NCBI GenBank assembly: GCA_903919925.1
Contig: CAIXKO010000774.1
Coordinates: forward strand, 1 to 46,378
DNA: 46,378 bases
From: an uncultured Bacteroidota bacterium
GTDB lineage: Bacteria > Bacteroidota > Bacteroidia > Bacteroidales > UBA12481
Reading direction: 5' to 3'
Positions 1 through 46,378 of the stretch are shown here, one piece after another; position 1 is the first letter of the stretch; the number at the start of each line of letters is the position of its first letter. Below the pieces are notes generated by a model. That model worked only from the letters and a program-made list of their open reading frames with translations. It was not told the origin of the DNA and did not search any database. A program made the translations under genes and the position numbers.

Positions 1-110
1 AATCTTATGATATTAAGATGGAAGAGCAGATCGAAATAATTCATGAAAAGAGTAAAATTCACACGATTCATGACCTTTTACATTCAGGCTCAACCTGGGA
101 AGTGAAATAA
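1..110 (+). CDS. C-terminal end of an unidentified protein (cut by window edge)
   Basis: An open frame runs from the first bases to a TAA at 108-110 and gives about 35 residues, ending in HSGSTWEVK. The tail is charged and helical (DIKMEEQIEIIHEK). This pattern is slightly reminiscent of the C-terminal tail of DUF1003-type membrane proteins, but the fragment is too short to assign. It lies 178 bases upstream of the next gene, so it is probably a separate transcription unit. The frame call is fairly safe because nothing else in the first 288 bases is open and the codons look normal. The identity is open. Confidence 0.45.
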   Translation, partial: SYDIKMEEQIEIIHEKSKIHTIHDLLHSGSTWEVK

Positions 111-248
111 TTCAGTTGCAGACCCTGAATCAGAAAGAAATGAGGGCAACTGCCTTCATTTTTTTTTGCAATATGATGATGACATGAGCCCATTTGCGAA
201 CCTTTTTCAATAATATATTTTTAAAGGTCGGCTCTTTACAAATCTTGC

Positions 249-256
249 TACCTTCG
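249..256 (+). promoter_or_regulatory. Putative -7 box of Bacteroidota type (TACCTTCG)
   Basis: TACCTTCG matches TAnnTTTG at 7 of 8 positions and lies 32 bases before the ATG at 289. The same octamer recurs before mqnB. No clear TTTG -33 element at standard spacing was found, so this is a modest call. Confidence 0.35.
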
Positions 257-288
257 GAATAATCAAAAGAGATTGAAAAGTAAATACC

Positions 289-3270
289 ATGAACGAATTT
301 TCGCAATTAAACCGGCCAAATACCGACTTCGGCGAAGCGGAATTTAAATTCCTCATGCAGCGCCGGATAAATAAGGTGCTGATTATCTGCAGTAACTACG
401 ACTTCTTCATGCTTGAGGAAGATGGCAGGATTGATGAGCAGATATTCAATGAGTATGTGTCATTGAATCTAAGGTATCCGCCTGTTTTTATTCAAGCCAA
501 TACAGCAAGGATAGCATTTGACCATTTGGAACGGGAGCATATCGATCTGGTAATATCTATGCTGAGTGTTGGCGAAATGGACCCTTTTGAGTTATCCAAG
601 AAGATAAAATCGGAATATCCTCATATCCCGATTGTTGTATTGACTCATTTTAGCCGGGAGGTTTCAATCAAGCTTGAGAAGGAAGACCTAAGTGCCATAG
701 ATTATGTTTTTTCGTGGTTAGGAAATGCTGATCTTTTACTAGCAATAATTAAGTTGATTGAAGACAGGATGAACCTGGCTTACGACGTTAATGAAGTGGG
801 TGTTCAAACCATTCTATTGGTGGAAGATTCGGTGAGGTATTATTCCTCTTTTTTACCGGCGATTTATAAGATTGTCTTTAAGCAATCAAAATCATTCATG
901 CTGGAAGGATTAAATGAGCATCGCAAGATGCTACGGATGCGAGGACGTCCCAAAATCCTTTTAGCAACCAACTATGAAGCAGCAATTGAGCTTTTTCAAA
1001 AATACCGGGACAGCACTCTGGGAATTATCTCTGACATCTCGTATAAACGACAAGGGAAGAAAGACCAGGAGGCGGGCTTAACTTTTTGCAAAGCGGTTAG
1101 GGAGGTGGACCCATACGTACCAGTCCTTCTACAATCATCCGACCTGACAAATCAGGCAGCAACAATAAGTTTAAAGGCAAGTTTTCTGCATAAATATTCC
1201 AAAACGTTGGATATTGAGCTGAGGGATTTCATGGTCAGGTATATGAATTTTGGTGATTTTATTTTCAGGGAACCCGAAAGCAGAGAAGAAATTGGCAGGG
1301 CTTCCAACCTCAAGGAGATGCAGGACATAATTTTAAAAATTCCAACTCATTCACTGAAATACCATTTTCAAAACAATGATTTTTCTAAGTGGTTCAATGC
1401 CAGGGCATTTTTTCAGATCGGGCGACATCTTAAGCACAAAACCCTCGACGATTTTGGGACGGTAGAAACTGGCAGGCAGTATATATTTGACATCATTGCC
1501 AGTTATCGTTTATCGAAAGCCCGAGGTGTTATTTCAACATTTGAGAGGAGCCGCTTTGATGAGTATATGCTGTTTTCGAGAATTGGGGAAGGATCACTGG
1601 GTGGTAAGGCCAGGGGGCTTGCATTCATCGATTCTTTTCTAAAAAACCATGATCTGAGTAATGCTTGGGATGGAGTTACCGTGACCATTCCGCGGACGGT
1701 TGTTATTTCGACAGATGTTTTTGAGGAGTATATGGATCTCAACAATCTATGGCGAGTGGTTACGGGCAACTATACGGATGAGCAGATTCTTCAGAAATTT
1801 GTTGTGGCAACTTTGCCTGTACGGATTTACAAGGATCTTGATGCTTTTGCGCGAGTTGTTAGGAACCCAATTGCAATAAGGTCATCGAGTATGTTGGAAG
1901 ACAGTCATTATCAGCCATTTGCAGGTATTTATTCCACTTTTATGTTACCCAAGGTTGACTCCGACAAGCAGAAGATGGTATATATGCTTGCTGATGCGAT
2001 CAAGGCGGTTTATGCCTCTGTTTATTTCAAAAATTCGAAAACTTATCTTGCTGCAACCCAGAATGTTATTGACGCCGAGAGAATGGCAATAATACTACAG
2101 GAAGTTTGCGGAACCCAGTATGGAAACCGGTTTTATCCCACCATATCGGGTGTGGCACGTTCAATCAATTTTTATCCTGTCGGGATGGAGAAGCCAGAAG
2201 ATGGCATTGCCAATATAGCTTTTGGTTTAGGGAAGCTGATCGTTGAAGGAGGGTCAGGATTGAGATTTTCACCTAAATATCCTGCAAAAGTATTGCAGCT
2301 TTCTTCGGCAGATAGCGCTTTGAAAGAAACCCAACGTGAGTTTTATGCACTGGACCTGTTGGCCGATCATTTCTATCCTTCCACAGATGATGGGGTTAAT
2401 ATATCGAAGTTGAAAATCAGAGAAGCAGAGAACGATTCCTCCATACGATTTGTTGCCTCCACGTACGACATGGATAATCACATCATCCGTGATAATTTTA
2501 CCGACAAGGGCCGGCGTGTAATAACTTTTAATAATATACTGAAATACAATACTTTTCCATTAGCGGACATATTAAATACCCTGATGAGAGTTGGTGAAAC
2601 AGAAATGAATAATCCAATTGAGATGGAGTTTGCGGTTAACCTGGATGTTCCAGCAGGTTCACCCAAAATTTTTAATTTTCTTCAAATACGTCCGGTTGTT
2701 GAAAATTCAGACGAGCTCAGTTTCAGGCTAGAAGAGGTTGAAGAAAAGAATACCATTATATATTCGGTTTCGGCGCTGGGTAATGGCCTGATAAGAAATA
2801 TCCGAGACTTTGTTTATGTTAAACCGGAAACTTTCAGGTCAAATGACAGCAACATCATTGCGGGTCGCATTGAAAGGCTGAATGATCAATTTATTGCCAA
2901 AGGAGGTAATTATGTGTTAGTTGGGCCTGGCCGCTGGGGATCCAGTGATCCTTGGCTGGGAATACCGGTTAAATGGCCCCAGATATCGAGTGCACGAGTA
3001 ATAGTGGAATCGGGGTTGCCGGAATACAGGATTGACCCGAGCCAGGGGACTCATTTTTTTCAAAATCTGACTTCATTTCGAGTCGGGTACCTCACGATAA
3101 ATCCTTATTTGAACGATGGGTATTATAATTTAGATTTCCTTTCTGGTATTGAAAGTGTATATGAGGATGAATACATCCGACATATTCAATTTGAAGATCC
3201 TTTGCATATAAAAATCGACGGAGCCCAAAATCGGGGTGTGATTTATAAACCTGGATTCGGGGGTAAATAG
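289..3270 (+). CDS. Receiver-like domains fused to a PEP/pyruvate-binding (PPDK N-terminal type) domain
   Basis: The 993-residue protein starts with two response-regulator-like folds. The first, about residues 28-165, lacks the usual acidic pair. The second, about 170-320, keeps the acidic VEDS motif near 177 and an Asp near 250. An ATP-grasp nucleotide-binding domain of the pyruvate phosphate dikinase/PEP synthase family follows, with GGKARG near 437 and the AIRSSSMLEDS motif near 527. The conserved GPGRWGSSDPW segment lies near 879. The swivelling phospho-His domain and the TIM-barrel PEP/pyruvate domain of true PEP synthase are not visible, so gluconeogenic PEP synthesis by this protein alone is unlikely. 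A regulatory or phosphotransfer role is inferred. Homologues of this length and layout are annotated in Bacteroidota only as PEP/pyruvate-binding proteins. The ATG at 289 is the first in frame. It is probably cytoplasmic, since no signal peptide is present. Confidence 0.8.
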   Translation: MNEFSQLNRPNTDFGEAEFKFLMQRRINKVLIICSNYDFFMLEEDGRIDEQIFNEYVSLNLRYPPVFIQANTARIAFDHLEREHIDLVISMLSVGEMDPFELSKKIKSEYPHIPIVVLTHFSREVSIKLEKEDLSAIDYVFSWLGNADLLLAIIKLIEDRMNLAYDVNEVGVQTILLVEDSVRYYSSFLPAIYKIVFKQSKSFMLEGLNEHRKMLRMRGRPKILLATNYEAAIELFQKYRDSTLGIISDISYKRQGKKDQEAGLTFCKAVREVDPYVPVLLQSSDLTNQAATISLKASFLHKYSKTLDIELRDFMVRYMNFGDFIFREPESREEIGRASNLKEMQDIILKIPTHSLKYHFQNNDFSKWFNARAFFQIGRHLKHKTLDDFGTVETGRQYIFDIIASYRLSKARGVISTFERSRFDEYMLFSRIGEGSLGGKARGLAFIDSFLKNHDLSNAWDGVTVTIPRTVVISTDVFEEYMDLNNLWRVVTGNYTDEQILQKFVVATLPVRIYKDLDAFARVVRNPIAIRSSSMLEDSHYQPFAGIYSTFMLPKVDSDKQKMVYMLADAIKAVYASVYFKNSKTYLAATQNVIDAERMAIILQEVCGTQYGNRFYPTISGVARSINFYPVGMEKPEDGIANIAFGLGKLIVEGGSGLRFSPKYPAKVLQLSSADSALKETQREFYALDLLADHFYPSTDDGVNISKLKIREAENDSSIRFVASTYDMDNHIIRDNFTDKGRRVITFNNILKYNTFPLADILNTLMRVGETEMNNPIEMEFAVNLDVPAGSPKIFNFLQIRPVVENSDELSFRLEEVEEKNTIIYSVSALGNGLIRNIRDFVYVKPETFRSNDSNIIAGRIERLNDQFIAKGGNYVLVGPGRWGSSDPWLGIPVKWPQISSARVIVESGLPEYRIDPSQGTHFFQNLTSFRVGYLTINPYLNDGYYNLDFLSGIESVYEDEYIRHIQFEDPLHIKIDGAQNRGVIYKPGFGGK

Positions 3271-3381
3271 GGGGTAGTTAATTTTGGAGACGGACACCTA
3301 TGCATTTCAATTGATGAGGAACATTGAGTTAAATCATACTATTTCCTGACAAAAACTGTGTGATTAAACCGGTCTTAAGAA

Positions 3382-3389
3382 TACCTTTG
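3382..3389 (+). promoter_or_regulatory. Putative -7 box of gdhA (TACCTTTG)
   Basis: TACCTTTG is an exact match to the Bacteroidota TAnnTTTG element and lies 33 bases before the gdhA ATG. A clean -33 TTTG was not seen. The position suggests a short leader of roughly 25-30 bases. Confidence 0.5.
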
Positions 3390-3422
3390 CTACCAGTAAT
3401 TTAACGCTTAAAATTTTGTTTT

Positions 3423-4757
3423 ATGAACGTTGAAAAAATATTGATCGATCTTGAGAAGAAACACCCGGGAGAGGTGGAATATCTTCAGGCAGTTCGTGAA
3501 GTTTTGGAATCCATTGAGGAGGCCTACAACCAGAATCCACAATTTGAATCAGCCAGCATTATTGAGCGCCTGGTTGAGCCGGACCGGATTTTGACATTTA
3601 AGGTACCTTGGGCAGATGATCACGGAAAAGTTCAGGTAAACCTGGGATATCGGATCCAGTTTAATAATGCAATTGGGCCATACAAAGGGGGACTAAGATT
3701 TCACCCAAGTGTTAATCTGAGTATTTTGAAGTTTTTGGGTTTTGAACAGATCTTTAAGAATGCTTTAACCACTTTACCTATGGGTGGTGCTAAAGGTGGT
3801 TCGGATTTCAATCCAAAAGGAAAATCTGATGGTGAAGTAATGCGCTTCTGCCAAAGTTTTATGCTGGAATTGTGGAGAATGATAGGACCTGAAACCGATG
3901 TTCCAGCCGGAGATATTGGAGTTGGGGGACGTGAAATCGGCTATATGTATGGGATGTATCGCAAGCTTGCAAGAGAAAATACCGGTGTTCTTACTGGAAA
4001 AGGTCGTGGATGGGGAGGATCGCTGATTCGTCCGGAAGCAACTGGTTTTGGGAATGTTTACTTTGCTAACGAGATGCTGAAAACCAAAGGTGAAAGCTTT
4101 GCAGGTAAAAGAGTTTGTATTTCCGGATTTGGGAACGTTGCCTGGGGAGCTGCTCTAAAAGCAACGGAACTGGGTGCAAAGGTAGTTACCATATCTGGCC
4201 CTGATGGATATGTTTATGATCCAGACGGAATAAAGGGGGAGAAAATTGATTTTATGCTCGAGCTTAGAGCTTCAAATAATGATGTTGTCAGGCCTTATGC
4301 TGAAGAGTTTGGTGTTGAATTCCATGCGGGAAAGCATCCATGGGAAGTGGCTTGTGATATTGCATTGCCGTGTGCTACGCAGAACGAACTCAACAAGGAA
4401 GATGCATTGAACCTGATTAAAAATGGATGTAAATGTGTTAGTGAAGGTGCTAACATGCCATCTACCCCTGAAGCCATCGCGGTATTCCATGAAGCAAAAA
4501 TTCTGTTTGCTCCGGGAAAAGCAGCGAATGCAGGAGGTGTTGCAACATCCGGGCTTGAAATGTCGCAGAATGCAATGAAACTTAGTTGGTCAACAACAGA
4601 GGTAGATGCGCGTTTGCATCAGATCATGAAAGATATTCATCAGCAATGTGTTATTAATGGAAAACAAGCTGATGGTTACGTTGATTATGTTAAAGGAGCT
4701 AATGTTGCCGGCTTCATTAAGGTTGCCAATTCTATGGTTGATCAGGGAGTAATATAG
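3423..4757 (+). CDS. gdhA: Glutamate dehydrogenase, hexameric small-subunit type
   Basis: It interconverts 2-oxoglutarate plus ammonium with glutamate using NAD(P)H, in the cytoplasm. The 444 residues match the usual length of hexameric bacterial GdhA. The substrate Lys motif PMGGAKGGSDF lies near residues 119-129, the catalytic Asp is in PAGDIGVGGRE near 163, and the nucleotide-binding GFGNV loop is near 236. The C-terminal Rossmann domain is complete. The gene is monocistronic, with its own promoter box and a palindrome downstream that separates it from the convergent fabD. NADPH versus NADH preference cannot be settled by eye, although relatives in Bacteroidota include NADP-dependent forms. 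The ATG at 3423 is the only reasonable start. Confidence 0.95.
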   Translation: MNVEKILIDLEKKHPGEVEYLQAVREVLESIEEAYNQNPQFESASIIERLVEPDRILTFKVPWADDHGKVQVNLGYRIQFNNAIGPYKGGLRFHPSVNLSILKFLGFEQIFKNALTTLPMGGAKGGSDFNPKGKSDGEVMRFCQSFMLELWRMIGPETDVPAGDIGVGGREIGYMYGMYRKLARENTGVLTGKGRGWGGSLIRPEATGFGNVYFANEMLKTKGESFAGKRVCISGFGNVAWGAALKATELGAKVVTISGPDGYVYDPDGIKGEKIDFMLELRASNNDVVRPYAEEFGVEFHAGKHPWEVACDIALPCATQNELNKEDALNLIKNGCKCVSEGANMPSTPEAIAVFHEAKILFAPGKAANAGGVATSGLEMSQNAMKLSWSTTEVDARLHQIMKDIHQQCVINGKQADGYVDYVKGANVAGFIKVANSMVDQGVI

Positions 4758-4787
4758 AATACTGATCAACTTTATTTGATAAAGCAC

Positions 4788-4815
4788 GTAGAGACGGATA
4801 ATTATCCGTCTCTAC
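4788..4815. repeat. Perfect 28-base palindrome, GTAGRGACG family; likely bidirectional terminator
   Basis: The 28 bases read identically on both strands, from GTAGAGACGGATAA to TTATCCGTCTCTAC. The element sits between the convergent ends of gdhA and fabD, where it could end transcription from both sides. Related but imperfect copies occur at 18761-18785 and 42083-42108, so it belongs to a dispersed family and is not only a local terminator. Confidence 0.7.
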
Positions 4816-4838
4816 TGGTTTTATGGTAGAAAGGTAAC

Positions 4839-5726
4839 TCAGATGATCGATGCACTGGATGTTTCAACGGTATTATCGACCTTTTTGATGAGACCCTGGA
4901 GGACGTTTCCAGGTCCAATTTCGATAAATTGCTGAGCACCATCAGCAATCATGTTCTGGGAGGTTTGAGTCCACCGAACAGGGCTGGTTAATTGGGCAAC
5001 AAGATTTTTACGGATGGTAGCCGGATCGGAAACCGGGAGTGCATCAACATTTTGATAAATAGGGCATACAGGTTGCACAATGGGGGCATCTTCGATTGCC
5101 TTTGCCAATTTGGCTCTTGCAGGTTCCATCAAAGGAGAGTGAAATGCTCCTCCAACGGAAAGTTTCAGGGCTCTTTTAGCGCCTAATTCTTTTAGGCGAA
5201 CAATGGCGAGATCGATACCCTGGTGAGATCCAGAGATGACGATCTGGCCAACAGTATTATAATTAGCCGGAACGACCACCTCATTGATTTCTTCGCAGAC
5301 TTTTTCTACTAATTCATTGCTGGCACCCAGGATGGCAGCCATAGTTGACGGATTCATTTCGCAGGCTTCCTGCATGGCCATAGCACGCTTGAATACAAGG
5401 GCGAGTCCATCTTCAAAGCTTAAAGCACCTGCGGCGGTTAAAGCGGAGAATTCGCCAAGGCTGTGACCGGCAACCATATCGGGTTGAAACCGATCACCCA
5501 TGACCTTGGCCAATATCACTGAATGAAGGAATATAGCAGGCTGCGTGACTTTTGTCTGGCGAAGGTCTTCTTCGCTGCCGTTAAACATGATGCCCGTAAT
5601 GCCGAAACCGAGAATATCATCGGCTTGTTTAAAAAGAGAGCGGGCAATTTCAGATTGATCATAGAGATCTTTTCCCATACCGGGAAACTGGGCTCCCTGG
5701 CCGGGAAAAACATAAGCTTTCTTCAT
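4839..5726 (-). CDS. fabD: Malonyl-CoA:ACP transacylase
   Basis: It loads malonyl groups from CoA onto acyl carrier protein for type II fatty acid synthesis in the cytoplasm. At 295 residues the length is typical. The N-terminal GQGAQFPGMG motif is at residues 9-18, the nucleophile Ser89 is in GHSLGE, the substrate-binding Arg114 is in FKRAMAMQ, and the catalytic His196 is in GGAFHSPLM. It is the second gene of a reverse pair with folE, with only 9 bases between them, so the two are probably co-transcribed. The shared operon has no obvious pathway logic. The ATG at 5726 gives a standard N terminus directly before the first strand (KKAYVFPGQG). Confidence 0.95.
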   Translation of the reverse strand: MKKAYVFPGQGAQFPGMGKDLYDQSEIARSLFKQADDILGFGITGIMFNGSEEDLRQTKVTQPAIFLHSVILAKVMGDRFQPDMVAGHSLGEFSALTAAGALSFEDGLALVFKRAMAMQEACEMNPSTMAAILGASNELVEKVCEEINEVVVPANYNTVGQIVISGSHQGIDLAIVRLKELGAKRALKLSVGGAFHSPLMEPARAKLAKAIEDAPIVQPVCPIYQNVDALPVSDPATIRKNLVAQLTSPVRWTQTSQNMIADGAQQFIEIGPGNVLQGLIKKVDNTVETSSASII

Positions 5727-5735
5727 ATTTAAGTA

Positions 5736-6362
5736 TTAATGGAGACGTGCGGTGATCAGATGAATGAATTCTTCACGGGTAGCAGTCCGTAGAAAAGCAC
5801 CTGTAAAATCTGAGGTGGTTGTAACTGAGTTTTGTTTCTGGATACCCCTCATTTGCATACACATATGCTGAGCTTCAATAACCACAGCCACGCCGAGAGG
5901 CTGAAGCGTGTCCTGAATGCAATCACGGATTTGGGTGGTAAGGCGTTCCTGAACCTGAAGCCGGCGTGCATATGCATCCACAACACGGGCAATTTTACTC
6001 AGGCCGGTTACTTGTCCGTTGGGAATGTAGGCAACGTGTGCTTTGCCGAAAAATGGAAGTAGATGATGCTCACATAAACTATATAATTCAATGTTTTTTA
6101 CCAAAACCATTTGCCTGTAATCCTCATGAAATGTAGCGGATTTAAGCATTTCAACAGGATCGAGCTTGTATCCCTGCGTAAAGAATTGCATGGATTTGGC
6201 TACACGCAGCGGTGTTTTTAAAAGACCCTCGCGGCCAGATTCTTCACCAATAAGATCCAGGATTCTGCTGTAGTGCTGAGCAAGTTCTTCTGTCTTTTCA
6301 TCGTCATATCTTTCGATTTTCTGATAACCATTTCCGTTGTTTTCATGCAGTGAGAATTCCAT
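5736..6362 (-). CDS. folE: GTP cyclohydrolase I
   Basis: It converts GTP to 7,8-dihydroneopterin triphosphate, the entry to folate and other pterins. The zinc ligands are visible as Cys97 and His100 in CEHHLLPF and Cys168 in QHMCMQMRG, counting from the chosen start. [15 protein letters not shown] and the [10 protein letters not shown] signature are also present. I start at the ATG at 6362, giving 208 residues. The longer frame to 6404 needs a TTG start and adds a non-conserved 14-residue lead. The gene is first in a pair with fabD and diverges from mqnB. The shared intergenic region carries an inverted repeat at 6410-6424. Confidence 0.95.
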
Positions 6363-6409
6363 GTTTTGATGATTTGGTAAAATATTGGTACAATGATATG
6401 ACAAAGAAA

Positions 6410-6424
6410 GAACAAATTTTGTTC
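6410..6424. promoter_or_regulatory. Inverted repeat GAACAAA-T-TTTGTTC between folE and mqnB
   Basis: Two perfect 7-base arms flank a single T in the 99-base divergent region. The size and symmetry suit a dimeric regulator. No regulator is identified, and the low-complexity A/T content makes chance occurrence possible. Confidence 0.35.
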
Positions 6425-6432
6425 AAAAAGAT

Positions 6433-6440
6433 TACCTTCG
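6433..6440 (+). promoter_or_regulatory. Putative -7 box of the mqnB operon (TACCTTCG)
   Basis: TACCTTCG, 7 of 8 to TAnnTTTG, lies 21 bases before the mqnB ATG and is identical to the box before the PEP-binding fusion gene. The inverted repeat at 6410-6424 would overlap the region just upstream, a plausible position for control. Confidence 0.35.
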
Positions 6441-6461
6441 GGCATCATTCCCGAACATGAA

Positions 6462-7121
6462 ATGAGCCAATTGATTGTCATTCCTACGCTTAGTGAAGCT
6501 TTACCGCTGATTCGAATCGCCGGATTTACTCCTACTGAAGATCCATTACTATATCAACAGAAAGAGAGTGGGTGGAGATTATTGATTGCTGGTATTGCAT
6601 CAGTTCCGGTTATGTACAATCTTACCAGGCATTTATGTGTTAATAGTTATGATAGGGTTATACATGGCGGTATAGCAGGCAGCTATTTTCTTCCTTTGCA
6701 GCCCGTTGAGGTTGTACAAGTTATTCGGGATACTTTTGTTGATGTTGGAATAGACCATGGTGGTATTTTTAGATGGATCTTTCATGAAAACCTATGGAAG
6801 CCAGATGAAAAACCATTTCGGCACGGGTGGATGGATGTTCCGGAGGACCGGACACTTAAACTGGAAGCTGTTACGAGCATCACCGTGGATTTGGTCACTG
6901 CCGGGCCTGATCGCAAGGCACGTCTGGCAGAAAAGTTTAATCCACAGATCGAGAGCATGGAGGGTGCGGCAGTTTTTTATGTTTGTAAGATGGAAGGTAT
7001 TCCTGTGATACAAATTCGTGCAATTTCAAATTATGTTGGCGTTCGGGACCGGTACAACTGGAAAATAGATGAAGCCATAGATGCCTTAACCAAAGTAATA
7101 TCTGAAATAGTATGCAAATAA
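6462..7121 (+). CDS. mqnB: Futalosine hydrolase
   Basis: It cleaves futalosine to dehypoxanthine futalosine plus hypoxanthine in the futalosine route to menaquinone. The 219-residue protein has the purine nucleoside phosphorylase/MTA-SAH nucleosidase fold: VIHGGIAGSY near residue 66 and the C-terminal ESMEGAAVFYVC ribose-binding motif with its Glu pair near 165-168. RAISNYVGVRDRYNW is characteristic of MqnB and separates it from MtnN. The gene overlaps mqnD by 10 bases, which strongly supports the pathway call. The ATG at 6462 gives a normal N terminus. Confidence 0.9.
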   Translation: MSQLIVIPTLSEALPLIRIAGFTPTEDPLLYQQKESGWRLLIAGIASVPVMYNLTRHLCVNSYDRVIHGGIAGSYFLPLQPVEVVQVIRDTFVDVGIDHGGIFRWIFHENLWKPDEKPFRHGWMDVPEDRTLKLEAVTSITVDLVTAGPDRKARLAEKFNPQIESMEGAAVFYVCKMEGIPVIQIRAISNYVGVRDRYNWKIDEAIDALTKVISEIVCK

Positions 7122-7942
7122 GTCTTGGTTACAGCACTTGCCCAAACGATACCTTTATTTTCGATGCACTCGTCAATGGTAAAATCGATTGTGAAGGACT
7201 GGAGTTTGTGCCTTTTCTCACGGATGTTGAAGATTTGAATTTACTGGCATTTAAAGGGAAGCTTGATGTTACAAAGCTCTCTTTTCATGCCTGGTTGCAC
7301 GTTTGGAGAAGTTATCGGATTTTAGATGCGGGCAGTGCATTAGGAAAAGGAAGCGGACCCGTATTGGTGGCGAGAAACCAATGTCTGGATCCGCGCTTCC
7401 TGAGCTTATCCATTGCTATACCAGGCGAATATACTACGGCCAACCTATTGTTGCGCATGGCTTATCCGAACATAAAAGAAAAGAAGATTTTTGTTTTTTC
7501 CGATATCGAGCAGGCAATTTTGGATGGGTTAACTGATGCTGGTGTATTAATACATGAAAATAGGTTTACCTACGAAAAGAAGGGTTTGGTATTGCTGGCA
7601 GATTTGGGACAATACTGGGAAGAATCAGCTGACGCACCCATTCCTTTAGGGGGAATCATGGCGCACAGGCGGTTGCCACAAGAGGTTGTTGAAAAGGTTA
7701 ACAAGTTGGTTAGGAAGAGTTTGGAATTTGCCTTATCAAATCCCAAAGGTACGATTCCTTATATGAGAAAATTTGCTCAATCAATGGATCAGGAGGTGCT
7801 GGATGCGCATCTGAGAACGTTCGTAAATGAGTATAGTGTTGAACTTGGTGATGAAGGGAAAAGAGCTATCAAAATTTTAATTGAAAAGTCCATTGCTGCC
7901 GGATTGATCAATGATTTTCCAGCAGATTATTTTATTACTTAA
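7112..7942 (+). CDS. mqnD: 1,4-dihydroxy-6-naphthoate synthase
   Basis: It converts cyclic dehypoxanthine futalosine to 1,4-dihydroxy-6-naphthoate, the naphthoquinone precursor of menaquinone. The 276-residue protein has the periplasmic-binding-protein-like fold of the family. The N-terminal GYSTCPNDTFIFDAL is diagnostic, followed by LNLLAFKGKLDVTKLSFHAW and IPLGGI near residue 176. It overlaps mqnB by 10 bases and is followed 9 bases later by the lanB-like gene, so one transcript is likely. Other mqn genes (mqnA, mqnC, mqnE) are not in the window. Confidence 0.95.
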   Translation: MQISLGYSTCPNDTFIFDALVNGKIDCEGLEFVPFLTDVEDLNLLAFKGKLDVTKLSFHAWLHVWRSYRILDAGSALGKGSGPVLVARNQCLDPRFLSLSIAIPGEYTTANLLLRMAYPNIKEKKIFVFSDIEQAILDGLTDAGVLIHENRFTYEKKGLVLLADLGQYWEESADAPIPLGGIMAHRRLPQEVVEKVNKLVRKSLEFALSNPKGTIPYMRKFAQSMDQEVLDAHLRTFVNEYSVELGDEGKRAIKILIEKSIAAGLINDFPADYFIT

Positions 7943-7951
7943 GATAAGGAA

Positions 7952-10174
7952 ATGGGGAAGCGCACTGCCTATGATCCTTATGAACAATTTATGCTTCGGG
8001 CACCTCAGCTGCCTGTGGACATTCTCAAGACAATACCAGTTTTACAGGGTGAGCTTTTACCCTTTTTGACATCATTATGGCAGGACCCAATAATCAGGGA
8101 AGGGGTGATGCTTGGGAGTTATGATTTTAGCCAGATTATTGACCAAGAGTTAGTTATTAAAAAGAAGTCATCTCCAGAACCGGAAGTATTATATGCATTA
8201 CTCCGTTATATATGCCGGTTTTCCTCCAGGTGTACCCCATTTGGAACTTTTGCAGGTTTTTCCATGGGGAAAATCGGAATGGCAACAGCGGTCAGACTAG
8301 GGAAAAATGCAGATCATAAATTACATGCCAGGCCTGACATGGAGTACCTGATGGGTATTGCCCGTTTGCTGGAGGCGGATTCCTCAGTCAGGGAAAAGCT
8401 CCTGTTCACCCCTAATACAACCCTTTATCGTGTGGGTTTGTGCTGGCATTATGTTGAAGTGAAAATTCCGACAGTCAGAGCCTCAAAGATTTATGATATT
8501 GTAACGATTGATGACAGCGGTGTAATTGAAGGTGTTCTGGATTATTGTAAAGGCGGCAAGCATTTGGACGACATCCGTAGTTTTTTGATGACCAGCGAAC
8601 GGACAGAATCTGAAATCAACAGTTTTGTAGAATCGCTAGTTGATTCACAGGTTTTGGTTTCTGTTTTAGAGCCAGTGATCTGCGGCCCGGAATACATTGA
8701 TTACCTGATAGCTCAACTTGGGTCTGGCCATGTAGAAAACGACATCGTACGATCACTGGTTCAGTTGAAAAAACTATTTGACAGTATGAACCAACCGTCA
8801 TTTGTGCTTTCGCATTTGCCTTTAGTTGAGCCAATTATTGCTGCGATTTCACTACCCGTTAACAGGAACCATTTGATTCAGGTTGACATGAATATATGTC
8901 ATAGTTCAATGATGGTTGGAACGCCAGTTACCGGCCAGGTTTTGCTAGGTCTCAGAATCATCAAAGCGCTAACGGCTAATTCTCATTTTGATGTTTTAAA
9001 GGGGTTCCGGGATGCTTTTATTAAGCGATATGGAGACCGAAAGGTGTTGTTGGTTAAGGCTTTGGATCCAGAGACCGGAATTGGGATGGAAGGGTTAGTG
9101 GAGGGTTACTGGACGGACCCGATGCCATGGATTGATGATCTTAAATGGGGGCCCACCTTCAGTTCCGGAACAGCAGGAGGTGATTCGGGAAATAGTTGGT
9201 TGGTTGGAAAATTTTATGACGCTATCCGCAATGGTCAACATTATTTGAATTTGGAAACGGCAGATTTGCAGTTAATCGGATTACATAATGGTGACTGGCC
9301 GAACCAAATGACAGCAATGGTAGAGCTCTTTGAGACGGAGACACCCGATGAAGCTGGTATTCATTTTTTGCTTGGTGGGTCGGGTAATCCTGCCTATTTG
9401 CTTGGTCGTTTTGGATTTGCCGATCCTGATTCTACTCAAAAGTGGATCAGTCAGTTAATCGATGATGAGAGAAATGCTTTTCCGGATACCGTTTTCGCAG
9501 AGATTGTTCATCTGCCTGAGGATCGTACCGGAAATGTGCTGCAACGCCCGGCATTTCTTGAATTCGAGATTCCCTACCTTGCACAATCTGCAAAACCTGC
9601 TGAATATCAGATTCCTGTAACCGATCTATTAATAGCTGTTGAGAAGCATCGTTTGGTCCTTTATTCCTCAATTTCAGGGAAAAAGATCAGGCCATACACC
9701 ACTAATGCCTATAATCACCAGCTCGGAAATCTAACGGTTTATAAGTTCCTGAATCGTTTTCGGTTGCAAGATTCGGATCGCGTATTTAGTCCTGATTGGG
9801 GAAACATTGTCAATCAAGCTCCATTTATTCCAGGTATCCGGTATAAAAATATGATCCTTTCGCACCCGGTTTGGCAAATTCGGTGTGAGGATATATCCAA
9901 ATGGTTTCATTCGAGTAAGAGCGAACTTGACTTACCTGAGATTTTAGCCTGGAAGAATAGCAAGAAGATGCCCGATGAAATGTTATGGATGTCGCATGAT
10001 CAGGAACTCTTTTTCAATTGGACCAATCCAAATTTGCTATTGTCACTTTGGGATACAGTGAGCAAATTCAATTTTATTAGGGTACGGCCTTTTTATCTGT
10101 CTGCTGGCACACCAGTAAAAAGCCAGGATGGATCGCATGCAAACCAATTTGTTTTTTGCTTTCGGAAAACATGA
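7952..10174 (+). CDS. LanB-type dehydratase, glutamylation (N-terminal) part
   Basis: The 740 residues match the N-terminal domain of class I lanthipeptide/thiopeptide dehydratases, which use Glu-tRNA to glutamylate Ser/Thr side chains. Conserved residues are in the expected order: Arg16 in FMLRAPQLP and the RFSSRCTPFG motif with Arg89, Arg93 and Thr95 (equivalent to NisB Arg83, Arg87, Thr89). Also present are HARPDMEYL near 125 and the late TTNAYNHQLGN segment near 583. The protein ends with the usual NQFVFCFRK strand, so it looks like a natural domain end and not a broken full-length LanB. It is 9 bases after mqnD and joined to the next gene by an ATGA overlap. No precursor peptide, LanC cyclase or exporter is adjacent. 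The substrate is unknown. Confidence 0.85.
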   Translation: MGKRTAYDPYEQFMLRAPQLPVDILKTIPVLQGELLPFLTSLWQDPIIREGVMLGSYDFSQIIDQELVIKKKSSPEPEVLYALLRYICRFSSRCTPFGTFAGFSMGKIGMATAVRLGKNADHKLHARPDMEYLMGIARLLEADSSVREKLLFTPNTTLYRVGLCWHYVEVKIPTVRASKIYDIVTIDDSGVIEGVLDYCKGGKHLDDIRSFLMTSERTESEINSFVESLVDSQVLVSVLEPVICGPEYIDYLIAQLGSGHVENDIVRSLVQLKKLFDSMNQPSFVLSHLPLVEPIIAAISLPVNRNHLIQVDMNICHSSMMVGTPVTGQVLLGLRIIKALTANSHFDVLKGFRDAFIKRYGDRKVLLVKALDPETGIGMEGLVEGYWTDPMPWIDDLKWGPTFSSGTAGGDSGNSWLVGKFYDAIRNGQHYLNLETADLQLIGLHNGDWPNQMTAMVELFETETPDEAGIHFLLGGSGNPAYLLGRFGFADPDSTQKWISQLIDDERNAFPDTVFAEIVHLPEDRTGNVLQRPAFLEFEIPYLAQSAKPAEYQIPVTDLLIAVEKHRLVLYSSISGKKIRPYTTNAYNHQLGNLTVYKFLNRFRLQDSDRVFSPDWGNIVNQAPFIPGIRYKNMILSHPVWQIRCEDISKWFHSSKSELDLPEILAWKNSKKMPDEMLWMSHDQELFFNWTNPNLLLSLWDTVSKFNFIRVRPFYLSAGTPVKSQDGSHANQFVFCFRKT

Positions 10175-11046
10175 AGAATCCAAAATTGAAATTTCCCCCT
10201 GGAAGTGAATGGCTATATATCAGGATTTACGGAGGTCCGCAGGCTTTAGAAGCCTGGTTAATGAATTCTTTCAGGGAACGTTTATCTGAGTGGAGATTTT
10301 CAGGAATGGTGAAGCAGTTTCACTTTATCCACTTTCTGGATCCCGAGTATCATTTGAGATTGCGGTTTCTTTTATCTGAACCGGATGAGGCTGGAATATT
10401 ATTGCACCAAATTCAGAGTTCCTGTAAAGAATTACTGGTGGAAGATCTGATCTGGAAAATTGAGGTTGGAACTTATGAGCCAGAATATGAACGTTATGGT
10501 TTTGATCGTTTAGCGATTGTGGAAAGCTGGTTTGAAATAGATTCGCTTTATTGGCTTGAAGAGATCAGCTGTTTGTCGAGGGAGTCTGATGCTGATATCT
10601 GGAAAAGTGCTGTTCGGTCAATTGATGCTTTATTAAACGATTTTGGTGTTAAGATTGATGATAAAATTAAAATAATCAATGGGCTAAAGGAATTCACCGC
10701 TGATCTTTTCAGTTTAAACAGGAGCATGAAAGGCCAATTGGATGAGAAATATCGAAAAATGTCTGGTTTATTAAAATCTGTGATGGATTCCGGCACGGAA
10801 GGGATGAGTGTTTACTTATTAAAGCGGTCGGAGGAGGCGGTTGAAATTGTTAAGCAATTGCGAGCCACCTTTATTGACGACCAACAGTTTTTCGAATCCA
10901 AAGTAATACCTGATTTGATACATATAAGCCTAAACCGTGGTTTTCGGACACGCCATCGTTTGCAGGAGTTAGTTGTATACGATTTCATGGGCCGGCATTA
11001 TGAATCAGCCAGGGCGAGGAGTAAGAATGTGAAGCGGGAAGCATGA
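10171..11046 (+). CDS. LanB-type dehydratase, elimination (C-terminal, SpaB_C-like) part
   Basis: The 291 residues match the stand-alone thiopeptide-type bacteriocin biosynthesis domain, which removes glutamate from glutamylated Ser/Thr to leave dehydroamino acids. Visible signatures are WLYIRIYGG near the N terminus, YHLRLRF (the catalytic Arg region), the WFEIDS motif near residue 118, and a C-terminal LIHISLNRGF with the conserved His and Asn-Arg. The ATG at 10171 overlaps the stop of the preceding gene as ATGA, indicating translational coupling. A TTG at 10156 is open but unnecessary. Two genes in different frames are consistent with split enzymes of thiopeptide clusters. A sequencing frameshift in a single LanB is the alternative, made less likely by the clean domain ends. 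Confidence 0.85.
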   Translation: MKNPKLKFPPGSEWLYIRIYGGPQALEAWLMNSFRERLSEWRFSGMVKQFHFIHFLDPEYHLRLRFLLSEPDEAGILLHQIQSSCKELLVEDLIWKIEVGTYEPEYERYGFDRLAIVESWFEIDSLYWLEEISCLSRESDADIWKSAVRSIDALLNDFGVKIDDKIKIINGLKEFTADLFSLNRSMKGQLDEKYRKMSGLLKSVMDSGTEGMSVYLLKRSEEAVEIVKQLRATFIDDQQFFESKVIPDLIHISLNRGFRTRHRLQELVVYDFMGRHYESARARSKNVKREA

Positions 11047-11070
11047 ACAAAACAATTTCTGCTTTGTTAT

Positions 11071-11085
11071 TTAGAATAAATCTAA
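11071..11085 (+). promoter_or_regulatory. Fur/PerR-like 7-1-7 box upstream of superoxide dismutase
   Basis: TTAGAATAAATCTAA forms 7-base arms around one central base with 6 of 7 pairs complementary. This is the geometry of Fur-family boxes and is close to PerR-type TTATAATnATTATAA. It lies 26 bases before the start codon of an Fe/Mn superoxide dismutase, a usual target of such regulators. The regulator itself is not in the window. Confidence 0.45.
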
Positions 11086-11096
11086 GTAACAAATAT

Positions 11097-11103
11097 AAGG
11101 AGG
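11097..11103 (+). promoter_or_regulatory. Strong Shine-Dalgarno of the superoxide dismutase gene
   Basis: AAGGAGG lies 7 bases before the ATG at 11111. It fixes that start and is notable because Bacteroidota genes, including most others here, rarely carry strong Shine-Dalgarno sites. Confidence 0.7.
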
Positions 11104-11110
11104 AATTAAT

Positions 11111-11710
11111 ATGTCATTTAAATTGCCTGATTTGCCTTACGCTTATGATGCGCTGGAACCCTATATCGATTCAAGAACGATGGAGATTCATCACTCCAAA
11201 CATCATGCAGCCTACACAAATAATCTAAATAATCTGGCTACGGGAACTGAGGTTGAGACTTTGGGTATCGAAGAGATCCTCGCTCATGTTTTGAAATATC
11301 CGGTAGGGATCAGGAACAACGCGGGAGGGTTTTACAACCATAATCTTTTTTGGACTTTTATGTCGCCCAATGGAGGGGGTAAGCCATCGGGGGAACTTTT
11401 GAAGGCAATTGAAACTGATTTCGGATCTTTTGAGGCATTCAAAGAAAAATTCACCGGTGCGGCAACCACGAGATTTGGATCTGGCTGGGCATGGCTAATA
11501 AATACCGGTGGGAAACTAGCCGTAACATCAACCCCGAATCAGGACAATCCACTTATGGATATCGCAGAAGTGAAGGGAACTCCAATTCTGGCATTGGATG
11601 TTTGGGAGCACGCCTATTACCTGAACTATCAAAACCGTCGGTCTGATTATATCTCTGCCTTCTGGAATGTAGTAAACTGGCAAGAGGTGGAGGCAAGGTT
11701 TAAAGGGTAA
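11111..11710 (+). CDS. sodB: Superoxide dismutase, Fe/Mn family (cytoplasmic)
   Basis: It dismutates superoxide to peroxide and oxygen. The 199-residue protein has all four metal ligands: His27 in MEIHHSKHH, His77 in [10 protein letters not shown], and Asp163 and His167 in DVWEHAYY. No signal peptide is present, so it is cytoplasmic. Iron versus manganese or cambialistic use cannot be decided from sequence alone, although Bacteroidota enzymes are often cambialistic. It has its own control region (Fur/PerR-like box and strong ribosome binding site) in the 64 bases after the dehydratase genes, so it is probably expressed separately from them. A second, exported enzyme of the same family lies at 17964-18683. 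Confidence 0.93.
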
Positions 11711-11765
11711 TAGGGATTCGGTTTTTTGGTTGTTGAATTCACGGGCCCTGGTAGCAGGTTCTTAA

Positions 11766-12656
11766 TCAGATTATATTTTCAGAAACCTGTTTGATCTTAC
11801 GGATATGGTCAGGGGTGGTTCCACAGCATCCTCCGATGCAGGTTGCACCGGCATTGATGAGGCGGGGGATGTAAGAAGCTGTGATTTCGGGAGTTTCATC
11901 GAAGATGTTTTTACCGTCGTGGTAGTGAGGTTTTCCGGCGTTGGCATGAACCAGGATTGGTATTCCTGAATTGGTGCGGCGGATTTCTTCCACAATAGGG
12001 ATCATGTTTTCCATCCCGTTTCCACAGTTGGTCCCAATAATATCGGCACCAGCGGCAATTAGGACATGAGTCATTTCTTCCGGAGAGACGCCCATCATAG
12101 TGCGAAAATCACCTTGTATGGTTTTATCGAAGGTCATTGTGCAGATCACTTCAAGGTTTGTGTTTTCTTTTGCGGCTTTAACTGCAAGAGTGGCTTCGTC
12201 AAGCGCAGTCATGGTTTCGATGCAAATTGCATCGGCACCAGCGGATGCCAAGGCAATACACTGTTCACTGAAAGCTTCGTACAACTCATCCTCGCTTACT
12301 TCACCCATCATTAGCAGAACACCTGTTGGCCCAACTGAACCGAGTACAATCTTATCGGGTCCAATTGCACGTCGGGTAATTTCAACTGCTTTACGGTTAA
12401 GTTCAGTAACTTGATTTTGAAGTCCGTAATGACTTAATTTGAACCGATTAGCTCCAAAAGTGTTGGTTTCCACTGCTTCGGAGCCTGCATCGGCATATGC
12501 TTTTGCGATAGCTTCAATTTTTTCGGGGAAATCGATGTTCCAGGTTTCGGGGCAAGTGCCTGGTTCAATACCTGCAGATTGCAACATTGTGCCCAGGGCG
12601 CCGTCGGAAATGATAATTTCACCATTTTTCAACCGTTCAGTCAGCTTTGTTTTCAT
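11766..12656 (-). CDS. Stand-alone homocysteine S-methyltransferase (MetH N-terminal module type)
   Basis: The 296 residues cover only the homocysteine-binding barrel found at the N terminus of cobalamin-dependent methionine synthase. The zinc ligands are Cys211 in GTNCGNGME and Cys277-Cys278 in GGCCGTTPDH. ISDGALGTMLQ starts the barrel. The folate-binding, cobalamin-binding and AdoMet-reactivation modules of MetH are absent. As the last gene of an operon that starts with a corrinoid protein, it probably takes a methyl group from that protein to form methionine. Betaine- or S-methylmethionine-type homocysteine methyltransferases share the fold and are the alternative. It overlaps the CobW-like gene by 4 bases. 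The ATG at 12656 is well placed. Confidence 0.85.
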   Translation of the reverse strand: MKTKLTERLKNGEIIISDGALGTMLQSAGIEPGTCPETWNIDFPEKIEAIAKAYADAGSEAVETNTFGANRFKLSHYGLQNQVTELNRKAVEITRRAIGPDKIVLGSVGPTGVLLMMGEVSEDELYEAFSEQCIALASAGADAICIETMTALDEATLAVKAAKENTNLEVICTMTFDKTIQGDFRTMMGVSPEEMTHVLIAAGADIIGTNCGNGMENMIPIVEEIRRTNSGIPILVHANAGKPHYHDGKNIFDETPEITASYIPRLINAGATCIGGCCGTTPDHIRKIKQVSENII

Positions 12657-13687
12657 CTTTTCTGTAAGGATAATAGTTGTTTTGAGAATTCACGGCTATT
12701 CAGGTCCGGGCCAATAGCGATCAGTTCCGAAGGGCCTTTATATCCTTCAATGAACATGAATGATATATCAGTAAATACAGTTTGAATTACCATCGTATTG
12801 ATTTCATCGATACGAATATAGCCTTTTATTCTGTGTAGGGTATGTGATTTTTGAAGGATGAAATCCCTGACCTGTTTTTCGATAAAGAATCCGGTTGATC
12901 GAACCACACTGGAGGAGAGGGAAGGGCGGGTGTCTGGGTTGGGGAATAGTGTACCGGGCGATGAAATTGGATGCCCCTGGTGAGTGAGAAGTCCGGTTGG
13001 CTGACCATTTAAATCGTTGGAGTCTGGATTCTTTGGATTCGAAATCCGGAACTTAATTCCCAACAATTTGTCTATTAAACTTTCATCCCCTAAATCCAAC
13101 TGATCGGTGGACCCAAATTTAGTTTCAACGATCTTAGCAAATGGGTTGAATTCAAGAATCTTATCTCGTATTCCTGAAGTGTCGGAGACCAGATCGGTTT
13201 TGTTGATCCAAACGATATCGGCTATTCTGATTTGATGAAGTACGCGGGATACAGAGTTTATAACCCTATGAAAATTAACTGCATCAACCAAACACCAGGA
13301 CCCAGCGAGATATATTTTATCGGAAAGTTCTGGTGCCTGAAGCACTTGGCCAAGTGATATGGGATCAGCCAAACCGGTGGCTTCCAAAAGAATCAGATCG
13401 GGCTTGTGTTGGTCAATAAATGGAGCCAGGCGAGTAAGAAAATCACCTAGAAGACATGCGCAAAAAACGCTTCCGTTGTTGATTTCCAGTAGCTCAAATG
13501 GTTTGTTTGATTGTTTAAGAGTAATACCATCAACATTTCCTGGAGCAAATTCGTTTTGGACTATTGCCAAGCGAATGTGTTCGGAATATTTCCGGACCAA
13601 GTCTAATAAAAGGGATGTTTTCCCACTGCCGAGGAAGCCGGTTACCAGTACAAAAGGTACTTTTTTCAGATGATTTCCTTGATCCAT
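12653..13687 (-). CDS. CobW/G3E-family GTPase
   Basis: This is a P-loop GTPase of the CobW/COG0523 metallochaperone family. Walker A GFLGSGKTS is at residues 17-25, the switch region has the family VQNEFAPGNVDG, and the metal-binding motif is reduced to FCACLL with Cys76 and Cys78. NKTDL, the guanine-specificity motif, lies near 162. The C-terminal CobW_C-like domain covers about 235-344 and includes a low-conservation stretch near 215-250. It overlaps the fused methyltransferase upstream by 22 bases and the homocysteine methyltransferase downstream by 4. A role in delivering zinc to the methyltransferases, or in corrinoid maintenance, is inferred from context. It is not a classical cobalt chelatase setting. 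Confidence 0.85.
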   Translation of the reverse strand: MDQGNHLKKVPFVLVTGFLGSGKTSLLLDLVRKYSEHIRLAIVQNEFAPGNVDGITLKQSNKPFELLEINNGSVFCACLLGDFLTRLAPFIDQHKPDLILLEATGLADPISLGQVLQAPELSDKIYLAGSWCLVDAVNFHRVINSVSRVLHQIRIADIVWINKTDLVSDTSGIRDKILEFNPFAKIVETKFGSTDQLDLGDESLIDKLLGIKFRISNPKNPDSNDLNGQPTGLLTHQGHPISSPGTLFPNPDTRPSLSSSVVRSTGFFIEKQVRDFILQKSHTLHRIKGYIRIDEINTMVIQTVFTDISFMFIEGYKGPSELIAIGPDLNSREFSKQLLSLQKR

Positions 13688-15288
13688 TCTTTGATCACAT
13701 CGGTTCCCGGATTGCCTGATTCACTGCGTATTTTGTATTTAACTGTTACCAAAGCGGGTGTTTGCGCAACGCCAAAAGAAAGGATAACTTCCGGGTTTGT
13801 TTCTTCGCGGACTTCAATAGTAACTCCAAGTTCAGCAATAGCTTGACGGGTTTTTTCACGCAGTGGTGCAATTTCTTCAATTGATTTACCAAGAAGGAGT
13901 ATTTCACCATGTTTTACCCGCAGGCGGATTTTCAGCTTTTCATTGATGCGGTTCTGGATAGCACGAATCAGTTCATTTCGTGGCGGGATCTGAGATACGA
14001 AAGTGATTTTGCCATCGATGCAAATAGTTGGAATATTTTTAACAAAGAGGGATGACATAAAGGTAACACCTTCGAGATTTTTTATGGAGTGTTCGCGCCA
14101 TTCAACGAGTCCTTCAAAGTGAGGGGCAACTTGTTTGACTGCTTCAACCATATATTGGCAAGGGGCACAGGATTCAGAATCAAGTGTTATAATATCCACG
14201 ATTACCTGGTCACTTTTACCATACTCATCGAGGTTCATTATTTTGGTTTTCCCAGGTTTGTGCTCCAGAGTGCGAATCACATCCTGCTGGTAGGAATCCC
14301 GGACTACGCGGCTCACTGCCTGAAGGTTTTCTATGGGTGTTTTCATGGGAAGATCGCAACCGGGTGCCAGGATAAACCCTTCATTCCCTGCAATATCCAT
14401 ACAATCCACTGCATTCTGCTGACAATCTTCCGGGGTACCCATTAGCATAACAAGAGTTAGCTGAAGATTACCGCCAAAGCTAATCCCATGATTTCGGCAG
14501 ATATTTCTGACGTAATCGAGTGGAATATTCTCATCGATGGAGATATTATCCGGGCCGGTTTTGCACATGACCTCAATGTTTTGTTGTGCATGGCCGCAAA
14601 CAAAGAAGGAGCTAAGCTTTCCGTTTCTGCGGATATCATCAAAAACAGATTTAACCGGGTGGTGTATGAATTCGGTAAACTGATCGGGACCAATCTGCGA
14701 AGTCATCGGGTCGACTACAGCGATGATATCACAACCAGCATCAAGGTAGTATCTTGACATTGACCTTGTTACTTCAGATGCAAAGTCAAGAATCTTGTGA
14801 ATGGAGGCCGGATCTTCAAACATTTTCATAAATATCTCGGTACCTAACAGATGCAGCCCGAGAGTAAAAGGACCAGTTACCAGTCCATATAGAGCGATAT
14901 CGGGATACATTTCCCTCAACTTTCGTGTAGCATCCAAAACTACAGGGATTCTTCCCTGGGTTGGCGAAAGAGGATGGAGCTGGGCCAGCGTAACATTTCC
15001 AGCGAGAGGGTGAGAAAGAACAGCAGGTGGATTTTCATCGGCCCAGCCAAGCACACAGCCGAGAGCTTCCGCTTCAATCTGAAGATCAAAACAGACAGGT
15101 ATTCCATCGGGTTTATAAAGTTGGATTGCTTGACTGATACCACTGACCATCAAATCGGTGGAATGAAGATAATCATTGGCGTTTTTTCCAATAAGATGGC
15201 CACCATGTACACCAACGAATGGCACCCATGGAATAGTGTCGCAATAACCACCTTTCATTGCGTGTAAAACAAGCTCTTTGCCTTTCAT
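13666..15288 (-). CDS. UroD-fold corrinoid methyltransferase fused to two thioredoxin-like folds
   Basis: Residues 1-340 match the MtaA/CmuA branch of the uroporphyrinogen decarboxylase superfamily, whose members move methyl groups to or from corrinoid proteins. The zinc region reads FFVCGHAQ near 228-235 with Cys231, and the partner Cys311 is in APGCDLPMKTP. The usual HxC pair is altered to FxC with a His two residues later. Residues about 360-450 form a thioredoxin-like domain with a CAPC redox motif at 374-377. Residues about 452-540 form a second such fold, like the small redox-active disulfide proteins, but without cysteines. It lies 2 bases after the other methyltransferase gene. The fusion suggests redox control or reductive upkeep of the corrinoid reaction, which is inference. 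Confidence 0.82.
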   Translation of the reverse strand: MKGKELVLHAMKGGYCDTIPWVPFVGVHGGHLIGKNANDYLHSTDLMVSGISQAIQLYKPDGIPVCFDLQIEAEALGCVLGWADENPPAVLSHPLAGNVTLAQLHPLSPTQGRIPVVLDATRKLREMYPDIALYGLVTGPFTLGLHLLGTEIFMKMFEDPASIHKILDFASEVTRSMSRYYLDAGCDIIAVVDPMTSQIGPDQFTEFIHHPVKSVFDDIRRNGKLSSFFVCGHAQQNIEVMCKTGPDNISIDENIPLDYVRNICRNHGISFGGNLQLTLVMLMGTPEDCQQNAVDCMDIAGNEGFILAPGCDLPMKTPIENLQAVSRVVRDSYQQDVIRTLEHKPGKTKIMNLDEYGKSDQVIVDIITLDSESCAPCQYMVEAVKQVAPHFEGLVEWREHSIKNLEGVTFMSSLFVKNIPTICIDGKITFVSQIPPRNELIRAIQNRINEKLKIRLRVKHGEILLLGKSIEEIAPLREKTRQAIAELGVTIEVREETNPEVILSFGVAQTPALVTVKYKIRSESGNPGTDVIKEWIKEII

Positions 15289-15290
15289 AT

Positions 15291-16364
15291 TCAGATTTGA
15301 GGATATATTTCTCTGGCGGCATTTTTCATTGCCAGAAGGTTTTCGAAAGGGACTTCGGGTTCAACCAGATGAGTTGGACCGATAATAATACCGCCTTTTT
15401 TACCGCAAACCCGGATTCTTTCAAGAGTTATCTCCCTGACTTCTTCTTTAGTTCCAAAAGGCAATAGCTGCTGAGTACCCAGAGTTCCCCAGAAAGATAG
15501 GCGGTCACCATAAATCTCATGTATTCGGTTAAAATCCATGCATTCTGGTTGGATTGGATTGAGGATATCAACCCCACAATCGATTAACCCTTCAATAAAG
15601 GCCGTGGCATCGCCGCAGGAGTGGTAAAACACCAAAATCTGCGGATTAATCTTGCGGGCAGCATCAATTACTTTCTTAAAGCGCGGCTTGATCCATTGTT
15701 CCCATAAATCAACGCTCATCATGGGGCCGCTCTGCATGCCAACATCGTCACCCAGGGAAACTATGTCTACGCCGGCCTGGGTATACAACTGGACCCGTTG
15801 GACAGAATAATCGGTAATGCGGTTGAGCAGTACAGAGGCTTTCTCATCCTCCATCATCATATCCATCAGTAGATCGGGCATTGACCGGATGTACCATGCG
15901 GCTTCCCAAATAGTCATTTGCATGGAACCCATGGCAGCTAAACCCCGTTCATGGAGGTTGTTGACGCGATCGAAGAGCGGTTGATTTTCTTCCCGGCTGA
16001 AAACCGGCATTGGATAGTTTAGTATTTCATCAAGCGATTCACATCCTTGAAGGGGATGGTGCATACGGGTCATGTGATAAGCGGCTTCAGAGCCCTTGGA
16101 GTGACCGACACCAATTACATCGATAATTGTGTCATCGGGAAGGGATTCTCTGTGGTAGAGCAAACGGCCATTAGTATAACCAGGATGCTCAGTGAGTGTC
16201 ACCCATCGGAAATCCACTCCGAACCAGTCGAAGTAATCAATATCGCCAAATTTTTTCTTAAAGTCTTCAACCTGAGAATCACAGAGTAAAACGTCAACAG
16301 GAATCCATTCAAACCCCTGTCGACGGGCCGTACGGATCAGATTTTCACGCGGGGTTATGGGCAT
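15291..16364 (-). CDS. UroD-fold corrinoid-dependent methyltransferase
   Basis: The 357-residue protein belongs to the uroporphyrinogen decarboxylase-like methyltransferases. It is too divergent for heme synthesis, where uroporphyrinogen decarboxylase has a different N-terminal Arg-rich motif. The zinc-type HSCG motif is at residues 248-251 (FYHSCGDAT), and a later region has GPTHLVEPEVP where some relatives carry the third cysteine. The substrate is unknown: methoxy-aromatics, methylamines, betaines or thioethers are all handled by family members. I start at the ATG at 16364. The longer frame to 16373 needs TTG. The stop of the corrinoid gene lies one base before this ATG, so the two are translationally coupled. 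Confidence 0.82.
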   Translation of the reverse strand: MPITPRENLIRTARRQGFEWIPVDVLLCDSQVEDFKKKFGDIDYFDWFGVDFRWVTLTEHPGYTNGRLLYHRESLPDDTIIDVIGVGHSKGSEAAYHMTRMHHPLQGCESLDEILNYPMPVFSREENQPLFDRVNNLHERGLAAMGSMQMTIWEAAWYIRSMPDLLMDMMMEDEKASVLLNRITDYSVQRVQLYTQAGVDIVSLGDDVGMQSGPMMSVDLWEQWIKPRFKKVIDAARKINPQILVFYHSCGDATAFIEGLIDCGVDILNPIQPECMDFNRIHEIYGDRLSFWGTLGTQQLLPFGTKEEVREITLERIRVCGKKGGIIIGPTHLVEPEVPFENLLAMKNAAREIYPQI

Positions 16365-16365
16365 A

Positions 16366-17037
16366 TCACCCAAGTTTATTCAGGAACTCTACTGCTCCCT
16401 GGGGATCTGGAGAATACCAGTCGGCACCGATTCTTTTACGAAAATCATCCGTGACGGGAGCTCCTCCGATAAGAATTTTAGTATCGGGACGCGAAGCTTT
16501 TAACTCGGTTACAATTTTCTCCATGTTCAACATAGTTGTGGTAAGCAGGCAGCTCAGTCCAACAAATGCACCAGGATGCTCATCTACCGCAGTGATAAAT
16601 TTTGCAGCTGGAACATCAATACCCAGATCAACAACCTGCCATCCTGCACCTTCCACGATCATACCCAAGAGGTTTTTTCCGATATCATGAAGGTCGCCCA
16701 TTACGGTACCAATAATAAAAACCCCTTTTCTTTTAACTGCTCCCGACTGAAAATATGGTTTCAGGTGTTTCATTCCGGAACTCATTGCTTTTGCAGCCAT
16801 TAAAACTTCGGGCACAAAAACTTTATTTTCACGGAATTTTACTCCAACAATTTGCATTCCCGGAACAAGGCCCAAACTCAGAACCTGGTCGGCAGGAATT
16901 CCTTCCAGCAATGCCTGAGCGCTAAGCTCATCGGCACCGTCCTGTCCTTTTAGGTCGGGGGGATAAGGGGATGTTTTATTAACTTTACCTCTTTCAACGC
17001 ATTTTGCGATCTTTGCCAGTAATTCTTCAGGATTCAT
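16366..17037 (-). CDS. Corrinoid (cobalamin-binding) methyl-carrier protein
   Basis: The 223-residue protein has the layout of MtbC/MttC/MtgC-type carriers: a helical cap (about 1-100) followed by the Rossmann-like B12 domain. DLHDIGKN at residues 115-122 supplies the lower cobalt ligand His117, and the later GLSCLLTTTM and GGAPV motifs complete the B12 site. It is the first gene of the reverse operon, so it is likely the hub that passes methyl groups between the two UroD-fold enzymes and the homocysteine methyltransferase. No RamA-like reductive activator is adjacent. A 48-base gap separates it from the divergent nitroreductase start, leaving little room for a riboswitch. Confidence 0.9.
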   Translation of the reverse strand: MNPEELLAKIAKCVERGKVNKTSPYPPDLKGQDGADELSAQALLEGIPADQVLSLGLVPGMQIVGVKFRENKVFVPEVLMAAKAMSSGMKHLKPYFQSGAVKRKGVFIIGTVMGDLHDIGKNLLGMIVEGAGWQVVDLGIDVPAAKFITAVDEHPGAFVGLSCLLTTTMLNMEKIVTELKASRPDTKILIGGAPVTDDFRKRIGADWYSPDPQGAVEFLNKLG

Positions 17038-17085
17038 TGGTACGAAATTTTGATTGATGACAAATATATAAATCCTAAACCAGAT

Positions 17086-17664
17086 ATGTTAAAAGATTTT
17101 GTGCTAAAAAACCGCAGTTTTCGAAGGTTTGATGGCAGTACAACCATTACCATGGAGACCATGGAGCAACTTGTAGAGTTGGCAAGAGTCTGTCCTTCAA
17201 GTCGTAATCAGCAGGCTCTTAAGTTTGTTTTAATCAATATACCTGAAAAATGTGCCCAGATTTTTCCATCGCTTGCGTGGGCAGGTTACTTGAAAGATTG
17301 GGATGGACCCGTTGAAGAGGAGCGTCCAACTGCCTATATAATCATCTTAGGAGATAAAATGCTTGGCAGTAGTTTTGATATTGACCTTGGGATTTGTGCA
17401 CAAACGATACTTTTAGGCGCTAGTGAAATTGGCTTAGGAGGTTGCATGATTGGTTCGATCCGGCGTGAAATTCTTCGCAACCTTTTTTGCCTTGCTGAGC
17501 ATCTGGAGATATTATTGGTGTTAGCTCTGGGTAAACCCATTGAGCAAGTTGAAATTGAACCTGTTAAAGATGGCAACATCCGATATTGGCGTGATCAGGA
17601 TCAGGTTCATCATGTACCTAAACGATCATTGGGTGATTTGCTGTATAATTACGAACTGCTGTAA
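17086..17664 (+). CDS. Nitroreductase-family flavoprotein
   Basis: The 192-residue protein has the FMN-binding nitroreductase fold: RSFRRFDG near residues 10-17, the phosphate-binding CPSSRNQQ near 39, GICAQTILLGASEIGLGGCMIG near 105-126, and a final Rossmann-like strand with ALGKP. Family members reduce nitro compounds, quinones or flavins, or act in dehalogenation and cofactor synthesis. The substrate is not readable. I use the ATG at 17086 because the longer frame needs a TTG at 17050 and would leave 12 bases to the divergent corrinoid gene. The shared region suggests co-regulation with the methyl-transfer operon, and a role as reductant for corrinoid reactivation is conceivable but unproven. 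Confidence 0.85.
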   Translation: MLKDFVLKNRSFRRFDGSTTITMETMEQLVELARVCPSSRNQQALKFVLINIPEKCAQIFPSLAWAGYLKDWDGPVEEERPTAYIIILGDKMLGSSFDIDLGICAQTILLGASEIGLGGCMIGSIRREILRNLFCLAEHLEILLVLALGKPIEQVEIEPVKDGNIRYWRDQDQVHHVPKRSLGDLLYNYELL

Positions 17665-17774
17665 AACAGTTTTTGTAAATCACAGTAAATCATTAATTTA
17701 CAAAATAAAACTAAAAGTGTTGAAAAAACACGTCAAAAAGAATTGCAGAAATTTGTTGTTTACAATTTCACGTT

Positions 17775-17966
17775 GTATCTTTCGGATGCAAAAGGTTAGA
17801 TAGGGAAGGTTAAAGAGGAAAATTTAACAGATTAGATAAAGGGATTTAGGCTTAGTTGCAATAAAAATATTTTTCTTAACTTCTTCTTATCTGTAAGGTG
17901 GTTCTTGATTGTGGGGACATGAAAAGTGTTGTTGGTAAAAAGGCGGCTCCCAACCGCCTTTTTTTA
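17775..17966 (+). ncRNA. Possible small RNA bounded by a promoter box and a terminator
   Basis: The 299-base gap 17665-17963 has no credible protein gene. TATCTTTC at 17775-17782 matches TAnnTTTG at 7 of 8 positions. A strong intrinsic terminator ends at 17965, giving a possible transcript of about 175 bases. Partial complementarity exists between a CAGATTAGATAAAG segment near 17829 and CTTCTTATCTG near 17882. The length resembles 6S RNA, but I see no proof of that fold. The terminator could equally serve only the reverse superoxide dismutase gene. Confidence 0.25.
17942..17965. terminator. Bidirectional intrinsic terminator (GGCGG-CTCCCAA-CCGCC)
   Basis: A GGCGG/CCGCC stem with a 7-base loop is flanked by A-runs on the left and T-runs on the right, so it works in both directions with an A:T-extended stem of 10 pairs. 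On the reverse strand it directly follows the stop of the exported superoxide dismutase. On the forward strand it could end a small RNA or read-through from the nitroreductase gene. Confidence 0.8.
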
Positions 17967-18683
17967 TTTAATGGCCCGTTCAAGGTTTTCTGATACTGCA
18001 TCCCAATTAACCACCTTCATAAAAGCTGTAATGTAATCTGCTCTTTTACTCTGATATTTTAAATAATAAGCATGTTCCCACACATCACAAACCAAAATTG
18101 GAATCGTTACCCATTGCGTTTGATTCTGATGTTTTTCGGCCTGGAGAACCACTAAACGGTCTCCGTCCGGCTGGAAAGCCAATATACCCCATCCGCTTCC
18201 TTCAACAGAAGTGGTTGCCTGCTTGAAGAGTGTTGCAAACCGTTCAAATGATCCGAAGGATTTTGTCAGGTATTTCTCAAGGGTATTGCTCCGAATTCCC
18301 GGGGTTGGGCCCATATTTTTCCAAAACATATTATGAAGAAAATGCCCGGCACCATGAAAAGCCAGTTCACGCTCCCAATGTTTAATTAAACTAAAATCTC
18401 CTGAGTCCATTGCTTCCGCCACTTTTTTTGTTGCGTTGTTCAAGCCCTTAACATATCCGGCATGATGAACATCATGATGTAGCTTCATGGTTGCTTCATC
18501 GATATAAGGTTCCAAAGCATTGTAATCATATGGTAAAACAGGAAGAAGATATTCACCCGGTTCATCTAAAGAAGGGGGGGTGAAATTTACGCCTCCGACA
18601 GATCCAAGGTTGATCTGGGTAAAACCTGCTGTAATACCAGCTCCAAGAAGTGCGGAAGATTTAAGAAATTCTCTTTTATTCAT
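17964..18683 (-). CDS. Superoxide dismutase, Fe/Mn family, exported (Tat-like signal)
   Basis: The 239-residue protein carries an N-terminal MNKREFLKSSALLGAG signal that resembles a Tat leader, with Lys-Arg in place of Arg-Arg, followed by a roughly 45-residue lead before the catalytic fold. The metal ligands are His69 in MKLHHDVHH, His117 in GHFLHNMFW, and Asp200 and His204 in DVWEHAYY. It should remove superoxide in the periplasm or at the cell surface. It is about 40 residues longer than the cytoplasmic enzyme at 11111-11710, entirely from the leader. It has a strong terminator at its 3' end. Metal choice is not determined. Confidence 0.9.
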   Translation of the reverse strand: MNKREFLKSSALLGAGITAGFTQINLGSVGGVNFTPPSLDEPGEYLLPVLPYDYNALEPYIDEATMKLHHDVHHAGYVKGLNNATKKVAEAMDSGDFSLIKHWERELAFHGAGHFLHNMFWKNMGPTPGIRSNTLEKYLTKSFGSFERFATLFKQATTSVEGSGWGILAFQPDGDRLVVLQAEKHQNQTQWVTIPILVCDVWEHAYYLKYQSKRADYITAFMKVVNWDAVSENLERAIK

Positions 18684-18760
18684 ATCAGGGTTGTTTAGTA
18701 AATTAACAACCCTAGGCTCAAAATGTTTTGGATAGCCGGGAAACTGGATGTAATTATTAT

Positions 18761-18785
18761 GTAGGACAAAATTATTCGTCCCTAC
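18761..18785. repeat. Imperfect palindrome of the GTAGRGACG family
   Basis: GTAGGAC at the left and GTCCCTAC at the right flank an AAAATTATTC core, a degenerate form of the perfect copy at 4788-4815. It overlaps the stop codon of the reverse 1078-residue dehydrogenase gene and could act as its terminator. Confidence 0.55.
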
Positions 18786-21700
18786 TTGAAGGCTTTTTCT
18801 AAAAGACCGTCACCAGTTATGGATAGTTGGCTGAAATAGTTGGGTACAGGCTGGCCGAGCAGCTGGTCGACATACAATTTGGCCAGATACTGGCCGAGCA
18901 TAAAGCCTTGGCCCCTGAGTCCCAGAAATAATCCCAAATGGGTGTCAATAATCATTCTGGGCTCAACATAATAACCAGCCCAAACAGCTTGGAAACCAAC
19001 GGAAGATAATTGGGGAATCCAGTTTACAAAAACCTCGGAAGCGATTTCAAGAAAGTCCTGCGAATTAATTTTTAGATTTTTCTCTGCTTCCTGGGCATCC
19101 GTTGCCGGTGAGGCACAACCAATCACCTGACCGGTTTCTCCAAGCTGCTGACCGTATACGGCGGAAAAACCTTTATATCTGCGGCGATCTATCAGCATAG
19201 GCAATGGAGCACCATTGATACCCAGCATTGGCAATCTCCTGGTTATGAACGCTTGATGCTTAACTGCATAAAGGCCAGTTTCGAATCCCATTTTTCGAGC
19301 AAGCAAATGGCCATCCGGTCCCATTGAATTAATAAAAACAGGTGTGTGAATTTCCAAATACTTCTTTTCATGGTTCTGAACCAGCAACACGTATTCGTCA
19401 CCACTTTTATTGGCATCAATCAGTTTACAATCTTCGAGAACAGTGCCACCTTTATTAATTCCGAGTCTCCTGATAAGGTCGATGACCCGGCCTGGTGTGG
19501 CCTGCCAGCAATCATGAGTAATTAAGGCAGCCTGGTAGTTTTTATCCAGGTTTTGGTTGATAAATGGAGAAATTCTGGTTCGATAATCTTCCGGACCGAT
19601 CATTTCAGCTTCAGACCAGGCCATTGATGCTTCAAGCGCATTAAACGTTTGTTCATCGTGAGCAAAAGTGACATAATCGATCAGACGAAAGTCGATGTTT
19701 TTAAGTTGCTGTAATTCCTTAAAAATGTTCAGGTTTTGGCGTGCGATATCGGACAATTCCGGGACGCTGAAATTTGGACGTCCACCGGCGATATTTCTCC
19801 AGGAAGCTCCCCTGCCAAAATTGATCAGAACCGGTTTTTGACCGGCTTCGGCGAGATACCGGAACAAAGCAGAGCCCCCAATACCTCCACCTGCAACCAA
19901 TGAAGGCACATGGATTATTTCAGGCTGCCTGATATGATCAACCAATCTTACCTTTTCAGGAACCTCTTTCGGATATAATTCACCCATTTCAATTTGGTTG
20001 GACAACGGTCCTCTGGGGGTGGCATCTCCAACGATCTGAATTCCACTATTATAAAGGGCTGTTTTAAGGCGTTTAATGCATCGTTTCCCACGACAGGCAC
20101 CCATTCCTAATCGGGTGGTATGCTTGATTTCATCAACTGAAATAAACTTCCGGTCTCCAATGGTATTAAGAACCTCATCGTAAGTTACGTCATCACAATG
20201 ACATACATAGACAGGGCTTTCAGTTTCTAACTTTATTGACCGTAATGATAGCGGGTTAGGAAATTTTTCCTCCAGAATAAAACTTCTTACTTTAACAAGA
20301 TCCTCTCCGTGAATATCAAAAGCGCGGACCCTTGCAATATTGGTTTTATTTGGTTTTTTGAGGATTTTATCGATGGTACCCATCCCGAGTTTTATCCCAT
20401 TATTATCGACAAGAATTACAGATGAACCAGCTTCAGCAGCATATTCAACTGGAATGAAGATCCAGTCTTTTTTAAAATTATACCCAAAAATAGCAAGGCC
20501 CGGGCATTGATAAATGCAATCCATACAACCGGTACATAAGTCAAAATCGATAACGGGTACTGTGCTGGTGGATGTTTTTGTGATTGCACCTTGCTTACAA
20601 GCAAACTCGCAAGGGTTGCAGGCAAAGCCATACAGGCAGTCGATCTGAACAAATCCTTTAGAAGTCATTCTTTCTGAATCCGGAAGATCTGGCTTTTCGA
20701 TAATGCGAACAGGATGTTGCTGGCTATCAATATATTCTTTTGAAATGCTCAAAAATTCATCATAATTAAACTTTTCTCCCATCTCCTCGAGGAGTTCATA
20801 AGCCACTTGTTTTCCGCGAAGAACCGCGCTGGTACCTTCGCCAATTCGGATTGCATCTCCGGCACCATAGACTTTTCGTCCAAATACTTCTTTCCCTTTA
20901 ATCAGCAGTTGATCGTCTGCCACCAATCCGGTACAGATATTTATAGCATCAATACCTTCGATAATTTTTTCAGTGCCGGGGATTGGCTGAAAGTTGTGTG
21001 ATTCAGCGATTACCGCTCCTGTTATCCCGGTACGATCTTCATTTGGAATCGCTTTAATAAGCAAATGGTTTAGGATTACCGGAATACCGAGCCTTCTTAC
21101 TCGATTTGCCTGAACCGGAAATCCCCCCTCACGGGGCATTGCTTCTACAATTGCTTTAACAGTGGCACCGGCTTGCATCAGTTGGTAAGACGTAAGATAG
21201 CCAATATTGCCGGCACCTACCGTAAGAATATTTTTACCTAAAAGGGTAAATTCGGTATTCATCATTTTTTGTACCACTGCCGCCGTATAAACTCCGGGAA
21301 CGTCGTCATTTTCAAATGCTGGCATGAATGGAACTGCACCTGTAGCAATAACCAGATAATCTGCATCCACATAATAGATTTCCTGTGTGCTGATATTCTT
21401 GATTGCCAATCTTTTTCCTTCCAAAATATCCCACACTGCAGAATCCAGAAAGATACCATCGAGGTTTTCCCCGGCGAGCGTTTTTGCGATATCGAAGCCA
21501 CGCATACCTCCAAATTTTCTCTCTTTTTCGAAGAAGAAAAACTGGTGAGTCTGCATGAGGAATTGACCGCCAATTCTATCGTTATTATCGATTACCAGAT
21601 TATCGATTTGATGCTGATTTAGAATTTCGCGGGTAGCCAAACCTGCCGGACCGGCTCCAATTATGGCAACCGAGGTTCTGAACACTTGTGCAGGTGTTGT

Positions 21701-22018
21701 TTTTTCGACAGGCGAAGGATTTGGCCTATAATCGCGTGGGACTTCGGTGACTTCCTTAACTCCATCAATTCTTGTAATACAGATACGTTTAACCTTTCCA
21801 TCCACAAGCATCTCACAAGCACCACACTTGCCAATACCGCATTCGAGACTACGGTTTCTTCCTTTGAGGCTATGGCTATGAACAGGGTATCCAGCCTGAT
21901 GTAAAGCTGCGGCTATCGTTAAGCCTTTATCCCCTGTTACTTGCTGACCTTCAAAAAGAAACTCGCTGGTCTGGCGGTTTTCAATGCTCAGTATAGGATG
22001 TTCGGTTATTTTTAACAT
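18782..22018 (-). CDS. Fused multi-domain amino acid/amine dehydrogenase (HcnABC-like alpha-beta-gamma fusion)
   Basis: One 1078-residue chain holds all parts normally split among subunits of hydrogen cyanide synthase, D-hydroxyproline or dye-linked proline dehydrogenases. In order they are: a [2Fe-2S] domain with Cys60, Cys65, Cys68 and Cys80; a pyridine nucleotide-disulfide oxidoreductase FAD domain with GAGPAG at 121-126 and a second GAGNIG near 269; two ferredoxin-like Cys clusters near 459-475 and 493-503; a BFD-like [2Fe-2S] domain with CHC near 604 and ACRGKRC near 645; and a DAO-type FAD domain from GGGIGG near 708 to the end. It should oxidise an amino acid or imino acid and pass electrons to a quinone or other carrier. 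A delta-1-pyrroline-5-carboxylate dehydrogenase gene 2.4 kb away on the same strand makes proline or hydroxyproline plausible. The substrate is unproven. The ATG at 22018 is clear. Confidence 0.8.
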   Translation of the reverse strand: MLKITEHPILSIENRQTSEFLFEGQQVTGDKGLTIAAALHQAGYPVHSHSLKGRNRSLECGIGKCGACEMLVDGKVKRICITRIDGVKEVTEVPRDYRPNPSPVEKTTPAQVFRTSVAIIGAGPAGLATREILNQHQIDNLVIDNNDRIGGQFLMQTHQFFFFEKERKFGGMRGFDIAKTLAGENLDGIFLDSAVWDILEGKRLAIKNISTQEIYYVDADYLVIATGAVPFMPAFENDDVPGVYTAAVVQKMMNTEFTLLGKNILTVGAGNIGYLTSYQLMQAGATVKAIVEAMPREGGFPVQANRVRRLGIPVILNHLLIKAIPNEDRTGITGAVIAESHNFQPIPGTEKIIEGIDAINICTGLVADDQLLIKGKEVFGRKVYGAGDAIRIGEGTSAVLRGKQVAYELLEEMGEKFNYDEFLSISKEYIDSQQHPVRIIEKPDLPDSERMTSKGFVQIDCLYGFACNPCEFACKQGAITKTSTSTVPVIDFDLCTGCMDCIYQCPGLAIFGYNFKKDWIFIPVEYAAEAGSSVILVDNNGIKLGMGTIDKILKKPNKTNIARVRAFDIHGEDLVKVRSFILEEKFPNPLSLRSIKLETESPVYVCHCDDVTYDEVLNTIGDRKFISVDEIKHTTRLGMGACRGKRCIKRLKTALYNSGIQIVGDATPRGPLSNQIEMGELYPKEVPEKVRLVDHIRQPEIIHVPSLVAGGGIGGSALFRYLAEAGQKPVLINFGRGASWRNIAGGRPNFSVPELSDIARQNLNIFKELQQLKNIDFRLIDYVTFAHDEQTFNALEASMAWSEAEMIGPEDYRTRISPFINQNLDKNYQAALITHDCWQATPGRVIDLIRRLGINKGGTVLEDCKLIDANKSGDEYVLLVQNHEKKYLEIHTPVFINSMGPDGHLLARKMGFETGLYAVKHQAFITRRLPMLGINGAPLPMLIDRRRYKGFSAVYGQQLGETGQVIGCASPATDAQEAEKNLKINSQDFLEIASEVFVNWIPQLSSVGFQAVWAGYYVEPRMIIDTHLGLFLGLRGQGFMLGQYLAKLYVDQLLGQPVPNYFSQLSITGDGLLEKAFK

Positions 22019-22046
22019 GATGGGGGCAGGTAAAAATTAGTGGTCA

Positions 22047-22054
22047 CAAAAATA
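22047..22054 (-). promoter_or_regulatory. Putative -7 box of the 1078-residue dehydrogenase gene (TATTTTTG)
   Basis: Read on the reverse strand, TATTTTTG matches TAnnTTTG exactly, 28 bases before the ATG. It continues as TATTTTTGTGAC, the same 12 bases found at the divergent forward promoter. Confidence 0.5.
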
Positions 22055-22065
22055 GAAGCAGGTTG

Positions 22066-22105
22066 TGATAACTTCCATGATGTTTATCAGTCGTTAGTAT
22101 GATAA
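22066..22105. promoter_or_regulatory. Three TGATAA half-sites between divergent promoters
   Basis: TGATAA occurs at 22066-22071 and 22100-22105 and its complement TTATCA at 22084-22089, all between the two -7 boxes. The outer pairs form inverted repeats with spacers of 12 and 10 bases. This could be an operator for one or both genes. The words are short, so chance is possible. Confidence 0.3.
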
Positions 22106-22133
22106 GAGGCACAATTTGCATGATTAAAAAATG

Positions 22134-22141
22134 TATTTTTG
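22134..22141 (+). promoter_or_regulatory. Putative -7 box of the OmpH-like gene (TATTTTTG)
   Basis: TATTTTTG matches TAnnTTTG exactly. A TTTG at 22115-22118 lies 15 bases upstream, slightly short for a -33 element. The start codon follows 34 bases later. Confidence 0.5.
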
Positions 22142-22175
22142 TGACGCGAAAAAACAATAAAAACCAGATTGATAG

Positions 22176-22796
22176 ATGATTAAAGAGAATTCAAGCCGGA
22201 TTATCAGCGGCGTCCTGGCAATTGCAGTGATAGTGCTGTTTGTGTTACAATTTTCGGGTAAGGACACTGAAGTAGTTGAAAACCAGAAGACCCAGCCCGG
22301 AGTATTAATGGGAAATTTAGGCGAGGTAAAGATTGCTTATGTATTTGTAGATTCCGTTTTGGCCAATTATGAGTTTTACAAAGTGGTTACTGACCGGCTT
22401 CTTGCAAAGAAATCCAGTCTGGAAAAAGAGCTAACCGGTAAGGGTGAGTCTTTTCAAAAGGAAGTATCTGATTTTCAGTATAAGGTTGAAAAAAAGCTGA
22501 TTACCTCGTGGGATGCTGAAGCTCGGCAGAAACAACTTACCGAACAGCAGCAGGTTTTATCAAATTTGCAAAACGACATGCAAAACCGTTTGGCGCAAGA
22601 TGAGCAAACAGTGACTATACAACTGCATGATTCAGTTACCGCAGCCGTCAGAGATATTAATATCAAGCTAGGATACAATATTGTTCTCAGCAATACTTTT
22701 GGGGGAGGATTGCTTTATGCCGACGGGAATATGAACATTACCAAACAGGTGCTCGATCGCCTGAATGAAACGTATCGGAAAACAATCGCCAAGTAG
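22176..22796 (+). CDS. OmpH/Skp-family periplasmic chaperone-like protein
   Basis: The 206-residue protein starts with a hydrophobic segment (IISGVLAIAVIVLFVLQF, about residues 9-26) acting as signal or anchor. It is followed by the family strand KIAYVFVDSVLANYEFY near 51 and a long charged coiled-coil arm (about 75-145). The C-terminal strand NIVLSNTFGGGLLYA closes the body. Skp/OmpH proteins hold unfolded outer membrane proteins in the periplasm. Bacteroidota usually carry several copies, and this one looks anchored. It overlaps the glycosyltransferase gene by 32 bases. Confidence 0.85.
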   Translation: MIKENSSRIISGVLAIAVIVLFVLQFSGKDTEVVENQKTQPGVLMGNLGEVKIAYVFVDSVLANYEFYKVVTDRLLAKKSSLEKELTGKGESFQKEVSDFQYKVEKKLITSWDAEARQKQLTEQQQVLSNLQNDMQNRLAQDEQTVTIQLHDSVTAAVRDINIKLGYNIVLSNTFGGGLLYADGNMNITKQVLDRLNETYRKTIAK

Positions 22797-24072
22797 AGTC
22801 GGCTTTGCTGATCTTTACCTGGAGAGATATGGCTCGGGACCTTTGGAGATTTTACCAAAACCTGATCCTGATCTTTTTTTAATTGTTACGATACCGGCTT
22901 TTAAAGAACCCGACCTTAGCAGCAGTCTGTTATCATTGATTTCCTGTGATCCGCCTGGCGTAAAATGGGAGATCCTGATCAATATCAATTATCCTGAAAA
23001 TTCCGACGAAACTGTTGTCGTGATCAGCCAACAATCGTTAACTGCTTGCCAGCAATTAAGTAAAAGTTTAAACAGGGATGATCTTCAGATTCATTGCCTG
23101 TGGAACCCGGATATGCCCAGGCGTCATGCCGGTGTAGGCCTGGCTAGAAAAAAGGCGATGGATCAGGCCATTTACAGATTTAATACAATAGGCCAGCCAA
23201 ATGGGGTAATTGTTTCATTTGATGCAGATTCGCGGTGTGATAAAGGGTATTTAAGATCCATTGCCAATTTTTATTTGCAAAACCCAGGTGTACGTACAGC
23301 TAATATATATTATGAGCATCCACTACATGGAGATTTGCCTCCGGGATATTATCATTCTATTACGCAATATGAATTGTACCTGAGATATATGCGATTGGCG
23401 ATTGAAACCACCGGGCATCCATATTCTATTCATACTGTTGGCTCCAGTTTTTCAACAAGGGCCAAAACATACATTCGTGTTAATGGTATGGGATGTTATA
23501 AAGCCGGTGAAGATTTTTATTTCCTTCATAAATGTATTCAGCTTAAAAACTTTTGGGAGATCAATGATACAACAGTCCGTCCTTCGGTAAGGGAATCTGA
23601 TCGTGTATCATTTGGGACCGGGGCTTCAATAACCAGGCTGCAAAGCGAAGTAAATCTGGCTGTTTATAATCTTGATAGTTTTTCCCCCATCAGGGAATTA
23701 TTTCGCCAGATAGGATCATTCTGGCGTATGGAAGACAAAGAGCTGCAATCATTTGGCGAATGGGAAAGTATATCTGAGGGGTTGGCTGAATTTATGACGA
23801 ATCAGGGTGCACTGAATAAGATTCAAGAAATGCGATGCTATTCAGCGAGTGAACAAACCTTTTGTGATAAGTTTTTTGGATGGTTCAATGGATTTATGAT
23901 ACTTCGGTACCTGAACGAAGTGCATAAGCATACTTATGTTAAAATGCCCGTGCTGGAAGAGGCTTTACGCTTAGCTTTGATTCTGGGAATAGATTCCGGA
24001 GAATCTGCCGGGGATTTGCTGGAAAACTACAGAGACTATGAAAAGGGGCGGGGAAATCGCAGGATTATTTAG
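22765..24072 (+). CDS. Family 2-like glycosyltransferase
   Basis: The 435-residue protein has the GT-A fold of family 2 enzymes: VTIPAFKEPDLSSSLLSL near residues 37-54, and the nucleotide-sugar/metal motif SFDADSRCDKG near 150-160. A middle section carries GEDFYFLHKCIQ near 245, likely the acceptor-side ED motif. No transmembrane anchor is obvious, so it should work at the cytoplasmic membrane face. The donor and acceptor are unknown. The ATG at 22765 lies inside the end of the OmpH-like gene in another frame, implying a coupled transcript. It converges on the FtsB-like gene with an 8-base overlap at the stops. Confidence 0.82.
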   Translation: MKRIGKQSPSRVGFADLYLERYGSGPLEILPKPDPDLFLIVTIPAFKEPDLSSSLLSLISCDPPGVKWEILININYPENSDETVVVISQQSLTACQQLSKSLNRDDLQIHCLWNPDMPRRHAGVGLARKKAMDQAIYRFNTIGQPNGVIVSFDADSRCDKGYLRSIANFYLQNPGVRTANIYYEHPLHGDLPPGYYHSITQYELYLRYMRLAIETTGHPYSIHTVGSSFSTRAKTYIRVNGMGCYKAGEDFYFLHKCIQLKNFWEINDTTVRPSVRESDRVSFGTGASITRLQSEVNLAVYNLDSFSPIRELFRQIGSFWRMEDKELQSFGEWESISEGLAEFMTNQGALNKIQEMRCYSASEQTFCDKFFGWFNGFMILRYLNEVHKHTYVKMPVLEEALRLALILGIDSGESAGDLLENYRDYEKGRGNRRII

Positions 24073-24379
24073 ACTGCCCTTTTTTTAGAATGACAAAGAT
24101 CTCTTCATCAGGTGCTTTCATTAAATATTTTTCACGGGCAAACTGTTCGAGATTCTGGGGATTAGTTTTTAAGAGCTTGATCATTGCGCGATCATTCCTG
24201 ATTTTTTGCTGATAGAAAATGGTATCTTGAACCAGCTGATTAAGGTGTTGGTTTGATTTGTAACGATCAACCAGGTTATGCTGGTCGAAGAAGATGATCC
24301 ATATGGAAAAGCCAACAATACTTAAGAAGTATTTGTTAACCACAAGGGTAAGCAAGCTATGCCAGAATTTCTTGTTCAT
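24065..24379 (-). CDS. FtsB/DivIC-like septum formation initiator protein
   Basis: The 104-residue protein has one N-terminal membrane segment (about residues 12-32, NKYFLSIVGFSIWIIFFDQ) followed by a coiled coil (about 35-68) and the family ending NLEQFAREKYLMKAPDEEIFVI. These proteins bridge the early and late parts of the division machinery at the inner membrane, with the coiled coil in the periplasm. I use the ATG at 24379, since the longer frame needs TTG. The gene ends within the last bases of the convergent glycosyltransferase gene. Confidence 0.85.
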   Translation of the reverse strand: MNKKFWHSLLTLVVNKYFLSIVGFSIWIIFFDQHNLVDRYKSNQHLNQLVQDTIFYQQKIRNDRAMIKLLKTNPQNLEQFAREKYLMKAPDEEIFVILKKGQSK

Positions 24380-24433
24380 ATTCTGGTACAAATATATCTC
24401 AAAAATCGTGTGGTTGCAAAGGAATAAAGCTTG

Positions 24434-26065
24434 TTAATTGACCGGATCTAAAAATGGGTAACTATGGTCAACAGGAGGCAAGAAGCACTCCTTGATAGTC
24501 CTTGGGGAAACCCAGCGCAGGAGGTTGAGCATACTGCCTGCCTTATCGTTTGTACCAGATGCGCGTGATCCTCCAAATGGCTGACGGCCAACAACAGCGC
24601 CAGTTGGCTTATCATTGATATAGAAATTCCCAGCTGTATTTACCAGTCGTTTGCTAGCCTGATCAATGGCATACCTATCAGTGGCAAAAATAGCCCCCGT
24701 AAGAGCATATGGGGATGTATTGTCAACAAGATCAAGGGTTTCAATAAACTGATCATCAGGATAAATATAAATAGTTAATACCGGGCCGAACAGCTCCGTG
24801 TGCATGGTTACATAATTTGGATCGCGGGTGAGAATTACTGTAGGTTCAATAAAATAGCCGGTTTCTTTAGAGTAATTTCCACCTGCAACAACCTCAACAG
24901 ATGGATCGTTGCGGGCATTATCAATATAGCTGATCAATTTATCGAAAGCTTTTTCATCTATGACCGCATTAATAAAGTTGCCAAAATCCTCAGGGCTGCC
25001 CATTTTGAACTGGTTCAAATCATCGAGTAGATGACACAAAACTTTTGGCCAAAGAGACTCCGGTATATAAGCTCGTGATGCGGCAGAACATTTTTGGCCC
25101 TGGTATTCAAATGCTCCACGTGACAGGGCGGTAGCTATTTCGATGGGACGTGCACTGGGGTGAGCAAGTATATAGTCCTTTCCTCCGGTTTCCCCTACCA
25201 AACGTGGAAAAGATTTGTAACTTTTGATAGAGTTGCCAACCTGAGTCCACAGGGACTGGAAAACTTCGGTTGAACCAGTGAAATGTATGCCTGCAAGATC
25301 ACGATGACTTAAAACCACATCTGCAGCCTCTTTCCCGGGTGCAAAGACCATATTAATTACCCCAGCGGGTAACCCTGCAGCATGGAATACCTCCATCAGA
25401 ACTTTTGCAGAGTAGATTTGAGTTTGGGCAGGTTTCCAAACCACCACATTTCCCATAAGTGCCGGTGCGGCAGCAAGATTAAGTGCAATAGAAGTAAAAT
25501 TGAACGGACTTACAGCGTAAACAAATCCTTCCAATGGCCTCTGTTCTAAACGGTTCCAGGTGTATCTATTGTTTTCAGGCTGAATGGAATAAATATCAGC
25601 CATAAACTGGACATTGAAATTCAAAAAATCAATGGATTCTGAAGCCGCATCGATTTCGGCCTGATGGATATTTTTTGATTGGCCGAGCATTGTGGCAGCA
25701 TTAATTTTGTAGCGGAAAGGCCCGGATAGCAAACTAGCGGCTTTGAGGAAAACCGAAGCACGCTGTTCCCACGAAGTTTCCGACCATTTTTGCCGGGCCG
25801 ATAATGCTGCCGAGATTGCCATTTTCACCTGTTCTCCTGTTCCCATGTGAAAATGTGCAAGTACGGTTTTATGATCATGGGGAGCGCGAATCGCTTCTAA
25901 AACCCCTGTTTTTACGTTCTTGCCGCCGATAAACATGGGGATATCTGACTTTTCTTCCTTCAACCGTCGTATGGTTTCAACAAGTTCAAGACGGTCGGCA
26001 GATCCTGGTTTGTAAGTACGTACTTCCTCATTAACTGGCTTTGGTGGTTCAGGTATGCTGATCAT
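24434..26065 (-). CDS. pruA: Delta-1-pyrroline-5-carboxylate (glutamate semialdehyde) dehydrogenase
   Basis: It oxidises glutamate-gamma-semialdehyde to glutamate with NAD+, the last step of proline breakdown. The 543 residues match the stand-alone eukaryote-like P5C dehydrogenase seen in Bacteroidota. The catalytic Cys is in GQKCSAASR near 323 and the general-base Glu in GETGGKD near 293. SPFNFTSIALNLAAAP near 181 forms the cofactor site, and FGGSRASGTNDKAG near 503 is typical of P5C dehydrogenases. A classical PutA-type proline dehydrogenase is not in the window. The fused dehydrogenase at 18782-22018 could supply the upstream step. The ATG at 26065 is clear. Confidence 0.93.
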   Translation of the reverse strand: MISIPEPPKPVNEEVRTYKPGSADRLELVETIRRLKEEKSDIPMFIGGKNVKTGVLEAIRAPHDHKTVLAHFHMGTGEQVKMAISAALSARQKWSETSWEQRASVFLKAASLLSGPFRYKINAATMLGQSKNIHQAEIDAASESIDFLNFNVQFMADIYSIQPENNRYTWNRLEQRPLEGFVYAVSPFNFTSIALNLAAAPALMGNVVVWKPAQTQIYSAKVLMEVFHAAGLPAGVINMVFAPGKEAADVVLSHRDLAGIHFTGSTEVFQSLWTQVGNSIKSYKSFPRLVGETGGKDYILAHPSARPIEIATALSRGAFEYQGQKCSAASRAYIPESLWPKVLCHLLDDLNQFKMGSPEDFGNFINAVIDEKAFDKLISYIDNARNDPSVEVVAGGNYSKETGYFIEPTVILTRDPNYVTMHTELFGPVLTIYIYPDDQFIETLDLVDNTSPYALTGAIFATDRYAIDQASKRLVNTAGNFYINDKPTGAVVGRQPFGGSRASGTNDKAGSMLNLLRWVSPRTIKECFLPPVDHSYPFLDPVN

Positions 26066-26123
26066 ATGTTTATTTATACTAATTAGTAGCTATAACAAAG
26101 TGAGCAACCTTTTGTTAATAAAA

Positions 26124-26160
26124 AACCGGCTGCAGGAGCTTTAACACTCCTGAGCCGGTT
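26124..26160 (-). terminator. Intrinsic terminator of the sigma/anti-sigma/DUF4097 operon
   Basis: The arms AACCGGCT...CAGGAG and CTCCTG...AGCCGGTT pair over 14 bases with one bulged G. On the reverse strand the hairpin is followed by a T-run. It lies just after the DUF4097-like gene and before the pruA start, so it separates the two units. Confidence 0.85.
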
Positions 26161-26187
26161 GATTGGTGAAAGGTTGATTTGAGTTTT

Positions 26188-27207
26188 TTATCGTATTTTG
26201 ACCGATCCCATATTACAATTGATGGTAACAGTTGAGGAGCCATTCCCAAATGTTCCGGAAATTTTCTCAGCCGTAACTCCTGGTATATCATGTTCCTTTT
26301 CTTTCGTTATCTTCAATGCCTGAGGAACTTTTATTGATCCCATATTAACATCAGCCTTAAGTGTATAGCCAGCTTTGGGATCAATACCGAGAGTGAGGTC
26401 GCCCATATTCTGTTCTGCGATAATTGACTTAAACCCAGCGGCAACATTTTCGATTTTTACATTGCCCATATTTGCATCCACCTTAAGGTTTTCATTCAGA
26501 TTATCGATAGAAAGTTTGCAACTATTCAAGTCCGCTTTAATTGAATTCACTGTTCCGATTTCAATTTCAGTGAACTGGGCATCGACAGTTAGGTTACCGC
26601 ATTCTGTTATTTTCAACGCATCACTATGCTGAATATCTATTTTCCCATCTTTCATCGTGCCTATGGTGAGATCTCCGAATTGCATATCAATTTTAGTTTC
26701 CGGACCAGTTAAACTAACGGCATTAAAGGAACCAAACTGTAGATCAGCACTAAATGATCCAGTTAGAGTGCTAATAATCATATCGCCGAATTGGTTGTTG
26801 AGACTGAGTTTAATGTTTTTCGGACAATTAACGAAGTAATCGATGCGGAACGATTGTTTTTCGCCTTTGTTATTGTGAAGGTTAAGGTTACCTTGTTCTC
26901 CAAGGTTAGTTTTTACAATGATCCGGTTTCCTTCTTCCTTAAACTCCACCTTGATCCTATCCATGAGCTTTTTTGCTTTGGCTTCATCAGAATTAGTGAC
27001 TTCAACAATGTATTTGACAGAAACTTTACTCTGATCCCAATCAACGACGGTGATGTTTCCGAATTGATTGTCGATCGATAGTTCTGTTGAGGAAGAAGCG
27101 GAGAATTCCTTTTGGTCTTCTTCTCTAAGCGTTTGAGCTCCAAGTGTAAGGCTGGCAGCAAATAATAATGCAACAAGCATTGATTGTTTAAAGTAGCGTG
27201 TTTTCAT
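26188..27207 (-). CDS. Exported DUF4097-like beta-repeat protein
   Basis: The protein (339 residues from the chosen ATG) has a Sec signal peptide (MKTRYFKQSMLVALLFAASLTLGAQ). A right-handed repeat region follows, with turns marked by QFGD, QFGS and NMGS/NMGD every 15-25 residues from about 50 to the end. This is the DUF4097 (putative adhesin) pattern. It follows an ECF sigma factor and a membrane-anchored putative anti-sigma, so it may be an output or sensor part of that cell-envelope module. An upstream ATG at 27216 adds three residues. The 27207 start gives the better signal peptide and overlaps the anti-sigma gene by 20 bases. Its molecular function is unknown. Confidence 0.8.
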   Translation of the reverse strand: MKTRYFKQSMLVALLFAASLTLGAQTLREEDQKEFSASSSTELSIDNQFGNITVVDWDQSKVSVKYIVEVTNSDEAKAKKLMDRIKVEFKEEGNRIIVKTNLGEQGNLNLHNNKGEKQSFRIDYFVNCPKNIKLSLNNQFGDMIISTLTGSFSADLQFGSFNAVSLTGPETKIDMQFGDLTIGTMKDGKIDIQHSDALKITECGNLTVDAQFTEIEIGTVNSIKADLNSCKLSIDNLNENLKVDANMGNVKIENVAAGFKSIIAEQNMGDLTLGIDPKAGYTLKADVNMGSIKVPQALKITKEKEHDIPGVTAEKISGTFGNGSSTVTINCNMGSVKIR

Positions 27208-27748
27208 GACTAACATTTTTAGAATTATTGGTTTGTTTGATTTGAGTTAACGTCTGTAAAAAGCTTTTCATCATCGCAAGCTTTGTTTGATAATAAGTGA
27301 TCATAGCATTTACCACACGATCATCGCCGGGATTGGTGCTCAAAGTCTTTTGCAGGTCTTTGTGAATGGAATCCATTTCAGCCAGTTCATTTGACATCAT
27401 CTTTTTAATATTTTCCTGAGCGTTGGCCGATAGGGAGTCCAACCCAACTGAAAGATTATCAATCTGGCTGGTGTAATAGTATTCCACTTTTTGCATTTGT
27501 GGATTCAGATCGCTCAGATTAAGTAATTGGGGATCAAGATCGAAGTACCGGTCATAAATAAATATTGATGAAGTGATTAACAACAAGCCGACGGCTGCAA
27601 TACTGCTGATGCGGGTAATGAAGCGAACTTTTTGCTGGCGATGCAGTTTGTTGATACGTTCGCCAAATCTTTCAAAATGCCCTTCATTGGGCTCCGTATT
27701 TATGAACATTTCCTTGTTCTCCTTAATAAAATCTTCGAGTGAGTTCAT
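27188..27748 (-). CDS. Putative membrane-anchored anti-sigma factor
   Basis: The 186-residue protein has a cytoplasmic N-terminal part of about 40 residues with EGHFERFGERINKL, a motif common to anti-sigma proteins of Bacteroidota. One membrane segment (about 44-66) follows, then a periplasmic helical region with likely coiled coil (about 85-175). No zinc HxxxCxxC motif is present. It lies 74 bases after an ECF sigma gene and overlaps the DUF4097-like gene. The anti-sigma role is inferred from position and topology. Confidence 0.65.
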   Translation of the reverse strand: MNSLEDFIKENKEMFINTEPNEGHFERFGERINKLHRQQKVRFITRISSIAAVGLLLITSSIFIYDRYFDLDPQLLNLSDLNPQMQKVEYYYTSQIDNLSVGLDSLSANAQENIKKMMSNELAEMDSIHKDLQKTLSTNPGDDRVVNAMITYYQTKLAMMKSFLQTLTQIKQTNNSKNVSHENTLL

Positions 27749-27822
27749 ATGATGTGTTCCTTTGTTTTAGTATTGAGTTATAATTCTTAAAGTCAGTAAG
27801 CGTTCAATCGGGTTTGGAGTTA

Positions 27823-28377
27823 TTATCCGGTCATTAGTTGAAGGAGTTTTTGTTTTCCTCTTGACAATTGTGCTCTGCTGGTGGAAGGTGTGATTCCGAG
27901 TATTTGGCCGATTTCATCATGATCATATCCCTCGAATAAGTTCATTGACAGAACCATCCGATACTTTTCGGGAAGTTTTTCCAATGCCCGTCGAATTTTC
28001 TCCACTTTTTCTTCAATGGTACCTTCCTGAGGCAGGTACGATGATTCTGATGGAACCTCCTCTGGATAATCAGCCACTAATTCTACTTCAGGTTTCCTTT
28101 TTCTGACCGCATCCAAAGAACGATTGACTACTATTCGCTTGAGCCAAGCTCCGAAACTGACATTAAGATCAATTGATCCGATGTTTCTGAAGGCTACCAA
28201 AAAGGCCTCCTGCATAATATCCTCAGCCTCCATAGTATCTCCGATGATTCTCAGGCTTGCATGGTACATTGGTTTGTAATATAGCCGGTAGATTTTCATC
28301 TGAGCTCTTGAGTCTCCCTTTTTACAGGCATCAAGCAGGTCTTTATGAACTAGGTTATGTGATGTTGATGTTTCCAT
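27823..28377 (-). CDS. ECF-type RNA polymerase sigma factor
   Basis: The 184-residue protein has region 2 with LYYKPMYHASLRIIGDTMEAEDIMQEAFLVAF (about residues 29-60) and the linker KRIVVNRSLDAVRKR. Region 4 contains LPEKYRMVLSMNLFEGYDHDEIGQILGITPSTSRAQLSRGKQKL (about 137-180), which binds the -35 element. It belongs to the group paired with single-pass anti-sigma proteins in Bacteroidota. It is first in a three-gene reverse operon with the putative anti-sigma and the DUF4097-like protein, and is probably autoregulated. A terminator hairpin just upstream isolates it from the ThiS-like gene. Confidence 0.92.
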   Translation of the reverse strand: METSTSHNLVHKDLLDACKKGDSRAQMKIYRLYYKPMYHASLRIIGDTMEAEDIMQEAFLVAFRNIGSIDLNVSFGAWLKRIVVNRSLDAVRKRKPEVELVADYPEEVPSESSYLPQEGTIEEKVEKIRRALEKLPEKYRMVLSMNLFEGYDHDEIGQILGITPSTSRAQLSRGKQKLLQLMTG

Positions 28378-28405
28378 ATTTCAAGTTAAAGACGCATATA
28401 AAGTA

Positions 28406-28441
28406 AAAGTGCTGCAACTTTCAGAAAAATTGCAGCACTTT
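28406..28441 (-). terminator. Intrinsic terminator of the ThiS-like operon
   Basis: A perfect 12-base stem, AAAGTGCTGCAA/TTGCAGCACTTT, encloses a 12-base loop. On the reverse strand it follows the ThiS-like stop by about 18 bases and continues into a T-rich tail. It separates this operon from the sigma factor gene. Confidence 0.8.
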
Positions 28442-28459
28442 AGACTATTTATTGGCAGG

Positions 28460-28663
28460 TTAGCCACCACTGATCAGGTGAATGATCTCTACAAAATCGC
28501 CTTCACGAACCTGGGCAGAATCATATTGTGGTTTTCTAACCAGTTGTCCGTTAATTTTTACCACCAGGTTTGGGAAAGTATAGTTTTTAAGCTGAATGAT
28601 TTCTCTGATTGTCAGCACTTCTCCCGGAAGTTGGTCGGGACTATTATTAAGTTCGATATTCAT
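28460..28663 (-). CDS. thiS: ThiS/MoaD-like sulfur carrier protein
   Basis: The 67-residue ubiquitin-like protein ends in Gly-Gly (LISGG), the site of adenylation and thiocarboxylate formation. VKINGQLVRKPQYDSAQVREGDFVEIIHL matches the ThiS core and contains the VREGD turn. It could deliver sulfur to thiazole synthesis. Its operon with a ThiF-like gene diverging from a tungsten oxidoreductase makes a MoaD-type role in pterin cofactor synthesis an alternative, as in aor clusters that encode MoaD- and MoeB-like proteins. No thiazole synthase gene is adjacent. It starts 2 bases after the lipoprotein gene. Confidence 0.8.
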   Translation of the reverse strand: MNIELNNSPDQLPGEVLTIREIIQLKNYTFPNLVVKINGQLVRKPQYDSAQVREGDFVEIIHLISGG

Positions 28664-28665
28664 TT

Positions 28666-29811
28666 TTATTGGTTATTCTTATAATAGTTCCGGAGGAATA
28701 CTTTTAGCTGTTCATAGATCGGCTTAGTAAATTCGAGGAACAGATCCTGAGGAGGTGGTGGAAGCGATGGTTTTCTTTTACACAAATCGAGTTGCTGGGT
28801 TGTTAAGGCACGGCCGTCTCCGTTAAAATTGGCCCACTCGCTGAACCATGTATAAGTTCCAGGGAATTTCTGAGTTGCCTTTGGTTTATTTGTGCGGGCA
28901 TCAACCATCTGAACAGCAAGAACCCCAGTGGAAACCACTTCGCGGCGGTGAGTTGTTAATTTTGCTTTTACTTTGTCGAAAACATCAACTTTTTGACCGT
29001 TTATGGTTGCAGTCCCTGTTTTAACAGAATCCTGACTGGTAAATTCCTTTTCCGTGTCTTTATCGTAGGTTGAGCCAACAACAAAATCATCAAATTCCAT
29101 TCTCAGGATTTCATCCACATAGGGCAGTTGCTTTGCAGCCGAAGGATTGTAGAACTCAACGAATTCTTGTTTGCTGCTTTTGGCGAGGAGTGTATAAACC
29201 TGATCATAGAAAAAATCTGAACTGAGCTTGTACCTGCCTGGGACAGGAACCTGTTCGACAACTACTTTCAGGGTGGCATCAAATTTGGCTTGTTCGATTT
29301 TCTGTTTCACATCCTGATATCCCGGGACATAACGATCGGCGTTAAGAAATTGATAATAAGCATCTCGGGCTGCCGGCCTGGTTCCTTGCTTAAGCAAGTT
29401 TACTCCGGCTGCGTATGCTTCCGGGGCTGCTTTTTGGCGGGCACCTGCAACTTGTTCCGCAAAGGATTCAGGATTCCTTATTATTTTCAGTGCTGCAGGA
29501 CAATGGCGGATTTCGTCGGCCATTCGGTTCATGGTTTCATAGCGATCAGTAATACCAGAATACTTAAATGGATCCTGGCTGGTTAAAAGCTGTTCGATCT
29601 CCTGCTTGAAAGTACTGATTGCCAATGGATAAGCTTGGTCCAGGGTTTCTCCGGATTTTTTACTTTCAGGATTGTCTCGCAATCGTTGAACCGATTGAAG
29701 AACAGCCTCTGAATAGTTCCCTTGCTGGAAGGCTTTTTTTCCGGTATTGCAAGAATTAATGAGAAAAGCTGATGCAAAACCAAGGATAAGTATTTTTACA
29801 AATGATCTCAT
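28666..29811 (-). CDS. Lipoprotein of unknown function with TPR-like helices
   Basis: The 381-residue protein begins with a lipoprotein signal and lipobox (FLINSCNTGKKAF), so it should be anchored in the periplasm or outer membrane. Residues about 20-170 are helical with repeated GNYSEAV/YPLAI/GVNLLKQG elements similar to TPR units. The second half is mixed, with KFPGTYTWFSEWANFNGDGRAL near 320. Similar lipoproteins are widespread in Bacteroidota without known role. It sits between ThiF-like and ThiS-like genes in a tight operon, which is odd for an envelope protein. I use the ATG at 29811, since the longer frame needs TTG. Confidence 0.75.
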   Translation of the reverse strand: MRSFVKILILGFASAFLINSCNTGKKAFQQGNYSEAVLQSVQRLRDNPESKKSGETLDQAYPLAISTFKQEIEQLLTSQDPFKYSGITDRYETMNRMADEIRHCPAALKIIRNPESFAEQVAGARQKAAPEAYAAGVNLLKQGTRPAARDAYYQFLNADRYVPGYQDVKQKIEQAKFDATLKVVVEQVPVPGRYKLSSDFFYDQVYTLLAKSSKQEFVEFYNPSAAKQLPYVDEILRMEFDDFVVGSTYDKDTEKEFTSQDSVKTGTATINGQKVDVFDKVKAKLTTHRREVVSTGVLAVQMVDARTNKPKATQKFPGTYTWFSEWANFNGDGRALTTQQLDLCKRKPSLPPPPQDLFLEFTKPIYEQLKVFLRNYYKNNQ

Positions 29812-29834
29812 AATCAATATATTAATTTAATGCG

Positions 29835-30416
29835 TTAATTTTTTAACAATAATTCGATTCCAGTATTCGCCATCATATTTGCTACGATCCCAACACGGGG
29901 AGCCAAAGGAGGCATTTCAGGTGAAATCTCAGTAGACTCATCACCGCAGATGTAAAGATTGCCGCTCGATCGCAAATGAAGTGTGTGGCAATTCCCGAAT
30001 CCTGCCATGCCTGATCCGATGATCAATGGTCTCAGAGGCCAAGTGGTCAGTGCAGATTCAATAATCATCACCTTTTGATCAGCCCGGTCAAAAGCTTCAA
30101 AAAGAACATCTACGTCTGAAAAAAGTTCAGGGATATTGTCGGAATTTAAGGTAATTTGATGAATATCGATTGTTAAAAATGGGTTTATTCTCAATAGATT
30201 TGCTTTAAGAGCATCAACTTTTGGCTGACCAATCTGGTCGCGAAAATAGAATTGCCGGTTCAGGTTTGATTCATCCACCAGGTCGAAATCGCAGATTACC
30301 AAGCGACCAATACCTACCCGCACTAATGCAGCTGCGCAATTGGATCCAAGTCCACCAGCTCCGGCTATTCCGGCGCTCATTGTTTTAAGTTTAGCGTTTA
30401 TAGCAACCCAGTTCAT
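29835..30416 (-). CDS. ThiF/HesA/MoeB-family adenylyltransferase
   Basis: The 193-residue E1-like protein should adenylate the C-terminal Gly-Gly of a ThiS/MoaD-type carrier. It has the nucleotide loop GIAGAGGLGSN (about residues 16-26), the DFDLVDESNLNRQFYF motif near 40-55 with the Asp and Arg that bind ATP, and FDRADQK near 108. The CxxC zinc pair of larger family members is absent, and the protein is some 50 residues shorter, as in ThiF-like proteins from anaerobes. It overlaps the DUF364 gene by 4 bases, and the ThiS-like carrier is one gene downstream. Confidence 0.85.
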   Translation of the reverse strand: MNWVAINAKLKTMSAGIAGAGGLGSNCAAALVRVGIGRLVICDFDLVDESNLNRQFYFRDQIGQPKVDALKANLLRINPFLTIDIHQITLNSDNIPELFSDVDVLFEAFDRADQKVMIIESALTTWPLRPLIIGSGMAGFGNCHTLHLRSSGNLYICGDESTEISPEMPPLAPRVGIVANMMANTGIELLLKN

Positions 30417-31114
30417 GCATGCAAAGATACTTTTTTGCCCTTTTTGCTAAACGATTGTGTACCTAAACCTTTGCTGATAATTTCCAAGAGATTAAAGTCG
30501 TAGGGTTTGAAAATCATTCCAAATAGCCCGGTGATTCTATTTTGCTCAAAAAGTTTGGTACTGAGCGGTGTTGATGGCCCCAGCAGGTAAATATCCACAT
30601 GAGGCTTTATCATTCCAAGAATCTCCTGAAAAGTTGAATTGGTGAGGGTTGTAGCGGTAATAATCACACAATCAGTAACGTTGAGCGATTCATTCAATTG
30701 TGTGATCGGAGTAAGATCTGGATAATCCCGTCCCTGATCAAAGGCGAGCAATGGTAATCCGTATTTCCTGAATTTTTCTACCAGTGGCGGAAAATATCCG
30801 ACCATGACCGTGTTTTTTTTTATCGTAAAATCAACCTGATCAAAAATATCACCTGTGCCGAAATTTACATCTGGAGGATAGTTTATGTGGGAATTAGCGT
30901 AGGCAGTAACCAGTACCCGGTGGTCGATGCGCTTCAGATCAGGTTTTACCAGCTGGAGGGGGTCTATTTCAATCGGAATGTTAAGTGTTGAGCAAACTCC
31001 GATTTGCCCATTAGCCAGCATCACTGCGAAGTAAGCATCACCGCAGGCGGTAGCCAGGATTTTTTCCGGATCAAAAGGGAAACTATCGAACAGAACCGAA
31101 ACAGGATCTTCCAT
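30413..31114 (-). CDS. DUF364 (putative heavy-metal chelation) protein
   Basis: The 233-residue protein looks like the DUF4213/DUF364 family: an N-terminal CGDAYFAVMLANGQIGVC unit and a C-terminal Rossmann-like domain with VMVGYFPPLVEKFRKYG near 108, DCVIITATTLTNSTFQEIL near 150, and LLGPSTPLS near 178. The family is linked to metal chelation or metal-centred cofactor chemistry but has no firm reaction. It is first in the reverse operon with ThiF- and ThiS-like genes and diverges from the tungsten oxidoreductase across a 152-base region. A role in handling tungstate or its pterin is inferred. Confidence 0.72.
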   Translation of the reverse strand: MEDPVSVLFDSFPFDPEKILATACGDAYFAVMLANGQIGVCSTLNIPIEIDPLQLVKPDLKRIDHRVLVTAYANSHINYPPDVNFGTGDIFDQVDFTIKKNTVMVGYFPPLVEKFRKYGLPLLAFDQGRDYPDLTPITQLNESLNVTDCVIITATTLTNSTFQEILGMIKPHVDIYLLGPSTPLSTKLFEQNRITGLFGMIFKPYDFNLLEIISKGLGTQSFSKKGKKVSLHA

Positions 31115-31130
31115 GGAAATAATTTGATTT

Positions 31131-31138
31131 CAAAAATA
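31131..31138 (-). promoter_or_regulatory. Putative -7 box of the DUF364-ThiF-ThiS operon (TATTTTTG)
   Basis: On the reverse strand TATTTTTG matches TAnnTTTG exactly and lies 16 bases before the ATG. Its mirror, the identical octamer, serves the divergent oxidoreductase gene. Confidence 0.5.
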
Positions 31139-31162
31139 CATAAAGAATCTGATAACCAGTAC

Positions 31163-31183
31163 CGATATGCATGATCTTGCATA
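31163..31183. promoter_or_regulatory. Inverted repeat TATGCA-N6-TGCATA in the divergent region; candidate operator
   Basis: Perfect 6-base arms (31166-31171 and 31178-31183) sit between the two divergent -7 boxes, just upstream of the reverse one. The left half extends to CGATATGCAT (31163-31172), a 10-base word that recurs at 38658-38667 upstream of the TonB receptor in the same locus. A ModE-type regulator may be encoded at the window end. Confidence 0.4.
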
Positions 31184-31230
31184 ATGATATAAATCATCAA
31201 ATGATAGGTGTTTACGGAAGGATTTAGTGC

Positions 31231-31238
31231 TATTTTTG
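31231..31238 (+). promoter_or_regulatory. Putative -7 box of the aldehyde:ferredoxin oxidoreductase gene (TATTTTTG)
   Basis: TATTTTTG matches TAnnTTTG exactly, 28 bases before the ATG at 31267. A TTTA at 31211-31214 sits 16 bases upstream as a weak -33 candidate. Confidence 0.5.
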
Positions 31239-31266
31239 TCAAAATCGAAAGCAAAAATTCAGTTTT

Positions 31267-33423
31267 ATGAATATCAAAGAAATGCTCGGTCAACATAAGC
31301 TACTTGCCGAATTCAAATACAGTGTGACCCCTTTGGACAAAGGGTATACGGATAAGGTGCTTCATCTGAATCTTTCAGACAATACTTTTCTGATCAAGGA
31401 TATACCGCTCTTGATGAAGGAGAAATTTATCGGAGGAAAGGGCTATGGGTTAAAACTCCTTTGGGATGCTACCAACCCGGATACAAAATGGGATGATCCC
31501 GAAAACGAAATAGTTATCTCATCGGGACCGATTGCCGGGATCACGCAATATTCCGGAACAGGCAAGTCATTAGTTGTAACGATTTCACCAGCGAGTAATG
31601 CTGCCACCGATAGCAACGCAGGTGGATATTTTGGCCCGTTTATTAAATTTTCCGGATTCGATGCTATCGAACTACAGGGAAAATCGAAAAGTGATGTTAT
31701 CGTAATAATTGACGGAACCACGGGGAGTATCAGAATAGAGGAGGCACCAGCCGAGCCGTTGGATAGTCACTTGCTCAGTGAAATTCTAACAGAAATGTAT
31801 GCTGATAGCGAAGAGAGCAAGCACAATGTTTCGGTAATTTCCACTGGAATGGCAGCGGAGCATTCATGGCTGGGCATGTTGAATTTTAGTTTTTGGGACA
31901 AGAAAAAGGGACGAATTCGCCTTAAACAAGCTGGTAGGGGAGGAATAGGAGCGGTTTTACGCAATAAAAAAGTTAAAGCGCTGGTTTGCAAGATTCCGGG
32001 AGTTAAAGGAAATCTCAATAATGTGGTAGATCTTCCTGCAATAACGGAGAGGGGTAAGAGATTTAATACAGAAATCAGGGAACTGGATGACAAGCAGTGT
32101 GAAATGAGGACCAAGGGAACTGCTCATCTCATGGAAATCATGAATGATTATGATTTGTTACCCACAATGAATTATAAGTATGGCTCACATAAAGATGCCT
32201 ATCTGATTAATTCAGAGGTTTGGAAGGCTCGCTTTCAGCAAGGAACACCTGACGGATGCTGGATTGGCTGCAATATGGGTTGTGCAAAAGCAGTTAATCA
32301 CTACATCGTAAAAACAGGTCCATACAAAGGTGAAGATGTTTTGGTTGATGGTCCTGAATATGAGAATGCAGCTGGATTGGGTTCGAATTGTGGGATTTTT
32401 GATCCTGACTATATCATTGAGTGTAATTTCTATTGCGATACTTATGGAATGGATACCATAAGCTGGGCCACAAACATGGCTTTTGTCATGGAATGTTATG
32501 AGGCGGGTATTCTAAATAAGGAGCGGACGGGAGGAATTGAACTAAATTTTGGGAATACCGAAGGTGCAATAGAATTGTTGCACCGTGTGGCACGTGGTGA
32601 AGGGTTTGGGCTGATTGCAGGTAAAGGGATCCGGAAAATGAAAGAGATTTTTGCCCATGAAGGGTGGGGAGATCCGGGTTTTATGAATGATATTGGCATG
32701 GAAAATAAAGGATTGGAGTATTCGGAATACGTATCGAAGGAGTCGTTGGCTCAGCAAGGAGGTTTTGCAATGACCAACAAAGGACCGCAGCATGATGAAG
32801 CGTGGTTGATATTTATGGATATGGTTAATAACCAAATTCCTACATTTGAAAAAAAGGCAGAAGCGCTTCATTATTTTCCGATGTTCCGGACTTGGTTCGG
32901 TTTAGTTGGGCTATGTAAGTTACCTTGGAACGATGTTGAGCCTGCTAACAATGCAGAAACCGATGAACCCGCCAAAGTACCTGAACATGTTGATAATTAT
33001 GTTACCATTTATAAGGCGGTAACTGGGAGAGAGTTTGACAAGAAGCGGTTGATTGAGGATTCAGAACGAGTTTATAACTTCCAGAGAGTATTTAATTTGC
33101 GCCGGGGATATGGAGTACGAAAGCATGATGCTCAGCCTTTCCGCGCTGCGGGTCCGGTTACGATTGAGGAGTATGAGAGCAGGGCAGAGAGGTACGATAA
33201 GCAACTCAAAGAACAGGTTGGATTTGATCCCGAGGGTAAAACCTCTGAAGAAAAGCAAAAGGCATTAAGGGCTTATCGCGAAGGACGTTATGAGCAGTTG
33301 CTGGATGCTGTATACAAACGCAGGGGTTGGAATTCCAATGGTGTTCCAACACTGGAGCATTTGAAGTCGATTGGGATGGATTTGCCTGAAGTGATTGAGG
33401 TGGTAATGCCTTACCAGGCTTAG
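31267..33423 (+). CDS. aor: Tungsten-type aldehyde:ferredoxin oxidoreductase
   Basis: It oxidises aldehydes to acids with ferredoxin, or the reverse, using a bis-pterin tungsten centre and one [4Fe-4S] cluster. The 718-residue protein has the N-terminal pterin-binding domain with GGKGYGLKLL near 56 and the AGRGGIGAVLRNKKVKAL signature near 222-239. Cluster cysteines 331, 335 and 339 are in GCWIGCNMGC, and a later Cys is in LVGLCKLPW. GPEYENAAGLGSNCGIF near 365 also fits. It is about 100 residues longer than the archaeal enzyme, as in the bacterial branch. The C terminus carries a charged extension (about 640-718). The substrate is not readable. The neighbouring sulfur-transfer, DUF364 and tungstate uptake genes support tungsten over molybdenum. 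Confidence 0.92.
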   Translation: MNIKEMLGQHKLLAEFKYSVTPLDKGYTDKVLHLNLSDNTFLIKDIPLLMKEKFIGGKGYGLKLLWDATNPDTKWDDPENEIVISSGPIAGITQYSGTGKSLVVTISPASNAATDSNAGGYFGPFIKFSGFDAIELQGKSKSDVIVIIDGTTGSIRIEEAPAEPLDSHLLSEILTEMYADSEESKHNVSVISTGMAAEHSWLGMLNFSFWDKKKGRIRLKQAGRGGIGAVLRNKKVKALVCKIPGVKGNLNNVVDLPAITERGKRFNTEIRELDDKQCEMRTKGTAHLMEIMNDYDLLPTMNYKYGSHKDAYLINSEVWKARFQQGTPDGCWIGCNMGCAKAVNHYIVKTGPYKGEDVLVDGPEYENAAGLGSNCGIFDPDYIIECNFYCDTYGMDTISWATNMAFVMECYEAGILNKERTGGIELNFGNTEGAIELLHRVARGEGFGLIAGKGIRKMKEIFAHEGWGDPGFMNDIGMENKGLEYSEYVSKESLAQQGGFAMTNKGPQHDEAWLIFMDMVNNQIPTFEKKAEALHYFPMFRTWFGLVGLCKLPWNDVEPANNAETDEPAKVPEHVDNYVTIYKAVTGREFDKKRLIEDSERVYNFQRVFNLRRGYGVRKHDAQPFRAAGPVTIEEYESRAERYDKQLKEQVGFDPEGKTSEEKQKALRAYREGRYEQLLDAVYKRRGWNSNGVPTLEHLKSIGMDLPEVIEVVMPYQA

Positions 33424-33436
33424 GGAGAAGCCTGAC

Positions 33437-33534
33437 GGAAGCAGGCAGGAGGCAGTCAGCAGTAGGAAGTCGGAAGTCAGCAACAGGCAATCGGCTAGCA
33501 TAAGTCGGCAGTTGGCAGTTGGCAATTGGCAGTA
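33437..33534. repeat. Degenerate heptanucleotide tandem array, 14 units
   Basis: Fourteen consecutive 7-base units fit in perfect phase over 98 bases, with consensus close to GGCAGTC/GGCAGTT (for example GGAAGTC, GGCAGTT, GGCAATT, GGCAGTA). The array fills most of the 185-base gap between the oxidoreductase and the rhamnosidase genes. Seven-base phasing is not a coding signal. Similar heptamer arrays are known from cyanobacteria and occur in Bacteroidota intergenic DNA. Confidence 0.85.
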
Positions 33535-33608
33535 TGCATGGATTGCCAACGAATCACTTCTTTGTACACAGTTAAAAATAATGATGATCTAATTTAACCC
33601 GATACCTG

Positions 33609-36032
33609 ATGAAGATATTTAACGTTTTTTCCCTGGTAATTCTAGTCGGTTTTGCTGCCGGAGAATTGCGTCCCATTTATGCGGTTCCGCAGTCTAAGGA
33701 TTTTCCTGTCAAAGATTCTTTAATGAAAGGTGCCGTTTGGATCAGTGACCATTCAATTATTCCAGCTTCTGACAGTCTCTTTTACCAGGATCATCCTGCA
33801 CCTTTATTAAAAACTGGGTTTGGGATTAGTCAGGATATTGAAAAGGCTGAAATGTGGATTACCGCAGCAGGGTATTATGAAACCTGGCTGAACGGTAGCA
33901 GATTGGGTGAACAGCAACTTGACCCGGCATGGACCAACTATTCGAAGCGACTATATGTCAATTATTTAGATGTAACAACCGCCGTACGAAAAGGTAAGAA
34001 CACATGGGGAATTATGTTGGGCAATGGGTTTTATAATCCATTACCACTCAGGATGTGGGGAAATCGAAATCTCAGAAACGCATTGCCGGTGGGAAAGCCG
34101 TGTGTGATAGCTAAGCTGGTTGTAACATTAAAGAATGGAGAACGAAAGGTGTTTTGCACCTCAGATCAATGGATTACAGCACCAGGACCTATTATTCGGA
34201 ACAGCGTTTATCTGGGTGAATGGTATGATGCCCGAAAAGAGGTTTACAATTGGAACAATCAGGGCAGTGATCAGGTTGGATGGGAACCGGTAAAAGTTGT
34301 TAAAAGTCCGGGTGGCAAACTGGAATTGTCTTATTTTCCTGCGATCAGGATAACCAAATGGCTGGAACCATTGAGCATTACAAGGGATTTGAAATCCCGT
34401 CAGGTGGTTGATTTTGGTCAGAATTTTGCCGGTTTGATTCGCATCAGAATAGATGGTCAGGCTGGTGATACCATCCGATTCCGTTACGGTGAGCAAATTT
34501 ATCCGGATGGCTCTGTGAACCCTATGACAACCGTTTGCGGACAGATCAAGAAAGCTGGAACTGGTGGCCCGGGTTCACCGGCTGTTGCTGAACAAATGGA
34601 TGTATATATTGCCAAAGGTGGTGGTAATGAGTATTTTCAGTCTCGTTTTACTTTTCATGGATTCCGATATGTTGAGGTTACCGGAATCAGGAAAGATCTG
34701 GCAAAAACGGATTTGCAAGCGGGACGATTAAATTCGGCTGTTGATGAGGCTGGTAGAATTTATTGTTCGTCGGAGTTTCTTAATAAGCTGAACGCCAACT
34801 GTCAATGGACATTTTTAAGCAATCTTCAGAGTGTGCAATCGGATTGTCCTGCGCGTGAGAAGTTCGGCTATGGAGGGGATATAAATGCAACAGCAGAAGC
34901 TTATATATATAATTATAATATGCAGGATATTTACCGCAAGGTTATTTATGATTGGGTTGATGCCATGAAACCGGATGGATTTGTGGACACTGCTCCGTTT
35001 GTTGGGATTGAATATTGCGGATTGAGTTGGGAATCAGCTTTCTTGTTTCTGCAGAATTCCTTGTGGATTCATTATGGCGATACAGGGCTCGTCAAAGATT
35101 TATATCAAACTAACAAAACCTGGATGGAAAAAATAGCCAGGCTGCATCCAAATCTTTTGATTGATAATGGTTTAAGTGACCATGAAAGTTTGGAAAAAGT
35201 TCCTGTTGAGCTAATCGGGACTTGCCATTATTATCAGATTGCCGGTATAATGTCGAAGTTTGCCGCGGTGAATGGAGATCAGGAAGGAGTAACTGCGTAT
35301 AATGAATTAGCTGAGAGAATTAAAACCAGGATCATTGATGTTTTTTGGGATACGCCATCCATTCCAGTCCAAAATCAGCAGACCCTTTTAGCAACTCTTT
35401 TAGCATCTGAAGTATTGAATTCCCAAGATCAGGAGATTGCAATGGGCAGGCTTTTGAATGTGTTAAAGGATGCTAATTATCACGTAACTACGGGTATTTT
35501 CGGAACAAAGTATCTGCTAGAGGCCCTCTCATATCACAACCGCACTGATATCGCCTATCGGTTGGTAAATCAGCCAGGATTTTCAGGATGGCGTTATATG
35601 GTTGATAATGGAGCTACAACACTTTGGGAAACCTGGAAAGAGAGCAATAATACCTATTCTCAGAATCATCCGATGTTTGGATCCGTATCGGAATGGTATC
35701 TTAAGTGGCTGGGAGGAATTCAACCAGATCAGGAAAATCCGGATATTAATAATGTATATTTAAAACCTCGTCCGGTTAATGACCTGGATTCTCTCTATGT
35801 TGAGAAAATCTTTCCATCTGGTGTGGTGACAAGTCGTTGGTGGTGGAAGGATAAAACGATCCGCTTCGAATTCAGAATCCCGGAAGGATTAAAAACCACT
35901 TGGCTACCGGCACCCGGGAATAAAAGCATTAAAGCTATTAAATACCCTGAAGGCTGGGATCTTGCTGGAAAAGGATCTTCGAAAGGAATCAGTCTTTCAA
36001 CTGCTGGAATATATATATTTGAAGTTCAGTAA
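33609..36032 (+). CDS. Alpha-L-rhamnosidase, family GH78 type
   Basis: The 807-residue exported enzyme should release terminal alpha-L-rhamnose from glycans or glycosides. It has a signal peptide (about 1-28). The N-terminal carbohydrate-binding region contains LDPAWTNYSKRLYVNYLDVT near 100 and MLGNGFYN near 138. The catalytic (alpha/alpha)6 barrel starts near 390 with QSDCPAREKFGYGGD near 412, and WETWKESNNTYSQNHPMFGSVSEW lies near 680. The acidic residues in CPAREK/GGD and DHES are those of the family. No SusC/SusD pair or other polysaccharide genes are adjacent, so it looks like an isolated hydrolase inserted beside the tungsten genes. Confidence 0.9.
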   Translation: MKIFNVFSLVILVGFAAGELRPIYAVPQSKDFPVKDSLMKGAVWISDHSIIPASDSLFYQDHPAPLLKTGFGISQDIEKAEMWITAAGYYETWLNGSRLGEQQLDPAWTNYSKRLYVNYLDVTTAVRKGKNTWGIMLGNGFYNPLPLRMWGNRNLRNALPVGKPCVIAKLVVTLKNGERKVFCTSDQWITAPGPIIRNSVYLGEWYDARKEVYNWNNQGSDQVGWEPVKVVKSPGGKLELSYFPAIRITKWLEPLSITRDLKSRQVVDFGQNFAGLIRIRIDGQAGDTIRFRYGEQIYPDGSVNPMTTVCGQIKKAGTGGPGSPAVAEQMDVYIAKGGGNEYFQSRFTFHGFRYVEVTGIRKDLAKTDLQAGRLNSAVDEAGRIYCSSEFLNKLNANCQWTFLSNLQSVQSDCPAREKFGYGGDINATAEAYIYNYNMQDIYRKVIYDWVDAMKPDGFVDTAPFVGIEYCGLSWESAFLFLQNSLWIHYGDTGLVKDLYQTNKTWMEKIARLHPNLLIDNGLSDHESLEKVPVELIGTCHYYQIAGIMSKFAAVNGDQEGVTAYNELAERIKTRIIDVFWDTPSIPVQNQQTLLATLLASEVLNSQDQEIAMGRLLNVLKDANYHVTTGIFGTKYLLEALSYHNRTDIAYRLVNQPGFSGWRYMVDNGATTLWETWKESNNTYSQNHPMFGSVSEWYLKWLGGIQPDQENPDINNVYLKPRPVNDLDSLYVEKIFPSGVVTSRWWWKDKTIRFEFRIPEGLKTTWLPAPGNKSIKAIKYPEGWDLAGKGSSKGISLSTAGIYIFEVQ

Positions 36033-36099
36033 GGAGACCATTCAATTTGTATCGTTTTGCAATTAGAAGTTTTAATATCAATATCGTAAAAAGGAATCA

Positions 36100-36804
36100 A
36101 TGAAAAAATCAGTTATTCTTTTAATGACCATGTTTTCTTTAGTTTCCGTTTTCGGACAGCTCCAGATCAAAGCTCCTGGTGTAAAGTGGGATGAGAGCTA
36201 CAGTTTTGATAAATGTAACACCTTTAAAATTGAGTTCTATGCAAAAGGAAACGAATTGATGCGAACCATGCAGTACAAAACCTACTACAAATCGGAAAGT
36301 GAAAACTTTGTAGTTAAATTGGTTACTGATGGAAAAGGAAATGGGATGGAAACTGTTATTGACAAGAAAAATGAAATTGCCATCCAGATTATGGGCACGG
36401 GAGGGAATGCCAAACCATATTATAATGCAGGTGGTTATAAGTATCCTGCTGAAGCTGATTTGAAGAAACTTGAAATTGTGCCAACCTCTGAAACTAAGCA
36501 AATATTGGGTCTTACCTGCAAAAAATACACCTACACTTTTAAGAAAATCTTTGGTGAAGTATGGATTACCGATCAGATTACACTATCGAATGATGTTGGT
36601 GTATTCCGTGCCGCAAAAATGGCTGCAAAGCACAACACCCTTTCAATGGGTGGGTTTGTAATGGAAATGACAACAGAAGATTCAGGTGGTGGCAAGACAT
36701 TAATGAAAACGGTTTCGCTCAAGAATTCAGAGAAGTATACAGTTGAACTTAAGGGTGTTGAAATGAATACCGCAATCAATAAAGTTAACTATTTTACCTT
36801 TTAA
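36100..36804 (+). CDS. Secreted DUF4412-like protein
   Basis: The 234-residue protein has a Sec signal (MKKSVILLMTMFSLVSVFGQ) and a beta-rich body. The ILGLTCKKYTYT motif near residue 133, followed by EVWITDQI, is typical of DUF4412 and related periplasmic proteins of Bacteroidota. The function is unknown. It lies 12 bases before the FkbM-like gene, so the two may share a transcript, although no pathway link is obvious. Confidence 0.7.
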   Translation: MKKSVILLMTMFSLVSVFGQLQIKAPGVKWDESYSFDKCNTFKIEFYAKGNELMRTMQYKTYYKSESENFVVKLVTDGKGNGMETVIDKKNEIAIQIMGTGGNAKPYYNAGGYKYPAEADLKKLEIVPTSETKQILGLTCKKYTYTFKKIFGEVWITDQITLSNDVGVFRAAKMAAKHNTLSMGGFVMEMTTEDSGGGKTLMKTVSLKNSEKYTVELKGVEMNTAINKVNYFTF

Positions 36805-36816
36805 ACCTTCGCACTA

Positions 36817-37641
36817 ATGTTCAATTACCTTAAGAGATCGATCCAAAGAAAAATTGCCCGACGAGTAACGAAAGAGTATCCTATAAGAATCGATACATTT
36901 AATCTTAAAGAATATGGTGCGATTCAATTTGCCAATTGGGAAAATCCCCTCACTGTAAAAAAGGAGATAGATCAGCAGTATTTGCATTTTTTCAGGAGGT
37001 TTCTTCAGGAAGGAGACTTTTCTATCGACATTGGCGCAAACATTGGCCATATGACTGTTCCCTTGTCTTTAATTTGCGGCAATAACGGCTTAACTTTGGC
37101 ATTTGATCCCAATCCATATGTATTTAAAATTCTGGAGAAAAATGCAGAATTAAGTAGCAAGAGTGGTAATATTAAGCCATTTAATGTTGCTATTACTGAT
37201 CAGGATGATGAGTTTTATTATAACTCCTCGGATGCTTCTTTTAATAATGGTGGAATTTCGAGAGATCAGATCAACCGGCATGGAAAGTATTCACTTAGCA
37301 AAAAAATCCAGGGAATTAATCTGGAAAAGTTCCTGGATCAGCATTTCCCAGAATGGTTATTGAAAATGCGGTTGATTAAGATTGACACGGAAGGTTATGA
37401 TAAAGAGATTATCAGGTCCATCTCAAAACTTTTGGATAAATATCATCCGGTCGTGATTTCGGAATGTTTTGGAAAGTCAACGCCGGAAGATCGATTCGAA
37501 CACTTCGAATTATTGAAATCAAGAGGTTATTCGCTTTTCTATTTCAGGGACTTTAAAGAGGATACCGAAATTGTTGAGATTAATACTAAAGAAGATATGC
37601 TTAAATGGAAACACTTTGACTTTTATGCGATTAAGGAGTAA
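36817..37641 (+). CDS. FkbM-family methyltransferase
   Basis: The 274-residue protein is an AdoMet-dependent methyltransferase of the FkbM type. The cofactor loop FSIDIGANIGHM lies near residues 67-78, the acidic ribose-binding FDPNPYVFKILEKNA near 92-106, and the C-terminal LIKIDTEGYDKEII motif near 187-200 is diagnostic. The family O-methylates sugars and polyketides. The substrate here is unknown. Its stop is 25 bases before the chosen start of the tungstate-binding protein, so read-through into the transporter genes is possible. The ATG at 36817 is good. Confidence 0.85.
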   Translation: MFNYLKRSIQRKIARRVTKEYPIRIDTFNLKEYGAIQFANWENPLTVKKEIDQQYLHFFRRFLQEGDFSIDIGANIGHMTVPLSLICGNNGLTLAFDPNPYVFKILEKNAELSSKSGNIKPFNVAITDQDDEFYYNSSDASFNNGGISRDQINRHGKYSLSKKIQGINLEKFLDQHFPEWLLKMRLIKIDTEGYDKEIIRSISKLLDKYHPVVISECFGKSTPEDRFEHFELLKSRGYSLFYFRDFKEDTEIVEINTKEDMLKWKHFDFYAIKE

Positions 37642-37666
37642 ATGGCTACTGGTCGAGTTCAAATTC

Positions 37667-38611
37667 ATGGGCTTTTTAGCTTTGGTTATTATCCTTTTTT
37701 CGGGATGGGCATGTAACCACTCTGTTAAGCCTGAAGCAACACAGAATCTTGTTTTATCGGTTTTTCATGCCGGTAGCCTCTCGGTACCCATGAAAAATAT
37801 ATCTGACGCTTTCGAAAAGGAAAATCCCGGAGTTAAAGTCCAACTGGAAGCAGCTGGAAGCCTTGCATGCGTGAGGAAAATCACTGAGTTGGGCCAAGTT
37901 TGTGATGTTATCGCTTTAGCTGATTACAATTTAATTGATGACTTGCTGATTCCAAACTATGCAAAGTGGAATGTTCTTTTCGCAACCAATGAACTATGTC
38001 TGGTTTATACTGATAAATCGAAAAAAGCGGACCTGATCAATATAAATACCTGGTTTGAAATCCTTATGGATCCCGGAATCCGCTATGGCCGGAGTGATCC
38101 CAATGCTGATCCATGCGGGTACCGAACCGTTTTGGCATTAACCTTGCTCAACCGTTGTTATCCCGGCAGGTCAGATTGTTTGAAACTTCTGGAAAAGGAT
38201 ACGCGGTATATCAGGGGTAAAGAAACCGACCTCAATGCTTTACTCGAAAGTCAGACCATTGACTATATGTTCAATTACCGGTCAGTCGCTGTTCAGCATA
38301 ATTTTAAATATCTGAGACTTCCCGATTCCATCAACCTCAGTAATCCAATGCTGAATTCGTGGTATTCAACATCTCAGGTTGAAGTTAGGGGAACGAGTCC
38401 TGGTTCTGTGGTTTCTCAAAAAGGGGCATCCATATTGTATGGAGTGACAATACCTTTAAAAGCGGCAAACCCAAAGCTTGCTGAAAAATTCGTCAACTTT
38501 ATCACGAACCCTGGAAAAGGAAGGCGGATCCTTGAGCAATCAGGTCAAAATGCCATTGACCCCAAATATTCAGCAAAAAGTGAGAGCATTACCAATAGGC
38601 TATCCTTATGA
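37667..38611 (+). CDS. wtpA: Tungstate/molybdate-binding lipoprotein of an ABC importer (WtpA type)
   Basis: The 314-residue lipoprotein captures tungstate or molybdate in the periplasm. The WtpA signature VFHAGSLSVPM follows the signal, and AAGSLACVRKITELG, FATNELCLVYTDKSK and the RSDPNADPCGYRTVLAL motif match the archaeal/bacterial WtpA-ModA group. I start at the ATG at 37667, which gives a lipoprotein leader ending GWAC with Cys16. The open frame to 37571 would run into the FkbM gene and hide the leader. The lipobox residue at -3 is Gly, slightly unusual. The permease and ATPase lie 3.5 kb downstream, separated by the receptor and a lipoprotein gene. Confidence 0.88.
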   Translation: MGFLALVIILFSGWACNHSVKPEATQNLVLSVFHAGSLSVPMKNISDAFEKENPGVKVQLEAAGSLACVRKITELGQVCDVIALADYNLIDDLLIPNYAKWNVLFATNELCLVYTDKSKKADLININTWFEILMDPGIRYGRSDPNADPCGYRTVLALTLLNRCYPGRSDCLKLLEKDTRYIRGKETDLNALLESQTIDYMFNYRSVAVQHNFKYLRLPDSINLSNPMLNSWYSTSQVEVRGTSPGSVVSQKGASILYGVTIPLKAANPKLAEKFVNFITNPGKGRRILEQSGQNAIDPKYSAKSESITNRLSL

Positions 38612-38656
38612 GACACTTTATTTTGAAACCCTGACATTTGCCAGTTTTTTTTTCGA

Positions 38657-38682
38657 TCGATATGCATTGTTTTGCCTATCGA
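38657..38682. promoter_or_regulatory. Inverted repeat TCGATA-N14-TATCGA with the shared CGATATGCAT word
   Basis: Between the binding-protein stop and the receptor ATG, TCGATA (38657-38662) and TATCGA (38677-38682) form an inverted repeat. The left arm continues as CGATATGCAT, identical to 31163-31172 upstream of the oxidoreductase. A TTAATTTG at 38688-38695 is a weak -7 candidate directly after it. Confidence 0.35.
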
Positions 38683-38700
38683 AAACTTTAATTTGTAAAT

Positions 38701-41001
38701 ATGTTAAGAAATTCAGTCTTAAGTTGTTTTATGTTTTTACTTATTCCTGTAATATTAATGGGCCAGGTTACAGTACGAGGACGTGTTACTGATGCACAAA
38801 CTGGCGATGTCCTTGCAGGTGCAAATATTCAGAGTGTTACAACCGGTCAAGGAGTAAGCTCTGATACGGAAGGCAAGTTTCAATTGGATCTTCCTGATTC
38901 AAAAGTTCAGATCAGGGTGACTTATTTAGGTTATTCGACGGAATTGAAATGGATAAATACTCATAAAAGGGATCAGTTTTTCGAGATTTTAATGACACCA
39001 ACAGCCATCAGTACTTCGGCAGTTTTAGTTACCGCTACAAAAACCAGGAAGCGTATTGCTGAGATACCTGGCAGAACGGAATGGCTGTCATCCAAACAAT
39101 TGGAAGCCATACCAATGGCCCAAGCTGATGATTTTTTACGTACCATTCCAGGAATTCAGGTCAGCCGCGAGCATGGTTTGTTAGATCACAGCAGTACTGT
39201 TAGCATGCGCGGATTAGGAGGGGATCAGCAGGGAAGGTACCTGGTTCTACTTGACGGCGTGCCCATGAACAAGGCCGATGGTGGATCGGTCAACTGGAAC
39301 AGTATAAATAGTATTGAAATCAGTCAGATTGAAGTGGCAAAGGGGCCCGGGTCATCGCTTTACGGCGGAAATGCAATGGGAGGTGTTATCAACTACATCC
39401 GCAAAACCCCGGTACGCCCATTAGAAGGCTCAGGGCAGGTTGAATATGGCAGCATGAACACTATGAGAGGGAAGTTTACCGCTGGAGGGAATCCCAAACT
39501 TGGCAATAAAGGGTTTTATTGGAACATCCAGGGCTTTGGATCCAAAAGCGACGGTTATAACCAAACTCCTATAGAGGCCAGGGATTCGACCACGATTGCC
39601 GGTTCCATGAAAGAATGGGGTGGAGGGGCCAGATTTGGATACAGGATCAATAATCACCATAAAATCGAGATAAATAGTGGATATTGGAGGGATCGCAGGG
39701 GATCAGGAACAAAAATTCTCGCCGAAACAGGCACCTATTTTTCCCATGCGGTATTGGATAAATCAATCAAATACACAGGTAATGTAAGTAAAGCCGCCTG
39801 GTCAGTAATTGCTTACCATACTGGCGAAGATTATTCCAGACTGAATGAGTCAATCAAGGCAACCGGCAATTCCTTTGTATATAGTTCATATTCTGTTACT
39901 TCCAACAGGAATGATATGGGGCTTCAGCTTCACACTGACTACAATTCAGGAAGAAACCTGGTTTCATTCGGTGCCGAATTGAAAGAGGGTTCTGTATTTG
40001 GACAGGATATTTATACAACTTCCACTGATACGGTAACCAACAAGGGCAAAATGCGTAATGTTGCGCTCTATATGCAGGATCAGGTTTCGCTGATTAGTGA
40101 GCATCTTGTTTTAGTTGCAGGTATCCGGTGGGATGCGTCGACTTTTTACGATGGTGGTTTTTACATTTCGAGTCCAACTTCAGCAACCAGTATTCTCAGT
40201 AAGCTTCAGAATCTGGAGTTAGGTAGCAACAATTGGTCGGAATTCAGTCCGAAATTAGCTTTAAAATATACCACCAGTTCGGGATTCTCGGGTTATCTAT
40301 CTTATGGACATGGTTTTCGCCCATCGATACTTGATGATATGTGTCGTTCCGGGTTTATACGGGGCGGCTTTAAACGAGCTAATCCCTACCTGGGACCGGA
40401 GAATCTCAATAGCTTTGAAACCGGAGGAGATCTGATGATCGGTAAAAGGACTAAGCTCTCCGTAAGTGGATATTATTCCATGGGTAAAGATTTTATTTAC
40501 CTGGTGAGCTCAGGAGATTCCATTTTGCAGGGAACAAAAAAGAAACCGCTTATTGAGGCTCGAAACATCTCAGGTGTGCGGATTATGGGAATAGAATCTT
40601 CCTTGAATATGGACTTAGGAAAAAGCACAACCGGGTATGTTCAGTACACCTATACACACTCGCAAATTACTGATTATTTGCCTTTGACAGGGCTTGCCAA
40701 CCTCAAAGGGAAGCATCTCATTTATGTACCTAATCACCAGATATCTGCAGGACTAATCTGGAGAAACAGATGGTTGAGCACGAGTGTTCAATGTTCCTGG
40801 TTGAGTGAGCAATGGATGGATGATGTTAATACGGTATCCATTCCGGGCTATTTAAAAGTTGACGCCCGTATCTGGACCGATTTAGGCAACTTCAGGATAT
40901 ATATTAATGGTCAAAACCTCAATAATGTGGTTTATCTTGAAGGACATGGAATGCAGTCCATGGGCCGGTATTTGTCATTAGGACTTTCTTATCGTTTTTA
41001 A
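38701..41001 (+). CDS. TonB-dependent outer membrane receptor, candidate oxyanion receptor
   Basis: The 766-residue protein has a signal peptide (about 1-21) and a carboxypeptidase-regulatory-like domain (VTVRGRVTDAQTGDVLAGANI, about 23-100). The plug carries SMRGLGGDQQGRYLVLLDGVP near 155-175 and GPGSSLYGGNAMGGVINYI near 216-234, and a beta-barrel runs to the C-terminal LSLGLSYRF. It is SusC-like only in the first domain, and no SusD partner follows. Its place between the tungstate-binding lipoprotein and the permease suggests that it takes up tungstate, molybdate or a chelate of them across the outer membrane using TonB energy. The ligand is inferred from context only. Siderophore-type ligands remain the alternative. 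Confidence 0.85.
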   Translation: MLRNSVLSCFMFLLIPVILMGQVTVRGRVTDAQTGDVLAGANIQSVTTGQGVSSDTEGKFQLDLPDSKVQIRVTYLGYSTELKWINTHKRDQFFEILMTPTAISTSAVLVTATKTRKRIAEIPGRTEWLSSKQLEAIPMAQADDFLRTIPGIQVSREHGLLDHSSTVSMRGLGGDQQGRYLVLLDGVPMNKADGGSVNWNSINSIEISQIEVAKGPGSSLYGGNAMGGVINYIRKTPVRPLEGSGQVEYGSMNTMRGKFTAGGNPKLGNKGFYWNIQGFGSKSDGYNQTPIEARDSTTIAGSMKEWGGGARFGYRINNHHKIEINSGYWRDRRGSGTKILAETGTYFSHAVLDKSIKYTGNVSKAAWSVIAYHTGEDYSRLNESIKATGNSFVYSSYSVTSNRNDMGLQLHTDYNSGRNLVSFGAELKEGSVFGQDIYTTSTDTVTNKGKMRNVALYMQDQVSLISEHLVLVAGIRWDASTFYDGGFYISSPTSATSILSKLQNLELGSNNWSEFSPKLALKYTTSSGFSGYLSYGHGFRPSILDDMCRSGFIRGGFKRANPYLGPENLNSFETGGDLMIGKRTKLSVSGYYSMGKDFIYLVSSGDSILQGTKKKPLIEARNISGVRIMGIESSLNMDLGKSTTGYVQYTYTHSQITDYLPLTGLANLKGKHLIYVPNHQISAGLIWRNRWLSTSVQCSWLSEQWMDDVNTVSIPGYLKVDARIWTDLGNFRIYINGQNLNNVVYLEGHGMQSMGRYLSLGLSYRF

Positions 41002-41012
41002 TATTTAAAACA

Positions 41013-42074
41013 ATGAAAATTAGACTATTAAGTTTTTTGATGGTGATAGGTGTCCTGACTTCATGCAACCCTTCACAACCTCCGGTTAAAGCTTTGGATC
41101 AGCCGATTGCAGTTTATGACTCAACTGATCGTACGAATGATTTTTATGATAATGAGCCTATTGTGGATCTCCCGGGTTCAGATGAAATTGAAATCAGTGG
41201 AGAAGTTGCAGAAAATCAAAGTGTTAAGCTTTCTGAACTTCCGGTTAGAAGTCTGATTGTTAAGGAGACCAGAATTGAAAACGGGGAGATTGCCTTTACA
41301 GGAGCTTATCGCTATGATGGAGTATCGTTGTATGATATTCTGAACCGGGTAAAAGTGGTCAAGAAAAATGCGAAGGAGTTTAACCCCATAATCGATCAGT
41401 ATGCAGTTGTTTACAATGCAGCCGGGGATTCGGTAGTCTTTAGCTGGGGTGAGATATATTACCCTGTTCAGCCTCACCAGATAATTATTGCTACCCACGT
41501 TGTTCGCATTGTCCCGACAAAATCAAAAGACAAATGGCCACTTCCGGCAAGTAAAAAAATCATTGCAGGGACCGACCTGATAACGGAAAGAAACATTATG
41601 GATCCGGTTAAGATTGTGATCCGCAGTCTCAATGTTAATTACAAAGTGGATCGCAACATAAAACTATGGGCTCCGGAATTGATTATTGAAGGAAAGGACA
41701 AACAGTCTGTTAAATTGAAGGAACTTCCATCGGGCCTTTCAGCAGAGGAGTTTGATCACGTGTTTTATGGACGAGGCATGGGTATTCATGGAATAACACT
41801 GACAAAGGGAGTCTTTCTGAAGGATCTTTTTGGGGAATCTTTAAAGCCTGATATTAGTTTAATAAGGAGAGGACTTTTTGTAATTACGGGTCTTGATGGA
41901 TATCGCTGCTCGGTCACCTATTCAGAGTTGATGAACAGGAACGACAATGCGGAGGTTATCATTCAGAACAGGGGAAACAATGCAGATGGAGGAAGGTTCT
42001 CCTGTTTATTCATGGCCGACTTTTTCTCAGACCGTGCAATAAAATCGATCTCTGAAATACGTTTAGTTCAGTGA
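41013..42074 (+). CDS. Lipoprotein with two degenerate sulfite-oxidase-like pterin-binding folds
   Basis: The 353-residue lipoprotein (lipobox LTSC, Cys18) contains two similar halves, about residues 58-190 and 200-353. Each follows the molybdopterin-binding oxidoreductase (SUOX) pattern: VKLSELP...TGAYRYDGVSLYDILNRV in the first, and VKLKELP...GIHGITLTKGVFLKDL with VITGLDGYRCSVTYSELM in the second. The metal-binding catalytic Cys of sulfite oxidase is not evident. It may be a periplasmic binding or chaperone protein for the metal or its pterin complex, set between the receptor (11 bases upstream) and the ABC permease. The family assignment is by motif pattern and should be treated as moderate. 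Confidence 0.65.
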   Translation: MKIRLLSFLMVIGVLTSCNPSQPPVKALDQPIAVYDSTDRTNDFYDNEPIVDLPGSDEIEISGEVAENQSVKLSELPVRSLIVKETRIENGEIAFTGAYRYDGVSLYDILNRVKVVKKNAKEFNPIIDQYAVVYNAAGDSVVFSWGEIYYPVQPHQIIIATHVVRIVPTKSKDKWPLPASKKIIAGTDLITERNIMDPVKIVIRSLNVNYKVDRNIKLWAPELIIEGKDKQSVKLKELPSGLSAEEFDHVFYGRGMGIHGITLTKGVFLKDLFGESLKPDISLIRRGLFVITGLDGYRCSVTYSELMNRNDNAEVIIQNRGNNADGGRFSCLFMADFFSDRAIKSISEIRLVQ

Positions 42075-42082
42075 GAATGACG

Positions 42083-42108
42083 GTAGGGACGTACAATTGC
42101 ATCCTCGT
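42083..42108. repeat. Degenerate copy of the GTAGRGACG palindrome
   Basis: GTAGGGACGTACAATTG followed by CATCCTCG resembles the left arm and centre of the family element, while the right arm has decayed. It lies in the gap between the lipoprotein stop and the permease start, inside the presumed operon, so it is probably not an effective terminator here. Confidence 0.4.
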
Positions 42109-42137
42109 ATGATTGCAACATTTTGGGTTTAAGGGAC

Positions 42138-42926
42138 ATGAATCGGTCAGGATTATCATTAGTATTTGCAATTCTCGGAGGGTTGGTGCTTTTGTTTATA
42201 CTTGCGCCTTTAGTGGGTATTTTCTTAAGGACTACTCCAGGTGAATTTTTTGAAACTGTTCAGGACAAGGACATTACAGCAAGTATCCTGTTAACTCTTT
42301 CCATTTCAATGTTCACCACCCTTGTTTTTGCGGTTGGAGCGGTTCCATTGGCTTTTTTGCTTGCACGGAAGAATTTCAGAGGCAGGAGCCTTGTACAGTC
42401 GCTTATCGATTTACCGATTGTGATACCACATTCTGCTGCTGGAATTGCCTTACTGGGTTTGGTATCACGCGATTCAGTGCTTGGGAAAGCAGCTTCGTAC
42501 ATAGGACTGGATTTTGTGGGCCACCCAATTGGTATTGGTATTGCCATGGCATTTGTGAGTGTACCTTTTCTCATTCAGTCGGCCCGTAATGGTTTTGAGA
42601 AGGTGCCGGTAAGGCTGGAGAAAGCCGCAATGAACCTGGGGGCTACGGGTTGGAGAGCCTTTAGGACCATAAGTGTGCCCTTGGCTGGGCGGAGCATAGT
42701 TTCCGGGCTGGTTATGATGTTTTCACGCGGGCTGAGTGAATTCGGAGCGGTTGTAATTATCGCTTATTACCCAATGGTAACTCCTGTATTGATTTGGGAT
42801 CGTTTCAATTCCTTCGGATTAAAGTATGCAAGGCCGGTTGCAGCTGTTTTTATCCTGGTGTGTCTGATTTTCTTTGTCGCATTGCGTTTATTATCAAACA
42901 AGAAAGCAGATGATCAGAATAGATAG
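42138..42926 (+). CDS. wtpB: Tungstate/molybdate ABC transporter permease
   Basis: The 262-residue inner membrane protein has about six hydrophobic segments. The conserved EAA-type loop EKAAMNLGATGWRAFRTISVPLAGRSI (about residues 163-189) contacts the ATPase. DLPIVIPHSAAGIALLGL near 92 and SRGLSEFGAVVII near 196 match ModB/WtpB/TupB permeases. I use the ATG at 42138, since the frame extends to a TTG at 42123. It overlaps the ATPase gene by 17 bases, so the pair is coupled. Whether it belongs to the Wtp, Tup or Mod class is taken from the binding protein. Confidence 0.9.
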   Translation: MNRSGLSLVFAILGGLVLLFILAPLVGIFLRTTPGEFFETVQDKDITASILLTLSISMFTTLVFAVGAVPLAFLLARKNFRGRSLVQSLIDLPIVIPHSAAGIALLGLVSRDSVLGKAASYIGLDFVGHPIGIGIAMAFVSVPFLIQSARNGFEKVPVRLEKAAMNLGATGWRAFRTISVPLAGRSIVSGLVMMFSRGLSEFGAVVIIAYYPMVTPVLIWDRFNSFGLKYARPVAAVFILVCLIFFVALRLLSNKKADDQNR

Positions 42927-43968
42927 AATATTCAAAAGTTTTGGCAGCTTCCAAATCTACGATGTTTCCCTGGAGATAGAGCCGGGGGATTATGTTGTTT
43001 TGCTGGGGGACTCCGGATCAGGGAAGTCTGTATTACTGGAGATTATTGCTGGACTGACACCACCCGATAGTGGCCACATTTTTCTGAATAACAACGACAT
43101 TACTGATCTGCCGATCAGAAGCAGACCTTTTGGAATGGTTTTCCAGGATCTGGCGCTGTTCCCGCATTTAACTGTTAAAAACAATCTGGCTTACCCACTT
43201 AAGGCAAGACATCTCTCAAAAGCTGAGATTAATAGGCGGATAATGGAATTGTCAGAAAATCTGGATATTGCCAACCTGTTGAATCGTTTTCCTAATACGT
43301 TATCGGGGGGTGAAAGGCAAAGGGTGGCACTTGCCCGAACCTTGGCAACGGAACCTGCATGTCTTCTTTTAGATGAACCATTAACCGCCATTGATGCGCA
43401 TATCCGAAAGGAAATCAAATCCATACTTCGGAAATTGAATCGCAATGGACAAACCATCATTCACGTAACGCATGATTATCAGGAAGCTATGAGTTTGGCT
43501 TCCCGAATTGGGATTCTGGAGAATGGTCGTCTGATCCACTTTGGGCAAGCTGTTGAAGTTCTCAAAAATCCGGTAAGCCCCTTTATGGCCAGTTTTACAG
43601 GTATCCGGAATTTTATCCCGGTAACCCTTTCAAGAGATTTGTCGGATGGTTTGGTTAAAGCCTGGACCGAGCAAAACATTCCATTGTTTTTACAAACGGA
43701 AAAAGATCATGGCACGGGATACCTGATGATTCCTGAGGATGCTGTTTTCCTTTCGTTGTTGCCAGTGGCTACTAGTGCTGCAAACCAGTTGAAAGGTGAA
43801 ATTATCGAAATTATTCCAGCACACTATGGCAACGAGGTTGTAATAGATGTTGGCTTTTCATTAGTTGCGTTGCTTACTTCAAGCGGCATTGATCGGTTGT
43901 CCATCAAACCCGGAGATGTGGTTTATGCATGTTTTAAGGCAACGGCAATAAGGTTTATCAAGAAATAG
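42910..43968 (+). CDS. wtpC: Tungstate/molybdate ABC transporter ATPase with TOBE/MOP domain
   Basis: The 352-residue protein powers import. Walker A GDSGSGKS is near residues 33-40, the Q-loop is in FGMVFQDLALFPHL near 74-87, the signature LSGGERQR near 132, Walker B CLLLDEPLTAID near 152, and the H-loop His in HVTHD near 188. The C-terminal region (about 230-352) contains a TOBE/MOP-like domain, with LKGEIIEIIPAHYGNEVVIDV near 290, that can sense bound oxyanion. I use the ATG at 42910, since the longer frame to 42874 lies deep inside the permease gene. No clear terminator follows, although an AT-rich inverted repeat lies at 44050-44068. Confidence 0.92.
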   Translation: MIRIDRIFKSFGSFQIYDVSLEIEPGDYVVLLGDSGSGKSVLLEIIAGLTPPDSGHIFLNNNDITDLPIRSRPFGMVFQDLALFPHLTVKNNLAYPLKARHLSKAEINRRIMELSENLDIANLLNRFPNTLSGGERQRVALARTLATEPACLLLDEPLTAIDAHIRKEIKSILRKLNRNGQTIIHVTHDYQEAMSLASRIGILENGRLIHFGQAVEVLKNPVSPFMASFTGIRNFIPVTLSRDLSDGLVKAWTEQNIPLFLQTEKDHGTGYLMIPEDAVFLSLLPVATSAANQLKGEIIEIIPAHYGNEVVIDVGFSLVALLTSSGIDRLSIKPGDVVYACFKATAIRFIKK

Positions 43969-44049
43969 AAATCAGGAGACTCAGCTGTTCGCCTCAATGC
44001 TGATTGGTGGATTTGAGAAATTTCGATCTCCTACCGGGTTTTGACACGA

Positions 44050-44068
44050 TCAAAATTATTAATTTTGA
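44050..44068. promoter_or_regulatory. Inverted repeat TCAAAATT-ATT-AATTTTGA
   Basis: Perfect 8-base arms around 3 bases lie between the ATPase gene and the MBG-domain gene. It could be an operator for the latter or a weak hairpin. The stem is A/T-only except two pairs, so a terminator role is unlikely. Confidence 0.35.
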
Positions 44069-44097
44069 CATCTATCTAACCTGGCAGAACATTTGTT

Positions 44098-46173
44098 TTG
44101 CTGTATTGTCTGCCTGTTATTGTGCCAAAAATAAATCTTATAGTACCAGAATCGGAACTGCTTAAACCAAGGTGGTGGTTGAGCTTAGATGAGCATTCTC
44201 TGCTATACCTTACTGGATTGAATTATTCTTTACTATTTATATTTTGGTTGACTTGTCTAACTTTTGCGCCTTCGGCATTGGCTTTCGATTCCATGGGATT
44301 GACATCAGAGGGAAAAATATTTTTGGTCAGTAATCCCACGCCAATAACTGTGACTGCTAACCCGGGTCAAACCAAGATTTTTGGTGACATAGATCCTAAA
44401 TTTGAATTTACGGTAGATCCACCAGGCACCTATCCTTTTACAGGAGCGTTAAGCAGAATAGCTGGTGGAACAGTTGGCGTACCTTATCCTATCACTAAAG
44501 GCAATTTATCAGCCGGAGCAAATTACACCATCTCCTTTGTTTCTGCGGATTTTTACATCAAAGCCAAACCCATTACGGTAATAGCAGATTCAGTGGCCAA
44601 ACAATATGGTGATCCCGATCCTGCATTGACTTATTCGTTTAATCCTAAGTTGCTCGCTGGCGATGATTTTTCAGGAGCATTAGAGCGACTACCGGGCGAG
44701 ATGCCAGGGGAATACCCGATCAATTCTGGAAATCTGACCGCCGGGTCCAATTATATTATCACCTTTCTTACTGGGGTTTTTACCATCACAAAAAGCACTA
44801 ATTATCAAATCACGGTGACCGTTGAACCCGGGCAAAGCAAGGTTTACGGGGAACCTGATCCGGTTTTAAGGTATTTTGTCAGTCCTCACCTCTTTCCAGG
44901 AGATACAATTTCCGGCTCCCTTTCCCGTGATCCTGGTGAAAGCACCGGACTTTACAAGATTCGGCAGGGTAGCCTTACTGCCGGGGTGAATTACCAGATT
45001 AGCTTTGTATCAGATGATTTGGTAATTAGTCAGAAACCTATTTTGGTTCGATCATCAGCGAACAAGAAAATTTATGATGGAACTCGGTCGTGTTCAGTTG
45101 TTCCAACTATTTCACCAGGTTTGGTGGAAGGTGATATTGGCGGATTCATCCAGGAATACAAGGATAAAAATGCAGGAACCGGAAAGACTATAACACCTAA
45201 AGGGCAAGTTAGCAGTCCTAATTCCGGAAATAATTATGAGATAACATTCGAGTCTGTTCATGATGGGATTATTGAACCGCTTTCCATACCGGTAATGGTT
45301 TCGGTTTCTAATAAAGTTTACGATGGAAGTACAACTGCGATCCTGCTAAAGTGTTGGTTAATTGATGTACTGAGCGGAGACAATGTATCAGTTACCGGCG
45401 GAGCAGCAAAATTCATTACCCCTGATACAGGAAATGGAAAATCTGTAGAAGCAACCGGGTTTACTCTTTCAGGGTTAGATTCCTTAAACTATTCGCCAAA
45501 TCACATCCCGGCAATCACCACTGCTGATATCACGCCATTAGGTGTTAACACCACTGTTGAGGTTAATCCGTCATCTTTTACGTCCTTAAGTGAAATTGCA
45601 ACATTTACAGCAATTGTTCATGGAGGTGCTCCTTTGGAAGGCGGACCGCCTGCAGCTCTATCAGCAACCTTTTCTTTTGAAGGCAATTCGATCAGTAATG
45701 CCGCCGGGCAAACTATGATACCACTTGAAGCATCAGGACCCGACCTGGTTGCTAAACTAAGTGTCCCTCTTCAAAATTTAACGATTACCGGTTCGATGGT
45801 TTCCGGCACTAAAGAGATAGTTTCAACTATCAATTCCAAAAATTCGAATTACCTGATCGAACCGGGTTTTTCAGGTACATATTTTGAATATTCAACTGGA
45901 TTTGAAATCAAGGTTTACCCCAATCCAGCAAACCCATTAAGCGGAACTGGTATCAACTTTCAGTTGTCCTTGCGGCATGGTTCAAACGTTAAAATCGAAC
46001 TATATGAGCCAAGTGGAAAGCAGATAGGTGAATTATTCAACGAGTTTTTGGAGGGAGGGGCTTCCAAGACAATTGTTTACAATCATTCGCTGAGACAGGG
46101 GGTTTACCCCTATCGGATCATAACAGACAACCAGGTTGTTAAGGGTAAAATCGTAGTAATCCGGGTATATTAG
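44098..46173 (+). CDS. Secreted MBG/YDG-repeat protein with T9SS sorting domain
   Basis: The frame encodes up to 691 residues. A hydrophobic segment SLLFIFWLTCLTFAPSALA (about 43-61) looks like a signal peptide. Three MBG repeats follow (about 83-160, 161-238, 241-318), each with a KxxG(D/E)xDP motif and a late AG(A/S/V)NYxI(S/T)F strand. Next come two YDG repeats with KIYDGT and KVYDGS (about 319-398, 399-482), an Ig-like region, and a C-terminal T9SS type A domain from about 605 with YPNPANPL and GVYPYRI. It is probably a surface adhesin or stalk. The start is uncertain: there is no ATG before the signal, only TTG at 44098 or 44218 and a GTG near 44122. The frame opens after a stop at 44077-44079. 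A 5' truncation is possible. Confidence 0.75.
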   Translation: MLYCLPVIVPKINLIVPESELLKPRWWLSLDEHSLLYLTGLNYSLLFIFWLTCLTFAPSALAFDSMGLTSEGKIFLVSNPTPITVTANPGQTKIFGDIDPKFEFTVDPPGTYPFTGALSRIAGGTVGVPYPITKGNLSAGANYTISFVSADFYIKAKPITVIADSVAKQYGDPDPALTYSFNPKLLAGDDFSGALERLPGEMPGEYPINSGNLTAGSNYIITFLTGVFTITKSTNYQITVTVEPGQSKVYGEPDPVLRYFVSPHLFPGDTISGSLSRDPGESTGLYKIRQGSLTAGVNYQISFVSDDLVISQKPILVRSSANKKIYDGTRSCSVVPTISPGLVEGDIGGFIQEYKDKNAGTGKTITPKGQVSSPNSGNNYEITFESVHDGIIEPLSIPVMVSVSNKVYDGSTTAILLKCWLIDVLSGDNVSVTGGAAKFITPDTGNGKSVEATGFTLSGLDSLNYSPNHIPAITTADITPLGVNTTVEVNPSSFTSLSEIATFTAIVHGGAPLEGGPPAALSATFSFEGNSISNAAGQTMIPLEASGPDLVAKLSVPLQNLTITGSMVSGTKEIVSTINSKNSNYLIEPGFSGTYFEYSTGFEIKVYPNPANPLSGTGINFQLSLRHGSNVKIELYEPSGKQIGELFNEFLEGGASKTIVYNHSLRQGVYPYRIITDNQVVKGKIVVIRVY

Positions 46174-46239
46174 CATACATCGGTGCAATTGATTCAGATT
46201 TCTAGCAATATTTCACATCAGGTCGTAGACAATTCATGT

Positions 46240-46247
46240 TATCTTTG
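46240..46247 (+). promoter_or_regulatory. Putative -7 box of the ModE-like gene (TATCTTTG)
   Basis: TATCTTTG matches TAnnTTTG exactly, 23 bases before the ATG at 46271, so the last gene is probably transcribed on its own. Confidence 0.5.
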
Positions 46248-46270
46248 GGTGAAAATCAATAATTGGCAGA

Positions 46271-46378
46271 ATGGCTGGTCCGCAAGGTTCCAAGTATTAC
46301 AATGTTTTCCTTGAGTACGGTGTTTACCTTACTAACCGGGAATCGGGAGGGCGATTGGATGATGCTTTAGTACAATTA
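46271..46378 (+). CDS. N-terminal part of a possible ModE-type winged-helix regulator (cut by window edge)
   Basis: Only 36 residues are in the window: an open frame starting MAGPQGSKYYNVFLEYGVYL and continuing through RESGGRLDDALVQL. SKYY plus a short strand, a loop and an LxDALVxL-like helix is how single-domain ModE-like winged-helix proteins of Bacteroidota begin. The helix-turn-helix itself would follow beyond the edge. The nearby tungstate/molybdate importer supports this reading. The identity remains tentative because the diagnostic helix-turn-helix is missing. Confidence 0.45.
   Translation, partial: MAGPQGSKYYNVFLEYGVYLTNRESGGRLDDALVQL

Follow-up and report, generated by a model that had tools for sequence, protein, structure and literature searches.

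A TonB-dependent receptor and a predicted double SUOX-fold lipoprotein within a Wtp-type tungstate importer operon of an uncultured Bacteroidota bacterium

A five-gene block for probable trans-envelope tungsten acquisition

The window analyzed here, a stretch of 46,378 nucleotides, corresponds to a single contig from a metagenome-assembled Bacteroidota genome of 7.0 Mb, which is 99.8% complete with 5.4% contamination. It carries a block of five genes in which a TonB-dependent receptor (TBDT) and a lipoprotein (hereafter LIPO) are inserted between the binding protein and the permease of a Wtp-type ABC importer. This block probably serves to acquire tungsten, and possibly molybdenum, across the cell envelope; TBDT, LIPO and WtpABC would act in sequence to feed an aldehyde:ferredoxin oxidoreductase (AOR) encoded upstream. 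In its simplest form the reading is one of tungsten (perhaps molybdenum) uptake, to which a dedicated receptor in the outer membrane is an optional addition. Across genomes, it is LIPO that regularly accompanies the ABC importer (Wtp, and also TupABC), and the receptor is an add-on, a correction to an earlier note on this DNA.

All five genes are intact, lie on the + strand within positions 37667-43968 and follow the order WtpA, TBDT, LIPO, WtpB, WtpC, with domains and families matching those that the earlier note had proposed. Intergenic gaps of 89, 11 and 48 nt, together with a 20-nt overlap between WtpB and WtpC, correspond to operon spacing. The gene for WtpA (37667..38611, +), the putative tungstate/molybdate-binding lipoprotein of the importer, begins, as had also been proposed, at the ATG at 37667, which is followed by a lipoprotein-type signal peptide with a lipobox. 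Its product scores 287.7 bits against TIGR03730, above the curated cut-off of 242.75, and aligns with the solved archaeal WtpA/ModA proteins 2onk, 3k6u and 3cfz (E about 1e-63), including its predicted oxyanion-site motifs (HAGSL, EAAGS, DPCGYR and ET/ME-L). The ABC permease WtpB (42123..42926, +) and the ABC ATPase WtpC (42907..43968, +; Pfam ABC_tran and TOBE domains) have their best NCBIfam matches in NF040839 (tungstate_WtpB; 262 bits, under the equivalog cut-off of 340) and NF040840 (tungstate_WtpC; 335.7 bits, under the equivalog cut-off of 440), respectively. Judged by these scores, both belong to the right families, as Wtp-type proteins and not as strict equivalogs.

The receptor (38701..41001, +) is full length, with CarbopepD_reg_2, Plug (PF07715, 82 bits) and 22-strand-type barrel (PF00593, 129 bits) domains, each above its Pfam cut-off. 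Against named receptor models all of its scores fall below the curated cut-offs, the best being the heme model TIGR01785 (171 vs 317 bits); the TonB-B12 model gave 86 bits against a cut-off of 600. The window had no match in Rfam, and hence no molybdenum-cofactor (Moco) or tungsten riboswitch at gathering level, and a promoter scan returned fewer matches in it than in shuffled sequences.

Fold and genomic contexts of the lipoprotein

LIPO (41013..42074, +) has no sequence match in Pfam, PF00174 included, nor in NCBIfam, PDB sequences or plasmids, and against E. coli MsrP a profile comparison aligned no more than a short stretch, with a probability of only 20% (E 0.001), so that its fold assignment rests on structure. 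An AlphaFold2 model built with 11 relatives (pLDDT 82) matched, among solved structures, the molybdenum domain of sulfite oxidase (Z up to 12.7); its two halves each matched the pterin binder PruR (7rkb, Z 10.6, residues 56-204; 7kom, Z 11.3, residues 221-352). Unrelated folds followed at Z below 6, well under the SUOX and PruR matches. On this model LIPO is a double SUOX fold, and the earlier description of a double SUOX-fold lipoprotein stands for both halves. PF00174 proteins were also absent from 149 genomes of the order, which leaves no local SUOX relative as a yardstick.

SUOX enzymes require a cysteine on the molybdenum. Among 76 LIPO relatives the lipobox cysteine is the only conserved one and the molybdenum-ligating cysteine is absent, which makes it unlikely that LIPO is a SUOX-type enzyme; Lys84, Glu85, Asp128, Trp145, Asp295, Tyr297, Asp340 and Arg341 are fully or almost fully invariant in the same set. 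As a rule, both LIPO, that of the window included, and WtpA lack a surface-export-like signal after the lipidated cysteine. Candidate ligands of LIPO are pterins, oxyanions and complexes, and its candidate roles are those of a carrier, a buffer, a metal-releasing factor or a sensor.

LIPO was found in 13 of 60 relatives, and a scan of 84,980 species genomes yielded 243 LIPO-encoding stretches, the best 80 of which were kept for a count of neighbours within five genes of LIPO. WtpA/B occurred in 34 of these 80 loci, 12 of them also with a TBDT; in the remaining 22 of the 34 the TBDT was absent within five genes, some of the contigs being short. The other contexts among the best 80 were a TBDT without Wtp (12 loci), TupA of the TupABC importer (3 loci, in Elusimicrobia records), glycerate kinase (11 loci), fusion of LIPO to an asparaginase-type hydrolase (9 loci), and other or truncated arrangements (11 loci). 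Since the glycerate-kinase context and the hydrolase fusion occur, LIPO is not tungsten-only. MoeA, MoaA and MoaC follow in several LIPO loci.

These structural and contextual data bear on two readings in which LIPO has a different function. In the first, cofactor or pterin scavenging, the receptor would import a pterin or metal-pterin such as shed molybdenum or tungsten cofactor, LIPO would bind the pterin in its two PruR-like domains and Wtp would take up the freed metal. The similarity of both LIPO halves to a periplasmic pterin binder (Z 10-11), the shared lack of the molybdenum-ligating cysteine and the Moco-synthesis genes near several loci all fit this scheme. Against it, LIPO often stands beside the importer alone, which is an oxyanion importer, hosts with MoeA, MoaA and MoaC make their own Moco, and the pocket of PruR, which likewise lacks the molybdenum-ligating cysteine, is described as too small to hold Moco (PMC13259868). 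We regard pterin scavenging as unlikely, though not negligible.

In the second reading LIPO would act in the periplasm as a sensor or as an assembly factor, much as PruR signals to DcpA, with the receptor and Wtp as independent neighbours. The closest small fold, PruR, is indeed a signalling protein (PMC13259868), and LIPO is found in other gene contexts too, but neither the block nor the recurrent neighbour families include a DcpA-like or sensor-kinase gene, and LIPO accompanies two non-orthologous importers, Wtp and Tup. We give a sensor or assembly role little credence.

The receptor family and its neighbours

A tree of 49 related receptors places the receptor of the window with those of loci L048 and L053 from other Bacteroidota (support 99/96), which are its two closest full-length relatives at about 42% identity. 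Both loci have the order ModE-WtpA-TBDT-LIPO-WtpB-WtpC, that is, the order of the window with a ModE-type gene in front. LIPO occupies two separate frames at L053, and at L048 a NapH-like Fe-S membrane protein, found at no other locus, lies between TBDT and LIPO.

At most other loci the receptor is preceded by a lipoprotein, F5, and often also by F29, which bears a type IX secretion (T9SS) tail. The fold of F5 is DUF4466-like (4ei0, E 7e-11), a comparison that yielded no ligand. F5 and the related F44, the customary partners of the receptor, have acidic residues after the lipidated cysteine, resembling the C-X-K-(D/E)2 surface-export signal of Bacteroidetes lipoproteins (PMC5080379). The presence of this putative signal in F5 and F44 and its absence from LIPO suggest a line running from a surface lipoprotein through the receptor to a periplasmic lipoprotein. 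Of 42 close receptor loci in the order, 36 have a predicted surface lipoprotein beside the receptor; no F5-type protein was found in the window, nor in its genome at E 1e-25. Twenty further loci were fetched in which the receptor is unlinked to LIPO or is a lower-scoring relative. Nearly all of them adjoin F5, and at least six adjoin ModE-type HTH, Moco-synthesis or AOR genes.

The best NCBIfam and solved-structure relatives of the receptor, all distant, are heme and siderophore receptors, which could indicate that its cargo is something else that tungsten users need, for instance heme or complexed iron for the AOR Fe-S cluster, and that its tie to Wtp is one of co-regulation alone. Its score lies far under the cut-off of the heme model, however, and the many loci inspected are linked to Wtp, ModE-type HTH, Moco and AOR genes, not to iron genes; iron or heme import accordingly has only a slim chance of being correct.

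Congeners and co-occurrence across the order

Three congeners (G005, G006 and G007) encode AOR, a rhamnosidase, WtpA, LIPO and WtpB in the same order without a TBDT, and WtpC as well where the contig reaches; the LIPO match of G005 is split over two frames. A fourth congener, G002, has TBDT-LIPO-WtpB-WtpC, with the receptor cut by the contig end. G007 has WtpA, LIPO and AOR, yet a search at 1e-150 found no receptor of this family there. The receptor is therefore dispensable for tungsten use: congeners keep the operon without it, and in G007 the family is missing at that threshold. The block of receptor, wtpA/tupA and lipoprotein, whose conservation the earlier note had put forward as a check, is thus conserved at L048 and L053 and lacks its receptor in these three congeners.

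Co-occurrence was counted over 295 genomes of the order. WtpA was present in 53 of 55 LIPO genomes and in 41 of 240 others, AOR in 52 of 55 and 61 of 240, respectively, and 91 of 94 WtpA genomes also had AOR. The 36 genomes with close receptors, taken at a post hoc cut of 835 bits or more with a profile built mostly from LIPO-linked members, included 35 with AOR, 34 with WtpA, 34 with LIPO and 32 with a ModE-type HTH gene; in a looser set of 68 genomes (1e-150), WtpA was found in 46 and AOR in 58. Fisher p-values for these pairs, which ignore shared ancestry, were 1e-12 or smaller. That gene order recurs in divergent lineages is independent of the 835-bit cut.

Homologous receptors thus do not occur mostly without tungstate genes, the outcome that would have counted against the original proposal, and there is strong support for a link between the receptor family and tungsten/molybdenum genes. 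The earlier interpretation is in this way supported in part. Receptor-less congeners and a host genome rich in TBDTs (27 matches) might be put down to chance or to an unrelated receptor gene having entered the wtp operon in a single lineage, but we reject this as exceedingly improbable because the neighbourhood recurs in many genomes, with the same order in other lineages whose receptors are about 42% identical and with the receptor family co-occurring with the same genes across the order.

A tungsten enzyme upstream and the proposed route

Upstream of the block lies the gene for AOR (31267..33423, +), a member of a tungsten-enzyme family with PF01314 and PF02730 matches above cut-off. It is the sole PF01314 match found in the host genome and the likely consumer of the imported metal. 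Divergent from it are two syntenic companions, a DUF364 gene annotated as 'putative heavy-metal chelation' (30413..31114, -; PF04016, 88 bits), kept beside AOR in three congeners, and an adjoining ThiF-family gene (29835..30416, -; PF00899, 121 bits), kept beside AOR in G005, G006 and several related loci. Tungsten is favoured because AOR co-occurs with the system, whereas the ModE-type HTH and Moco genes would suit tungsten and molybdenum alike; three PF00384 molybdopterin-oxidoreductase matches in the host make molybdenum or tungsten use beyond AOR possible.

From the genes, their folds and their repeated linkage we infer the substrate, the direction of transport and the role of each step. 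The receptor, powered by TonB/ExbBD, would move a tungsten or molybdenum species (tungstate, molybdate or their complex) across the outer membrane. On the periplasmic side LIPO may receive or buffer this species, or free the metal from a chelator, the weakest step of the route. WtpA would then pick up the oxyanion, and WtpBC would pump it into the cytoplasm for cofactor synthesis. The data suggest that in many, mostly uncultured, Bacteroidales tungsten or molybdenum is pumped through the outer membrane rather than leaking in via pores. A bolder version, which we offer tentatively, is that the receptor family, usually with a DUF4466-like surface lipoprotein, often with a T9SS-exported protein, and with LIPO, actively gathers tungsten or molybdenum in complexed form, perhaps as a metallophore or as a metal-pterin of other cells; TonB transport would then extend for the first time to a metal that forms oxyanions.

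Relation to known systems

Known importers of the WtpABC, ModABC and TupABC types consist of a binding protein, a permease and an ATPase. The block resembles the archaeal-type WtpABC, with WtpA above cut-off and WtpB and WtpC best matched there, and differs from it by the TBDT and LIPO inserted between WtpA and WtpB. LIPO shares its predicted domain fold with the molybdoenzymes sulfite oxidase and MsrP, but lacks the ligating cysteine and a PF00174 match and carries two SUOX domains in tandem. With PruR of Proteobacteria (PMC13259868) it has in common an extracytoplasmic SUOX fold without that cysteine; unlike PruR, it is a two-domain lipoprotein linked to metal importers, with transport genes as neighbours and no DcpA-type partner.

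At the outer membrane, a close parallel lies in the same phylum and also concerns a scarce micronutrient. The BtuB-BtuG(-BtuH) system for B12 uptake in Bacteroides (PMC6143338, PMC10404256) combines a TBDT, a surface lipoprotein and an ABC importer, and F5-F29-TBDT of the related loci appears to follow similar logic; the differences are the ModE-type/Wtp/Moco/AOR context of the ligand, the DUF4466-like F5 and the lack of a surface lipoprotein partner in the window. TonB receptors for metals other than iron exist, e.g. for nickel (PMC3400609), but these serve cations, while tungsten and molybdenum are oxyanions in solution. In accounts of enteric bacteria, molybdate diffuses through porins (PMC8264917). 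Dedicated outer-membrane help for molybdate is reported for Pseudomonas aeruginosa (cited in PMC11734730), where a type VI-secreted ModA and the outer-membrane protein IcmP contribute; this involves a secreted binding protein and not a TonB receptor inside an importer operon. A search of the open-access literature, which leaves most subscription journals uncovered, turned up no publication on a TBDT with tungstate or molybdate as its substrate, and neither tungsten nor molybdenum is mentioned in a review of TBDT substrates from 2024. Each part of the block comes from a known fold or family, and it is the combination and the predicted substrate that are new. If the proposed route is correct, tungsten would be scarce or complexed enough to merit TonB energy, a metal class would be added to TonB transport, and uncharacterised receptors and lipoproteins would gain a predicted function.

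Two LIPO loci, L092 and L106, have an Alginate_exp-type outer-membrane barrel between LIPO and WtpB, and L106 has a TBDT too; these barrels fit outer-membrane passage as a part added to the operon.

Alternative gene contexts of the lipoprotein and receptor

The lipoprotein with two SUOX/PruR-type domains encoded in the window (LIPO; 41013-42074, plus strand) has relatives beside an importer of a different type. In three related loci from Elusimicrobia-titled records (L064, L078 and L087), the LIPO gene lies 5' of a gene for a TupA-type binding protein, which in L064 and L078 is followed by genes for TupB, an ATPase and the molybdenum cofactor synthesis proteins MoeA, MoaA and MoaC. The partner importer of LIPO can therefore change. 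In L092 (5518-6759) and L106 (4855-6096), an Alginate_exp-family outer-membrane barrel is encoded between LIPO and the permease gene wtpB, a further outer-membrane protein that the tungstate importer (wtp) operon has taken in.

Two further settings involve other gene partners. An operon-like cluster around LIPO reads as glycerate kinase, GntP-like permeases and GFO/IDH/MocA and zinc-type dehydrogenases (L067, L073, L082, L084, L088, L100, L104, L108, L112 and others). Elsewhere, an N-terminal LIPO-like double domain is fused to a putative asparaginase-type (Ntn hydrolase) domain, so named from reading the sequence, in a single protein of ~642 aa (L038, L040, L041, L044, L045, L050, L055, L056 and L057), and the gene setting of these fusions is conserved, without relation to tungsten genes.

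On the receptor side, many loci (L126, L127, L128, L129, L130, L132, L133 and L032) carry two genes, f65 and f66, between a ModE-type HTH gene and the pair formed by a predicted DUF4466-like surface lipoprotein (F5) and the TonB-dependent receptor. The f65 product is an uncharacterised protein with weak likeness to TiaS and methanogenesis marker 11, and f66 encodes a small protein with no family match.

Other genes of the window

Downstream of the ATPase gene wtpC, and on the same strand, lies a gene (44098-46173) whose product has MBG_2/YDG repeats and a weak type IX secretion tail; the neighbours that recur in related loci do not include this gene, which is probably unrelated. At 7952-11046 a lantibiotic dehydratase is encoded in split form, as a Lant_dehydr_N and Lant_dehydr_C pair. 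The minus-strand genes at 11766-17037, encoding a homocysteine methyltransferase, a CobW GTPase, a URO-D protein with a thioredoxin domain, a second URO-D-like protein and a B12-binding protein, look like a corrinoid methyltransfer cluster.
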